Below, piece after piece: positions 1 to 64,000 of a stretch of 64,000 nt of DNA (the stretch's first letter is position 1; every line of letters begins with the position of its first letter). The stretch lies in the NCBI RefSeq assembly GCF_022539665.2, contig NC_081335.1:5704001-5768000 (forward strand), in the 5' to 3' direction. The notes below the pieces were generated by a model. The model searched no databases, had not been told where the DNA came from, and was given only the letters and a program-made list of their open reading frames with translations. A program made the position numbers and the translations under genes. The DNA comes from Daphnia carinata. Its lineage: Eukaryota; Arthropoda; Branchiopoda; Diplostraca; Daphniidae.

Positions 1-943
<943 letters not shown>

Positions 944-1956
944 CTAGCATCGCCTGCGTAACTATGGCCTACGCTAGGACAATGGAAAAAAAAAAATCTA
1001 TGAATTCTATTTAAATTGTGACTGTCTAAAACCATGTACAGTATTTGTATACTATCCATACAGAGAGACAATATGAAGGATAGCTAGTAGCGTATGTACA
1101 ATAACACATGGAAATCAAGCACTCTAAGGAGACTAGGCCTAGTTTGCTATCCTACTATAAAATTAAATTACTCTGTAGTTATGTACATAGGAATGAACTT
1201 TAAATAACATGATAAAGAAGGCTGCAAATGATCCTTCTAATAAATTTGATCGTTGACTTCCTTTTTTTGGAAAATGTTATCAATGGTTCCCAGCACAAAC
1301 AAGTTAGGCGGCTGGTTGCGCTATAAAGCGACTGAGAGTGTAGGTTTAATTTAGCATGTTGGAATGGGGGCTAAACCTACACATTTTCTTCCTCGTTGAA
1401 CTAATAACCTGCATTAACGTTGCCTAATAGTTAATTTTACGTTAGAGTGTACTTTCTCAGAAATGCGGGGAGAGGAAAATGTAGAAGAAGAAGCCATTTA
1501 CTATGATGGTTTCAAAGGAAACAAGGAGGGGCCAAACTGTGTGACGCTTTCAAAAAAAAAAAAAAAAAAAGAGAGAAAATAGCCAATTATCGGAAGGATC
1601 ATGAGCAGCGCTTTGAGTGACTCGTTGTAAGCTATAGAGCATTTACATCTGATCCAACAGTAGGTCTACTCCTTGGCTAAAGCCAATCAAGCAGTTTACT
1701 ACGCATTACTTGCGTTAGATGTCCACCAGATACTCGGAGACGAACTGACTATAACCAATTGACATGAGGAAGTATAATGTATATACACAAGTGTTAAATG
1801 ACAAACGACGAAGGACAGTTGCCTAGATGATCTCCTGAATGGTTGTCTAGTGCTAGAGCTAAAGGATGGCTCTATATGTCAATTAAAAAAGTCCCAGTGG
1901 AACTATAGAAGAAAAGCCTTTACAATTTTAATCTACGTTGTGTTAGCCGAACTTAC

Positions 1957-2057
1957 TAGGAATGCGTGAGACCAATTTGAGAGGTCTCAGCACACGAAAG
2001 GACCGTAACATACGCAAATCCACTTCCACATTTGCCTCGGCGAAAATGGTCATAGAC
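1957..2057 (-). CDS. cac: Cav2 calcium channel alpha1, alternative IS4 exon (variant 1)
   Basis: Second version of the domain-I voltage sensor. Acceptor CTATGCAG (AG at 2058-2059) and donor GTAAGT (1951-1956) flank 101 bp. With the split glycine codon from the preceding exon it reads G-SMTIFAEANVEVDLR, then [18 protein letters not shown]. Compared with the exon at 796-896 the S4 arginine ladder and flanking LRPLKLVS are kept. The extracellular S3-S4 side differs, and RAI becomes RSF. The two donors share the stretch ACTTACTAGGAATGC on the plus strand. The spacing and equal length point to mutually exclusive splicing that changes gating or synaptic targeting of the channel. I see no stop or splice defect. 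Confidence 0.92.
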
Positions 2058-2304
2058 CTGCATAGAGTCAGGTGACCCGAGTTTGGAACGATTTCATATT
2101 TAATTAAACGTTCGACTGTGGCCAATTATGAGAAATGATTTTAACGACCAATGTTGGTATACATAGGATCTATCTAGTTGGGAAAATGATGGAAGATCAC
2201 AGGCTAATCACTAGTCATTTCTTTTGGTCAGCAAAACCATGAATTATTGAGCAGATCTAAGAAAGATTGGCACATCGACACAGAATGAAGTAGAATCAGT
2301 TTAC

Positions 2305-2444
2305 CCTGTGACGACGACGACGAAATCCATCATGTTCCAAATGTTCCTCAAGTACGAGCCGCGATGTAGGGCGAAGCCGAGGGCCAATATTTTCAACGTA
2401 GCTTCCACGCAGAAAATGCCCAGAAAATAAGGCTCTGTTTTTTC
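2305..2444 (-). CDS. cac: Cav2 calcium channel alpha1, exon IS2-IS3
   Basis: 140-bp exon coding for domain I segments S2 and S3. It begins at acceptor TTGTACAG (AG at 2445-2446) with [18 protein letters not shown] and ends with [14 protein letters not shown] at donor GTAAAC (2299-2304). The acidic residues in S2 and the DFVVVVTG signature of IS3 are typical of arthropod Cav2 channels. Phase in is 0, matching the exon at 2686-2791. Phase out is 2 (GG), matching both IS4 exons. The reading frame is intact, so this looks like a working gene rather than a pseudogene. Confidence 0.93.
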
Positions 2445-2685
2445 CTGTACAACAACGAAGAAAACCATTAGCAAGAATGACGCACCACAGGCTTGACACC
2501 ATTATTTTAGAGTAACATGTTGGTTCAAACTAGACATAGAAAAAGCCAGATGCCGACTAATTTTATGTTTATATCAAGTGCAAGCCGTTTTAGAATATTA
2601 CTGAGTAAACTTTTTTGCTTGCATTTGGGACTTCTTGTGCTGCTGTTAATGTGATGATGAATAAATATGCGGAACAATACTTAAC

Positions 2686-2791
2686 CAACTTCCGAGCCAA
2701 GGGCGTTTTGTCACCACCAGGTAGATGTTCCTCGAGAGCCAAAACCACACAGTTGGCTATGATGGTCAACAAAACGGCATACTCGAACGGA
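2686..2791 (-). CDS. cac: Cav2 calcium channel alpha1, exon IS1
   Basis: 106-bp exon encoding transmembrane segment IS1: [19 protein letters not shown] followed by [16 protein letters not shown]. The [15 protein letters not shown] stretch is diagnostic of arthropod Cav2. Its first base completes a proline codon begun in the exon at 3678-3802, across an AT-AC intron. Its 3' donor is GTTAAG (2680-2685), an ordinary GT donor. The next exon, at 2305-2444, starts in phase 0, giving the join KL-EKTE expected for the family. Confidence 0.94.
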
Positions 2792-3677
2792 GTACGCATT
2801 AAGCGGTTAAGGAAAAATCGAATTGATTGCGATAAAAAACAAAAAACAAAAGGTGCCTGATACATAGAAATGGATTCCATTTTAGCTCTACCTTTTTTTT
2901 TGCTCTAAAACGACCCGGACGTATTCGCATTAACTGGTTGCACTTTAACACAATAGACCATAAATTCAAACAATTTGATTATATGGCGTTAAAACAGAAT
3001 GTCAAGGCTCTATTGACGCTGCTTTCAGCAAAAATGCGATGGCAACAATGCAGAAAAGTATTTTTTTTTTGTTGACTTGACTCGAAAATTCTTCTAGCTA
3101 CTACCATTTCGACGGGTTATGACCGAAGATCTTAATGTTCAATGGATATTTAGCATCGACCCAGAGCCATAAACTTGTGTCGCATGTACCCTTTTACCTT
3201 AATTGCACCGATTTGCGTTCACGATCGCTCCCTGTACGTCGTCGCACATTTAATTCAACATTTATGCGTACTTCAATTTATCTCAACAAAAGTGCATGCG
3301 ATTGTCGTTCGGCCGTCGTCCTATAGTCGTTCCAAATTCCTTTCGGGTTTATTCCCCATTATCTGAATTTGGAGCTTTAGTCATCTGGCGACTTATCGGA
3401 CGTGGTACTGTTTATTCCGAAGAGGGTTGGAGGTGGAGATGTGTGACCAGCTGATTCGATACGATTGAAATTGCAGTAATAAAGTGATGAGTCGCATACC
3501 TTAGTTTTTAAATACTATCGAATACTCTAGTGCAAGTTGACTTTGGAGTAACTAAGAGACGACTAGAACCCCAAGGCGAAAAACAAGGGGCTTTGTTACT
3601 CTAGTTTTTAAACATGACACTTAAGAAGGGAAAAATCCCTAAAGTGAAAATTTCGTAATGATTTTAGAAAAGGATAT
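2792..3677 (-). other. U12-type AT-AC spliceosomal intron in the calcium-channel gene
   Basis: On the minus strand the intron opens with ATATCCTTTT, the minor-spliceosome donor consensus. It ends CGCTTAATGCGTAC, so its termini are AT and AC. The branch-site motif TTCCTTAAC (2806-2814) lies about 14 nt before the acceptor, the normal U12 distance. Splicing here joins codons to give IIEWP-PFEYAV, exactly the conserved Cav sequence; no GT-AG pair nearby does that. AT-AC introns are known from voltage-gated sodium and calcium channel genes. Confidence 0.92.
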
Positions 3678-3802
3678 GGCCACTCGATGATAAATCTCGT
3701 GTAACGGCGTATGATGTTCTTTTCTGTGAGAATGAAGAGCGAGGTAGGTCCCGAACCGGAGGAAGCAGTCGCCATGTTAGAAACGGGTCTTTTCGATCCC
3801 AT
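3678..3802 (-). CDS. cac: Cav2 calcium channel alpha1, N-terminal exon (5' boundary uncertain)
   Basis: The exon ends at 3678 with SGPTSLFILTEKNIIRRYTR and FIIEWP, the conserved cytoplasmic lead into IS1, and is followed by the ATATCC donor. The last two bases (CC) are part of a split proline codon. An ATG at 3800-3802 gives a start MGSKRPVSNMATASSGSGPT. The same frame stays open upstream to an ATG at 4084, so the true first exon could be longer or begin at an unrecognised acceptor. Channel N-termini vary strongly between species, so homology cannot settle this. Confidence 0.8.
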
Positions 3803-4084
3803 TCCGATTGTGTTGGTAAAGGCGATTCGTCTGTGGTAGATCTCTTGTTCGCTTCGCTTCCTCAAACGAGGAGGGCGGATCGGGATGATGAAGCCCACAG
3901 AGAGGGGCAAGTGACCGGGCCCTAGGACCCTTCCGCTCCAATGGCGGCACTCTTCCTCCTCGGCATGCTGCGCCGCTGCCTCGTGTGTTGCTCCCGACCT
4001 ACATGCAATGGGAAATGCTTTTTTAGACCAGTGTGTATTCACTTCATTATGCTTTCGTTCGATTCGACAACACAGTCCTATCAC

Positions 4085-7000
4085 CTTTCTCTTTCATCGT
4101 ACCATCGACCCAAAAGCATGGCTGACACGTAACCTCTGAAAAATGTTTACCAAGCATAAAGCCTTGCTATACTACGAAGCGATACGTGTTATTGGTATAT
4201 AGCTTATACTAAAGCTTAAATTGTTATGGGTTTTGATGTGTTATACATTTTTTCTGCAAAATGTGTAGTTTTTTACAGTGTGGCATTATCGATTGCAATG
4301 ATGGAGAATCTTTCGTTGTGTGAAGTGGCACTGGCTTCCAGGCTCCTCAAAACGAAAGACATTCAAGGGCGTGAGACAGAGTGCAGCGAAGTTTTTTGTA
4401 GTTTTAAGACGAAGAGCTAATCAAAGTTAGAGTTAGTTATCATTTTTAAAGTTTATTTCGCTTTAATGGCTGCTTGGAATTTTTTACTTTTTTTAAATAT
4501 TTCATTTTACTTCAATTCATGGTCATTACCGCTAGCCTCGTTCTGCATACAAAAAAGCCTGCAATCCCTCAATTTGCAAAAGAGTTCTGCTATTTTATTA
4601 TGCGAGTTATGTACTGCTATTAGACTGTTTTTGCCTCTTTGTGAGTATATTCCTTAATTGTGTTCATACCGCGCTATCCAAAATCAAACTCGAACTAGAA
4701 TGTTGCACATTTCTTATTGTAAATTTCATCCTACTTCATGTCTAATGCCAAACGGGGAGAAAAACTGGAGGACAAAAACAGCTTTAAAAGAGAGAGTGTA
4801 CGAAATTGAAAATATCCTGTGATTGTTTGATGCCATTTGTGTACTTTCAAAGCGATTTGAATAAGTTGTTAACCCTCCCGAGAAAAACGGCCGAGGTGAT
4901 ACTGGTAGGGTAGAGGAGGGCCTGATCGCAGCGCGGCATTCTGAGAGCACGGATCGACACTAAGGTCCTAAGAGAGAGCTAGCCTAGATTATGTAGGAAA
5001 GCTGCAGGAAAATCAATAGAGGTACGAGGCAGCAGTTACGCACGGTCAAGTCTAGCTTTATTCGAGCTCCTATTCATCTATTCCTTTATTAATTAATCTT
5101 TTTTCAGCTCACGTTCTCTTTATTTATATAAAATGCTATTGGCACTCTTATTATTACAAGTTCAAACCACATTTCCTAAACCCCTTAATTACTTTAGAAA
5201 TGGTTTGGAATGAAAATCACGTGTCAGTTTAGTACATCGTTGTAACAGACGGTTATAAAGGATGGGAAAACCTCGAAATTTGTTATCAAGCGTGAGAATA
5301 TGGCAAGGAATAATATGAAATTGTACCACACCAATGAAAACCATTGGCCAGCTTTTGAATAATCAAATCCTTCCTAAGTCTGTTCTCCCCCAACGCCTTT
5401 AAATGCAAACGTTTCTGTACGGGCAACTAGCCCACTAGATGGTTGTTTACTTGCACAGCGTTTAAGTTTCGTCCAATTTGACGGGTTGTTTGCTGAACGA
5501 ATTCAGATAGTATCATTTACTTTCTAAAATTAGCCTGTCGTATTTCATTGGCAAACCTTTCCACAGCAAAGAACAAATATGCGGGAAATTAACGTCTTAT
5601 GAATGCATAAATATTTGACTCCAAGAATACTTCGTTACGGAACACAATAATGTGAACACTATGGACAAGGAAATATTGAAATACAGCTACAAAAATGGCC
5701 ATTACCCTGAACTTTATTCTTCTCTAGGTGTAACATTTGAATTTATTTGCAAAAAAATAATAATTTGTTAACTCTCTTTTCTGAAACTTTAGTTCTTCGT
5801 TAACAGGCTCGTTTTCTTAACACTTAATACGACGAACGCCGAGCGGGGTTTGAATGTTAAAATTTTTGAGTAGGCTAGCTACCGTTTCAATATCTGCTTA
5901 CGTCGTTTATGGTCGGTATAGTTTTAATTTTACTTAGCTCCGTACATTGTAATAGAAACTTTAGTATTTCGTTTTGACCCATACGTATGTGCATGGTTAC
6001 TACGCGAATTGATTGTAACTTAAAATGCACCGTCAAACAGCAAATTTTACCGCAAAATCAGAAAAATATTTATACATTTCCAGCATGACAGAAAAAAAAT
6101 TGTCAGGTTCTTTGAAACGAATTAGAGTTTCCAGTTAAAAGGAATTCTATATTATAGTACTATATTATATTATATTACATTTTATTGTTATTTGCATATT
6201 ATATTTTTTAATTATTACAATATTATAGTACTATGGCCGTTATAATTATGCCTCTTCGCTGCAGCCTCCATGCAATTCCATATTCCCACACTAGTTAAGT
6301 ACCAAACGGCCGGTGTTTTTTTTTGTTGTTGTTGCAACAATCTAGAAATTTAACAATAGCATCACACTGTTCCTTCGATATAAAAAATTTAAAACACAGA
6401 GGTCCATGATCATGGTGAGGGAAATGATTGTGAAGCCCGGCGCGGTGCTACACCTTGTGACGCACGGTGCTCTACTTATTGATCGCTAAGAGTAGAGCAT
6501 GCAGCGCAGTGTGTATGCGCCCGTGCGCGTACTTGTCCACGTCTATTGTATCATGGCTGTAAATATCTAACATAGTCTGCTATGCCGACACCATGGCGCT
6601 ACACAGTGGTTGCAGTAAAGCCTGTACACATTGCACATATCAAGATACGTTGAGATATGATTTGTCAAATGGGCCTTTAAGCGCTCGAGTAAATTAAGAA
6701 TTTTCCGCGACATACGTATCAAGTCTTTCTGTATCTCGTATGGTTCAAACACGAATCAGGGCAAAAAAAAATTCTCGTGTTCTGTAAGTTTATACAAGCC
6801 ACTATCCGGTAAACGAGATTTGCCAAAGCGTAACTGAGTAAGCATTTTGCATATTGGAAATTTTCTAACGTCAAAAAAAAAAAAGGATTCTCTTATCCTT
6901 ATATTTTTAGGACAGGTGGAACAGCAAAGCCGTACAATCGCCACTGCATTGCCGTATTTTCAAGATAGCTGGTGTGCGCGGACTGTCAAACGAAACCGCA

Positions 7001-10000
7001 CGCAGCGAGAGCACTGGTGGTAAGAAGCTAGATTGAAGGTAGGCGAGTACCCTTGACGAAGTTACATAAATATAAACGATGAAGACGAATAACAATGCTG
7101 ACTCTATTAGGAGATTCTCTTCAGGCCTACCTCAGAGAATTGTAATTATTAAAAATTGGGCATTTATCTTTTTAAATTTAGGGTGTGGAGCGTAAATTGA
7201 CGATAACCATAGAACAAGGTTTGGTGGGTATAGCAGTTTTACAGGTCATCCAATGCGCCAGCACGGCGTATGCAAACGCTTCTGTTCTAGAATCTACTAG
7301 CCTGAAAATCAATATCCCGGTCTTTCAGTAAATGTAGACATGAATGTCTATCATATTTTTTTCAACTTTTAAAGCGATAAAAGTTATTAAGAAACGTAGT
7401 GTTGATGACTGCGGCGCAATCATTTCTAGACGTCTATATAACATAAGTCACCCGAGTATCCTATTAAGCAATTCGTTTTTTGTTACATTCTCGTTATTAA
7501 ATAGACCTTTAAACTGGAATCCAATCCGAAAATAAAATTAGGCGTTTCAATAATTTTTTGCTTTGTATCCACCTAACTTTTCTGCTTCGTTTCATGATTT
7601 TTCTAAAAATTATCTTAAAGTACATTAAAAACTAGACATCTAATAGTTGTTGCATGATGTTAAACTCAACGTCAACAACAAATAAAAAATTATAATAACA
7701 AAAAAAAATAAATATAGACTTTTTTTCTGAGACTTTTCAAGATTTCTTACTGCAGATATTTGCTTTAAGCTTTCTTTGTGATTTATAGCGGAACGGAAAT
7801 GCCTGAATTCCCCCTCGCTTCTTGCTGTACGATAGCATCCATTCAAAGTAGCATGCGCACTACGTGATGCGCGCTGAATGAAAAATCGATTAGCAAGCTG
7901 CATTGTCTGCTGTGGTGTTACGTTGGTGTGGAAATGATTTCGGTGAATTTTGACACATTTTTCTGACAACTGAGTGCACTTGGTTGCTTTCTAATCTTGC
8001 CATTTTAGGTTTAAGTTAAACTTCTGTTAGAACACAATCAAACATATTTACGGAGATGAAATGTTCCATAGTTTCATTCTTACAAACGAGTTTAAAAGTA
8101 ATCAAACTATTTTTGCGCATGCGACTCCTCACCAAATTTGACAAGTTTTCAGCACAAACTTATTATGCCACCGAACAACAATTAGTTCCTTTGCCATCCA
8201 TTTGAGGGCGAATTGCAATATTATTTTAGCAGATCAATACCAAGCGGCTTAGAAAGATACCGTCAGAGAATTTGGGATTGATGGGTAGTTGTATGTTGCT
8301 ATGGATACGAGCCCAATACCATGAACGTATTGAGCTAAATTGCCAGTCTAATCGGTTACAGTTTGTTTCCGCTACCACAACCAGTTATTTTGCATTTTCC
8401 TCACACCATGGATTATAGTCATTGATACGAACAAACCATTGGTTGCACGTGAAATGGAATCTATTCACACAATGATGATTCAGCTAATAGGGAAGACGAA
8501 TTACCTCTAATGTTTTTGGATTGAAGTATTCCTTAGGTGCAACAATAGAACTGATGAATATACAAAAAACAGTATTAGCAGAGCACTACTCAACACAGCG
8601 ATCCAAACGGTTTCACTTTTTTTCTGTTTGTGCACACGATCCCACCACCAAGAAATGGCTGCCAGTGAATCGGTGCAATGCTGTAAAGCAACTGCAAGAG
8701 CGGCAGCACATTTCCTACCCCACTACTCCCGCACCTTTCACGTCCTTTCTCGCAAACGCATCCTCTTTCTAGTAGTAAGGGCTGCAACCACCAGGGTGAC
8801 GGAAAGGGCCCCTCGCCTCTGAAAGTGGTAGCTATAGTCGAAGCCGTGTTTGTCCGTTGACCGTTCTCCGTTGGTTTTGCAAAGACCAAAAAACTTGTTT
8901 CAAAAAGGTCTAATGACAACGGGCTAAAATGTTTACAGTTTCGATTAAATAATACATGGGGTTTTGTATATCTCTCTTTTGATCCTGCCAAGGTGAAAGG
9001 TCCTGCCCGTTGAAGGAAAAGGGAAACTTGATTTTCGATCCGTAGTCGAAGACGTAGTCACAGCGAAATTTTGTCAAGTGGTGTTAGATTCCACCCATTA
9101 TAGTGTAAAATGATAAGAATTTGGTACACATTTTGGGTTTTCGATTCTGTTCTTCTTAATTGAATATGGGCATGCGTTTGCGAGTAGAGGCCAAGATTTG
9201 TTTTTAGTTGATTCATTTCTTTGTAATGTGCTGTCACATAAAAAGTTAAACTTACATGGCGATACTAGCTTTTCTAGTTTATTTTTACTAGCTAAGTATT
9301 ATGTGGCAAGCATGGCCAACAATAATGGCGTGATGAACGATAATGACATAAAAAAATAACGAAAAAAAAACAACAAACAAACAAAAAAAAAGTTACAAAA
9401 TAACAAAGACATGTACGTATATTTATATAAGTGGACACATTCAGCTTGAAATAGTTAAGTGCTTGGTGAAAGTAGATTTAAATTTGCATATTTAATTAAT
9501 ATTTTATTTTGTTGCTGCCTGCGCGTCTGCGCAAGCCACTTTTTACCCCCCAGAGCCTAATTTAAGAAATCCTAAAAGGTGGTATTCGGATGATTATGAC
9601 GGGTAAGAAACAGAAATTCGCCACGAAAAAGTGATGAACAGTAGAAACTCCTTTCAAATCAATTCCTAACAATACATCAGCTCCTTTCATTTCCCAAAAA
9701 CAGATGGAAAATTCAAAGAACACAGCGGGGAAAACAAGTGGGACCAAATTACCCGAATCGCCTGTCCCTGGCTGGGCTGTAGGAGCCAGGGATCTGCTGA
9801 AAAACATCTCTGCTGTGCAGATAGAGCCCAGATTGCAAAATCTGAGTTTTGAGGTTTGAAACTGATTTCGACTGCCTCTACACTTTATCCTTCGAGCGCC
9901 TGTTGTTATCGCGTGAGCAAAAATGAAGATTACTTCGTCTGCAACACGCCCCATTTAACTTATAAAACAGCAAACATCTGCTCCACTTTTTTATATGAAT

Positions 10001-12803
10001 TTTGGTAATAAGGTGAATGTACAAGAACCGCGAAGGATGCATGTGGTAAGGTGACTTCGGGGTTAGCTTTCTTTGCACTCATACTGACCATCTATACTTG
10101 ATATTGAACTATGGTGATACGTAAACTACAAAAGAGATGAAATGTTTTGTTATTGATCGTTATTTTTGTCGACATGCCTCCATATTTAATTACGTCGGAC
10201 GGCTTTCCAGTTCGTTATGCTAAATTTTTAAATCGCAACATCCGTGTGACACCACAAGAAATGGACAAGGGGGAGCGGGGCAGTTTGAAACAAACATGGC
10301 TCTAACGCGCAGGGTGCGTTCACAAGACATTGAGAATAGACGTTCTCCACTTTCTTTTTACCAAGGGCAGTGCGATGATTTAATAGAGACCAATTTTCTT
10401 GCAATCTTTAATACGAGACACGTTTTGCCTCTTGGTAGACTAAGATCAATCGGATTGCGTAATGATTTAAACAATATGCTAAAAGGCTTAAACATCGAAA
10501 GCTTTTCAATATATTATATTATCCAAGTCTAGATGCGATTCCTTATAACTGACATTTGACAGTCAACATTTAACTGTAAATTATGTAAAAGATTTATAGT
10601 GTATGTAGGATTAAATCTTGATTTAAACACTTTATACCTGACATGGCATTTTGCCGCTATCTTTTTTTTATACCTATCCTATATATTAACACGTCGAGCA
10701 AATCTTAATGATTCCACCTCTGATATCCCGAGAAATAACTGGAAGGCATGATGCTTCATATTACCCTACAACGAGCATTTTCATGTTAATGGAGTTGTTA
10801 ATGGTTTGAATATAAAATGTATGAATAAAAATAGGCATGGTTTTATCTTTTGTTTTATCACAATTGCAATATCGTTTATTTATATAGGCTTTTAAAATTG
10901 AAAATATAAATTTCTTAATGATTTAAATAATTGTAAAAATGGCAGCTATCAATATTCAATAGATTTCTTACACGATGTGGATAACAGGGTTCTTGTAGCT
11001 CGGTAACGAGATATTCGCCATGTCATTTTGACCACAAGGGTCAAATATACAGTGCCCACCCAACGATTAGGTACACCACCCATTTTACAGTGGGTTCTTA
11101 TGTCGTTGTCACAAGTAAACATAAATGTCTTTTTAATGACTAGGACTAGATTTTTTTTGCTGTTTAGAAACGTAAGATTGACAGCAAAGAATATTTTCAA
11201 ACATCTCAACTAATCTTAAATTTTTCCATCAATAAGTGCGTCGCATTTTCGAATTTACCATTTAAATTGCTATCTCATTTCATGTAGAAAAATTCATGTG
11301 ATAAGTTTGAAATATTAATCTATAAATAAGCTTGTTTCCCATTAAAGACTTTTAAAATGCAACCTTCCTAATTATTTATATTTAACGTTCTAATAGCTCG
11401 CGTATGTTAAAAAGCCATTAGAGATCTCAAAGTCAGGAGAAAATATGGTGGCGCCGTAGCGCCCATTTGCAAGACATGCTTCAGCTTCCCGGTATGCCGT
11501 GACTTCAATTTTATTCCGACACTGTGATGAACATACGTACGTGTGAGAAAAAATACGCCTAGTCGTCTCTGACAATAAAGCTGCAATTCAAACAATTTCG
11601 ATGGATTTTCGATATTTTCTGACGCATGTTTTCCCGGCCGCTCTATACGCTTTGTCCGTCATGCCTTAACCACAACTTATTGCACACCACAATTTTGCAG
11701 TATAGAGCAGCGCGGACCCAAACTGGACAAAAAACGTATTTTGTCTATGTCTCGTAAAATAATTGAAGCTGAGCGCGGGGAAATGTATAATATTGTAAAG
11801 CGTACTTAATTCTATTTTCCCGATTTTTTTCATTCAAATGTGTCAAGTAGTTATGGCGTAAACACATTTTAAAAAATTTAAAAAATTTAAGGAAATAAAA
11901 TTAGGGGGAAAACAGGACCGTTGGTGTACCACATTAAACATGGTACATAAAACTTGAAGTATTGAAGACACATGCTTCGAAAAAATAAAATTACGTTCAG
12001 TGTTCATTAAACTATTTATATGAGTATGAAAAAAATCATAAAACTAAGTTCTATGTTATCGGAATCCGGTAATGATTGACTGGGAAGGAGGGGTGGAATG
12101 AGCAAAATAGATTGAGAAAAGTGAAAATTAAAGGGGCCTGGTAAATATCAAGTATTGATTCATAATCGATAGCTATCCAAAAGAAAACATCAGGCATATG
12201 TGTACAGCATCCTGCACAAAAATGAGAACACCGATTTATTTTCAAAATGCCATCTGTGGGTAAAATATATTAATTGTTTACCTTTTTTAATAGGGGTAGG
12301 GCTGTTTTGGCGCAAAACACCTCTAAGTTGGGTTGGATAATTTAGGTCTAGACACCTTTTTCTAATTAGACACTTCTCCCTTTTGTGCAGGATACTGAGC
12401 ATAGGCCCCGTCACCAAAATATCGTTTTCGTCCGATATGATTCCAAAAATAATGTCCAATACCTCCCAATGAAATGTCCTTTTTTCTAAATCCCTTATTC
12501 TTCTTCAACTACTAATCCCAAAAATAAAAATAAACCTGGGATCAAAAAAGGATAGAACTAACTTCGGGAAAATACTGCATCATTTTGTTATTTCAATCTT
12601 ATTCTTCTTCTGCTATTTTTTTTCCTTGTCCTTAACCGTGTTTTTTGTGCATTATCATTTTGAATAAAAGTTGCGTAAAAAGAAGAAACCAATACCCCAC
12701 GCTAAGGTGTCCGACGGAATTCCATATCACACATTATTTTCTTTATTTCATTTCATAATACCCTTCCTAGTTATTGCGATTGTCCAATATGGTAGGTCTC
12801 CAA
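4085..12803. other. Long region without recognisable genes
   Basis: Upstream of the calcium-channel N-terminal exon I find only short open frames without family signatures, A/T homopolymers (for example around 9360-9395) and a few short palindromes. It may be 5' flanking or first-intron DNA of the channel gene. Several short mixed frames (3.6-4.1, 7.6-8.0, 8.6-9.0, 9.6-9.95 kb) were read and not recognised. Confidence 0.5.
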
Positions 12804-12860
12804 TGTAACGAACTCTCTGTTGGTGGAAGGTTAAATGAAGTCTAAATTTATTAATCTTTA
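12804..12860. repeat. Direct repeat copy A (possible LTR edge of the 14-19 kb BEL element)
   Basis: A 57-bp sequence starting TGTAACGAACTCTCTG recurs in the same orientation at 19924-19980 with a handful of differences. The two copies bracket the decayed minus-strand BEL/Pao element. TGTAAC on the plus strand would be the ...GTTACA end of an LTR read on the minus strand. Similarity stops after about 57 bp, so this is only suggestive. Confidence 0.5.
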
Positions 12861-12912
12861 CGTTATTTATTCGTTGAGAAGAAGCAAGAATTTTGTGTGA
12901 ATGGACTAGAAC

Positions 12913-12918
12913 TTTATT
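12913..12918 (-). terminator. Candidate polyadenylation signal AATAAA
   Basis: AATAAA on the minus strand, about 110 bp inside the outer edge of the candidate 3' LTR of the decayed BEL element. It is consistent with the R region of that LTR, but a hexamer alone is weak evidence in AT-rich DNA. Confidence 0.3.
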
Positions 12919-13587
12919 GAACATAACAATTTACAAAGACGTCTGTTTGCGACCAAAGGTAATTTTCGAAGGATCGGCCACCAAGAACGCTCTGTTATAC
13001 GGCGTCTCTTGTGTCAGGAAATTCCGACGGCCGAACCCGACAGAGAGTCTGAGCCGGTAGAAAGTGGCACGAGAAAAGAACAGCCACGACCGGTAAACGG
13101 CGAAGAAGAGAAAACCCTCCAGAGAAACACCAGGAGTAATGGCCCATGAAATAGATAGACGGATTAAGGGGGATACGAAAACCCCAGGCAGGAGAATCAA
13201 GAAAGCCTCGACGATGTAGGATAGACAGGCCGGATGACGACATAACTTAATCGTTAACGGGAATGAGGAGTGTAAGCCGCATGGCCAGTAAAAGAGAAGG
13301 TCGGTAGCCCGGAGAATGTGATTGTAGTTTGCTAACTGTTTTTACATATATGTAGAACGGTGTCTAGCGCTAGGAAGTCGAACCGGGATCTAGAAACTAA
13401 CGGGAAGATAACAACATATAGCCGATGAAAAAATCCGTCGAGTATCGTTCAAGCAAGGTTAGAGTTACAAGGGGAAGAGGATCATCCCGCGGATGAGATA
13501 AAGAAGATCAGCAGCGACATCCGGGCCAGCGTTTAAAATTATGTATAGTCAATTTTTGGAACCTGTCAACGGTGTTTTATACATGGG

Positions 13588-13596
13588 TATTTAAAG
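13588..13596 (+). promoter_or_regulatory. Candidate TATA box
   Basis: TATTTAAAG followed by a GGCC-rich segment and, about 45 bp on, TCACTG. It sits in a stretch of more GC-rich, LTR-like sequence just before the 16-bp tandem repeat. No downstream gene on the plus strand is recognised. Confidence 0.25.
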
Positions 13597-13706
13597 GCCG
13601 GTTAGGCCTAAGCAATACACACAACTTTTCACTGAGAACCTGGAGTTGGCTTATCGTTTTCTGGTAGCTATTCAATCTCTTATCGTGCATTCTGTTGCCC
13701 TACGGT

Positions 13707-13802
13707 GGCCGTCTGTTGCTGTCCCCGTCCGCTGCTGTGCCCATCTGTTTTTGTGCCCATCCGCTGCCGTGTCGGTCTGTTGCTGTGAACGTCCGCCGTT
13801 GT
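13707..13802 (+). repeat. Six tandem 16-bp units
   Basis: Six consecutive 16-bp units (starts 13707, 13723, 13739, 13755, 13771, 13787) follow the pattern NNCSRTCYGYTGYYGT, e.g. GGCCGTCTGTTGCTGT and CCCCGTCCGCTGCTGT. The unit length is not a multiple of three, so it is not a coding repeat. It lies in LTR-like or flanking DNA left of the decayed BEL element. Confidence 0.8.
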
Positions 13803-14804
13803 GTCTGGCTACCTGCCGTCTAGTATCCGTCACTTCTCCTTAAACGGTCAGGTTGCTACTCCCAGCTCCGGTGTTACGGTCTTGACTGCTGTCATCTTTT
13901 TCCAGCGCCGGAAAGCCCGCGCCCAGCCGGTCTTCACTCAAGTCCAGACTCTAGCTGTATATCCGTATATAAGTTTTCTTTCCCATTATTACCGTGTCCG
14001 TTTTGATTCGTATGCAGCTGGAGCGTGTCCGTGACGATAAATCCGGAATCTCGATCTCGAACCCCATACCGGTTCCGACAAGGTCGTTCTATCCTCGTTC
14101 GTCTTATAGGACGGATCATACGCTGGTGCCCTTTCGGTGTTAGGCCTTCGTTCAACTAAACAATCTAAATTCTGAGTCGACAGTTCCGACATTGGACTTG
14201 ATCCAAGAAGACGACTTCGCCAACACGTGGAATTCTCGTACCCTTGCCCTTGCGACAGTAAAATCGCTTAAAGTCGGACAAGTACGAGTCTTGCCATGGC
14301 CTCCATCATGTCAGAGTGTGTTCGCTTCTCTGCTTATCCAATTCGATAAGCTTGTTGCTGTGAGTTCCCGATAGCTTAAATTTCCACCAATATGGTCTGA
14401 AGTTGGTTGTAGCTAACTTTCATTTTTTCCCAACACTTTCCGTAATGATTCTGTCACGGAACGTACCATTTTCTCACAAAACCCGCCCCACCAGGGAGCC
14501 AGGCTGGCGGAGAATATCCACTTAATACCCTTGCTTTACAACCAGTGGTTAGGGTAGGATCTTCTGATATTAGTTTTACCGCACATGTAAATGTTGACGA
14601 GTTGCCACTCTAGATAAATTTACAATCTTCTCTTCATGACATGATTCTTCTTAACGCGTGCAAAAACGTTTATGCTATTAAATCAGTCAGAAGCTTTGTG
14701 CTGCTAAGTGCACTGCCCTTGTAACGGCACAAGTAAACAAACAGGCATGCACTTTTTTCTCTCCTACACGAGTTTTCTTGATATCGTTCCCTTCACTATT
14801 TTTC

Positions 14805-15181
14805 TCAATTAAGATGACTTCTTCTAAAACCTATTGGTCCGAAGTAGTCGATACCGATATCTTTGAAGTGTTGTGCTCTCTTAGTACGATCCAAGGGCAT
14901 TGAAAGCTGTTTCTTCATTGAAGGGACCGCGATTGAACTCGTTGACACTTCCCACACTGTTTCATGGCACTTTTTATCCGTTGGTGAGAGCGAATAATCC
15001 AAAAACGATTTCGTAAAAACGTCAGAATATTTTGGACACCGGCATGTTTCCGTTTGACGTGATGATATTGGATCATCAATCCGCAATCGTTGAAAGACGG
15101 ATCGGTGGGTCGATCAGCAATGCCTTTAAGGCTCGACGTACTCTTCCTGTCACCCGAATCAGTTGTTATTACGCATCCCAA
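14805..15181 (-). pseudogene. BEL/Pao integrase fragment (BEL-2)
   Basis: Two overlapping frames on the minus strand hold a decayed integrase. One contains the HHCC zinc-binding part (HHVKRKHAGVQNILTFL, then MKQCGKCQR). The other contains the start of the catalytic core around IGIDYFGPI, with the first catalytic aspartate. The frame must shift between the two, so no intact protein can be made. The rest of the DDE core is not visible to the left of 14.8 kb. Confidence 0.75.
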
Positions 15182-15390
15182 ATCGGTATTTAGGTTTCCA
15201 GGTTGCAGATCAGTTTGCCAGGTAGCTTTCCATCTTGCAGGTATTCGCAGGCTTACGAAAATGCCCGTTTCCGATCAAAATAAAGTTTTCGGCGATTACG
15301 ATTTCGTGAACAGACGACAGGCGACAGACGATTTCCTCTGACCGTTTTGATTACTGTGCCGGGCGAAACTTTTTTAAAGAGCCTAAACAT

Positions 15391-16017
15391 CTAGGCGATT
15401 GTTCGTGGAAATCGCAGATAACTGCTTGCTCTAGATGCCAATGCATAAAGCCAATCCGGGGTACTACTAACTGCAAGACGTTCTATTGTTTTCTTGGATC
15501 TTGCCTCAATCTCCATCGACTGTATTTCTTCTGATGGTGCTTGTTGCGGCCATTCCTCATTTCCATTCGCATTTCTGCCAGGATGGACCTCCCCACCAAA
15601 AAGAAGCCACAATCAGCTTTTTGACCGTAGTTCCTCTTGATGCACAGTACGCTGGATTGTCTTTTCCAGGGCAATGTTTCCATTATTCTGATCTAGACCT
15701 TTTTTTGATAGCCTAAACTCTGTTTTTGGCGAACAGTTTCCAACTGGTTGGCTCACCCTTTATCCACCCTAAAGATGCCATCAAATCCGTCCATAGATAC
15801 ACTTTCCATTGGACTTTAACAATTGCATTAACAATTTTTTCCGCCAACGCACTACCAGCGCTCGGAATTGAGCAATTTTATTCTCGGTAATGATACTCCA
15901 TTCTTTGGAATTCAGGCTTGTTGTATACCTAAGCACTGGCAATTCTGTTATCCTTTCCTTCTCTCCCCCTTCTTCAAATCCTAGGTTCTTTCCCTTTTTC
16001 CCTACGGCTAGAAACAC
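15391..16017 (-). pseudogene. BEL/Pao RNase H remnant (BEL-2)
   Basis: Scrambled minus-strand frames between the RT and integrase remnants. A stretch around 15710-15830 reads VYLWTDLMASLGWIKGE, matching the Pao RNase H pattern (catalytic D, then a WI/WL segment before the FVANR-like box, here LFAKNRV). Frameshifts split it into short pieces. The identification depends mostly on position and this motif. Confidence 0.55.
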
Positions 16018-16423
16018 GACCAGAAAGAGGGAGAATGACGAGTGACCACAGTCTGTCCTAGTTTGCCTTTGAAATCGCGAGTGTAATCGCGAGTATATCT
16101 TTGAACTTTTAGTTGAGACATACAGTGGGCTTCGATTCAGATTTCCGTCATAGTCAGTGATTGATTCTTTCAGTACAAGAGCACGCTGCTCTAGTCTTGC
16201 AACAAATTAGGCGGATTCAATCTGGATATTGCGATTTCGCGTAAGCCACTGCACCATATGATTTTGTCGAAGCGTCACTAAATATGTGCTATTCTTCAAT
16301 TAGGTTGTTTGGTGCCAAAGGAATCATTTTTGGCACTTGTATCTTCTCAATTTCATTGAAATCTTCAACTATTGTTCTGAATTGGATCTCCGTTTTTTGG
16401 GCTCTTCATCGTCCCATCCAAGT

Positions 16424-17395
16424 TTAACTTGCCACAATTAATTCTTGAAAAAGAAGCTTGAATTGTAACGTAACGGGTCCAATGAATTCAAGGGGGTAGA
16501 AGAGCTTTGTTGAAATTTTGGCACAGGATCTCTTTGTTAAAATATTGTCTTTTGCAGCTGCGTCCACAATTACATCTGACTTGAAGTAAAAACAATCCGT
16601 GCTAGTATTCCATCTTACACCAAGTGCTTTCTGTGGATCTAAATTAAGACACGAGTGCGAATTGGCTGAGTCTTCCGTTAAATTTTGTAGATATTTACGC
16701 AGCTCACTGTTGTTTGTCACCCATTTTCTTACTTCCATTATTGTGTCTGCAGTGAGTTTCAGTACGATTCCGACTACGGCCATTTCTTCTTCTACTGTAG
16801 ACGGATTTGACAGATAGTCGGCTACATATAGGAGGCGTAGGATTTGTCGACTACTTCCTGCTAACTCACATTCGAAGGGCTCTAAATGTTCAATTTTCAA
16901 GACGATCCTGAGCACTGCCGGGCTACATGTGAGTCCGAATGGAAGCCTGTTCCATTTGTAAAGTTGCAGAGATCCTGGGACGTCTTCGTCTTCTAGAAAG
17001 AAACTTAACGCTTCCGCGTCTTCTTTCACCAGTTTCATCATGAGAAAAGCTTGTCTGATGTCAGCTGTCCAGGCGATCGGATTGAGCCTATACAGTAGCA
17101 TCACGTGAAGAATGTTCGGGTGTATATTGGGCCCTTATTCTAGGCAATCGCTGGTGCTGAAACCTGTTTTCGATTTTGCTGAACCGTTGAAAACAGGCCT
17201 AGCTCAACTAGTGGTATTGTCTCTTCTGACAACCGGATGGTGGGACATGATAGTGTAGATACCACTAAATGACGTATCTGCCTTGGAAGTGAATCTGAAT
17301 TTCTTTAATTTACTGAATTCGGCTTCATATAAAATCTCCATTTCCCTGTCTCTGTCCAATCTTCTTATTAGCACCTTTGCCTGACCTTCTGCCAT
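16424..17395 (-). pseudogene. BEL/Pao reverse transcriptase (BEL-2)
   Basis: The longest surviving frame (16424-17104, about 226 codons) carries Pao RT blocks: AWTADIRQAFLMMKL, WNRLPFGLTCSPAVL, LLYVADYL, then LGVRWNTSTDCFYF and a C-terminal LEFIGPVTLQFKLLFQELI. The catalytic YVDD is YVAD, so the enzyme would be dead. A second frame at 17204-17395 supplies the preceding finger region, ending SHHPVVRRD. The break between 17104 and 17204 shows a frameshift or small rearrangement. Confidence 0.85.
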
Positions 17396-17923
17396 GGCTT
17401 CATTCTTGTTCAGTCTTCTGTTGTTTTCATTCCATGGGAGCGGTGCTACATAACGTCCATCTCCATCCTGAATATTGAATCTTCATAGGATTTCCACTGG
17501 ATAGATGGTGGAATTTTCTCTAGTGGATCTAAGCTTTCCAGCTTCCACCATTTTGCGAAATCTATTTCGTCTGCTTACGGATCAGTATCTTCTTCCAAAT
17601 TCTCGGGTGCTCCTAGATTGCTTTTAAGAGAAAACCGATCGCCGTGGTAGAAGATATCGCCACTGTCTCATCTTGCCGTAGTAGTAACCATCCAAATTCG
17701 CATTCTATCACTCGGATACCCGTTTTCGAGGGGATCTGTTTTGAACCGAGAATCTTCTATAGACTAGATTCGCTGCGAGCAAGATGCCTATTTGATACAA
17801 TCCTGCTCTTCCATTCAGAATTCTACCATCTGTAAGGTGGTACCTCCTTGTTCTAAAGTTCGCTGACGAATTTTGTCTTTTTTAATGCAGCAACCTTCGC
17901 GATTTCGGGCTCCTCGATCGCTT

Positions 17924-18691
17924 CTAGGAGAGCTCTTCAGCTTGTGGGGTGATTTTTCTAAGTCGCAATTTTCTTACGCTGCGTCCTTTCTCTGGATGGA
18001 TCAATTGCACTGCTTGTAGCTTCAGATTTATCTTCCCGACCTCTTGTAGTTCTAGAGATTGAGCTAATACCCTTCGAATTAAGGTTTTTGGGCCCTCCCC
18101 TATTATTGTTTCTGTTTGGACGTATACGCCACCAAAAAGGAATGCTTCTCCTGAAAGAGGAGCGTCATCTGCTACCTTTATCATTGGAGATGCCACTACT
18201 GTTGTTGTTACGGATTTTGGATTACCTGCCTTGTTGCAGAAGCACTTGCTTATATTTCAACAGTCTCTCTCTTGATGATTTTGTCCAAGGCACTTCCAAC
18301 ACCTTTTTCCATGTCTTTTCATTGTCTTCAGTTAAATCCAAATACGATATCGCACCAGCAGCTTCCTCCGTTATGTGTAGTTTCAATCTTCTAAACTTTC
18401 AATGGGCCCCATTCATTGATTTTCATCGATAAGTGTGCGAAAAATCGCCTAACAAAAAAGAAGAAGATATTTCTCTTGAGCCTCAGCTTTCAATAGGGGG
18501 ATGCGTGACTGATAGTTCTTAATAAGTCTCTTCATTCTGTCGTTGGCCAGCTCAAAATATATATCTGCTTCTAAAAATCTCCCTTCTTCACATGCATCAT
18601 CGTAATTCTTCAGGTCCTTATGAAGCTCCTTTTGTGAAATGTCGATGGTCACCACCATGGCTGCTTGGCTTAACGATTTCTTGGTGGCCAT
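17924..18691 (-). pseudogene. BEL/Pao gag zinc knuckle and protease-region remnant (BEL-2)
   Basis: At 18260-18301 the minus strand encodes CWKCLGQNHQERDC, a CX2CX4HX4C zinc knuckle typical of BEL gag. To the left (17924-18196) follows a frame with IGEGPKTLIRRVLAQSLEL, resembling the aspartic protease domain, but with the active-site D-S/T-G lost. To the right, 18449-18691 encodes an 80-residue helical segment (KSLSQAAMVVTIDISQ...) that fits the gag N-terminal region. Frames do not connect. Confidence 0.65.
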
Positions 18692-19150
18692 CTTGTTGTT
18701 GGAATTTCACAGGCTCTCTGAAAAATGTATCTGAAAAACCATTATATTGGGATTTCCCAAGGCAAGGTTTCTTTTTGAGAAAGCAGCACCAAAATGGACA
18801 GAGGAAAGAAACGAAAAATTGTATTTTGCGATATCACACTAATTCACAACAAAACGACCTGTCCTTTTCTTTTACCGCAAGGGGGCTTCAAATGTTCTCG
18901 ATCAACAACCAAAACAAAAAGTTTACCATGACACGAAATTCCGAGTTGTATCTTTTCAGCGCTGGTAAGTTTTTCACTCCTTATAAAAATCTCCCTCTAT
19001 CATTTGGAGCAAACATTCTCCGTCTTCTTCTTGCATCATTGGAGTCACTACCTGTCCGTCCGCGCGATCTTCGATCTGCGTCTTCACTTTCTCTGTCTTC
19101 TCTTCAGAGACAGTAGCTTTGTTGGAAAGAAATTTGAAAATATAACGTTT

Positions 19151-19483
19151 CTAACTAGCCTTATGGCGTGTGTTGGTGGAGTCGCACTTGTATCGTGATG
19201 GGTGATAGCTTCTGACCGGCTGGATATGAAACCTTGGTCCAAATGCTGGTCTTGCGTCAACAAGTGTTCCAGGTGAAAGCGGAATGTCCGGGTTTATTTT
19301 TTCTTCTGGTTCCAAAGGTATTGGCTTCTGTAGATTGCGCGGCTTCAGAGATTCCTGATATCTGGCTCGGTGAGTGTTGAATTGGATGTTCGAGACGGCA
19401 ACGGTTTCAAGCTTGGTCCAATAACGAATGGCTACATTGTAGTAGCCTCTCTCGTAATAGTCTAGCTTGTCGTCAATGGTGAC
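19151..19483 (-). CDS. Unidentified 110-codon open frame without ATG
   Basis: A minus-strand frame runs 110 codons to a TAG at 19151-19153, immediately after an in-frame TGA, and has no usable ATG in its first part. It includes DDKLDYYERGYYNVAIRYW and PLSPGTLVDARPAFGPRF, with normal-looking amino-acid composition. I do not recognise it. Its place just upstream of the BEL-2 gag remnant suggests the N-terminal part of that gag or an unrelated exon. A frame just upstream (19.49-19.56 kb) could continue it after a one-base shift. Confidence 0.35.
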   Translation of the reverse strand, partial: VTIDDKLDYYERGYYNVAIRYWTKLETVAVSNIQFNTHRARYQESLKPRNLQKPIPLEPEEKINPDIPLSPGTLVDARPAFGPRFHIQPVRSYHPSRYKCDSTNTRHKAS

Positions 19484-19923
19484 TCAAGGGGGAAGAGGTT
19501 GGTATTGCTATCTGCTCGGGGTGGTACGTAGAGGTGCTGGTCTTTCCCCGAACTTTACTTGGGCATGAAAAACGGCAAGTCTTCTAATCCTTATTAATTA
19601 CTGTTTAGAAAGGTTAGTAACGGGGTTTTAAGTGTAAATCTAAACTTCCTTTACGTTTATCCTCTGAGTACCTGCCCAGGTGAGTCGCCCGTATTGCCTA
19701 TTCATGACTAAGGTAGGGTATTTGTTGAAAAAAGATGTGGGGAATGAATGGGTTGTTAATAATGGAAACAGAAAAGCTTAAACCCTTACACTAGTTTAAG
19801 GTAGTTGCCAGGAAAATTTCTTAACATGTTTTACTTGACCAACAAATGTGTTATTTTAATAATGAAGCAGCCTAATTTGTCTAAGTGGGCGATTTCGTCA
19901 AATTGAATGGTTTCGTTCGACAA

Positions 19924-19980
19924 TGTAACGAACTCTCTATTGGTCGAAGGTTAAATTAAGTCTAAACCTATTAATCTATC
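19924..19980. repeat. Direct repeat copy B (possible LTR edge of BEL-2)
   Basis: Begins TGTAACGAACTCTCTATTGG and matches 12804-12860 in the same orientation over about 57 bp. It is the right-hand partner around the decayed BEL element. A primer-binding site next to it is not evident. Confidence 0.5.
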
Positions 19981-21389
19981 TATGTTACTACTTTTTCATA
20001 AATGACGAATCAAGCTGTATCCAACTTCGCATGGATGTAAGAACGCCGTTGGTTTCCGTACGTCCATGAGGTTTTACATTGTATGTGGCTATTTTTTATT
20101 ATAAGGTCGATTAGCGTCTCCGCGTATTAACATGTCCGTCTAGATTTATACCAACAAGTTCGAAATTTTAGCCGTAGTAAGTCAATAGTACGCCTAAACC
20201 GCCTCGGAAAACGGCGGCCGTAAATAAGACCCCGAATGTCCATAAGATATACCCAGGGTGAATTGTGCTATTAGCGAGCCCACTTTGAAGCCAACCATTC
20301 CTATTGTAGAATCGATTAAAGGTTCATTCTAGCTCCCAATTCTTCGCTCTTTGGATGGATTCCATAATCAAACCATCCCTAGTGGCTTGTGAAGCTGCCG
20401 CTCCAGATATTCAATAGCTCGAAAAGGTAGTTCCATGGATTCTAAACTCCTTCATACCTCCCTTGATCCATCGTACGTATGTGTACTGTCTTTTTTCAGT
20501 TGACAGAACATTCTCCTTTCGCTTTGCCTAACTTTCTTTTTTCTTTTTCCCTTCTTTATTTTACTGTCTTGTGGCGTTATTCTTTGTCTCGAAGATCAAA
20601 TTGTTGGGATACTATGGCTACAGCTAGAGTGTCTCATCTATCTGCTTCGTCTTTGCTTCCATTTTTTTAACACAGCTTGTGTTTGCCTGTCGCTAGCGTA
20701 TTCCTTACCCAAATTACCTCTGGCGTCTCCTAAGGTTTCATCAGCTCCTGTCTTTGTGTGTCTTTGAAGCAAATCTAAAATATCTGTTTTTTCGTGGGTT
20801 TCTACTAAACGCAGAGCTGTGTAGCTCAATGTTTCGGGTTTTTTATTTGATTCCCTCTATGCTTATTTGAGTCCATCGCATGCAGGCATAGAGGGCGAAA
20901 TTACCCATTTCATACCGAATGGCATAGTGTAGTACAATTTCACCGTTTTCGGCTGCGACATTTACATTCGTTATTGACCGTATCCCGTTGACACAATCGT
21001 CATGTTGATGTGCGTGTCCACCATTAACGGCGTTTCTCCGAAGTTGTTGTGCTCTTCGAGTTGTTCTGCTTCTAACTCGTAATATAGAGGTTTGTACTCT
21101 CTGCCTGTTTGCTAAATCAGGTCGTTTATTTTGCTCACTAATTTCGTTATTTCTCGTGAATCGTTCTCTAGCGTTGAGTTGTTTAAATCTTCGGAATAAT
21201 CGAAAACGTTTGAACGAATGCCACTTGTAGTTTCTTATATTATCTTATTTGGTTCCCCAGATACTAAGTATTTTCTTCACTCTCTCCTGCCTGTGTACAG
21301 ATCTCCTGCAATTCTTTTTCAAGGTTTTTAGTCCTTCCGGCAATGTCTATTAGGCTTTTCCTTAACCCAGTTGTTTCGGTTAATGTCTG

Positions 21390-21690
21390 GGTCGAGGGTT
21401 TCTTTTGTTTCTTTGACCTCCTTTTTAAGTTGTTGGTTTGCCTCTGAGACTCGTCTTGCCTGTTTCTCGATGCTGTCCAATTTTTAGGTCAGCCGTCTCA
21501 TTTCACTTTCAAGTTTGTTGATTATTTCTTTTCCTTCTTCCTCGATAGCTGCGTTATTTTCTTCTCTTTTCTTTAGGAAGATCTGGAGTTGGTTTTCGGA
21601 TGCTGACTGCTTTCAAGGCTTCGTTGTAACTCGTTGATTCGAGTGTTGGCCTTTTAAAAAAAATCGGATTCGTTACTCTCTTGAAATTGT
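21390..21690 (-). pseudogene. Decayed coiled-coil reading frame (gag-like)
   Basis: On the minus strand one frame gives long charged heptad-like helices, e.g. EEGKEIINKLESEMRRL and SIEKQARRVSEANQQLKKE, interrupted by stops and shifts. Surrounding 20.6-22.3 kb DNA has similar short broken frames. The location next to a minus-strand solo LTR (22759-23540) suggests retroelement gag, but I cannot link it to a named family. Confidence 0.35.
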
Positions 21691-22758
21691 TTTCATGGAC
21701 TGCTTAGTGAATATTTGGAACCGTTTGCTTTTTTCGTGTGTTGCTATCTAGTTGTTTTCCCAAATTTTTTAGCTCAGAGCTTAAGTCAGATGGTACATAC
21801 ACATGCAGCTTCTGCTCTTATATTCTTTGGTAATTCTAACCGTTGTTTTAGTAATGAATATATATACAATTGCAATACATTTCGCTCCTCTTTGCTAGTT
21901 TCATGCTTCTTGGTTTCTAATTGTTGGGTATTTGCCTTTGTTAAAATTGTTTGGTATGGTTTGCTTCTTTCTGATTCATGATAAGGTTCTACAAAGTCTT
22001 CCAGCGGTCCAAAGATTTCTCTCGGAGGCTGCTTGGGTTGGGACTCTGGTTTATCGTGAGTGGTTCTTCTAGTTCGAGGTATAAGGGTAGTAATTGTTCA
22101 TCGACAATATTTGGGTACACTGTGTTCTTTTTCTTTCTTGTATAGGATGATGAAACGGATCTCGATGGTTTTCCTCAGTCTTTTGGGGTTTGAAAACTGG
22201 TTGTGAGAATGTAGAGCAAAAACTGAAATATGGTGCGGGTAATACGCCTGCGTTTTATCGTCGACCTTGTCGCACATTACACAACGAAGAGAGAACATGG
22301 GGAATATTCTGGGCAGTCTGCTGGGGTAAGTACAGAAATGGTTTGGTTAGAATACGCCAGTCTGAGAGTCACGTCGGTTGCCCGGATGTGAAATGATCGA
22401 CAATTAGTAATGAGGTGAAGAGTGTGTGGTGTGTTACTTATATTTCTGGTATTTCCATCTTGGTGTCCGGTAGTAGTGAATGAATGAGCGGGGAGGTGGG
22501 TGGTGGGGGATGACGGCTGGAACGGTGCTGCAACGGGCTTATTGCAAGGAAGACGCGGTGTACCGAGTTAAGACGAACAGTTCATTTTCAAGAGCCGACG
22601 CTATGTTACACAATTGTTTCAAGTAATATTTCACTACGTCTGATGAACTTCTATTCTATACGACAACTATGGGGCAACTAACTCGAGCAATAGCCCTAGT
22701 GTGGGTTTTATATCACATGTTCGCCTGGGTATGCTAGACTCAGAGTTTTTGTAAGAGG

Positions 22759-23540
22759 GTTTAAAGCATTTTCCCCGTAGGGAAGTGGCTTTACGAATTA
22801 AGACAATTAAAAGAGAGCGACCTCGGAGGCATATTTCCCACAATGATAAATGTATTATACTAGATTAAGCATAACTATAAGAGGCAAGAGAACATATGAC
22901 TAATAAAGACACAGTAGGGAAACTCAAATAAGGAAGACAATCGTAACTAAATCTTACCGTGTTAACACGAGTGGGTAGCGAATGGAAACTGATATGGGAG
23001 CGCACGTGATAACTTCAGGCTTCACGAAGGCTACACACAAGCAGGTGGATAGAATAAGTAATACAAAAGGACAAGCGCACTACCTGGGAATTGTTCAAGT
23101 CCGAACAGATTCAGTTAAGTTAAGTTAATTCGAGAAACTTTTAATCAACTTTTTCAGCAAGATAAAAGAGTACGGTTTATTACAGAATATTACTAACCAA
23201 AGCAAGCACAGCAGGGGTACCTTGAGGTGACTACGTCACTCAGATGCAAGTTATTGTCCACTCTTTCTGATTTTTTGGGTTCACCATGGAACTTCGAAAA
23301 TTGGTAAATTGGCGTGATTGTTAGGTACCTTTAAACCTCACGCGTGCAGCCAATCAGGTGATGTGCCCAACATGAGTGATGTTGGTGACGTATCGTCTCC
23401 GTGAATCAGCTAGCATGTGTTAATCTGAGTCACCCATGCTGCGTACATGGTGTTGCAATTACCATGCTTACACTTAATAATTAATAAGATACAAAAAGGA
23501 AAGGGAATATAACTTGAAGGCGTATATTGTCTTCATTACA
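22759..23540 (-). mobile_element. Solo LTR, minus copy of the 57.56 kb family
   Basis: Reverse complement of this segment matches 57560-58330 along its length. For example the minus strand has GAATATAAGTTCAAG-type and CGCTACCCACTCGTGTTAAC blocks that recur at 57.6 and 58.1 kb. It starts TGTAATGAAG on the minus strand at 23540. The other end (near 22759) has decayed from TGTAAAGCAT. No clear target duplication remains, so it is older than the plus copy. Confidence 0.75.
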
Positions 23541-23586
23541 GATGGGAATATGTGTCACCCATTTACGAAGAAATGCAAACTGATTT

Positions 23587-23909
23587 TGTTGCGTATCTCT
23601 AAGAGAATAGCAATAGCTTTAAAGACTGGCAGTCTTAAAGCCCCTGATTCCCTGTCTTGCCAAAAAGAAAACTGACGAAGTTTAAGATACTGTATTAACA
23701 GAAAACAAGAGACACTTCGTTGGACAACTCTGTGTCGACCACAAAGGGACTAAAAGAAGCCTCAAAGAACACAAAAACAGACAGAAAAAGACTGACGAGA
23801 TCGAACTCCGTGTGCCTCCCAAGAAGACAAGAAGGAAAAAACAAAAGAGAATCGAACCTGTAAGGGAGCCCTCTAGGGGGTTTTGCCTCTACCGATCAAA
23901 TCGGTTACA
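23587..23909 (-). repeat. BEL-1 3' LTR
   Basis: Begins TGTTGCGTATCTC and ends CGGTTACA on the plus strand. Nearly identical to 31042-31380 except for a missing block of about 17 bp (GAGGGGGGTTCGACAGC-like) and scattered substitutions. Confidence 0.95.
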
Positions 23910-24600
23910 GTGGGCCCTTGTTTGTCACTTCGACAAACAATATTTGGATAAGAAAACAGAACATGGCATGAAGAACAAAGGATTTCTAGATTCTAAATGC
24001 GAAGGGGAAGACGGAGATTGACGAAGGCAAGAAGAACGGAGGTCGACCAAATTGCACTATTGACCACTCTGACGAGTGACAAAGCTGGCTTTACACAGCA
24101 ACTGATGATGGGTAGCGCTGTTGCATCGGAAGCAATGTCGAGGGTGGGTGCACAACACTTTTAAGTTGAAATAATAACTTCCTTTGACGATCATTTACCT
24201 CTTCGATGTCCACTATCTTCATTTTCACTGTCACTGTTCTATCGTCGATGGAGGATAGTCACTAGCACGTTAGTTCGACCCGAGTTTGTTTAACACAATT
24301 CAAGACACTGCAGAGAGTTGAGACACTTGCAAAGTCGACTAGCACTGATAACTGGAAGTGTCACAATGTGTCAGACGACGTCGAAAGAGTAATTGCCAAA
24401 GGGTTTACTAGAGGGTGGTCCTAGACAACGTCACGTATGTTGTCAACTACGGTAATTGGATGGTTTTTTTTCCTTCTTTTTCGCATTTAAGCGAGTTTGG
24501 CAGTGAGGGTGTCTGGCCCGTTTCAGACGTGATTTTGTTATGCGTTGACAGCACGCATAATCTAGTCACAGGACGAGTTAAGGTGTTTTTTACGCCGGAA
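23910..24600 (-). other. BEL-1 3' internal region, no gene recognised
   Basis: Lies between the integrase tail and the 3' LTR. The sequence next to the LTR reads AACAAGGGCCCAC on the minus strand, a possible polypurine tract. No env-like open frame is seen. Confidence 0.5.
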
Positions 24601-24613
24601 ATTTTTATTTTAG

Positions 24614-25611
24614 CTACGCGCACGATATTATTATATACGAGACGGTAAAATTTCGACTACCCTTCCCAATAGCCACTGCCCCCGAGGAGTTAATAGATCG
24701 ACAACGAGTACAATATCGTTTACTTCGATGTTTTTGTGACTCTTGGCCCATTTTTTCCTTTCGGTGAGGTACGGCAGACATTCGGTGATCCATCTTTTCC
24801 AATAGTGATTGACAATGAGCTGACTTTGTGTGAACTGGTTTTTTTAGATGCTCATGTTGTCGAGATCGACGAATGCCAGCGGGATGTACGGCATTGGTCT
24901 TGCGTGTAAAAAATGGTTTGGATTGAGAGGGTCGGGATCTTAGGAGTTTACGCTGAGATGAGTTAGCGGTCGAGCATTAAGCAATGCCCCGATTTCAGCC
25001 ACAACAGAATTTAAGACTTCGTCACTTACGACACTGTTTCCGAGGGTCACTTTCATGACTCTTTTGCACGATTGCACGAGCCTCTCCCAAACTCCCCCGA
25101 GGTGAGGCCCACTTGGCGGAGAAAAACGCCACTCGATGTGTCGACAAGTGAACTGTGCTTCCAGGTAGTCTTTGTTGTTGTGTAATTCTTCGACTGCCTC
25201 GTTCAACTCCTTTTCTCCAGCTACAAAATTTGTGCCGTTGTTGCTATACACAACGACTGGCTTTCCCCTTATGCTGAAGAATCGAGAAAAAGCCAAAAAA
25301 ATGCCTCGGCACTGAGGCTGGCAGTCACTTCTAGATGTACTCCTCGAGTTGTGAGACACGTAAAAAGGAAAATCCATCTTTTCTCGTGCCGTCACCCTCT
25401 TCCTCCTACTTTGACAGTCAGAGGGCCAAAGTAGTCGACTCCTGTATGGGCGAATGGACGCAAGAAAGGCGTTATACGATGAACTGGTAGCTGGGCCATA
25501 AGTGGTGCGACTGGTTGTGAGTTTCTTCGCTTGCAGGGAATGCACTTGTTGAGTATAGATTTGATTACCCTTCATCCAGAGGTTATCCAGTACATTGTTC
25601 GAAGTTCGCAC
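24614..25611 (-). pseudogene. BEL-1 integrase core and DUF5641-like tail
   Basis: The 24940-25611 frame contains PVVVYSNNGTNFVAGEKEL and RFSPPSGPHLGGVWERLVQ, then LLNARPLTHLS, all standard for BEL/Pao integrase. The catalytic glutamate in GGVWERL is present. The second catalytic aspartate (family consensus SDNGTNF) is asparagine at 25240-25242. The C-terminal DUF5641-like tail follows in other frames at 24.6-24.8 kb (a WITE-/ERKKWAKSHKN-like stretch), so the protein is broken. The frame overlaps the RNase H frame (25572-26570) in another phase. Confidence 0.88.
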
Positions 25612-26570
25612 AATAAGCGGTCGGCTTTAATGTGGTAATTTCGAATGTGAGCATCCCAGACTATTAGACTTGTGATACGTTTCTCTGGAAGTAAAATCAC
25701 TGGATGTCTTGTCACATAGTCGACAGGTGCTTGACCAATTCGACCGCCCACTCGCATTAAATGTTGTTCATCGATGAATGGTCGAAACTGCTTGAGTTTC
25801 GACCGGTTTGGCAGTTCTTTCCCCTTTTTTAAGAACAACTTGTCTTCTGGGTATGCCACTTCTTTTGCACGTTGGATGCACATTGCCAGAGCTGCTTCAG
25901 TCTCGACTGGCGTCAGTTCTCCTGATGTCACCTTCACTTTCTTTACTTTGGCACAACAATTAGTGATTAAACGCATACACCACGCAAGCACTCGCTCTAG
26001 GCGCACTTTGTTTGAATAATATTCTACGCACTGGTCGATCACATTGTCACTAGGCTCGGTTTTTGTTGTGTAGACATGAATGATTTCGGGATCTTGATGG
26101 TCGTTTTGTTCGATTTGATCCCACTTTGGCCATAATGGAGGTTCCAACAATAGGAAGGCTGGCCCTTGATGGAACTGCTGTAGCTCTTGGAGACTGCCGG
26201 GATCCACTCCTCTACTGCAAACGTCTGCTGGATTCATGATTCCTAGAACGTGGCACCATTGCCGACAATCGGTGTTCATTAGAATCTTTCCAATTCTATT
26301 TCCCACAAACACTTCGAATTTAACGTTGGCAGAATGGATCCATCTACGAACTGTCTGGGAGTCGACGTGAAACGTGATTTGGCTCAGATCCAGGTTCATT
26401 TCACGGTAAATTATTATGGCCAGGTGTAAAGCTTCGACGGCTCCTTGAAGTTCAAGCCGAGGGATCGAAAGCTGTTTTAACGGCGCGACGTGCGTTTTGG
26501 CCATGATGAAAGATACGCCGACCCTTTCACTAGCGTAAGTTGTTCGCACGTATGCGACTGCTCCAAACAC
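25572..26570 (-). pseudogene. BEL-1 RNase H and integrase zinc-binding domain
   Basis: A 332-codon frame continuing Pao pol. The first third is RNase H: SIPRLELQGAVEALHLA, then ITFHVDSQTVRRWI with the catalytic VDS, and IMNPADVCSRG. The last part (DAHIRNYHIKADRLLCELR) is the HHCC zinc-binding start of integrase, cut off before its cysteines, which continue in the next frame. The reading frame itself is long and clean, but it is not joined to RT or integrase without frameshifts. Confidence 0.88.
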
Positions 26571-26982
26571 TAGTTGACTGGCGTCGGCAAAGATGTGTTT
26601 GATGTGTTTGTTGACTTGTTGAATTTTCTTCGTTTACTAGGCATCGGGGAACTGTAACACGTGCTAAGTTTGGCAAACTTCGACACCATTTTTGAAATCG
26701 ACATTTCAAGGGTTCGGGTAGCTCTTCGTCCTAGTCCACCTTGGCTCGCCATACTTCTTGTGGCAGCATCTTCATGGCGAACATCAGTGGAGCAACGAAC
26801 CCAAGCGGATCGTATACGGTGGCCACCACACTTACGAGGTTTCTTTTAGTAGTTGTGGCGTGTAACTGAACCTTTTCTCCCACCTTGAAAGTGAACGCGT
26901 CGATTTCACTGTCCCAAAGGATCGCTAGGGCGCGATTCATAGGCAATTTGTCTAAGTCTAAATCCAGTTTTGGATTGGGCAA
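26570..26982 (-). pseudogene. BEL-1 RT C-terminal connection region (frameshifted)
   Basis: Frames at 26731-26982 and 26570-26752 carry the region between RT and RNase H. One holds LAILWDSEIDAFTFKV and VATVYDPLGFVAPLMFAMK, the W-D-S and YDPLGF boxes found in every BEL/Pao pol. The next continues from the VWRAKVDWD part into a short decayed segment. They overlap in different phases, so at least two frame disruptions lie here. Confidence 0.82.
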
Positions 26983-27067
26983 GCCTAATGGTTTGAGCGC
27001 TGCTAGGACCTTTCTTGACGATGACGACCACTTGGTGAGATTAAAACCCCCAGCTGTAACAGTTCCT

Positions 27068-28462
27068 TTACTGGCGGGCCCGTTTGATTGCCTCTACTTC
27101 CAAACTGAACGAATCCAGATAGTTGTCGACGTAGAAACTTGTTCTCAATCTGGCTGCTGCGTCTGGAAATTTCGTTTTGTTGTCTTCGGCTGTTTTGTTT
27201 AAGGCAAACAAACAAGTTGACGGCAACGAGACGGCTCCGAAGACATGGACTGTCATTCTGTAGGTAGGCGGAGAAGACGTGCTGTTTGGCGACCGGTACA
27301 AAGATCGAAAGGCATCCTGATTCTCTTCCGGAACTAAAACTTGATGATACATCTCCTCGATGTCGCTACTAATGGGAATTTGGTGCTTGCGGAAGCGCAA
27401 GATTATTCCAAGTAGGCTTAGGAGGTAGTTCGGACCGCGAAGAAGATTTTTGTTCAAGGAAGTTCCTTCACACTTTGCTGAACAGTCGAAGACCACTCTT
27501 GTTTTTGTCGTCAAACTCGTCGAATTTTGAAAACCATGATGAGGCATGTAATTTGCCTTTGGTGTTCTCCGTTTAGCTTCTTCTGTTGATAAGAGACGAG
27601 CATGGCCGAGTCTTATGTATTCTTGAATGACGTCATCGTACCGTTTGGCGTAACTGGGGTCTCTCTTGAAACGCCGTTCGATTTGAAACAGGCGGCTTAG
27701 CGCCATACTGTGGTTGTCTGGTAATTCTGGATCGTCGACCTTCCACATCAGCCCAGCTTGATGATGATTCCCGATGTATCTGGTGGTTCTCTTCAGAATC
27801 TCCTCTCCCCGGCGATCGTCTGCTGACATGAGTGGAGGAGACTGTACAGCGTCCTTCGCCTCCAGCCTCCAAAAACGCTCGACAAGTTCGGAAAGGCTCC
27901 TTTCTTCTTCTCTCGATGTGATGTGGGCTACATAATGGCTTGTTTGCTCCTGTTCGCTTTGCGGGCCCACTTTGCCTCCCAGGCACCATCCAAACGGCGT
28001 GTTGAAAGCCACCGGTCCAGTGGACCCATCCATTGGTTTACGCGATTCGCTGTGGTCGTGAGCGTCTGCTACATCGAGGCCAATTAGAATCGTAACTTCG
28101 TCAGATTGGACTTCTGGGAGCTTCAAGCCTTGCAGATGAGGGAACGCCTTTGCTTGTAAGCCCGAAAAGGCTGGATTTTGAGCGACGTGTAGATTTTCTA
28201 CTGCATACGCTTTTCTTGCTTTAAACGAAGTCGACCCGTCTCGCGAACTGAGGACGAATTCCACTATGTGAGCACTGACTGGAGTAACTCCCCCGTCGTA
28301 GGAAGTCACGTTGATCTTTGTTGTCGGCCAGGATAAACCTAGTTGGGTCCTGGCCACATCGCTTCGTATTAAGGTGGAGTCGCTTCCGCTGTCTAAAAAT
28401 CCAAAGGTATCGAAGACCTTCTCTCCCTGTTGTAGACGAACAGGAAAAATTTTGAAAAGCAC
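27068..28462 (-). pseudogene. BEL-1 aspartic protease and reverse transcriptase
   Basis: A 464-codon frame. Residues about 1-150 form the DUF1758-type protease: VFDTFGFLDSGSDSTLIRSD, with DSG as the active-site triad, and VTILIGLDVADAH. Residues about 270-460 are RT, with KTRVVFDCSAKCEGTSLN, LLRGPNYLLSLLGIILRFR, SSDIEEMYHQVLV and FYVDNYLDSF. The catalytic YVDD is YVDN, through an AAC codon at 27122-27124, which would inactivate polymerisation. The frame ends before the thumb. A zinc-knuckle gag frame lies directly upstream. Confidence 0.92.
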
Positions 28463-28534
28463 TCGACGTGGTGTGTCTCGACCAGAGCGTGATGCTGCAC
28501 CAAGGAAGGCTTCATCGACTTTTGTTGTCGAAAG

Positions 28535-29424
28535 TTACTCGACGTGGTGGTTCGATTTTGGTGTGGTCTTGTAGTCACCGGAGGTGCTTGCATTGTTTTT
28601 TGTGGAAAACTCTGAACCATGAAGCAACGTCGAGTGCCCCGGATTCTTGCATCCTTCGACCGTACATCGAATCAATTTCAACCTGGAAAATCGACTGGTG
28701 TGTTTTTCTGTAAGGCATCGGTGACATCTGCCTGCCTTGAAAACTGTTTCCGCTCTTTGTGTTGGAGACATCTGTTTGAAAGTGTTGCACTCTTCGATTC
28801 TGTGAATTGGCTCTCCGCAAACAAAGCACGTTGGGCTGCCTCTTGTTTGGCTAAACGAAGTTGTATTGGGTGGGCTCACCCGCAGACCTCCCTTTTTTGT
28901 TTGTAGAAAGTTTGTTTCAGGCGTCGAGGTGGTATCGTGGTTGATGGTCGAGACATAGTGAGTTGGGTATCCCTTCCCATTTCTCTTGGGCGCGACTGGT
29001 GGAGTCGTTGGAAGTGTTGAAGGGCCAGCCATTAATTTTGCGAAATCTGAACCCTTCGATTGGAGGGTCAACCAGTCGTCCAGATCGACTATTGAAGGTA
29101 CAGCGGGATGCATCTTCATCACCTTTCCTCCCCATCTTTCCCTTTCGGCAGTTTGGTGACGACATGCATGAGGTTGCCCAGAGACTCTAATTCGCTTGCG
29201 AGTCCAGATGTTGACAGAGCGGAGACAGCCCCATGAAGCTTGTTGGAGAATGTCTTCAAACTGGTGCTGTCATTTGGCTGCACAGACGGACGTCGAAGGA
29301 GGTTGTTCAGATGTGTCTGAGCCATGATAGTGGTGTGGCCATATTCTTGGTCGAGTCGATGCCAGACCACTACGTATTTGCTCGGGTCATGCACACAATT
29401 AGCTACCGAGTTAAGAACACGCAT
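28535..29424 (-). pseudogene. BEL-1 gag, C-terminal half with zinc knuckle
   Basis: Frame 28535-29122 contains CFVCGEPIHRIEEC (CX2CX4HX4C) and then CHRCLTEKH with a CTVEGCKNPGHSTLLH cluster, the usual BEL gag/protease linker. The overlapping frame 29119-29424 (HRLDQEYGHTTIMAQTHLN...) is the end of the DUF1759-like gag domain. The two are in different phases and overlap by only a few bases, suggesting a single-base indel in homopolymeric sequence rather than design. Confidence 0.85.
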
Positions 29425-30704
29425 GGCAAGCAGCTCCTGCAGATGCTAGTCGAATTCCATTGTCGCTACACCGATTGTGATACAGCGTCATAAACTTCGA
29501 CTTAAACATTTGGTAATTCAACGGGTTCCCGTCGAATTTGGTGATGATGAGAGGTGGGAGTGCTGACATTTTCAAAGAGTTGACAAATTGGCAGATGAGA
29601 CTAGAATCAGATTTCGGATCGCCCTTAGACTGTTGCTGGCAGCTAAACGATGGATCGTTAGACATATCGATAGTTGCCCCTATGCTGTCTATTTGCTCGC
29701 CCGTTGTCCCAGCTCTTCTGCATTGTTCCAAAAGGTTGACTGCCTGTGGCGATGAGGATGGGGTAATGCCTTGCGGCCATTCTAAAGCTTCGCGACGCTG
29801 AGACAACATGCCTTGTATCGACGTGTCGAGCCGACCTTGGGAAGATACGTTTTCGCTCTCGGGGCACTGTCTAGACATTTTTGTACACGTCTGCTGTACA
29901 AGCTATTTTAGCCTCTCAAGTTCTTTGGACTGCGATTCGCTATTTTTCTGAATAGCTTCTTGTTTCTCTTCAACTTTCTTTGAATTTGACTCGTTCTCTT
30001 ACACGATTTGGCCCGTCGCAGACTTAAGTCGAATGTCTATCTTCTTTTCGAAGGTTGCTAAGGATTTTTCATTAACCTCCTGGATCGATTGTAGAATTTG
30101 CTCGATCGCGTGTAACGATTCACTTTGTTGTTTGGCTTGCACAGATGACTTCTTAATGTCTTTGACAATATTTGACAAAAGCTCTCCATGTCGGGTTAAG
30201 ACGTCTTGCGTGTGGTGTGCTTGGGTTCCGAGCTGTTGAATCTTTGTGGATACAGTCGATTTTTCTATTACGCTTGCTTTTGTCACTGTTGAGTTGATAG
30301 TGACTGACAGTTGATGCAAGTGATGATACAGTCGACCGCGATGCTAGATGTTGGTCGATTTCTGACAGCACACTCTGGTGGTCTGTCGTGAACTGTACTC
30401 CCCAGCGTTCACACTCGGCTCGGCGTTTACCAGGTAGATTAGTGACTGTCTCCACATATTTTTCGTGAAGTTCCATGGTATTATCAAACAGGCGTACAAG
30501 TTCGGTGCGCCAGATGCTCAATTGGCCCTTGCTGAGGCGAATGCCTTGACGATGTTGACGGATACAATCGTGGATCCTGGTCGACAGCGTGGTATGCTCT
30601 CTCTTCCGTAGACCTCCTGATTGAGTAAGACTGGGAATTGCTGAATCGTGACTCATGTTTCCACCATGGTGATCAGGCTCCGACTCTGCGATTTTTAAGG
30701 CCAT
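29411..30704 (-). pseudogene. BEL-1 gag, N-terminal half
   Basis: Three minus-strand frames. 30153-30704 (183 codons) begins gag with a charged helical region. It shifts near 30310-30325 into 29999-30319, a coiled-coil-like stretch (QSESLHAIEQILQSIQEV). Frame 29411-29878 carries PPLIITKFDGNPLNYQMFKS, the opening of the DUF1759-like capsid domain. Similarity of the region to BEL gag is by pattern and position. A stop and shifts between the pieces make it non-functional. Confidence 0.75.
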
Positions 30705-31021
30705 TTCAGATTCTTCCTTGGTGGGTTTTGAGATGACTCCTGGACTTCCTCCATGGTGAACCGGCCCGACACAGCGATTTTTAAGGCTACTGTGGATTCT
30801 TCCTTGGTAGGATCTGTGATAATTCCTTGGATCTCACTCATCTTGCAATTGAAGTAGGGTAACACAAATGCTCAACAGACACAGGATGTAGACGATATCA
30901 ACAGATACAGTTCGAACGGTTGGTCGACCAGCGTGGACACGGAACGTGAACAACACGAGGTCGCTACAGTACAAAAGTTGGACAGCTGGAAATGGAGGCT
31001 TACACTATTCGATTTCCAGAG

Positions 31022-31039
31022 TCCCGGGTTTCGGCACCA
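31022..31039 (-). promoter_or_regulatory. BEL-1 primer-binding site, tRNA-Phe
   Basis: The plus strand reads TCCCGGGTTTCGGCACCA, identical over 18 nt to the conserved 3' end of eukaryotic tRNA-Phe including CCA. On the minus (sense) strand it is TGGTGCCGAAACCCGGGA, two bases inside the 5' LTR, the expected minus-strand primer site. Confidence 0.92.
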
Positions 31040-31041
31040 TT

Positions 31042-31380
31042 TGTTGCGCATCTCTAAGAGAATAGCAATAGCTTTAAAGACTGGCAACCTTAAAGCCCCT
31101 GATTCCCTGGCTTGCCAAAAAGAAAACTGACGAAATTTAAGATACTGTATTAACAGAAAACAAGAGACACTTCGTTGGACAAGAGGGGGGTTCGACAGCT
31201 CTGTGTCGACCACAAAGGGACTAAAAGAAGCCTCAAAGAACACAAAAACAGACAAAAAAAGACTGACGAGATCGAACTCCGTGTGCCTCCCAAGAAGACA
31301 AGAAGGAAAAAACAAAAGAGAATCGAACCTGTAAGGGAGCCCTCTAGAGGGTTTTGCCTCTACCGATCAAATCGGTGACA
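31042..31380 (-). repeat. BEL-1 5' LTR
   Basis: 339 bp, TGTTGCGCATCTC...CGGTGACA on the plus strand; the partner is 23587-23909. Contains an extra block of about 17 bp near 31186 absent from the other LTR, so the copies have diverged by at least one indel. Confidence 0.95.
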
Positions 31381-34020
31381 GGTTTGACGAAAGAAAGCAA
31401 GGTCATTTGGCAGGATTGGTATCATGGACACCAGGGTTAAGCGGAAGACGGCAATAAAAGAAATAGTGGGGAAAAGAAGTTCATGTGAGGAAGGAAACAA
31501 TGCAAATGAATATTCTTAACTTAATTATTTAACTCAAGCTTACTCTTGAGTCTTTCATGACTCCCTCCGTGGAAGGTTGCGTCCTGCAATCGATTCGACC
31601 TAGGATAGCAGTCAGTCGTCTATGACCAGCTCCGTTGTTCGTCACCGTTTCTCGGTGTAGATGACCGTTGGCGAGGTTCCTCCTCTTCACTCCATAAATT
31701 GGCTCCTATATTTCTCTATTCAGTGCTCGTGCTGATGTTGACATCGCATTTGTCGTGAAACGACGCCTCGCGGTGCTATGGTTAGTGTTGCAACGTTTAT
31801 GTCCCTTTCCTGGGCGTTATTGGCTGGGACCAACAGAATAGCGACTCTATGTGACGACTGCGTCTCCGTCTGGGTAAAATATGATTGCCGATGGGTCCTA
31901 GGCGAAGGGCTTGTCTTCCCAGGAAACATCGAGGGAAACAGGGAGGCCACGTGGGAGCGCCACGAAATGTCAACGTCGATCCGAAGTTGTGGGGAATGAG
32001 GTTCGCATTTCATTGGTAGAGTAAGGTGGGGATTAAAGAATGTCGGATGACATGGAATGGCATGGTTGTGGAAAATGGTAGTATCTGGGTGTGGAGGAAC
32101 ATTGATACATAACATTTATGGTGATTTTAAACTATTCGGGGCTAACACATGGGCTTGCAAGATTATAATGGGCAATCTATGTAAGTGGTTTGAAAACATG
32201 ACTCATGCTTCCCGCCGTTGTGTGAGGCAAAGGTGGTATGTGGTCGTTTGTCCAAGTTATTGTTGATTTAAAGTAAGCCTTGCCACGACACTCGCTCTAG
32301 CCTAAGTTGAGGTAGCGGTATGTTAACGATGGTAACAAGAATACCCTTTAATGGTCCAGGAAATACTTGGGATCCCATTTCGCTATGTCAATAGGCGGAT
32401 TATGGTAGAGTTAGCCAAATGCAAGAGTTGAAGTATCTGCAGCATGATTTATGAAATTCCAGAGCGAGCCCAATCCGCAAAACCGAAAAGCCAGAGCAAT
32501 GGACACCTCAGCTTCTGATAGTACACAAGAATTCTGGAGCCGGACTGATTCCTCCCATAGAGAAGACGTGTCGTGCTTACCCCGGGTGAACGAGGACAGT
32601 GTTTGTGTGTTATTCAACCCGAAGTTTTGTTAAAGTAGCCCGTTTGTATGTACGCAAGGACATCAGTTATGATTATAGAGACGTCAATTGGATATGATGG
32701 AGATAAGAACTATGAAGGAAATTAAAAAAGAAACTAAGAAGCGTTGCGTAACGTAATGCAATAATAAAGTTTAAAAAAGTGCGCGCCAAAATATTCCGTT
32801 GGTACTTTTACTTGAGCATTAAAAAATTAAAAAATACATACTACAACGTTACATACAAAAAAGTAGCAGTTAAGGCTCATTATAATCAAGGAATAAAGCT
32901 TTAAATACACTGAAAATGAACATTTTGGTAAAAGAAAACATATTATTTTGAGATAGATTTTGTATCACACGTGATTCAATTTCTTTTGTGTGGGTGACTC
33001 AGAGAAAAACCCAATGCCGTGCACCCCATTCACGTATGGGTCAGCAGAGATAAAATCGCTCTATCTAAAATAGCTTAATGGATAAAAATTTTATTATTTT
33101 GAAGTCTTTGTACCGTTAGAACAATATTTGTAGAAAACCATGAGAACCTATATGTATACAGTTTCTCCGTGTAATAGTTCTATTTCTGAGCTTTAAATTT
33201 AGGTTGGAACTGCTTTTCTTCTTTGCTGACGTATAATGTCTCCCGATTATCGATATCAGTTTCCGGTTCTTTCCAGATTTTTATAAGTCCGAGTACTCTA
33301 CAGCTTATAAATAGCACTTTCATCGGAATTGCTATTCTCTCGCAACTTGTCTTCCACTTCAGCAACCTAGAGTGGAAAGCCCATAAGTTTTAAGGAAACA
33401 TTTTGGGAAGGTGATTTTACTTACCCATAATTATAAGTATCAGGGCAGGGCCCAGAAATGTCTTCGCTAGTGATCACTATTGTAATCCCCGTAGGAAACG
33501 GTAAGCTTGAATTTTTGCTAGTTTCAAATGCTAGCCTAATCAAGCTTTCATGTCGCTAGCTTTCATATATTAAGCTAGAGATATGCTTGGATTAACTTGG
33601 GTTTTGCAGGGTGGCGTCGGCGGCTTAAAATTAAACTTCCGCAAACTTTGAAACCGCGAGCTAGCTGTTTAGCTTACGAGAACAAAGCCACTGAACTTAA
33701 TCTAAGCTGAAAAAAGGATGAAAAAAATGAATATGATTTTGTGTTTTAAAAAATTCAAAACAAGCATTAGTTATGATAGGATTTTAATTTCAAATAATAA
33801 ATTCTTTTTCAAAAACTAACAAATGATGTTTAAGTTAGAAAAATTAAATATTAAATAATAATTTGTTTAACTACTTTTTATGGGATTTTGGCTTACTTTA
33901 ATTTCGTGCTTTATCTAAATTTTTAAAATCCTAGTGTAAAAAAAAGTCGTATGTTGAATGTCGAAAAAATATTTGTTAACGTTTTCTATTATATAGTTTA
34001 AAAGTGATATTGATATTCTG
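31381..34020. other. No gene recognised
   Basis: Between BEL-1 and the SINE-like sequence. Short frames at 31.7-32.3 and 33.2 kb show no family signature. An imperfect inverted repeat (around GCTAGCCTAATCAAGC and GCTTGGATTAA, 33.53-33.59 kb) may be a remnant of a small DNA element. Confidence 0.45.
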
Positions 34021-34021
34021 T

Positions 34022-34092
34022 GTTGAATGGTCTAGTGGAAGAACAACCGACTGACGTGCGGAAAACCTGAGTTCGATTTCAGCCAGTCTTCA
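34022..34092 (+). repeat. tRNA-derived SINE head or tRNA pseudogene
   Basis: Contains an RNA polymerase III box A (TGGTCTAGTGG, 34028-34038) and box B (GAGTTCGATTTC, 34069-34080) at tRNA-like spacing, without a foldable full cloverleaf or CCA-ready acceptor stem. The GTCTAGTGG block resembles Asp/Glu/His-type tRNAs. The following 300 bp could be a SINE body; it includes short self-complementary GGATGCCCG / GGGCATCC segments. Confidence 0.6.
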
Positions 34093-34446
34093 ATTTTTTG
34101 CTTTACCAAATATCAGTAGGCTTCCTCAGATGTCAATCAGCCTCTTCCCGGGCGACTTTCTAATATTCGGTCGGTATCCGATGGGCATCCAAGCATTTCC
34201 TCGGATGTCTGTAATATGTTACCGTATCCGAATTGGATTACAGAGGATGCCCGTTTGATCGATGTGTGCTATGTCGGTTCCGTGATTCTCGTGCAACACT
34301 TAGGATTAGCGTGATTTTTGCTTGGTTGTTCTTCGTTCTGGGGTGGTAGTGGGGTTTGGGAGAAAGATTCTGTTGATGAGCTTTTTAGTGATGATGAATG
34401 TTATTAGGCTTGTTTTGATTTTTTTCTTGTAGGTGTTCAAGAATTA

Positions 34447-34450
34447 TAAG
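34447..34450. repeat. Gypsy target-site duplication, left copy
   Basis: TAAG directly before the 5' LTR, repeated at 46436-46439 directly after the 3' LTR. A 4-bp duplication is usual for Ty3/gypsy integrases. Confidence 0.9.
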
Positions 34451-35191
34451 TGTAACGAAGCCGTGGAGAATACAATTTTGAATTTTAGTGTTGTTTATTG
34501 TCGTTCTTATTAATATAACTATATGTTACGATCGTTGCCCTTCTTTGAATAACTACGCCTTATGAATATCATACTTCGAGTGTTGATGCCCTTTCTTCGA
34601 AATCTATTTTTATATTATATTTGACATCCTGTTCATTGCTGATTGGATGACTCTAGATGCGTAGGACATCGCGCCATGCATTTCCATGAATATGAAATGT
34701 GTGTGCGACATTCTGCATCCGGAGTCATCTGTCGGAAATGTTATGTTTCCCTCAATCTTATAGAAATATAAAAGGATGCCCTTTTTGTCCCCAAAAGTCA
34801 GTCCTCTTCGGTTCTTCAGTTGTTTTCGGTTCACCTCAGTGTTGTGCTGTTCAGTGCTACCAAGCTGTGAGTTTAATCAGTTTTTATCTAACAATTACTT
34901 GAAGTGCGTCTCATCGCTTCTTCGGCGACCGACAAGTTTACTTCTTGTTCTTTCTCTTACAACGTATATATATTGCGCCGCCGCTTTGACGGTAAGACAG
35001 AACTCGCATAACTCCATTCTTATATTTCCGTTTCTCACTTAAGACTATAACTGTGTATTTCTTATTATCTTTTGGCCTATTAGAACGGAATACATACGGC
35101 ATTGTGGTAACGCCTACCGAGTTCATTTTTTGCACAATTTGTCTTAAATAACGTAAAGACATTCTTCCAACCACTGAAAGAATGCTTTACA
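34451..35191 (+). repeat. Gypsy 5' LTR
   Basis: 741 bp, starts TGTAACGAAGCCGTGG and ends GAATGCTTTACA. Matches 45695-46435 with about seven substitutions and no indel that I see. Confidence 0.97.
34767..34803 (+). promoter_or_regulatory. LTR core promoter: TATA box and initiator
   Basis: TATAAAAG at 34767-34774 and an arthropod-type initiator TCAGTC at 34798-34803, with the A 33 bp from the TATA start, the normal spacing. Transcription from here would define the U3/R border of the LTR. The 3' LTR repeats it at about 46011-46047. Confidence 0.75.
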
Positions 35192-35194
35192 TAA

Positions 35195-35205
35195 TGGTGG
35201 CAGCG
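35195..35205 (+). promoter_or_regulatory. Gypsy primer-binding site, probably tRNA-Leu
   Basis: TGGTGGCAGCG lies three bases after the 5' LTR. It is complementary to the 3' end of eukaryotic tRNA-Leu (CGCTGCCACCA) over 11 nt; the match then fails. Several insect gypsy-type elements prime with tRNA-Leu. Confidence 0.7.
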
Positions 35206-35225
35206 ATCTATCGAACTCACCCACA

Positions 35226-37889
35226 ATGACGGATGATATTTTTGCTAGTAGGCCTAAACTTTTTCGTACTCCTGTATCCGCTACTAGGAATCCTGTTGAG
35301 CCAGCTATACAAATTGATGAACCTTTAGCCCAATCCTTTAATTTTGATAAGCCTTCGGCTTCAAATCTTGCTGAGCCCGATACGTTTACGGGTTGTAAGA
35401 CGTCTGACAGGGCAACGGAAGCTGTTAGGAAATCTGCCTCCCCTGTTTTAAAACCCAGATCAGTTTCTGATAACTCTCAGTTACGTAAGTTAAGATCGAA
35501 CTCTGCGTACGAATTAGTAAAGGGAGTAGACCTTTCTCACGTCCGTAAACCTCGTACCAAAAAAGACGCTAGCACCTCGACTGCGCGAAATTCTGCTTCC
35601 CTATTTACCAAATTGGTTACCCGTCTTTCACCCAAGCAAACCGTTTCCGCGACCCCTTCTCCATCGTACGGTCTCTTGAATACCGTTGCGGGTGTTTTTA
35701 AGAAACAGACGACACCTAATGGAAGACCAGCTCAACGTCAGTCTCCAGCATCTATATCAGGAAATCAAGAGGCGGGAGGACAGCATCTTCCGGCTACCGA
35801 GCAGCCAACTGCCGTTCCTGCTACTAGCCATCAGGAGCCTCAAGGAGAGGATAAAAGACTTCCAGTCGAGCGACCCGAAAATTTGGGATCATCTTGTCCT
35901 GTTAATGCACGACCTTCAGCGGAACTTCCCAGTCGAGCCAGCAACACAGACAGATTGGAAACAACCAAAGACCCTCCTGAAATACCTGATATCAGTTCTG
36001 GAAGTGACAGCCAGGGGGACGACGAAGAGGGAGACGAGGAAACGGACAGAGGAACTCGTGACGGAACTCGCGGGAATTTTCACGAAACACGCGAGACAGG
36101 TACTGACTTGCCTACAGGGACATATCTACAGCATTATCGACCTGCAGAAGATCACGCCAACGAAGAGACGGGAACTGTTCGGTTTCATCCCGAGACGGGA
36201 CATCACCGACTACGACGAGGACGGGAGATACGTGGAGATAATCACGGTGGTGAGCGACACATCAGTTCACCTGGAATTGATACTGCTAGAGTCACAAAGA
36301 ACGTTTCTGAAGGAAGTGGCCGATCTAGCCTCTTACCTAAAGAAACTCCAGTTGCTCACAAATTTGGAGGCGTTACTACCGGAAATTATATTCCTGGTGG
36401 ACAAGCTGAGCAATTTTCCGGAAGCCTACGACCCCCTCTTTGCACAACAGGCGAAGGACATCAAGCCACTAATCACACACACGGAAATCAAATTGAAACA
36501 ATTGTTGACGTCCATAAAAACGGGACCAACACAGCAGAGGGACGTGCTAATCCAACAACCATCGCCGCTGTCGGAAAGCCTACCGAAGAAGAAACGGACA
36601 CGCAGAAGAGGCAACCGCTCCAGTCGGTCACACGTTCGACGCTGCCCTCGTGCCCATCCACCCAGCCCGTCGGAGGAAACGATAGAGAATTTAAGACACT
36701 TACGAGCGACATTTCAGAACAATCTCAGAATCCACAGAGACGAACTGTAATTTTCCCTATATTTAACTCGAAGATGGCGGAATCTTGCTCTCCATCCAGA
36801 GCGGCTACGCTCAACGATTTGAATGATTTTCAAAATAATCAGCATACCTTTTCTCGATTGCAATTTCTTCCCTCTTTTTCTGGAAATCCTCTTGTACGCT
36901 TTGACTCCTGGCTAGAATCTTTTGAAAGTATTGTGGACGGCTCAGGTTGGTCAGAAGAGAAAATTATCCAGATGTTAAGGGCCAAACTAGTAGATAAAGC
37001 TTTCTCGGTCGTTCAGACAATTTTAAAAGCTCATCCGCATGATTATGCTTTAATTAAGGAAGCTTTAATTGATCATTTCCATGGTGATGAAAATGTGGAT
37101 TTCTATCAAAAGAAATTTAATAAAGCTAAGCGTAAGCCAGGGGAAAAGATCATAGAGTATGCGCATCGTTTGCAGGAAATTTTTAAACGCGCATATCCGA
37201 CAGGTCATTTGGAAGCATCTTTTGGTATAATTCTTATGCAAAAATTTATAGAGGGGTTGGAGTCCAAATTGCAATCTAAAGTTAAATATAAAGAATTCAG
37301 GAATTTTAATGATCTTGTTGCTGCGACACGTGTATATGCACTGCGACTAGAGGCCATGGAAACAGATAGGGAGAAACAGGATTTTATTCGAGCAGTGACC
37401 GAACCGCCTGACACCAAAGACGCAGAATTAAAAGAGCTGAAGAAAATGATATTGGATCAAAGGGAAACCGTTAAGAATGCCGTAGCAAATATTAGGCAAG
37501 GGGGTAAGCAGGTCGAAGACCCTAACACTGAGAAGGATGAAATTAAGAGTGCTCTCCTGGAACTAACGCTAGCCGTAAAGCAATTACGAAGCGATAAAAA
37601 AGATAATGTGGCTGACACGTCGAGTGCACCTTATAAGAAGCAGGTTTCATTCCAAGGGGGTAACAGTGGTCAGGATAGAAATTGGAGGCCTCCTCAGCAG
37701 GTTAATAATTACAATGGTACACAATCATTCGCTAAATTCGCGAATAGGCCTACAACTTTTGGACCTGTTTTTCCGAATTCAGCTAGTGATCGTAACTCAA
37801 GGCCTACACCGCCACCGCTGACTTGCAATTTTGTGGATATCGTGGTCATATTCAGGCCGATTGTCACAAATATCAACGGCAAAGCTTAG
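35226..37889 (+). CDS. gag: Gypsy gag polyprotein (frameshifted near its end)
   Basis: 887 codons from an ATG with A at -3. Residues 1 to about 160 are polar. Residues about 165-508 are low-complexity and disordered (many P, G, T, E), where a second ORF overlaps in the +1 frame. Residues about 530-720 are the capsid-like Retrotrans_gag domain (LPSFSGNPLVRFDSWLESFE, KPGEKIIEYAHRLQEIF). The C-terminus should hold a zinc knuckle, but a T appears to be missing in the run at 37829-37832, so this frame ends after LTCNFVDIV and a further dozen residues. The correct frame continues at 37823-38017. Gag packages the element's RNA. Confidence 0.93.
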   Translation: MTDDIFASRPKLFRTPVSATRNPVEPAIQIDEPLAQSFNFDKPSASNLAEPDTFTGCKTSDRATEAVRKSASPVLKPRSVSDNSQLRKLRSNSAYELVKGVDLSHVRKPRTKKDASTSTARNSASLFTKLVTRLSPKQTVSATPSPSYGLLNTVAGVFKKQTTPNGRPAQRQSPASISGNQEAGGQHLPATEQPTAVPATSHQEPQGEDKRLPVERPENLGSSCPVNARPSAELPSRASNTDRLETTKDPPEIPDISSGSDSQGDDEEGDEETDRGTRDGTRGNFHETRETGTDLPTGTYLQHYRPAEDHANEETGTVRFHPETGHHRLRRGREIRGDNHGGERHISSPGIDTARVTKNVSEGSGRSSLLPKETPVAHKFGGVTTGNYIPGGQAEQFSGSLRPPLCTTGEGHQATNHTHGNQIETIVDVHKNGTNTAEGRANPTTIAAVGKPTEEETDTQKRQPLQSVTRSTLPSCPSTQPVGGNDREFKTLTSDISEQSQNPQRRTVIFPIFNSKMAESCSPSRAATLNDLNDFQNNQHTFSRLQFLPSFSGNPLVRFDSWLESFESIVDGSGWSEEKIIQMLRAKLVDKAFSVVQTILKAHPHDYALIKEALIDHFHGDENVDFYQKKFNKAKRKPGEKIIEYAHRLQEIFKRAYPTGHLEASFGIILMQKFIEGLESKLQSKVKYKEFRNFNDLVAATRVYALRLEAMETDREKQDFIRAVTEPPDTKDAELKELKKMILDQRETVKNAVANIRQGGKQVEDPNTEKDEIKSALLELTLAVKQLRSDKKDNVADTSSAPYKKQVSFQGGNSGQDRNWRPPQQVNNYNGTQSFAKFANRPTTFGPVFPNSASDRNSRPTPPPLTCNFVDIVVIFRPIVTNINGKA
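35719..36750 (+). CDS. Overlapping +1-frame ORF inside gag (343 codons), novel
   Basis: Lies wholly within gag, one frame forward. The first ATG is at 35719; the frame is open from 35686. It encodes a helix-rich, hydrophobically patterned protein (e.g. LPFLLLAIRSLKERIKDF, YIYSI-like SIIDLQKITPTKRRELFGF, FLVDKLSNFPEAYDPLF) with a basic tail KKKRTRRRGNRSSR that could bind nucleic acid or direct nuclear import. I know no family match. A diverged relative at 62.6-64 kb keeps the pattern LF-FIPR-I-D-D-DG-Y and other blocks. That argues for real coding, while the gag frame here looks disordered. It could be made by leaky scanning, a spliced mRNA or +1 frameshifting; nothing decides between them. 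Confidence 0.8.
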   Translation: MEDQLNVSLQHLYQEIKRREDSIFRLPSSQLPFLLLAIRSLKERIKDFQSSDPKIWDHLVLLMHDLQRNFPVEPATQTDWKQPKTLLKYLISVLEVTARGTTKRETRKRTEELVTELAGIFTKHARQVLTCLQGHIYSIIDLQKITPTKRRELFGFIPRRDITDYDEDGRYVEIITVVSDTSVHLELILLESQRTFLKEVADLASYLKKLQLLTNLEALLPEIIFLVDKLSNFPEAYDPLFAQQAKDIKPLITHTEIKLKQLLTSIKTGPTQQRDVLIQQPSPLSESLPKKKRTRRRGNRSSRSHVRRCPRAHPPSPSEETIENLRHLRATFQNNLRIHRDEL

Positions 37890-38017
37890 AACAGGCTCGG
37901 CCACCAATATGCTATTCTTGTAGGGAAATTGGGCATAAGTCAAATAATTGTCCGAAGGAAAAAACCTCGAATAGGCCTAATATTCCGGGTCCTCCTCCGC
38001 GTCAGGGAAACCAATAG
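37823..38017 (+). CDS. gag: Gypsy gag C-terminus with two zinc knuckles (continuation frame)
   Basis: Continues gag after the lost base. It carries the end of a first knuckle (YRGHIQADC) and a complete second one, CYSCREIGHKSNNC (CX2CX4HX4C), then a proline-rich tail ending PPPRQGNQ and TAG at 38015-38017. The first knuckle's opening CX2C is split by the shift. Zinc knuckles bind the genomic RNA. The slippery heptamer GGGAAAC falls on the last codons. Confidence 0.88.
   Translation: MQFCGYRGHIQADCHKYQRQSLEQARPPICYSCREIGHKSNNCPKEKTSNRPNIPGPPPRQGNQ
38005..38011 (+). promoter_or_regulatory. Programmed -1 ribosomal frameshift site GGGAAAC (gag to pol)
   Basis: In the gag zinc-knuckle frame the codons read CAG GGA AAC CAA TAG, so G GGA AAC is an in-phase X XXY YYZ heptamer just before the stop. 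Slipping -1 enters GGG AAA CCA ATA, a frame that stays open into the protease (DTGA) frame. This is the expected way for a gypsy element to make Gag-Pol. No pseudoknot was modelled. Confidence 0.85.
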
Positions 38018-39831
38018 GTATCAACTGTAACTTCGGGTCAGTTGATAGGGAGCCTCAGTTTAAATCCCGACAAGTCGCGAAATTAACAACTATTACGAAT
38101 GAATTAACACCTAGAATTCCTTTGAAAATTTTTCAGATTCCGTTTCAAGCTTTATTCGATACAGGCGCGTCTAAGAGTATTATTCATGAGAGATTATTTA
38201 AGAAGTTACCCCAGAGAGGTCAAGTGATCTGCAGTCAGCTTGATTTCGACTTATATGATGTAGGGGAAAAGAAGTTGCATACGCTGGGAAGAGTTACCTT
38301 GCCCATAAGGTACGGAGAATCAATTTTGAGACAGGAATTTATTGTTACAGACGGTGTTTCTGAAGATTGTATCCTTGGATGGGATGCAATCCAGAAACAC
38401 GGATTTCGGCTCGATGGAGAAGCCAAAAGCATTTATTTAGCAAGGGATAAGCAGAGATGAGCTATCTCTAGTATTCCGGACATGGCAGTTACGACGGTCA
38501 AAAAGACGACGTTACCTCGTCAGACGTCGCTAGTAATTGCAGCGCAAATGAAAGGGTCATTTCCGTTTGTTCCGCCTAATACAGCTTTTATATTTATTCC
38601 AGCGGAGGATTTGCCGGCCGGTGTTTTTTTTGAGGAGTTTGTAGGGACGGTATCGGGGGATGGAACATATAATATTCTGGTTGAAAATCATTCGTTAAAC
38701 CAAGTCAAAATTCCTAGGGGTGCTAAGTTAGGTGGCATCGAAATTACTACTCGAGTGATTGGGAAAATCGCTCTAAGTAAAGTTGAAGATAGGCCTAATG
38801 TGGCGAAAGAGCTTATTGCAATTCCGGAAGTCGACCCTGAATTTCAAGTACCGCTCGCTAAATTATTAAATGACTTTCACGACTTGTTCGCTTCAAAAGA
38901 TTCAGAATTAGGTAACACTGACCTTATTAAACATACAATTGATACGCAGGGACGGGGCCCTATCCGACAACGCCCATATAGAGTTACAAATAATCAGAAA
39001 AAATTATTGGAGGATAAGGTACAAGAAATGCTTGATGCAGGTGTGATTCGGTATTCACATTCGCCATGGGCTTCACCTGTGGTTTTGGTTGAAAAGAAAA
39101 GTGGTGAAGTCAGATTTTGCGTAGATTATCGGAAGCTGAATAATATCACGAAATAAGATTCGTTTCCTATGCCAAGGATAGATGAAACATTGGATAAGCT
39201 GTATGGAAAGAAATTTTTCACTACTCTCGATTTAGCTTCCGGCTATTGGCAAATCCAGGTAGATGAGCCAGCTATCGAAAAGACTGCATTCGTGGTAGAG
39301 AATAATCTTTACGAATTTAAGCGTATGGCATTTGGCTTGTGCAATGCACCTGCCACCTTTCAACGACTGATGAATTATGTACTGAAAGACGTTTTGGGAA
39401 GTAAGGCATTAGTTTATTTGGATGATGTGATTATCTTTTCAGATAATTTTGAGGATCATTTGAGGGATATTCGCGAAATTTTTCAATTATTAAAAGAAGC
39501 TAATTTAAAATTAAAACTTAAAAAATGCCAGTTTATTAAGCAATCAGTAAATTATTTAGGCCATTTTATTTCGACTGAAGGGATTAAGCCAGATCCTGGG
39601 AAGATCGATAAAATAGTGAATTATAAGACACCTTCCTCCGTAGATGAAGTGAGATCGTTTTTGGGATTAGCCGGATATTATAGGAGATTTATCCAAAATT
39701 TTGGATCAATAGCTAAGCCGTTGACCAGATTAACTCATAAAGACCTTAGTCGGAAGCCTTTTGTTTGGGGTACTGAGGAGCAAGCTGCCTTCGAAAAGTT
39801 GCGAACTTCTCTGGTTACCCCCCTGTGTTAG
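38008..39831 (+). pseudogene. pol: Gypsy pol part 1: protease and reverse transcriptase (two in-frame stops)
   Basis: Starting from the -1 frame at the heptamer, pol has the aspartic protease FQALFDTGASKSIIHERL (active-site DTG) and CILGWDAIQKHGF. A linker follows, then RT: SPWASPVVLVEKKSGEVRFC and VDYRKLN, FTTLDLASGYWQI, and LVYLDDVIIFS with an intact YLDD. A TGA at 38458-38460 separates protease from RT, and a TAA at 39154-39156 interrupts RT. Both leave the frame unchanged. The frame is lost near 39810-39830, where the sequence after TPL shifts into the next ORF. All catalytic motifs survive, so decay is recent. Confidence 0.94.
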
Positions 39832-41999
39832 CCTACCCTAATTTCAATGAGAAATTTTTACTTTTCACAGACGCTTGCGAGTATGGAATTGGAGCAGTGC
39901 TTTCGCAGATACAAAATGGTCATGAACATCCAATAGCTTATTCTAGTAGACAGTTAACAAAAGCGGAGATGAAATACGCTACTACGGAAAAGGAAGCTTT
40001 AGCCGTGGTTGATGCGATTAAACATTTCAGGCATTATCTTTTGGATAAGCCTTTTGAAATTATTAGTGATCATCGTCCATTGCAGTGGCTTAAGGAAAAA
40101 AAAGATAATAACAGTAGATTAGGCCGCTGGGCTATACTTCTAGCTGCGACGAATTATGAATTAAAATATAGGCCTGGCCGGATTCACCAAAACGCTGACT
40201 GCTTGTCACGTTTAAAGGTGGCTAGTATTCAAACTGGACAAAATATTAAGTTTATTTGTGAAAAGCAGCTGGAAGATGAACTTTGTATAGCTATTAGAAA
40301 CTATTTAGAGAGCGGAGAGCTGGAAGGGATTTTTAAACAATCTAAGCCTGATTGGGTAAAGGAAATTGAATATTTTGAGATCATCGAAGGTATTCTTTAT
40401 CGACATGAGTTGCCTTCTTTAAATAGTAGGCGTAATGAAATAAATTATCAGTTAGTGTTGCCTGCATCGATCCGCCATCTAGTGCTTAAAGAATTACATG
40501 ATGCGCCGATGGGAGGTCATTTAGCTTTTTATAAAACTTATTTAAAAGTTTAAAGTCATTATTATTGGCCTAATATGAGGGGCGATATTAAAGAATATTG
40601 TCAAGCTTGTGAAGTGTGTATCGCTAACACTTCATCCACTTATAGAGCACTTTTACACCCTCACGAAGTGGCCAAAGCACCCTTTCAAGTAATTGGAATG
40701 GATTTTCTGGGGCCTATTACACCTGTTTCTCCTAACGGAAATAGTTACATTTTAGTTATTACCGATTATTTTAGTAGATGGGTAGAAGCTGTTGCTCTAA
40801 AGGATCAAACCGCGTTAACGACAGCCCAGTGTGTATATAAAACTATTATTGTGCGTCATGGAATGCCAAAAGCCATTCTATCTGATCGTGGAACGAATTT
40901 CACGTCAAAATTATTTCGATATTTTTGTAAGAAATTAAGGATTGATCAGCGGTTAACGACCACGTATAACCCAGCTAGTAATGGGGAAACCGAGAGATTT
41001 AATAGGACATTAACGACAATGTTGAGGAAAGAATTAAAGGATGGTGCGCATTCCAATTGGGAGGATATGTTAGACGACGTATTATTTGCCTATCGTAGCT
41101 CAGTGCACGCTTCAACACTTGACACCCCTTATTATTTGCTCCATGGTAGAGATCCAAATATTCCGATTAATGAATTTCTCGATGCGTCTCCAAAAACGTT
41201 TAAATCTTCTTCTGATTATGTGGGCAATTTAGCGGAACGCTTACGTTATAGTTTCCAAAGAGTTAGGGAAGACAGCGAAAAAGCCAGGGAGCGTCAGAGG
41301 GAACAATATAACAAGCGTGCTAAAGAAAACCGATACGTGGTAGGCGATAGAGTGTTATTGGATATTCGTGTTGTTAAAGATGGGGATAGTAGGACATTCA
41401 CTTCTAAATATAAAGGGCCATATAGGATAGTTAAGGTATATTCTAATAATACAGTAGACATAGCAGATAACTCCTATATCTGTCAACGTACTCACGTTAA
41501 CAGATTGAAACCTTTATATGAAACAATGCTTTGGAAGACAGAGCATTGTTCCCCATTTGAGTCGTCTTCTGAATTTGAAAGTCGATTTCGTAAAACTATT
41601 TCGACTCAAACAATTGATGTATCAGAAAATGTAGATAGGCCTATGGATGAAGTTGATGATATGTATGTTGTCCAAGAAATTGTAAAACCCTCCTCTGATG
41701 TAAACACTACACCCCTTCACGACGGCTTGACAGTATACACCGGAAAAGAAGTTGGAACCTTAGCAATGGATAATGCTGAAAATTCTATAGAAAAATCGAT
41801 GGAAATGGATTTTATTCCTCTGGATTCACCAGATTCCGAAAATTGCACAAAAGATACGCCGGAAAAGTGTCCTTCCATAGAAATACAGCCTGTAACTTTT
41901 CATGAAAATTTGGAAATTGATACACCACAACCGGTCGTGGACACCGGACGACCAAAAAGAAATCGCAGGAAGCCTATCCGATACACTGCTGGATTTTAA
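39825..41999 (+). pseudogene. pol: Gypsy pol part 2: RNase H and integrase (one in-frame stop)
   Basis: The frame after the shift gives RNase H (FLLFTDACEYGIGAVLSQ, then IISDHRPLQWL). A TAA at 40551-40553 splits the integrase zinc domain: HDAPMGGH before it, CQACEVC after it. The integrase core has FQVIGMDFLGPI (first D), ILSDRGTNFTSKLF (second D), and NPASNGETERFNRTL (catalytic E). A chromodomain is absent; the GPY/F module (KYKGPYRIVKVYSNNTVDI) is present. A 150-residue acidic tail ends at 41999 with a basic cluster. Confidence 0.94.
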
Positions 42000-42042
42000 T
42001 TAGAATCCTGTCCTCGCCATTTTAATTACGGGCAGAGGGGAC

Positions 42043-42083
42043 TATATAAGCTCGTGACACATAGTGGCAGATATTCATCAGTT
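42043..42083 (+). promoter_or_regulatory. Candidate internal promoter before the first accessory ORF
   Basis: TATATAAG at 42043-42050 is followed by ATTCATCAGTTTG, with initiator-like TCATC and TCAGTT (A at 42077 or 42080) 34-37 bp downstream. An ATG follows at 42109. A TATA-Inr pair between pol and an accessory ORF would allow LTR-independent transcription. Motif evidence only. Confidence 0.45.
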
Positions 42084-42108
42084 TGTGACTAGTGGTCCCG
42101 ATTCCGTC

Positions 42109-42651
42109 ATGGATTCCGACAGCACCGTTGAGTTGAACACCTGGGACGTCACGAAAAATATTGAAGTGGCGACGACGTCGCAAGTGATCGAGGAAGATGA
42201 AGAACCGGCGAGCAAGCGATTGAAGCTGAAAGAGGAAGGTGAAGTAAGCACCGACGAGGAAGCAGAAAAAAAAACGGAAAAAGATCTCGACGAGTGGTTG
42301 CACCAACCAAGTTTGTCAAAGGACGAGAGGAAGAAGCAAGATGCTGATCACGAAGCATACGATCAGATGTGGGATAACTACAGGAGCCCAGGCTCCCATT
42401 CGGAGGATTCCGATCGGGAACACGCCTGGCGTAAGGAAAGGAGGCGATTCAACAGGGAAATGAGAAGGAGGACAAGGGATATGGCCGAAGAGCTCCAGGT
42501 ACATATTCGGCAAGAGGACTGGAGAAAAGCAGTGGTGAAATTGAAGAGAATTTTGGATCTGGATCCGGAAAACAGAAGCCCACCCCTTTACGGATGGTTT
42601 CCGGAAGATTGGAACCCCGACTACCGTTGCAGATTCTGCAGAAAGAACTAG
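42109..42651 (+). CDS. Accessory ORF 1, acidic/helical protein ending in CxxC (novel)
   Basis: 180 codons from ATG 42109; the frame is open from 42064 with GTG. Composition is strongly charged: an acidic N-half (EEDEEPASKRLKLKEEGE) and a basic middle (WRKERRRFNREMRRRT). A C-terminal domain then contains EDWRKAVVKLKRILDLDPEN, resembling one helix pair of a TPR-type repeat, and finishes with YRCRFCRKN, a single CxxC. The second accessory ORF ends the same way. I know no family for it. It may be a regulator or RNA/DNA-binding factor, with KRLKLK a possible nuclear signal. No breaks are seen. Confidence 0.7.
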   Translation: MDSDSTVELNTWDVTKNIEVATTSQVIEEDEEPASKRLKLKEEGEVSTDEEAEKKTEKDLDEWLHQPSLSKDERKKQDADHEAYDQMWDNYRSPGSHSEDSDREHAWRKERRRFNREMRRRTRDMAEELQVHIRQEDWRKAVVKLKRILDLDPENRSPPLYGWFPEDWNPDYRCRFCRKN

Positions 42652-42917
42652 TGGAAGACAAATGGATGTTCTATCTTCTTTAACTTTTATCTTTCTATAT
42701 ACTCTTTTGTTTGTGTGATCTTCCCATTGATGTTTATATTTTTGGGTTCTTTCCTTTATCCAACTATTGACCGTTCTTGTGTCCGTTGTCCAACAAAACG
42801 ATATACTTTCATTTACATGCACATTTTAGTAATCAGTTTCTTTTTTTTGATACATTAAAATAAAATAAATAGGGAAAGGGAGTTTTTCATTTCTTTCATG
42901 ATACACAGTTAGTCTGG

Positions 42918-42937
42918 AAAAAAAAAAAAAAAAAAAA
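42918..42937 (+). repeat. Poly(A) run downstream of accessory ORF 1
   Basis: Twenty A residues about 270 bp after the ORF stop, with AATAAA-rich sequence at about 42860-42870 before it. Looks like the tail of a captured or read-through cDNA. Similar runs follow accessory ORF 2. Confidence 0.7.
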
Positions 42938-43069
42938 GATAATAAATAAATATAGATAAATAAGAAATCAGGGTTTAAAATTCAAACGTAACAGAATTTG
43001 GGGTAATATTACATGAAAGTAATAAGCATCGGATAAGATAACGGAGACAAGAGGGGTGAATGCAGACCT

Positions 43070-43112
43070 ATATATATACATATACTTATGCGTATATATA
43101 TATATATATACA
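43070..43112 (+). repeat. TA-rich microsatellite
   Basis: Interrupted (TA)n with ATATATACATATAC and CGTATATATATATATA-type units, lying between the two accessory ORFs. Confidence 0.85.
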
Positions 43113-43416
43113 CTTCGATGTTAACCTATTAGATTTCTCCGGTCAATGTTAACGTTATGCCGTTTGTTATTTCTGGTGTAAATGTATGTACGAGATATCT
43201 GAATCTCTGTCTATGTACAATGTATTTCGTGGAATTTGTAATCCATTCTTGTTACTGTGCCCTATATGGTTACATTTAGTTTCTTTTACTCCTACGAGAG
43301 TTTCGTGAACAGGACAATTGCTTGCAACTGTAGGCAAGTAATCAATTACTCAATGGGTCATCGTAAACGGAGAAATGAAAATCATTATCAGTTCTGAGAA
43401 GCTTCTTCGTGGGTAG

Positions 43417-44034
43417 CTGACAACATTATTTTATTACAAATTCGGTGCTTGTGGGTGGACCAGAATCAATCCTTTCTCGCCCTTTGTGACCTCGCTACCG
43501 GCCGAAACAAGAGTTTTCTCTTCCTCTGCTTTTCGTTCCTTCGTGTCGTTCCTGTTTCGGCATACTTCCGACAGCTCCTGGCGGCTAATACCAGTCGATG
43601 TGGGCGAGCCGGAACCTGGACCATATAGCCGTATTACCCCTCCACCTATTCCTCCAACTACCGAGTCTCCAACCGCTACACCCCGGGTGCGGTCTACCCC
43701 GCCCACGGCGCGACCCAAGCCGCTCCGGCTGAGGCCGATCGCTGATCTCCTCGCCGTACCACCTACCTGGCCAACTCGACGCGACGTCGACATACGCGAT
43801 TTGAATCTCCGGACCGGAATTCTGAAATTTGAGCTACACAAAGCTCTCGATGAAGAAAACTGGCAACTGTCGGTGGAAAAATTACAAAAGATCTTGGAAC
43901 TCGATCCGCAGCACCGTATGCCTCCACCACCAAATTGGGCATTATCCCAATGGTGGGTACAGGACGTTTGCCCTACCTGCAAACGACCAGGAAGGCGCCC
44001 CAATGGGCCGGTGATTATCACCATCGACGATTGA
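43417..44034 (+). CDS. Accessory ORF 2, paralogue of ORF 1, ATG-less (spliced exon?)
   Basis: The frame is open from 43417 to the TGA before 44035 but has no ATG until MPPPPNW near its end, so it is probably reached by splicing from an upstream exon. The N-half is Pro/Thr-rich with a RPTPPTARPKPLRLRP-like segment. The C-terminal domain (HKALDEENWQLSVEKLQKIL, ELDPQHR) aligns with ORF 1 (EDWRKAVVKLKRILDLDPEN), and both close with CxxC (here DVCPTCKRPGRR). Shared order of helix pair, LDP motif and CxxC indicates duplication within the element. Function unknown. Confidence 0.65.
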   Translation: MTTLFYYKFGACGWTRINPFSPFVTSLPAETRVFSSSAFRSFVSFLFRHTSDSSWRLIPVDVGEPEPGPYSRITPPPIPPTTESPTATPRVRSTPPTARPKPLRLRPIADLLAVPPTWPTRRDVDIRDLNLRTGILKFELHKALDEENWQLSVEKLQKILELDPQHRMPPPPNWALSQWWVQDVCPTCKRPGRRPNGPVIITIDD

Positions 44035-44185
44035 CCGTTGTCGCGTTACCCCTTATGTTATCATTAATTTTTCTTCCCCACACCTGTTCTCTTATAAATG
44101 TACTGTGTGTGTCTCTTTTGTGCATTATTCCATATTATACAAATCTTTGATTCTTCATTTGTGTTGGTATTCTCTTAATCAACTG

Positions 44186-44212
44186 AAAAAAAAAAAAAAA
44201 AAAAAAAAAAAA
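44186..44212 (+). repeat. Poly(A) run downstream of accessory ORF 2
   Basis: Twenty-seven A residues about 150 bp after the ORF stop. A second A-rich run (44296-44326, with one T) follows. Parallels the run after accessory ORF 1. Confidence 0.8.
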
Positions 44213-44811
44213 GGGTGATAAGAAAATATGAGAGTGGTCTTATATCACCTGTATACATATGCACATACTACCTGGCATATATACAATTCACCTGTAAAAA
44301 AAAAAAATAAAAAAAAAAAAAAAAAATACTGATAATAGAATTGATAAGAGAATACATAACTGCTTTGATTTATATTTGCATTTATTTTGTTTTATACATT
44401 ATGTCTCATTTTTACTTCCGTTTTATTCGCAAATGTCTCATCTAATATGTTTCATGTGAATTGTTAAACTATAAAGATTCCGTTCTTTTTTTTTTTTTTT
44501 TCCAAAATATAAACTTTTAACAGCCATTAACATAACTAAGGTAGTTTAGAAATTTATTGTGTCCACATAAAAATAACAACACTAATACAATATGTAGTTT
44601 TGTAGATGAAAACGAAAATTTTCCTTATAGTTGCACAAAATCATCTCCCGTACACAATTCTTCTTTTCTCTGCACATCCAAGTCACTTTTCCATACTTCT
44701 TCTTATGTAGCCAACGCCCAGATTTTTCCTAACGCGTCTGTCGTTCTCCACTTCTTTTCACTTTTCCTTCCCGTCGAACACTAAACTTATTTCAACACTA
44801 CGCAGCAAGTG

Positions 44812-44935
44812 AAGAAATATATTTCTTTTGTTCACTTTTATCAACTCCTCTTCACCCTTCTTTTTACTTCTCTTTCTTCTTCTATACTGAAGCTGCCCCA
44901 ACACTTTGCACGGCGAACTAAGAAATATATTTCTT
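44812..44935 (+). repeat. Pair of perfect palindromes AAGAAATATATTTCTT
   Basis: The 16-bp palindrome occurs at 44812-44827 and 44920-44935, 108 bp apart, in pyrimidine-rich DNA just upstream of the env-like ORF. Possible protein-binding or RNA-hairpin sites. Confidence 0.75.
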
Positions 44936-44938
44936 TTC

Positions 44939-45003
44939 TTAGAGATTTATCAACTCGTTGGTTAGCCGTCGAGATTTATCACTAACGTTGGTTAGCCGCT
45001 TCG
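44939..45003 (+). repeat. Tandem direct repeat of about 29 bp
   Basis: GAGATTTATCAACTCGTTGG and then GAGATTTATCACTAACGTTG, each followed by TTAGCCG, form two units directly before the env-like frame, ending near a CATCTAG splice-acceptor-like site. Confidence 0.65.
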
Positions 45004-45603
45004 CATCTAGATCTACCTAAGTGCACAAAGTTGCAAGCCTTTGGAAAAACAGCCATGGTCATCTCTTGCAAGCCCTTAAATGTGACCTTCGAAACTGTTA
45101 TAACATCTTGCGGACCGCAACCAAAATTCAAAAATTATACAATTAACCTGGACGGTTGGGAACTCGTCAAATATTCGCCGTGTTATTGGACAAATGGCTT
45201 TGTGAACTTTAATGACATTCCTTATACGTTTCGCAATAACACTTGGAAGCCCGTAAATGCAAGTATCGTATTACCGGTACAAACTCTTGCGCATTCATTC
45301 CGGTACGACGATGTAAAGTTTTTCGACTACGAACATAAAAGTAACCCTGCGTACAGTGAAACTATTATGGATCACATGAGCATCATGGCTGATATTGCGG
45401 CAGCTATGAATGAACATTCGCCGAGTGAGTTTTCAACCAATAATCGTCCAAGTGTTACCAACGTTTTATTATCCGCATCCGGATTGACCGCTTATACCAG
45501 CTGGTGGGAAACCATCAAGAATTATTTCTTCATCGGCGTACTCTGCCTCCTGGGTCTTCTTTTTACGCATTTGCTATGGCTGTGGATTTTTCAGGCTCAT
45601 TAG
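44986..45603 (+). CDS. Short env-like, membrane-anchored ORF of the gypsy element
   Basis: The frame is open from 44986; the first ATG is near 45053. About 185-205 residues, with several N-glycosylation sequons (NVT, NYT, NNT, NAS), a few cysteines, and near the C-terminus a hydrophobic segment of about 20 residues (YFFIGVLCLLGLLFTHLLWL). That fits the membrane-proximal part of an errantivirus-type glycoprotein, which would sit in membranes. It is much shorter than the 400-550 residues usual for such env, and no signal peptide or fusion domain is seen. An adjacent frame is open for about 20 more codons after the stop. Probably a remnant or a reduced accessory glycoprotein. Confidence 0.6.
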   Translation, partial: RWLAASHLDLPKCTKLQAFGKTAMVISCKPLNVTFETVITSCGPQPKFKNYTINLDGWELVKYSPCYWTNGFVNFNDIPYTFRNNTWKPVNASIVLPVQTLAHSFRYDDVKFFDYEHKSNPAYSETIMDHMSIMADIAAAMNEHSPSEFSTNNRPSVTNVLLSASGLTAYTSWWETIKNYFFIGVLCLLGLLFTHLLWLWIFQAH

Positions 45604-45694
45604 CAAGTTGTGCTGTCGCCCAATTCAAGAACCGGAACCGGATTTTGCTTACCAAGTCTGATTACGGGACGTAATCTTGCACCGCCGGGAGTGA

Positions 45695-46435
45695 TGTAAC
45701 GAAGCCGTGGAGAATACAATTTTGAATTTTAGTGTTGTTTATTGTTGTTCTTATTAATATAACTATATGTTACGATCGTTGCCCTTCTTTGAATAACTAC
45801 GCCTTATGAATATCATACTTCGAGTGTTGATGCCCTTTCGTCGAAATCTATTTTTATATTATATTTGACATCCTGTTCATTGCTGATTGGATGACTCTAG
45901 ATGCGTAGGACATCGCGCCATGCATTTCCATGAATATGAAATGTGTGTGCGACATTCTGCATCCGGAGTCATCTGTCGGAAATGTTATGTTTCCCTCAAT
46001 CTTATAGAAGTATAAAAGGATGCCCTTTTTGTCCCCAAAAGTCAGTCCTCTTCGGTTCTTCAGTTGTTTTCGGTTCACCTCAGTGTTGTGCTGTTCAGTG
46101 CTACCAAGCTGTGAGTTTAATCAGTTTTTATCTAACAATTACTTGAAGTGCGTCTCATCGCTTCTTCGGCGACCGACAAGTTTACTTCTTGTTCTTTCTC
46201 TTACAACGTATATATATTGCGCCGCCGCTTTGACGGTAAGACAGAACTCGCATAACTCCATTCTTATATTTCCGTTTCTCATTTAAGACTATAACTGTGT
46301 ATTCCTTATTATCTTTTGGCCTATTAGAACGGAATACATACGGCATTGTGCTAACGCCTACCGAGTTCATTTTTTGTACAATTTGTCTTAAATAACGTAA
46401 AGACATTCTTCCAACCACTGAAAGAATGCTTTACA
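45695..46435 (+). repeat. Gypsy 3' LTR
   Basis: 741 bp matching the 5' LTR with about seven substitutions. The preceding GCCGGGAGTGA is a short purine-rich stretch that may serve as polypurine tract. Confidence 0.97.
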
Positions 46436-47919
46436 TAAGCAGAGTTAGAAGTAGCTCACTGAAATAGGAGCGCGCTCTGAGCTTTCCGCGCAGTGCTTCA
46501 AAGCATGCGGAAAATCGCTCTCGGTCGCAAAAAAAAAGAGCACGCTCTCGCTCATTTTTCGCTCGCACTGGAACACGTCCCAATGATATAGCTTCTTCGT
46601 TTTGGAACACGCCCAAGGCTTGAGAGATTGGCTTCATAACTTTAATGAACTCTTTAAGAAATTCTTGTTCAGCGGCTGACAGTTTTTTAAGTTTGAAATG
46701 TTCGAAAATAGTTTTGAAGTCCTTCATTGTATTTCGATGCGAAATAATGCATTTTGCACATCACGTTGTAGTACCTGTTCCACCGTGTTATGTTATGGAT
46801 AACGAATAACTCACCTTTTGTCTTTCTTATGAAGTCAGAACCTAGGGAACTCCGACTTTGTTTGTTCCAAACGGCAGACAGTTTTAAATCCAACTTTATT
46901 TAAATTTTGAGAATTGGCGATTCGTGATGTTTTTGACATCTGTAGTGACAATCAGATTTAAGGAATGATAAGTTCATCGGAAATGACGAGGAAAAACAAT
47001 TCTATTATCAACGTCGCAAATGTCACTGCCACTGTCAAACTCCATCTCATCTTGTGTTGCCTTTAGCTCACTTTGTTGCATCGGCATCGCAAGGCCACAT
47101 GACTTGACGCTTCCTACGTCTACTTTAATTTTGTTGCGATGATCCAAAATCAATCCAACGTCAACGTAAAAGACGTCTTCACTGTCATATTCATCGTCAA
47201 TTAAGTCATCTTCGTCACAGGAAGCTCCAGGTAAATCTTCTTTTTCCTTAGATGGAAACATCTTGAAGGCTTTTAAAAAGTTAGATCCGTTGTCTGTAAT
47301 TGTGCAGTGGACTTTAGCGGTAGTCCGGAATTCCGCATGGAGATCTGCCATTACCTTGGTAAGCACATCGTAAGTGTGCGCTCCATAAAGTCGCCGAACA
47401 ACAAGACAAGCACTTCGCCGGATAATGTCTTTTGCATCCTTTCCTTCCCCTAGCCAATGAGCCGTCATACCCAAAAAGCTCTTGCGATGAGCTGTCCAGC
47501 AGTCAGCTGTGGTGGAAACATAATCCACTTTTCAGGTTCTGAAACAAAGGTTTGATTTAGTTCTTGCATATTTTTGGGTTAAAATCTCCACCATCGACCG
47601 CCGACTTTTTATGACAAGTGGACCAATCAATCCTCCAATAAGCTTCTGGAATCCGTTTTTTTTTTCCCATTAATTTTAATGGCAAAAGATCTGCAATGAC
47701 GTGATTCTTTATAAAACATAAAAGAAAAATATATTGTCCTGTTTCGAATATATAATAAAATGTTTGTACAGTCACCAAGATCGCCTCGCCAATTTCTTCT
47801 TGGACTCTTATTTGTTTAAATTTCGAGAAACTCGAATGCAAGTGATCTTTAAGTTTGGCTTGTGTGAAGCTGGATTGTGAGTGCTTCACTGTGATGTCGG
47901 TAGCAAGTAGCGTTATCAC
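46431..47919 (-). pseudogene. hAT transposase (hAT-1), 5' and 3' truncated
   Basis: Minus-strand frames give STTADCWTAHRKSFLGMTAH and CTITDNGSNFLKAF, signature hAT blocks. They also give NKQSRSSLGSDFIRK and a C-terminal DFKTIFEHFKLKKLSAAEQE segment near 46.6 kb. An intron (47707-47775; GTGACT...AAAG) lies between EAIL and NHVIADLL, at the same place as in hAT-2. Stops and phase changes at 46.9 and 47.53 kb break the frame. Confidence 0.85.
46436..46439. repeat. Gypsy target-site duplication, right copy
   Basis: TAAG directly after the 3' LTR and directly before the left terminal inverted repeat (CAGAGTTAGAAG) of the hAT element. Confidence 0.9.
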
Positions 47920-47925
47920 TTACTG
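46440..47925 (-). mobile_element. hAT transposon, truncated (hAT-1)
   Basis: Starts at 46440 with CAGAGTTAGAAG, close to the hAT-2 terminus CAGAGTTGAAAC. Transposase frames follow on the minus strand, but the C-terminal dimerisation domain is missing: the coding stops being hAT-like after VFQNEEAISLG and runs straight into terminal GC-rich repeats. The right end is lost at about 47925, where a BEL fragment starts. No complete target duplication. Non-autonomous. Confidence 0.85.
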
Positions 47926-47949
47926 AGACTTTGGCGAACTGTAGGTTGA

Positions 47950-48560
47950 TAAAAATCAACTCAGTTCAAGTAAATTACACAAAAAGAAACACAGGAAAAG
48001 AGCTTTTATTACCATAAATACTAGTAGAATAATACAGATGAATTTAGTTGTGATGATCTGAATGACCTGAAGTAGACTGCTTATCTAACCTGAAAAACGG
48101 TCAGTTGATATACTAGCGCATTACGTATAGTTACAATACAACGTTTCTTAGTTAGAAGGCTAAACAGTAAATTCTTGGTATTTGGAGGGGTGAGCGCATG
48201 ACTCATAGTTATTTAGAATTGTGTTTTAGTTCGGCGCCCCCTCCTGGTAATATCTCGAATCTACAACCTCCCCCGGTTGATCAGGATGATCAAGAATTTT
48301 CGGTTGACAATTAAAATCCGGGCAATTTTGCAATGCTAGCGGATTTCTCTGTTGTCCAGTGGCTGGATCCTTGATGTCTGGGGCAATTTTCGGAGTGTTC
48401 TCTGTGGCAGCTGCATGAGATTCGTCTGAGAAGACTTCCAATGGAAATAGTTTTTGGATAGGGTGAATCGTTTGCCATGATTCTAATCTTAGCTCAACTG
48501 GGCGAACTACTTCGTCTGATCCGGGTAATAATCGTGTAACTATTCCATAAGGCCATAATT
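47950..48560 (-). pseudogene. BEL/Pao integrase C-terminal fragment
   Basis: The minus strand reads YGIVTRLLPGSDEVVRPVEL and IHPIQKLFPLEVF, the DUF5641-like end of a BEL/Pao integrase, finishing 71 codons later at 48226-48228. The pol 3' end and perhaps LTR remains extend to about 47950. It abuts the non-LTR element at about 48560, and no other part of this BEL copy is seen in this orientation. Confidence 0.75.
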
Positions 48561-48599
48561 GTCGCTCTCACAAATGGCCCTAAAATCCCCGTGGTAGGC

Positions 48600-50220
48600 A
48601 TCTCTTAATACCACTAATAATACGGCGATCGACATAATTTCTGCCTACTGTCCCTCTGTTGACTGCTCCAAAAAAGAAATTGTATTACTATTTGACCGCA
48701 AAACCAACGTTATACTTGATGGGATTTAACGGTCACCATCAGCTATAAAGCCATCTACCCAATTAGCAAAAGGTGGAAACCCATTAACAGTACCCTAATA
48801 GGAACCCCTGACATCGCGCTGATTACTGGTTAAAAAGAACTGATTCCACAACTAGGAGGGTAGTTCAAGATGAGCGATAGGCGGACTGGAATACCCGCAT
48901 CAACAAATTCTTCCAAAATAAGCAATACTCTAAAAAGATAAACCCGGTCGAAACGTACAAGTTATTTTATGACGCTCAAAATGGATGCTAGCCATACATT
49001 TTTCAAATTGAGCACTTCAACCTACCGCATCATGCCAGAACCAAATATGCCATGGTGGAACAAGGACTGCAAAAAAAAATGTTCGGATGACCAAGAAAGC
49101 ACTATTCGACTGGTGCTCTGACCATTTCTCAGAAAGCAAGTAATCAAGCAGGAAGATCGCCTGAAAAAAAAAGCCGAGGCGTAAAAATGAAAATCCCTAT
49201 TCAATGCCAAAAAACAATTACGGGAAAAATCCATCCCTAGCCTCAGCTCACACAAAGATCAACAGGCATTTTGGGCTTTTCGCGAAAGCTATAAGTGGCC
49301 ATACTCCATACGCAAACGGGCAATCACTCCGCATGAAAGACGGGACATTAATAACGTAACCCGAAAAAAAAACAAATATAAAAAAACATTCCTAGACAAC
49401 TCCAACACACACCGTGCAGTACAACCTAACATAATAGAGTATATAAGGGAAGCCGCTGCATCGTCAGACAACGGCGAACTCAGCTCCCCCATTACTGCAG
49501 GTGAAATAACGCTAGCCCTTGAAAGTGGCAAAAGCAACTTCATGGGCCTAGACCTCACACACAATAAAATGCAACCAGACCTAACATATGACGACCGTGA
49601 GGTGCTTCGCCACCCATTAAACACTCTCCTTGCAAATGGCTCAGCCCCAAACGACTGGAAAGAAGCCTTAATAATCCCGATCCTTAAACCTAACAAAACA
49701 GCAGAAGATCCAGTGTCTTTTTTCCCCATATCTTTCCAATCGTGTCCTGGAACAATCATGGACAACTGTTATCACAAGCTGGTTTCTATCACAGTAGAAG
49801 CACCTAAGATCTTATCCTAGCTCTCAATACTATACCAAAATCGGCTTCCACGGGGGCTTCTCTACGTACGCGGTGTTTCCTGACATTGTCAAGGCTTTTG
49901 GCTACACCCAATGCGATAACGCTGAATTCAAAATCTCTAAACTACAAATAAAAGGACACATTCTTAGTTGGATTCAATCATTTCTCACAGATAGGGGCGT
50001 ACGAATGAAAGTGGGGAACCACTTCTCAGATACAGCCACTAAGATCACACATCATCCCACAGCCATCAAGATCACACATCTTCCCACAGCCTCCGCTCTT
50101 CTTCATTCACGGCAGGAGAATCCTATCAGCCGACAGCGCAATTTTTTAGGGATCACGTTCGACCGAAAATGCAACTCGCTAGCCCATATGAATGTAGTAA
50201 TCTCGAGCTGCAAGACTTGC
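48600..50220 (+). pseudogene. Non-LTR ORF2: endonuclease and reverse transcriptase
   Basis: Frames show AIDIISAYCPSVDC (endonuclease strand), then PDIALIT-like and PWWNKDC. RT blocks follow: GLDLTHNKMQPDL, NDWKEALIIPILKPNKTAED, KLQIKGHILSWIQSFLTDRG and FLGITFDRKCNSLAHM. The FADD catalytic region is missing; a segment of perhaps 50 residues between the fifth RT block and FLGITFDRK seems deleted. In-frame stops at several points make it dead. The frame is lost at about 50235, where BEL sequence begins. Confidence 0.8.
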
Positions 50221-50275
50221 AAGATTTTTGGCACTAAAGACTTGCAGTTTCGTCCTTAAGCGCCTTGAAAAGGGC

Positions 50276-50283
50276 GCGCCCAT
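50276..50283. repeat. hAT-2 target-site duplication, left copy
   Basis: GCGCCCAT, repeated exactly at 53673-53680. Eight base pairs is the standard hAT duplication. Confidence 0.95.
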
Positions 50284-53200
50284 CAGAGTTGAAACTAACT
50301 CACCGAAACGTGAGCTTAGCTCAAGCTCTCCGCTCATGGCTTCAAAGTGCGCGGAGCTCAAGCCCGTAAAAAAAAGTTGAGCTTCGCTCAAGCTCACGTT
50401 CGCTCAAGCTCATTTTTAAGCAATTATTTTAAAAATTAAACTAGTAAGTAATAACAGTGTATTTTCCCACTAAATCACTCACAAGTCATTTTTGGTGAGT
50501 CTCCGATGGCAAACTTTTCCAATTTCTAGAAAGACACGCCGTTTTGCTTCATGAATACTAGTTTGTCGAAATTGGAATCCGACAAATTAGTTCGCTTCGG
50601 TACAAAGACGAGCCCTGCAGTACTAAAGAGGCGCTCGCAAGCAGCGGAGGATGGTAATGCGCTGCTGAGTTCCCTATTTCATACAAAATAAAATTGATTA
50701 ATATTACCAAAAAGGCAAGGGGCAAATAGTTAATAGTACACTTCGAAGTTAGAGCTTATTCAGTAAATACTTACACATAAATTTTTTTAATGGTTGAAAA
50801 ACGATCTAAGTCCTTAAGAGAAGATTTAACGGACCCACATCTATCATTTAAAAAACGATCTGCATCGTTAACTTCCGTAGATGCTCTTTTCTTTAGTGCA
50901 CCCAGAAAAGTTTTACTACTTGATCCTTCTTACTCGGCGAACGATCAGCTCCACGGTCATTCCTGTAAGAAAAAACAGTTATTTAAAGATGCTAGAAAAG
51001 AAATGAAAAATACTTTAAATCTTACTGTTCTACTATGGCAGCAGCTCGTCTGTTAACTTCGTTCTTGAGAAGAGCTTGACGAATTAGCTTGGTTTTTTCG
51101 TCTCGGACCCAAGAAAGTTTGAAATTAGGGTCAGATAGAGATGCCAATCTTATATGGTTGTTAGAGAAAAGATTGCACTAATGTTTGTCAATAAGCAGGC
51201 AATAAGAGGAATGCAATGGCAGATGCTTCTGTCTTCTTCCATGACAGTCAGTATTCCCGTCAATAACGTAATAACTGGCAGCACGCATCCAATCGACATA
51301 TCTGCCTCGTTTTGAAAAATATCTAGGGCTTGTGCAAATGGTTTCATCACCCGAACAAATTCTTTTGAGAACTGTTTGTCAACAGCATTCAATTTAGGGA
51401 TTTTTAAATGGTCGAACGTATCTTTCAACGCATTATCTTTTTCGCCGATAAAATGTTCTACTTTGACCAACCCATCATAGTAGCTATTCCATCTGGGACA
51501 TCTGATCACAAAAAGCTCGCCCAACTTAGACTTGATAATATCTGATGCCAAGGAGCTACGCTGCTGCTTGTTCCAAATACTTTTCAATTTGAAATACAGA
51601 GATTTTTTAAGTTTTACGAACTGACGGTTAGAAATTTTCCCGACATCTGTGCTGGCGATGAGGTTCAGTGTGTGGCAGGTGCATCGCATATGCGGTGGAA
51701 GATGAATGTGTTCCTCGTCGTCGCAGATTTATTGGTCTGATGCAATATCCAATACATTAGCGTGATCTCTGCCTTCTTCTGCTTCATTGGAAACTGTTGA
51801 GTTTCCTCTTTCAGAGTTAAATAATTCAAGAAATTTCTCCGCCACACGACGGTCTAAGATTTCTCCGATTTCGATGTACACAACATCCTCCTCATCTTCC
51901 TCATCGAATAGGTCTTCATCGTAAGCTTCCCTTTCAGATTCTTTTTTTGCTTCTTCAAACATCCCAAACGCCTTAAGAAAATTAGAACCGTTGTCCGTAA
52001 TGGTTAAATTTACTTTTTTGGAAATGTTGAACTCGGCGTGCATGTCGGAAATCGCTTTCGCTAGAACATCGTAGGTATGCGATCCGAATATTCGACGGAC
52101 TTCGAGGCAAGCGCTTTGTCGAGTAATGCCCTCCTCTTCAAGCCAGTGAACTGTCATTCTTAGAAAACTTCGGCGATGGGACGTCCAACAGTCAGCTGTT
52201 GTTGATACATAACTGGCTTTCGATGGTTCATAACACAAAATCTTCTTGATTTGTTCATACTGCTTCTTCAGTAGTTGAACCATAAAGGGGCGACTTCTGT
52301 TTACCAGCGGGCCAATCAAGCCTCCCTTAAGCTGTTTAAATCCCTCCTTGTCAACTTCGCTAAAAGGAAGCAAATCGGCGACGATGTGATTCTAAACCAA
52401 TGTTTAAATTTACCAAAAAATTATTAAGTATAACTGCAAGACTGAAGATTCACCAAAATTGCATTATCTAATTCATCCTGAGTTCTTATGTGTGGGAATT
52501 TTGATGTGACATCCGTTAAATGTGCAACTATACTAGGTTGCTTTAAGTTTGACTTCCCTTTGTCACTATTTTTGCGGTCTTTTTCTTTTTCGGCCCAAAG
52601 AGAATTGAATTCTTGAAGAACATTAGGGTGCTTTAGCTGTAACAAAAATAAACGAATAAAACAATTTAATGCTCAAATGAAAAATCATTCAGAAGCAAAC
52701 GATTAAATGAAATGGAGTAATAGAAAAGCTAATTTACCTTCATGTGTCCTCTACATTGTACACAGAGTTAGTCGTAATGCTAAGTAATTCAATTTTCCCT
52801 TTGTTGTTGTAGAGAGTTTTGAACTGGTGGCGCTTCAAACATTTAACCAGAAACCCTTTCCCATTTTGTCTTACCCCGATGAACTGGAAGAATTTAGTTG
52901 TAAGCTCAATAACACCTTTACTCATCCATGAATTTTCCGTAGAAGTATTAGCCAGTACTGCATCATTATTATCACTGCACTCGCTGCTGAATGAAAGAGA
53001 ATGTGCAGAATTACCAAATCCCTCTAATCAGGCTTAGTAATAAGTAACGAGTAACAATAGAAACTAACTACTGACAATAGTCAACGTAGGCATAATGGCC
53101 CATCAATTAATTTTCTTTACCTTTCAATGGCAGAATCAGGATTGCTATCTAAATCAACAGTTTCAAAATCAACTTGATTTAGTTGATCACTCGCAACTCG

Positions 53201-53672
53201 ATGCTTTTTTGTTTGAAGAGTTGAGGTTCCTGAAGCTGAAGCAGTTGTCTTTTTTTCGATAACATTTCAGGTTTTCTAGTCTTAATATTGTTAATAAGAA
53301 CTTATTAAGTTTTAATTCAGTAAAAAAAGACAATTAAGAAATATACTTACAAGTCTACGTTCCAGTTACACTGCACTAATTGTTAAAGAAGTTAGCTCCT
53401 AGGTGTCAACCGTCAAGCTCAAGCCAGCCTGCGTTTCAGTTTAAACTTCAAGACTGAACCTTGTTTGATGTATAATGATATAAATGTATAATTTTTTGTA
53501 AAAATTTAATTTTGGTTCACAGATGGCGTTCTGTGAGCTTCGCGCTCATGAACCAAAAGCTCACGCTCAAGCTCGCATTTTTAAAAAAAAACGCGCTCAA
53601 GCTCAAGGCTCACTAAATGAGTGCGCGCGCTCACGAAAAGCTCAAGCTCACGTGAAGCTCGTTTCAACTCTG
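50284..53672 (-). mobile_element. hAT transposon, near complete (hAT-2)
   Basis: 3,389 bp with 12-bp terminal inverted repeats CAGAGTTGAAAC, imperfect GAGCTTGAGC-rich subterminal repeats at both ends, and a perfect 8-bp duplication GCGCCCAT. The minus strand codes for a multi-exon hAT transposase. It is inserted into the BEL/Pao RT just before the YVDT box. Confidence 0.97.
50530..53270 (-). pseudogene. hAT transposase gene with introns (hAT-2)
   Basis: Minus-strand exons: an N-terminal piece (about 53.1-53.27 kb, VDLDSNPDSAIER before a GTAAAG donor) and a BED-like zinc-finger piece (52.74-52.93 kb). The exon to 52454 ends DNAIL, then comes the catalytic exon from 52391 down to about 51040, and a C-terminal dimerisation exon from 50673 (ALPSSAACERLFSTAGLVF). 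The catalytic exon has STTADCWTSHRRSFLRMTVH, LTITDNGSNFLKAFG and HLPPHMRCTCHTLNLIA. It is interrupted by a single TAA at 51729-51731. Introns 52392-52453 and 50674-50774 are GT-AG. One point mutation from an open catalytic exon, so recently active. Confidence 0.9.
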
Positions 53673-53680
53673 GCGCCCAT
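53673..53680. repeat. hAT-2 target-site duplication, right copy
   Basis: GCGCCCAT, identical to 50276-50283. Confidence 0.95.
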
Positions 53681-55219
53681 CTACTTGCAAGAAGTAGCGA
53701 ACCGTATTCGCGCCGAGTTTTATGTAGATACTTTGTTACCAAAGTGGAAGAAGGAGCGTCCGTTGGCCCGAAACTGGCCAAGTTGCTTTGTTTCGGTGGT
53801 TTCAACCTCGTTCAAATTGGTCAGCTATTCGCGCCTATTGTTAGATCGACTACCCTTCGCATCTAGCCTTACTTCGCATCTGCCTACTGAGCGGGCGCTT
53901 GGTTACTTTTTGAGCAGCAAACAAGATGAGTTCATCTTTCTTTTGAGCAGACAGAGAGGCCCAACCAAAACGTTTTATTTAGGCTTCAATTTCGAGCATT
54001 TATGACCCGCCGGCTATACTAGCTCCAGTGGTTTGGGTGGGGGGGGGAGAGAAAATAATCCTCAAAGACATCTGGCGGCTCAAAGTTGGCTGGGACGAGA
54101 TATTACAGCCTGATATTCTGAATCGCTGGGGATGTTTCATGGAATAGCTGCCTAAGCTGGAGCTATTGAACATACCGCGAAGCCTCATAACGCTTCCGCA
54201 ATCTGCATACCAATCGTTCTAGCTTTTTCGGACGCATCGAAAGACGGATTTGGCTTTGTCGTCTATCTTCGATCCGAAATTCCTGACAAGATTGATGTTT
54301 CGTTTATGACGGCGAAGGTTAGAGTTGCTCCCATCTATTAACTATCTATCCCGAAAATGGAGCTTCAAGGTGCCTTGTTGGCTGTCCGGTTGACGAATGA
54401 TTTGTTGCGGGAGATGACTCTACCCATATCTGCTGTCTTTCTCTGGGTTGATGCAATGACCATGTCTCGAGGGATCTACGCCAGCCACCGCCGCAACAAC
54501 GTCTTTATCGCCAACAAAGCCATCGAAATTTTGGATTCGACGACCCCTCATTAGTGGCAACACGTACCGGGCATAATAAAGCCTACGGATGAATGTAGAC
54601 GTGGACTTTGTATGTTCGTACTCGATCCAAATTATCGTTGGTACCGCGGACCGGAGCTTCTACTCTCTTACCCGAACATTGGCCAGCCCAGGTATCAGCT
54701 AACTGATATAAGCGAAAAGAAGGACAAATCTATCGCATACCTAGCAGAAATCGTTTCTAGGAGACCCACTAGACGATTTTGTTACCCAACCGACAACCTG
54801 CATCGTCTCATACGCATCGTTGCCTGGATTGAAAGATACACTTTAGACACACACAAGAAGCGTTCGTCGGCTACAAGTGCCGGCGATGGGAAAGAGCTGG
54901 CTATCTGGAAGACTCATTATTAGAATTGAGAAGCAGCCCAACCACCCCATGCACCTAGCCTACCACAACTTGACAATAAATCCCATTGCTTGGAAAGAGC
55001 ACATCACACCAGAGCTCAAATAGCAACAACACACAGCATCACGGATAATATCAACTCAAGCCATTGGAAGAGATACGAGTCACCCTGGATTATGTACAAG
55101 TTAAGAAGTCAATCCTATCAAATCTGTCCTTGATACAAAGCAAAAACATTGTAACAAGAGTACGGAAACCAAAATCAAGCTGGAAGCCACAGATGGGTCA
55201 TTTAACAAAGAAAAAAATA

Positions 55220-56187
55220 GGGGAGACCGGGGCTAATGGGGGCACGGGTTAGTTGGGGTAAGCTATGTTTTACAGAAATACTTTAGTATAAAATTATAAA
55301 ATTTACACATCATGTTTGTTAACTACATGCACATTTCGGATGAGTTTTTGTGGTAGAGGTGGCATCCGTTGTTGAGATACGGTCATAAAAAGTTTTTAAG
55401 GGTTCGTAAAACTATGTTGGGCTGTAATAAAATATTTATCTATGGCTACGTCATTTGATGTATAACTTTGCAAAAAATAAAGTGAAATCCACTGTTTATT
55501 TTCACACATTTTTTTGGTTTCCAAAAAAAAAAATTCTGATGCGGTTTGCTGAAAATAAAACATTTTTAAAGACACCACCCATGGAGAAGGTTGGGACAAC
55601 AAAATCTGGGGTAAAATGGGACAGGATAAAGCTATTCCGCGGCCGGATATGCAAGTTACTTTCTTGACACTATGTTAATTTTGTCCAAATAATATTAGAA
55701 CTCAGCTGTTGTTTAATATTTGTATTTTTATCATTCCTATTTCAGTATAAAAAAGTATTTAAATGCTGACCTCACTTTTTGCCATTTCATCTTGTCAATT
55801 TTCTAGTCTACAGCAATTTTACAAAATTCTCGCCGATTGATTTAGCAAACTATGGCAAACTATATACTGGCAGGTTGGTAATAAGACAACATACTTGAAA
55901 ACTTTTTTTTACAAAATTGTAGGACCAACCAGTAGCACGATATTAGCTCTGTCCTGAGTTACCCCATGTCCGTCCCAAGTTACCCCGGTCATCCAGTGCG
56001 TCATCGAATTTTAAGAAAATTTCAGTCTTTTTTTAACCACTAAAAATAAAAATATTTTCCTAAAAAAATACTGTTTATAGATAAAGACATTGCCGTTTTA
56101 ATGGAAAAGATAAGTTATGTTTATCTCTCACTAGTCGAGAGTTATTCGACAAAAAAGAAGCGCCTCCCGATTAGCCCCGGTCTCCCC
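55220..56187. mobile_element. MITE with TA target site
   Basis: 968 bp bounded by an 18-bp perfect inverted repeat GGGGAGACCGGGGCTAAT (55220-55237 and 56170-56187) and flanked by TA on both sides (55218-55219, 56188-56189), as for Tc1/mariner-type elements. GGGG/CCCC-rich subterminal repeats (GGTTAGTTGGGG, AGTTACCCC) lie inside. No transposase is encoded. It splits the non-LTR element. Confidence 0.9.
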
Positions 56188-56199
56188 TACTATCTACGA

Positions 56200-57060
56200 G
56201 GCAATCCTTCCAAAATGGAATATGGAAGATGTAGAAATGCTTGCTTAAGCCACGTCAATATTGACAGCCAAAGCGTTCGGTATCCTAAGATCCATGGAGC
56301 TGGACTATTATCATGGAAAAGGCATCCAAGAGCTAATCGCCTTCACTTACTCAATGTCAGTACGTAGAGCACTGAACGACCCTTTAAAACAGCAGCGAAT
56401 AATTAATTCAAGACACAATTCGAGCAGCACAAAATTTTAGAAGTACAGGTACCAAAACAAAAATTTGCGGAATTCCAAACCACACAGGCATACCAGGCAA
56501 CAAAAGAGCAGAGTCTCTAGCGCCACGAAAAAATGAAACTTTGAACAGTGTAAAAAACAGCCTCACCACATCAGAGCAGTATCAGACCAAACGCAATCTA
56601 TTAAAAGTAAATAAAAAAGAGAAACATGGAAGAATTAAAGCAAGGTCATGAAAAAAGAAATTTTCAAAGACTACAGACCTGAGCACTGAAATGGCATAAG
56701 CACATATCGTATGTAAAAACAAGAATCCTCTTTAGACTTTGGATCAGATACAACAGGCTAAAAGCTCAAGTACCTAAGTTGATCTTAATATAATCCTTAA
56801 TATCTTAATAAGTAGCCCACAGCAAACTGCCAAGAGTGCGATGAGCCTGAAACCACAGAGCATGCCCACCTCCACTGCACTGACCTGGAAATGGAAAGAT
56901 TTGAATTAGTAGAATACTTCAAAAAGAAAAATTGATCTGAACTTACCAAATATGCTGGGTGGCAACCATGAACACAGCACCCAATATAGGATTCAACAAC
57001 ATTTGGTAAATTACATGAAGACCACAAGGCTCATCACCAAGATTTAACACATACGAAACC
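56200..57060 (+). pseudogene. Non-LTR ORF2: RNase H and C-terminal zinc-like motif
   Basis: After the MITE the plus strand continues the non-LTR ORF2. Shifted frames give ICGIPNHTGIPGNKRAESLA, the RNase H block containing the H-x-G-x-x-GN-x-x-A-D/E signature. HGRIKA and a segment with CQECDEPETTEHAHLHC, the common C-terminal CCHC-like motif, follow. Stops are frequent and the protein is dead. Confidence 0.7.
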
Positions 57061-57090
57061 GGTAGAGCCTGTTGCAATGAAACATTTGAT

Positions 57091-57208
57091 TGCAATAACG
57101 GCTATTTTCCCATTACAACGAAATCTTTCGGCGCAATAAAGGCTTTTTCCACTATAACAACAAAATCTGTCGTTGCGATAAAATTGGTTTTTCCCTATTG
57201 TAACGAAC
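57091..57208 (+). repeat. Three tandem units of about 41 bp
   Basis: Units starting TGCAATAACGGCTATTTTCC, CGCAATAAAGGCTTTTTCC and TGCGATAAAATTGGTTTTTCC repeat with CAACGAAATCTNTCG-type endings. They form the 3' tail of the non-LTR element or its flank. Confidence 0.6.
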
Positions 57209-57559
57209 GAATAGAATACCTATACTACTAAGAACCTATATTAAATTTAATGATTGTTAATTCAAATTAATATGATTTAATAAGTATGGTCTCAGAGAAT
57301 TTAGAAGTATAGTCTCATGGTGTAGACAGGCGTGTTGAAAAATTTTATGTCTGTATTATTTTTCGTGCGTTAAGTGTCGGTTTGTTAATATTTTTGTGTG
57401 CTTACAACTATTAAAATAATATTTTGATTCCTTTCTATGTCGATAAGATTTTTCTTCTGCGCAACTGTGACACAAACAATTTTCCATATTAATAAATTAC
57501 GAATTTTAAATAAAAGATTATTAATAGTAACAATATTTACCTAAACTTGTAACTGCTAG

Positions 57560-58330
57560 TGTAACAAAGCCAACATACGCCTTTAACTTATATTCCCTTT
57601 CTGTAGTATCTTTAATAATTAATTGGTATAAAACATGTCAATTGCAACACCATGTACGCAACACGGGTGGCTCAGCTGGACACCTGCAAGCTGACTCACG
57701 CAGACGATACGTCACCAATATCACGCCACGCTGGACCCAACCTCTTGATTGGCTGCACGCCTGAAGTCTATAAGAATCTCCCAATCGTGCTAATTTACCA
57801 ATATGTAAAGTTCAATGGTGAACCCAAGAGTTGGGAACGGACAGACAAAAATTTACATCTCAGTAAAGCAGTCACCTGAATTTATTCTTGTTGCGCTTAC
57901 CCTTGGTTAGTAGTATTGTATAGTAAACTGTACTCTTTAGTGGGAACCTTATTTGCCTAAATTGATTTGATTTGCATCTGTTCGGACTTAGCTAATTCTT
58001 GGACAGTGCATTTGTCCTTTCATTAACACTTGTTACATTTAACTGATTGCGTGTTGACTTCGTGAGCGTGAGGTTATCACGTTCGCTCCCGTGTCGGTTT
58101 GTTGCCGCTACCTACTCGTGTTATCACGGTAAGACTTGATTGCAATTGTCACCCTTTCTCTCTTGAGTTTCCCTACTGTATCTTTATTTCTTTCTATGTT
58201 CTTCATTGTAGTATGCTTAATTTAGAATTATACATCCATCATTGTGGGAAATACGCCTCCGAGCTCGCTATTATTTTCTATTGTCTTACTACAGTAAAGT
58301 CAGTCTTCCCACACGGGAAGATGCTTTACA
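57560..58330 (+). mobile_element. Solo LTR, gypsy-related, with CTAG duplication
   Basis: 771 bp from TGTAACAAAGCC to GAAGATGCTTTACA, with CTAG at 57556-57559 and 58331-58334. No internal region, so it arose by LTR recombination. The ends resemble those of the young gypsy element (TGTAACGAAGCC ... GAATGCTTTACA), so the families are related. Matches the inverted copy at 22759-23540. Confidence 0.9.
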
Positions 58331-58559
58331 CTAGCCATCGCCCTCATCAAAATTTATCTTGAATCTCACCAAATCCCCAATTCCTCCAGTAGGGTTGCGG
58401 TTGGAAATGTCTAAACCATCAATTCGGAGACAAGAGATGATTCCTCTAATGCTTTGTTGGCCGCATCGCTCCCATTTGCCAGCAACTTAGTCAACACAAG
58501 TACAAGACAAAAATTTGTGTTACTACAAGTTATAACTTAAGTGATAATGTTTAACTTAC

Positions 58560-58789
58560 ATCTAGCTTGGTCGATTTTTTTCTTTTTTTAGAATAACTTT
58601 GCTGACCATTCAAAGAAATCAAGGGCCTACATTTTGCCTGACGTCCAGCCCCTCGCTTTCTTTCTGGTAGTGTAGGTGCTCACTTCTCGCGTGAATTCGC
58701 AGAGGAACCTGCTTTTGGCGAAAAGCCTTGATCAGCAGGCCTGGCCTCACGGGGAGATTCAGGGACATCATTTCCTTCTTCCAGTTTTT
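58560..58789 (-). CDS. Candidate exon 2 of an unknown spliced gene (in-frame TGA)
   Basis: Acceptor CAACTAG (AG at 58790-58791) opens the exon in phase with the exon at 58869-58990. It encodes KLEEGNDVPESPREARPADQ and FSPKAGSSANSREK, then a TGA at 58680-58682. Beyond that stop the same frame continues with a strongly basic segment (PERKRGAGRQAK, SKKRKKSTKLD) up to a GTAAG donor (58555-58559). Either the protein ends at the TGA or this is a decayed exon. No family is recognised. Confidence 0.4.
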
Positions 58790-58868
58790 CTAGTTGGTTA
58801 TTTGCATCGAAATATGTTAGATCATTACAATTTCAAAAAAATCGGCTTTAAAATATAAACAAATTTAC

Positions 58869-58990
58869 CTTCGAATAATCGTACTAATATAACAGCACTT
58901 TTTTGTTGATGTTTGTTGACCAGGCATTCAATCAGTGGTGGCAGCCTCCTTTGGCGATGGGAGAAATAGTCATTGATAGTCTTATGGTAA
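58869..58990 (-). CDS. Candidate exon 1 of an unknown spliced gene
   Basis: 122 bp, preceded by a pyrimidine-rich tract and CTACAG (AG at 58991-58992), followed by the donor GTAAAT (58863-58868). The frame reads YHKTINDYFSHRQRRLPPLI and ECLVNKHQQKSAVILVRLFE and joins in phase 1 to the exon at 58560-58789. Splice signals and open frame together make chance less likely, but I recognise no protein family. Confidence 0.45.
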
Positions 58991-59099
58991 CTGTAGAAAA
59001 GAATGTAATTGGTGTTTTGAGAAAAAAAATTAATTCCTAGTCTTAATGGTAGACCATGACTCATATTTCTTTAATGTTAAACCAGTTGTCGTCGAAGTA

Positions 59100-61100
59100 T
59101 ACACAAAGTCCATTTTCTTCTACAAACGAAGAGTATTTAATTAGTTCTTTTAAAAATTTTTCATCAACTAATTAAAGTGTATTACCCTGACGAAAAACAA
59201 ATTTTGATATTTTATGAACATACATGAATGGAATGCGTGGTATCTGGGAACAACTCCTTCCCAACCAGGTTTACTTTTAGCTTCCGTACTGTAGAGGTTA
59301 CGGAAATTCCTGTACCATCTGTGTAGTAGTCATTGGTCTTGAAGTGGCTTACGCAGCAGGATACCGTGGGTCACTGGAGTTTAGAACACAAACGGTGGTA
59401 TATACAAATGGGCGCTATGTTGTGGTCGATCTAGCTTGTATAGTAGTCGTGGTTGTTGGGCAACAGGAGTTGTTCGATCCTGGAGTATAGGTGCGATAGA
59501 GAAGCAGTCGAATCACTCACCTGCACCGGTGTAGCTAAGAAAATTTCGTTCAACAGTTTTGCACGGTATTCTACCCTTCCTTTCCCCCGTTTGATGGCCT
59601 AGGGTTATCACTCGTGTGGAGCCTCGGAAGACTCGCGATCAAAATTACTTACTATTGCCGTTATGAGTATTCTGATGTCATGAGTACTCTGATGTTATGA
59701 TTACGCAGATGGGAGGCAAGGGTTAGAGAGGGAATGGGAGTTAGACAAGAAATGGGAGTTATACAAGGAATGGGAGTCCTTTTCCGCTTTCCAGCCAACC
59801 CAACGAATCCAGGGTGACTGGTAAGAAAAAAACGATAAAAAATCTTCCGAACGACCCTGTGCTTCAAATTGTCGCCGGATAATTTCCAGGCGGCCAAGAG
59901 GAATCTGGTTGAGCGAAGAAAAGGGTGGGGTTCCAGGTGTGTTTGTATATTACAGTGCTATTTTTCAACGCACTAATGGGCCATGATATACGTACTGGCA
60001 AACGCTACCTAATAAATATTTATGAATAAAAGCCGTGTACAAAAATGCAATGATCAGAATTTTACTGAATGGAAATGAGTTTCCGAATGTCACCGAAAAA
60101 CTTTGCTTTAATTCAAGTTCACCGGCTATTTCAACAAGATTGACACTATGCATTCCATTATCCACAGCCCCTGACAACGTGATAATCTGAAACAATTTCA
60201 ACTGTTGAGCACCATCGAAGAGGGGAACTTGGATGAAGATCCTGTATTGATGTCCCTATGTCGCCACTGTAAATGGGAATTCGCGATAGGCAACCCAAAG
60301 TTTATCATTAAAAATCTATCATCCTCTAGATAATTGCTGAAAGAACTTTTTGACAACTGCGTTGGATCATACTGGAGTGGCGATTTGAGGAGCAAAATCT
60401 CCGTTTGCCAATATGCTAAACTTTATGTTGAGGCTATCGAAAAGTTGGTGTAACCATTGCAAAATGTGGTTCTTGTCTCAAATGTGTTGTTCAGCTGAAG
60501 GAAGTATGCGAAGTGGTCTTCTATGTCAAGTTTACTCATTCGTTGATTCAAATCTTCTGGCTTCGCATTCTATTCTAATAAATGTGCTGTAAGTTTTGTA
60601 GGAAAACGAACTGTCCTCGAAGCTTTCTAATCAATTGAGCGTTGCTTCTTCATTCCCACGGTGATTCATTCAGACTGGTTGCCTGTTTCTCCATAATCTG
60701 GATGATTAATTATTTATTTTATTTTATTTTATATAGTTGATCGTATAGTTCTCTTACTTCTTATTGTATTACCATGTATCAAAATGCCGTTTGAGAGCTG
60801 ATTCTCCTCCGCCAACAAGGTTACGTCGGCTTCTAGGATTTATTAGGCATCCAAGGCTTCTTTAATAGCCGTGAATTGTTTTTTGACGTGTCCCAGTTTC
60901 GAGAAACATCACAATTACCTGTTAATTCTTTTATATGATATTTTTGGGAGTTAAGAACCTTGCTGTTTTTTTTGTCTGGCACTGCTTCCTCTTTTGCTGC
61001 AGACAAGCTATCGCAGCTCCATCTGGACCTAGGTTGCGATTAGTTACGGTTGTCCATGCTGATTCACTGAAAGCAACGTCTAGCAGTGGTCGCTGGTGAA
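59100..61100. other. No gene recognised
   Basis: Short frames of mixed origin; the minus strand at 59.2-59.4 kb and 60.2-60.4 kb may be retroelement remnants, but no motif identifies them. Confidence 0.4.
59665..59785 (+). repeat. Two short tandem repeats of about 18 bp
   Basis: 59665-59700 repeats ATGAGTATTCTGATGTC/T; 59735-59780 repeats GAATGGGAGTTAGACAAG-type units three times. On the minus strand they spell CITPISCLTPIPSLT, a by-product of the repeat. Confidence 0.65.
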
Positions 61101-61399
61101 CTGAAAACTGTAAGCAGTAGCATCAAAAATGGTACCAGTCAAATTAGGTACCTTGTTGGTGGCCTCCTGTTATGGATGAGCCTTCCAGATGCCTACACAT
61201 TAATCTGAGCAGGAGGGGAGATTGTGACGTCACGCGTTACTGGTTGATCTGTCACTATTCCTTCGTCGTCTGCTACTGCTTGTGGGCTAGGTACGTCAGG
61301 TACATCTTACCGTAATTCAATTTCCTGACGATCACTGGACAATATTACGCTATTTTCTGACTGTTTTCCTTTCCACTGGAAGTGCAATGGGATTGCCGG

Positions 61400-61745
61400 G
61401 AGCTGTAAATCACTAATGGTGTGAAGTGGTTTCTCCGCCTAGTAATTATTCCATTTTATCCAAATTGCTGGAGAACATCAATTCCCAGCATAAGTTCCAT
61501 TCCTGGCATTATTATGACTATCCCTTTTCCTTTCAAAGATCTATCCTAGTGGCTTATTGGGTTTCCGTTGCTCCTTGAAGCATTATGCAAGAACTGTTTT
61601 CGAGAATAATATCAGAGCCATCCACTGGCTGCTGAACACGCTTTTCGAAACCAATTTTCTTCAGTAGTTCTGGAGAGGTCACGCTAATTGCTGCAACAGT
61701 GTCAAATACCACAGTGGCACTCAGGGGAACGCAAAGGACTGGTTC
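61400..61745 (-). pseudogene. Gypsy-like aspartic protease remnant
   Basis: The minus strand encodes ATVVFDTVAAISVTSPELLK, in which the active-site D-T-G has become D-T-V. Further on, after a shift and stops, it encodes PGMELMLGIDVLQQFG, the second protease block. Together they define a retroviral-type protease of a gypsy-like element. It lies left of the gag-like frame at 61937-62362, so the transcript order gag-protease on the minus strand is preserved. Confidence 0.75.
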
Positions 61746-61936
61746 TTAATGATTAAGTTTAGTTCCATCGAAGATTAATAGGTATTTTTCTGTGCACCAG
61801 GGGCTTAAGTCGCCAGATTTACTGCTTGCTTCCTGCTCATGTTGTGCCTGGTGCTGTATCGTGTGACGGAGCCTTATCACTTTGAGAATCTTGCTTTTTT
61901 AAGAAGTTTCTACCTACGCGACCAGACCTTTTCCTA

Positions 61937-62362
61937 TTAAAGTGGTGCTGTTTTGCCGTTAGTAGTGCGTCCTATCCATTTGATTGGCCCTATTGATTCC
62001 CCTTGAGTCGCGATCCAGTACAAAAGTTTCTTAACGTTCAACATTCTCACGTTTTTGGTTTTAGCAGACAAGCTTTTAGAAAAGTCTTTGTCAAAGGCCT
62101 GAAAAGGATTCTCAAATCGGTGTGTTATTGTATACGGCATATTTGGGTCGACCAATCTGTAATGGTTGAGAATTTCATAGAAGTATCTGATGGTTGGTTC
62201 ATCCACTCCTTGCGTTCTGTTCCTGGATTTCATGCACTGAAAACACCGGGTAGACCGGGTACCGCAGGGGTGACCTGAGTGCCTCCAACGACCAGTCGTG
62301 AAGTAATACCTTGCCAACCGGTCAGAAACCTTGCGCTCAGAAACCAATTTGTGCGGTGTCAT
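61937..62362 (-). pseudogene. Gypsy-like gag remnant
   Basis: 141-codon minus-strand frame. The centre (DEPTIRYFYEILNHYRLV, DPNMP) resembles the capsid C-terminal part of gypsy-type gag. A C-F-Q-C pair is present but no full zinc knuckle. Together with the protease at 61.4-61.7 kb it is the remains of an element different from the young gypsy one. Its ends and LTRs are not identified. Confidence 0.55.
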
Positions 62363-62609
62363 TCAAGTATATGCTGTCATTATCAAACAGCGCTCCAACC
62401 ATTGACGCGTATCTTCATCCGAACTACCCCGAAAGGTTGTCAGTTTAAAAACATTTTCCCACAGCTGCTACTAGCTTGTCTTCACGGCACCAACATCGTA
62501 AACTCACTTCTTGAAAACCCGTCCAAAACTTGTTTGCTCTCGTACATGGTTTTGAGTTTTTTCAAGAAGAAGAATACACCTAGTGAATAACCAGTTCACA
62601 TGAGTATTC

Positions 62610-63998
62610 ATCAACTATGCCACGAACTCAAAAGCAACCAGGCCGGATATTCCAAACCCAGGAGTGCCAGTGACCGTTCTTGACACTGGCAATCAAAAGC
62701 CTCAAGGTCAGTGAGATAGATTTATAGTTGAACGGTCCGAAAACCTGGGATCAACTCTTCTGGTTGCCGCAAGATATCATATTGAAGCATATTTATCAAG
62801 ACAGACAGCGGGTGCCAGTAGATTTGAAAAAAAAAACGACGATGTTTCTGAAATACTTGACAGCAATTCTGGAAACGAAAGCCAGTCGGCGGATCAAGAA
62901 GACCACGAAGAAAACGGAGAAACAGATGACAGTGCTAGCGTCAATTTTCACGACGTATGAGAGGCAGTTTAGGTCTTTTCTGCTGGGATTGACTTACAGC
63001 ATCGCCAAATTGCAGAAACTCACGACACCAAAGAACAAGGAACTCTTCAATTTTATTCCCAGGCAGAACATCATCGACAGAGACGTGGACGGAAAATATT
63101 ATCGTCTCATTTTCGAGGTATCAGAGCTATCATCCCACCTGCAGGACATTTTACTGGGATAACAGCAAACATTTCTTATGGACACCTTTAGCCTTGCTAA
63201 TTTTCCACACAACGTTTTGGTTCAACAACATGAGACATCTGCATTTTATGCAGGAAAATGTGTTCCAACGTATATGCTACACAGACACAGATTTGATTCG
63301 ATAAGAATGATTACAAGAATTGATGAAATGTGAAAAGGAGCCCTCACGAATAGTTACCACCATGATGTCGAGGAAAAGAGAAAAGAGAAAAATGAAGCAG
63401 TCAATTAAGAGACTGTGGAGTATGTGATGTGTAACTACTAAACAACAACCATAAGAGAATAACCGAACAAAGTACAAAGAGGGAGGATCTCTGCAACTGT
63501 TCCATATCGATCATTCCTTTACGACTAACTGACGAATCAAGGAATGTCTTCTAACAGCGTGTGTTTGTGTGAAAATTTGACAATCCCGTTGCCGTACCTT
63601 CGGAAACCGACGACGATAACCGATTTAGATCACTGGCCGTCTTAAAAATTATCGCATTGGACCAAATGGAACAATTTCCGGGATGTGGAAAACTCGTGTC
63701 ATGTAGCTAGAGAAGAAAATCAAGCAAACCGTCATCCAAACCGTTAGAAAACTGAACCAGTTGCTAGCGTTCATTCAAACGAGCCAAACAAAACAGCTAA
63801 CCACCTCATTGCAATTAGTATCGCCGCTATAAAAAAACAGGTGACTCCAGAGACGAACGAGGTTCAGAAACCGTCAACCCAATCAATCAATTGAAACCTT
63901 GGATAATTTCGAACAATTCAGAGTCGCATTTCAGAACTTACTCAGAATCAAGACAAAGGAGCCCAAAAATCTCCCTTGTTTATCGAACCAGAAACATA
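62610..63998 (+). pseudogene. Diverged copy of the gypsy gag region and its overlapping ORF
   Basis: A 144-codon frame (62728-63162) aligns with the middle of the overlapping gag ORF: PKTWDQL against PKIWDHL, LKYLTAILE against LKYLISVLE, and LFNFIPRQNIIDRDVDG against LFGFIPRRDITDYDEDG. Farther right, 63.7 and 63.9 kb align with its later parts (ETLDNFEQFRVAFQNLLRI against ETIENLRHLRATFQNNLRI). The gag-phase frame aligns as well (VERSENLG against VERPENLG; EILDSNSG against EIPDISSG) but meets a TGA at 62958-62960. A block at 63.2-63.7 kb does not align. The copy runs off the window. Confidence 0.85.
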
Positions 63999-64000
63999 GC

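What the first reader, a model, noticed from the sequence alone, without database searches (positions are those of the whole stretch)
35719..36750. A 343-codon gene overprinted on the disordered part of gypsy gag
The +1 frame is open for 355 codons and encodes a helix-patterned protein with a basic tail, while gag over the same bases is proline/acidic low-complexity sequence. Such division of labour is typical of overprinted accessory genes in viruses. A diverged relative in the same window (62.6-64 kb) keeps amino-acid similarity in this frame, which chance would not. I know of no described LTR retrotransposon protein like it.
Basis: partly seen in the sequence, partly recalled or inferred. 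Interest (0 to 1): 0.9.

Follow-up and report, generated by a model that had tools for sequence, protein, structure and literature searches.

The report
Hidden second gene inside retroelement gag
A virus-like jumping element in what is probably a water-flea genome carries a second gene of about 340 codons written in another reading frame inside its capsid (gag) gene, and selection has kept that hidden protein across many diverged copies, so it is very likely a real and undescribed accessory protein.

Summary
Confirmed and strengthened. The 343-codon +1 frame (35719-36750; "ov") lies inside gag of an env-bearing Ty3/gypsy element in a probable Daphnia genome with 119 matches. In 79 copies (window plus 78 fetched) the matched stretch has 44 stops in ov, 37 in gag and 1,755 in the third frame. 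Selection is frame-specific: omega for ov is 0.35, 0.49, 0.45 and 1.00 in four separate pairs (pooled 0.52), while gag over the same bases is 0.68-1.54 (pooled 0.97). Outside the overlap gag is constrained. Both frames avoid stops beyond what the other frame's protein explains. D. magna proteins contain both frames. A far sister clade (capsid 38-39% identical) has an ORF at the same place and phase. So ov is very likely a real gene, and in the overlap gag is mainly a stop-free linker. ov looks helical and has no relative found outside Daphnia. I infer a fast-evolving accessory protein from its own AUG, like paramyxovirus C in layout. Function and expression route (scanning, reinitiation, splicing) are not shown; no transcript or peptide data were available.

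The parts
34451..35194 (+). 5' LTR (boundaries to within a few bases)
   Evidence: 99.06% identical over 744 nt to 45695-46438
34767..34773 (+). TATA-like box TATAAAA in the LTR
   Evidence: 952 nt before the ov ATG; consensus match only
34988..34997 (+). splice-donor-like GACGGTAAGA in the leader
   Evidence: present in 7 of 8 loci L001-L008; use not shown
35226..37889 (+). gag frame (887 codons in this copy; capsid with PNMA-type match). In the overlap a proline/glycine-rich linker
   Evidence: (PF14893, E 2.1e-06, residues 557-664)
35719..36750 (+). ov gene: 343 codons plus stop, +1 to gag; helical pattern; basic tail at residues 289-308
36774..37442 (+). gag capsid region, used as query and as part of the control for frame-specific constraint
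37981..41999 (+). pol in stop-separated pieces (broken in this copy); integrase core in the last piece
42058..42651 (+). additional ORF X1
   Evidence: 150 matches listed in the genome, a lower bound
43417..44034 (+). additional ORF X2; by eye resembles the C-terminal part of X1
   Evidence: one search lists a second weaker match 1.4-1.6 kb from the first in a number of copies
44986..45603 (+). C-terminal piece of an env-like membrane protein
   Evidence: 150 matches listed, a lower bound, with open frames up to 642 codons; no Pfam match
45695..46438 (+). 3' LTR
62629..63961 (+). decayed relative of ov, in two pieces

Best explanation
The +1 frame at 35719-36750 is a real protein-coding gene nested in gag of an env-bearing Ty3/gypsy element. 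Shown: frame-specific purifying selection in three of four separate lineage pairs; both frames held free of stops; start codon position and phase conserved; related ov sequences in D. magna proteins; and an ORF of the same place and phase in a far sister clade. Inferred: translation starts at its own AUG on element mRNA (the gag AUG being scanned past, or removed by splicing), giving a helical protein, with a basic tail in the main clade, that acts in trans as an accessory factor rather than as part of Gag. Over the same bases Gag is a flexible linker whose sequence is largely dictated by ov. Its fast evolution (38-40% identity where capsid is 74-77%) and lack of relatives outside Daphnia fit an antagonist of, or adaptor to, host factors, most likely small-RNA silencing or another intrinsic defence. 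That last step is a guess.
For: 119 matches at 36-100% identity. Stops 44 ov, 37 gag, 1,755 third frame in 79 copies; the gag count is not selected by the search. Codon position ov3 (= gag1) has the highest difference rate in 75 of 78 pairs in the overlap, while gag3 is highest in the window-L011 flanks. Gag pS is 0.37-0.69 in the flanks and 0.20-0.24 in the overlap for the three pairs of W, L011 and L029. Omega ov 0.35, 0.49, 0.45 (Fisher p 2.3e-14, 5e-7, 3.8e-4) and 1.00 in four separate pairs, pooled 0.52; gag pooled 0.97. Synonymous-shuffle tests in both directions. ATG at the aligned start in 70 of 81 loci. Sister clade: ORF in the same phase, both frames open in L089, L090 and L091. D. 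magna proteins.
Against: No RNA, ribosome or peptide evidence. One of four pairs (L037-L075) shows no ov constraint; L075 is cut at 309 codons. In three control pairs omega ov in the overlap is 0.47, 0.54 and 0.72, while the phantom +1 frame in flanking gag gives 0.67-1.09, so the ranges touch. The start has C or T at -3, while gag has A at -3, so plain leaky scanning is not obviously efficient. Depletion of out-of-frame ATGs before ov exceeds synonymous shuffles in only 3 of 12 sequences, two of them near-identical. The basic tail is absent from the sister clade, whose two further copies L092 and L093 are decayed in both frames. The structure model is poor (mean pLDDT 49.1). Homology of the two clades' ov proteins is not settled (hhalign probability 2-6%).
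Confidence: 0.8

Rival explanations
1. Only ov is translated over this stretch. Gag proper starts at the downstream ATG near 36774, and the open gag frame is a by-product.
For: Gag omega in the overlap is about 1. An ATG stands at 36774.
Against: Given ov, 5.0-9.6 gag stops are expected and none is seen in nine sequences (P of zero at most 0.0024). The gag-only N-terminal part is constrained: pN/pS 0.32-0.68 in 11 of 12 pairs, the twelfth undefined.
Confidence: 0.07
2. The ov frame is made as a Gag-ov fusion by +1 ribosomal frameshifting, not from its own AUG.
For: The ov frame is open for 13 codons before the ATG in the window copy.
Against: In several subclades a stop in the ov frame stands directly before the ATG. 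The protein alignment starts at the methionine in 13 of 15 rows, and the ATG is present in 70 of 81 loci.
Confidence: 0.08
3. The ov product is a structural or RNA-handling factor (matrix-like, or a Rev/Rex-like exporter using the basic tail) rather than a host-defence antagonist.
For: Basic C-terminal tail in the 13 clade-1 representatives; env-bearing layout with extra ORFs; a splice-donor-like motif in 7 of 8 leaders.
Against: The basic tail is missing in the sister clade. The protein evolves much faster than capsid, which is unlike a structural part.
Confidence: 0.35
4. Constraint in RNA or DNA (packaging signal, secondary structure) or composition mimics a coding frame.
For: The region lies near the 5' end, where packaging signals are usual (general knowledge). 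RNA structure was not tested here.
Against: Rates follow a three-base period set by the ov frame, and the third frame and the three reverse frames are full of stops.
Confidence: 0.02

Closest known systems
Paramyxovirus C proteins overprinted on the P gene (PMC3934983, passages seen)
   Same: Alternative frame over a disordered N-terminal region of the main protein; helical product; leaky scanning among its expression routes; authors predict a new fold
   Different: Negative-strand RNA virus; several C proteins act on interferon, while ov's function is unknown; no Pfam family stands out for ov
Hepatitis B polymerase spacer / surface overlap (PMC9093120, passages seen)
   Same: Reverse-transcribing element; same phase (first codon position of the long frame is the third of the other); long overlap that includes a disordered spacer
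   Different: The partner there is the surface (envelope) protein; here a protein nested in gag
sORF1/sORF2 of Drosophila MDG1-group elements (PMC11952523, passages seen)
   Same: Extra 5' genes of Ty3/gypsy elements with evidence of function
   Different: They lie upstream of gag, not nested in it; sORF2-like proteins are 63-107 aa with a membrane domain and N-myristoylation motif; ov is 343 aa and starts MED
Deltaretrovirus pX 'gene nursery' (PMC3744397, passages seen)
   Same: Overprinted accessory genes in a retrovirus
   Different: 3' end of the genome, reached by alternative splicing and leaky scanning, not in gag
Additional ORFs of plant LTR retrotransposons (PMC7264820, passages seen)
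   Same: Conserved extra ORFs in LTR elements
   Different: More often between pol and 3' LTR; the word 'overlap' does not occur in the main text

Membership tests
env-bearing Ty3/gypsy (errantivirus-like) element | two LTRs bounding the unit | tested here: met
   99.06% identical over 744 nt
env-bearing Ty3/gypsy (errantivirus-like) element | gag capsid and integrase domains | tested here: met
   PNMA match; rve and zinc-binding matches; sister gag also Retrotrans_gag above cut-off and Ty3_capsid below it
env-bearing Ty3/gypsy (errantivirus-like) element | env-like membrane protein | tested here: inconclusive
   ORF with a hydrophobic segment near its end (by eye), 150 listed matches, but no Pfam match
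overprinted viral accessory gene | long ORF in another frame of an essential gene, conserved in relatives | tested here: met
overprinted viral accessory gene | purifying selection specific to that frame | tested here: met
   (three of four separate pairs; the fourth shows none)
overprinted viral accessory gene | it is the younger of the two frames | tested here: inconclusive
   codon usage of ov anti-correlates with the rest of the element (r -0.55 and -0.41; gag in the overlap 0.31 and 0.27), but frame geometry confounds this
overprinted viral accessory gene | translated product | not testable with these tools
   no expression data held
paramyxovirus C protein | sequence homology to C | tested here: inconclusive
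   no C-protein family among the 25 Pfam families listed for 15 members, best E 0.003 for another family; that Pfam holds a C-protein model is recalled, and no direct comparison was made
MDG1 sORF2 / FAST-like | short protein with MGxxxS/T start | tested here: not met
   343 aa in the window copy; starts ME or MD in the rows that keep the start
MDG1 sORF2 / FAST-like | membrane domain | not tested
   no transmembrane prediction was run

The most novel reading that the evidence does not exclude
Env-bearing Daphnia retroelements carry an old, fast-evolving accessory gene wholly nested in gag whose product disarms host small-RNA silencing or another intrinsic defence. Gag has given up sequence constraint over about 340 codons to host it. 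It would be the first such nested silencing antagonist of an LTR element.
Probability: 0.2. Interest if true: 0.93.

Novelty: new variant of a known kind. Interest (0 to 1): 0.8.

Why it matters
Overprinted genes are well known in viruses. In the listings of ten paper searches (titles and starts of abstracts, several lists cut) I saw none that describes a kilobase gene nested in gag of an LTR retroelement. If real, it gives Metaviridae an accessory gene of unknown fold, with over a hundred matches in one genome as a natural experiment on two-frame evolution. It suggests that other 'disordered gag' regions should be rescanned, and it explains chimeric D. magna protein models.

Tried and rejected
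Homology: no relative of the window ov protein scored in the 5.8-billion-protein set from the single sequence. The 15-row profile found one D. magna protein (only the 8,000 best candidates scored). A second profile found that protein and five more D. magna proteins, the last at E 0.049. PDB by sequence gave nothing credible. Pfam on 15 members gave scattered weak matches, best E 0.003 in one member. No relatives in viral contigs for either clade (the tool may leave out records close to this genome).

Structure: the AlphaFold2 model from two sequences was mostly helix with mean pLDDT 49.1, so no fold search was made.

Strict leaky scanning: upstream ATG depletion beat shuffles only in L089 (0.0005), L029 (0.03) and L080 (0.037; near-identical to L029) of 12 sequences, so it is not claimed as general. 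My working view before one search was A/G at -3 of the ov ATG, and my notebook gave 68 of 70 for C/T; the counts give C or T in 69 of 70.

Rows dropped: L083 and L088 were left out of the stop totals because my cut-outs were out of register. The rate tests used 13 representatives drawn from the 38 of 81 loci in which both frames passed my openness rule. In short-tailed subclades the natural ov stop can fall inside the matched stretch, so the 44 ov stops are an overcount. Omegas are ratios of uncorrected proportions with kappa fixed at 2; pairs were judged separate from pairwise distances, not from a tree of all 13.

Full report
What is there. The window holds an LTR element of about 12 kb on the + strand with LTRs 34451-35194 and 45695-46438, 99.06% identical over 744 nt. 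Inside are gag (35226-37889 in this copy), pol in stop-separated pieces to 41999, two extra ORFs X1 and X2, and the end of an env-like protein. Gag has a PNMA-type capsid match. The +1 frame 35719-36750 ('ov') encodes 343 aa and lies wholly inside gag.

Host. The only database relatives of ov found are D. magna proteins. The full-length one, P0003, is at most 55% identical to any stretch listed in this genome, so the host is probably another Daphnia, or a Daphnia lacking that copy. This is inference.

Is it more than chance? 119 places in the genome match ov at 36-100% identity. I fetched 80 of the other 118. In 79 cut-outs (the window copy and 78 fetched loci, two dropped as out of register), over 25,632 codons, there are 44 stops in ov, 37 in gag, 1,755 in the third frame, and 1,357, 674 and 1,136 in the reverse frames; 30 of 79 are clean in both frames over the matched stretch, 15 in ov only, 21 in gag only and 13 in neither. 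The search favours an open ov frame, but not an open gag frame. Given ov, shuffling synonymous codons yields 5.0-9.6 gag stops on average; given gag, 3.0-6.3 ov stops. None is seen in nine sequences, with P of zero at most 0.0024 for gag and at most 0.0138 for ov. So both frames are held open.

Which frame is constrained? Gag codon position 1 is ov position 3. In the overlap this position has the highest difference rate in 75 of 78 pairs (window copy against L011: 0.143, 0.192, 0.318 for ov1, ov2, ov3); the exceptions are L011-L019 (tie), L037-L075 and L038-L075. In capsid sequence of the window-L011 pair gag3 is fastest (0.15/0.11/0.35 for gag1/2/3). Over 12 pairs gag pN/pS is 0.32-0.68 in its N-terminal gag-only part (one pair undefined), 0.24-0.76 after the overlap, and 1.00-2.55 within it, except 0.00 in the near-identical pair L037-L041. 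With changes sorted by effect in both frames, four separate pairs give omega ov 0.35, 0.49, 0.45 and 1.00 (Fisher p 2.3e-14, 5e-7, 3.8e-4 and 1), pooled 0.52, and omega gag 0.68, 0.86, 1.54 and 1.34, pooled 0.97. In three further pairs omega ov in the overlap is 0.47, 0.54 and 0.72, while the phantom +1 frame in flanking gag gives 1.09, 0.67 and 0.72 (N-terminal part) and 1.08, 0.87 and 0.99 (after the overlap). The control is near 1 on the whole but touches the overlap range in the short N-terminal part. The pair without ov constraint contains L075, whose ov is cut at 309 codons, and looks neutral. Thus ov is the protein selection sees in most lineages tested, and gag here is a stop-free linker.

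Depth. A search with capsid found elements at 38-39% capsid identity, some with gag frames of 1,064-1,066 codons. One of them, L089, has a +1 ORF at the same place and phase, with 252 codons from ATG 1292. It has 46 matches in the genome, 13 of them full-length with no stop. Of five sequences read, L089, L090 and L091 (the last two 97% alike) are open in both frames; L092 and L093 are decayed in both. L089 against L090 (75% ov identity) gives change rates 0.134 (changing both proteins), 0.216 (silent in ov only) and 0.153 (silent in gag only). hhalign between the two clades is weak (probability 2-6%, E 0.007-0.019) but collinear, and none of 200 column shuffles reached the score. Homology is probable, not shown. 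D. magna models P0005 and P0007 join gag-frame and ov-frame stretches of such elements, so both frames exist there too (read by eye).

What the protein is. Helical moment z is 2.9-4.4 for ov against -0.3 to 1.7 for gag and -0.5 to 2.1 for the third frame in seven sequences; the 13 clade-1 representatives have a tail with 7-11 K/R in 20 residues. The sister clade lacks the tail. The AlphaFold2 model is nearly all helix but unreliable (mean pLDDT 49.1). ov diverges much faster than capsid: 38-40% against 74-77% between the window copy and the far subclades.

How it is made. ATG stands at the aligned start in 70 of 81 loci, with G at +4 in 69 of 70 and C or T at -3 in 69 of 70. The gag ATG has A at -3 and A at +4 in the seven printed. 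In 15 sequences the upstream ATGs out of the gag frame open frames, mostly short, that end before ov. In L089, 957 nt hold no out-of-frame ATG (shuffle fraction 0.0005), but 9 of 12 sequences show no significant depletion. The leader has a donor-like GACGGTAAGA in 7 of 8 loci, and a T-rich tract followed by AG precedes the ov ATG in those eight (by eye). Leaky scanning, reinitiation and splicing therefore all remain open. A frameshift fusion is less likely, because some subclades have a stop directly before the ATG.

Comparison. By layout ov works like paramyxovirus C (PMC3934983, passages) and like the hepatitis B spacer/surface overlap, which has the same phase (PMC9093120, passages). Extra 5' ORFs are known from MDG1-group elements, but upstream of gag (PMC11952523, passages). 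The D. pulex LTR survey (PMC2996953, 12 of 14 passages) showed no such gene in the passages seen. A review of viral overlapping genes (PMC8227390, passages) has no mention of retrotransposons or LTRs by word search. The listings of ten paper searches showed no gene nested in gag of an LTR element; the library lacks most subscription papers.

Origin. Codon usage of ov anti-correlates with capsid and pol (r -0.55, -0.41), while gag in the overlap correlates weakly (0.31, 0.27), pooled over six copies. This favours ov as the younger frame, but the frame geometry and stop avoidance confound it. ov and capsid trees of 11 copies disagree on L027, each side with strong support, though L027 is a long branch in the ov tree; this suggests that the 5' module has been exchanged between lineages.

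Noticed in passing
window 42058-42651 and 43417-44034: Two further ORFs between pol and env that share a C-terminal stretch by eye; 150 matches listed to the first, with a second weaker match 1.4-1.6 kb away in a number of copies. Possible extra accessory genes.
   Followed up: partly
window 44986-45603: Env-like C-terminus with 150 matches listed and open frames up to 642 codons elsewhere in the genome; no Pfam match.
   Followed up: partly
L027 (gag region): ov groups with the window copy but capsid groups with the other subclade, both strongly supported: possible recombination between ov and capsid.
   Followed up: partly
P0004, P0005, P0007, P0008: D. magna predicted proteins that appear to join gag-frame and ov-frame pieces: annotation chimeras (by eye).
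   Followed up: no
window 35182-35229: A short ORF at the LTR end/primer site whose stop overlaps the gag ATG (ATGA), seen in the sequence; ATG pairs at similar places in the 13 representatives.
   Followed up: no
window 24940-31366, - strand: A run of long stop-separated frames (up to 488 codons), probably another element.
   Followed up: no
window pol 38458, 39154, 40551: Stops between pol pieces of this copy although its LTRs are 99% identical.
   Followed up: no
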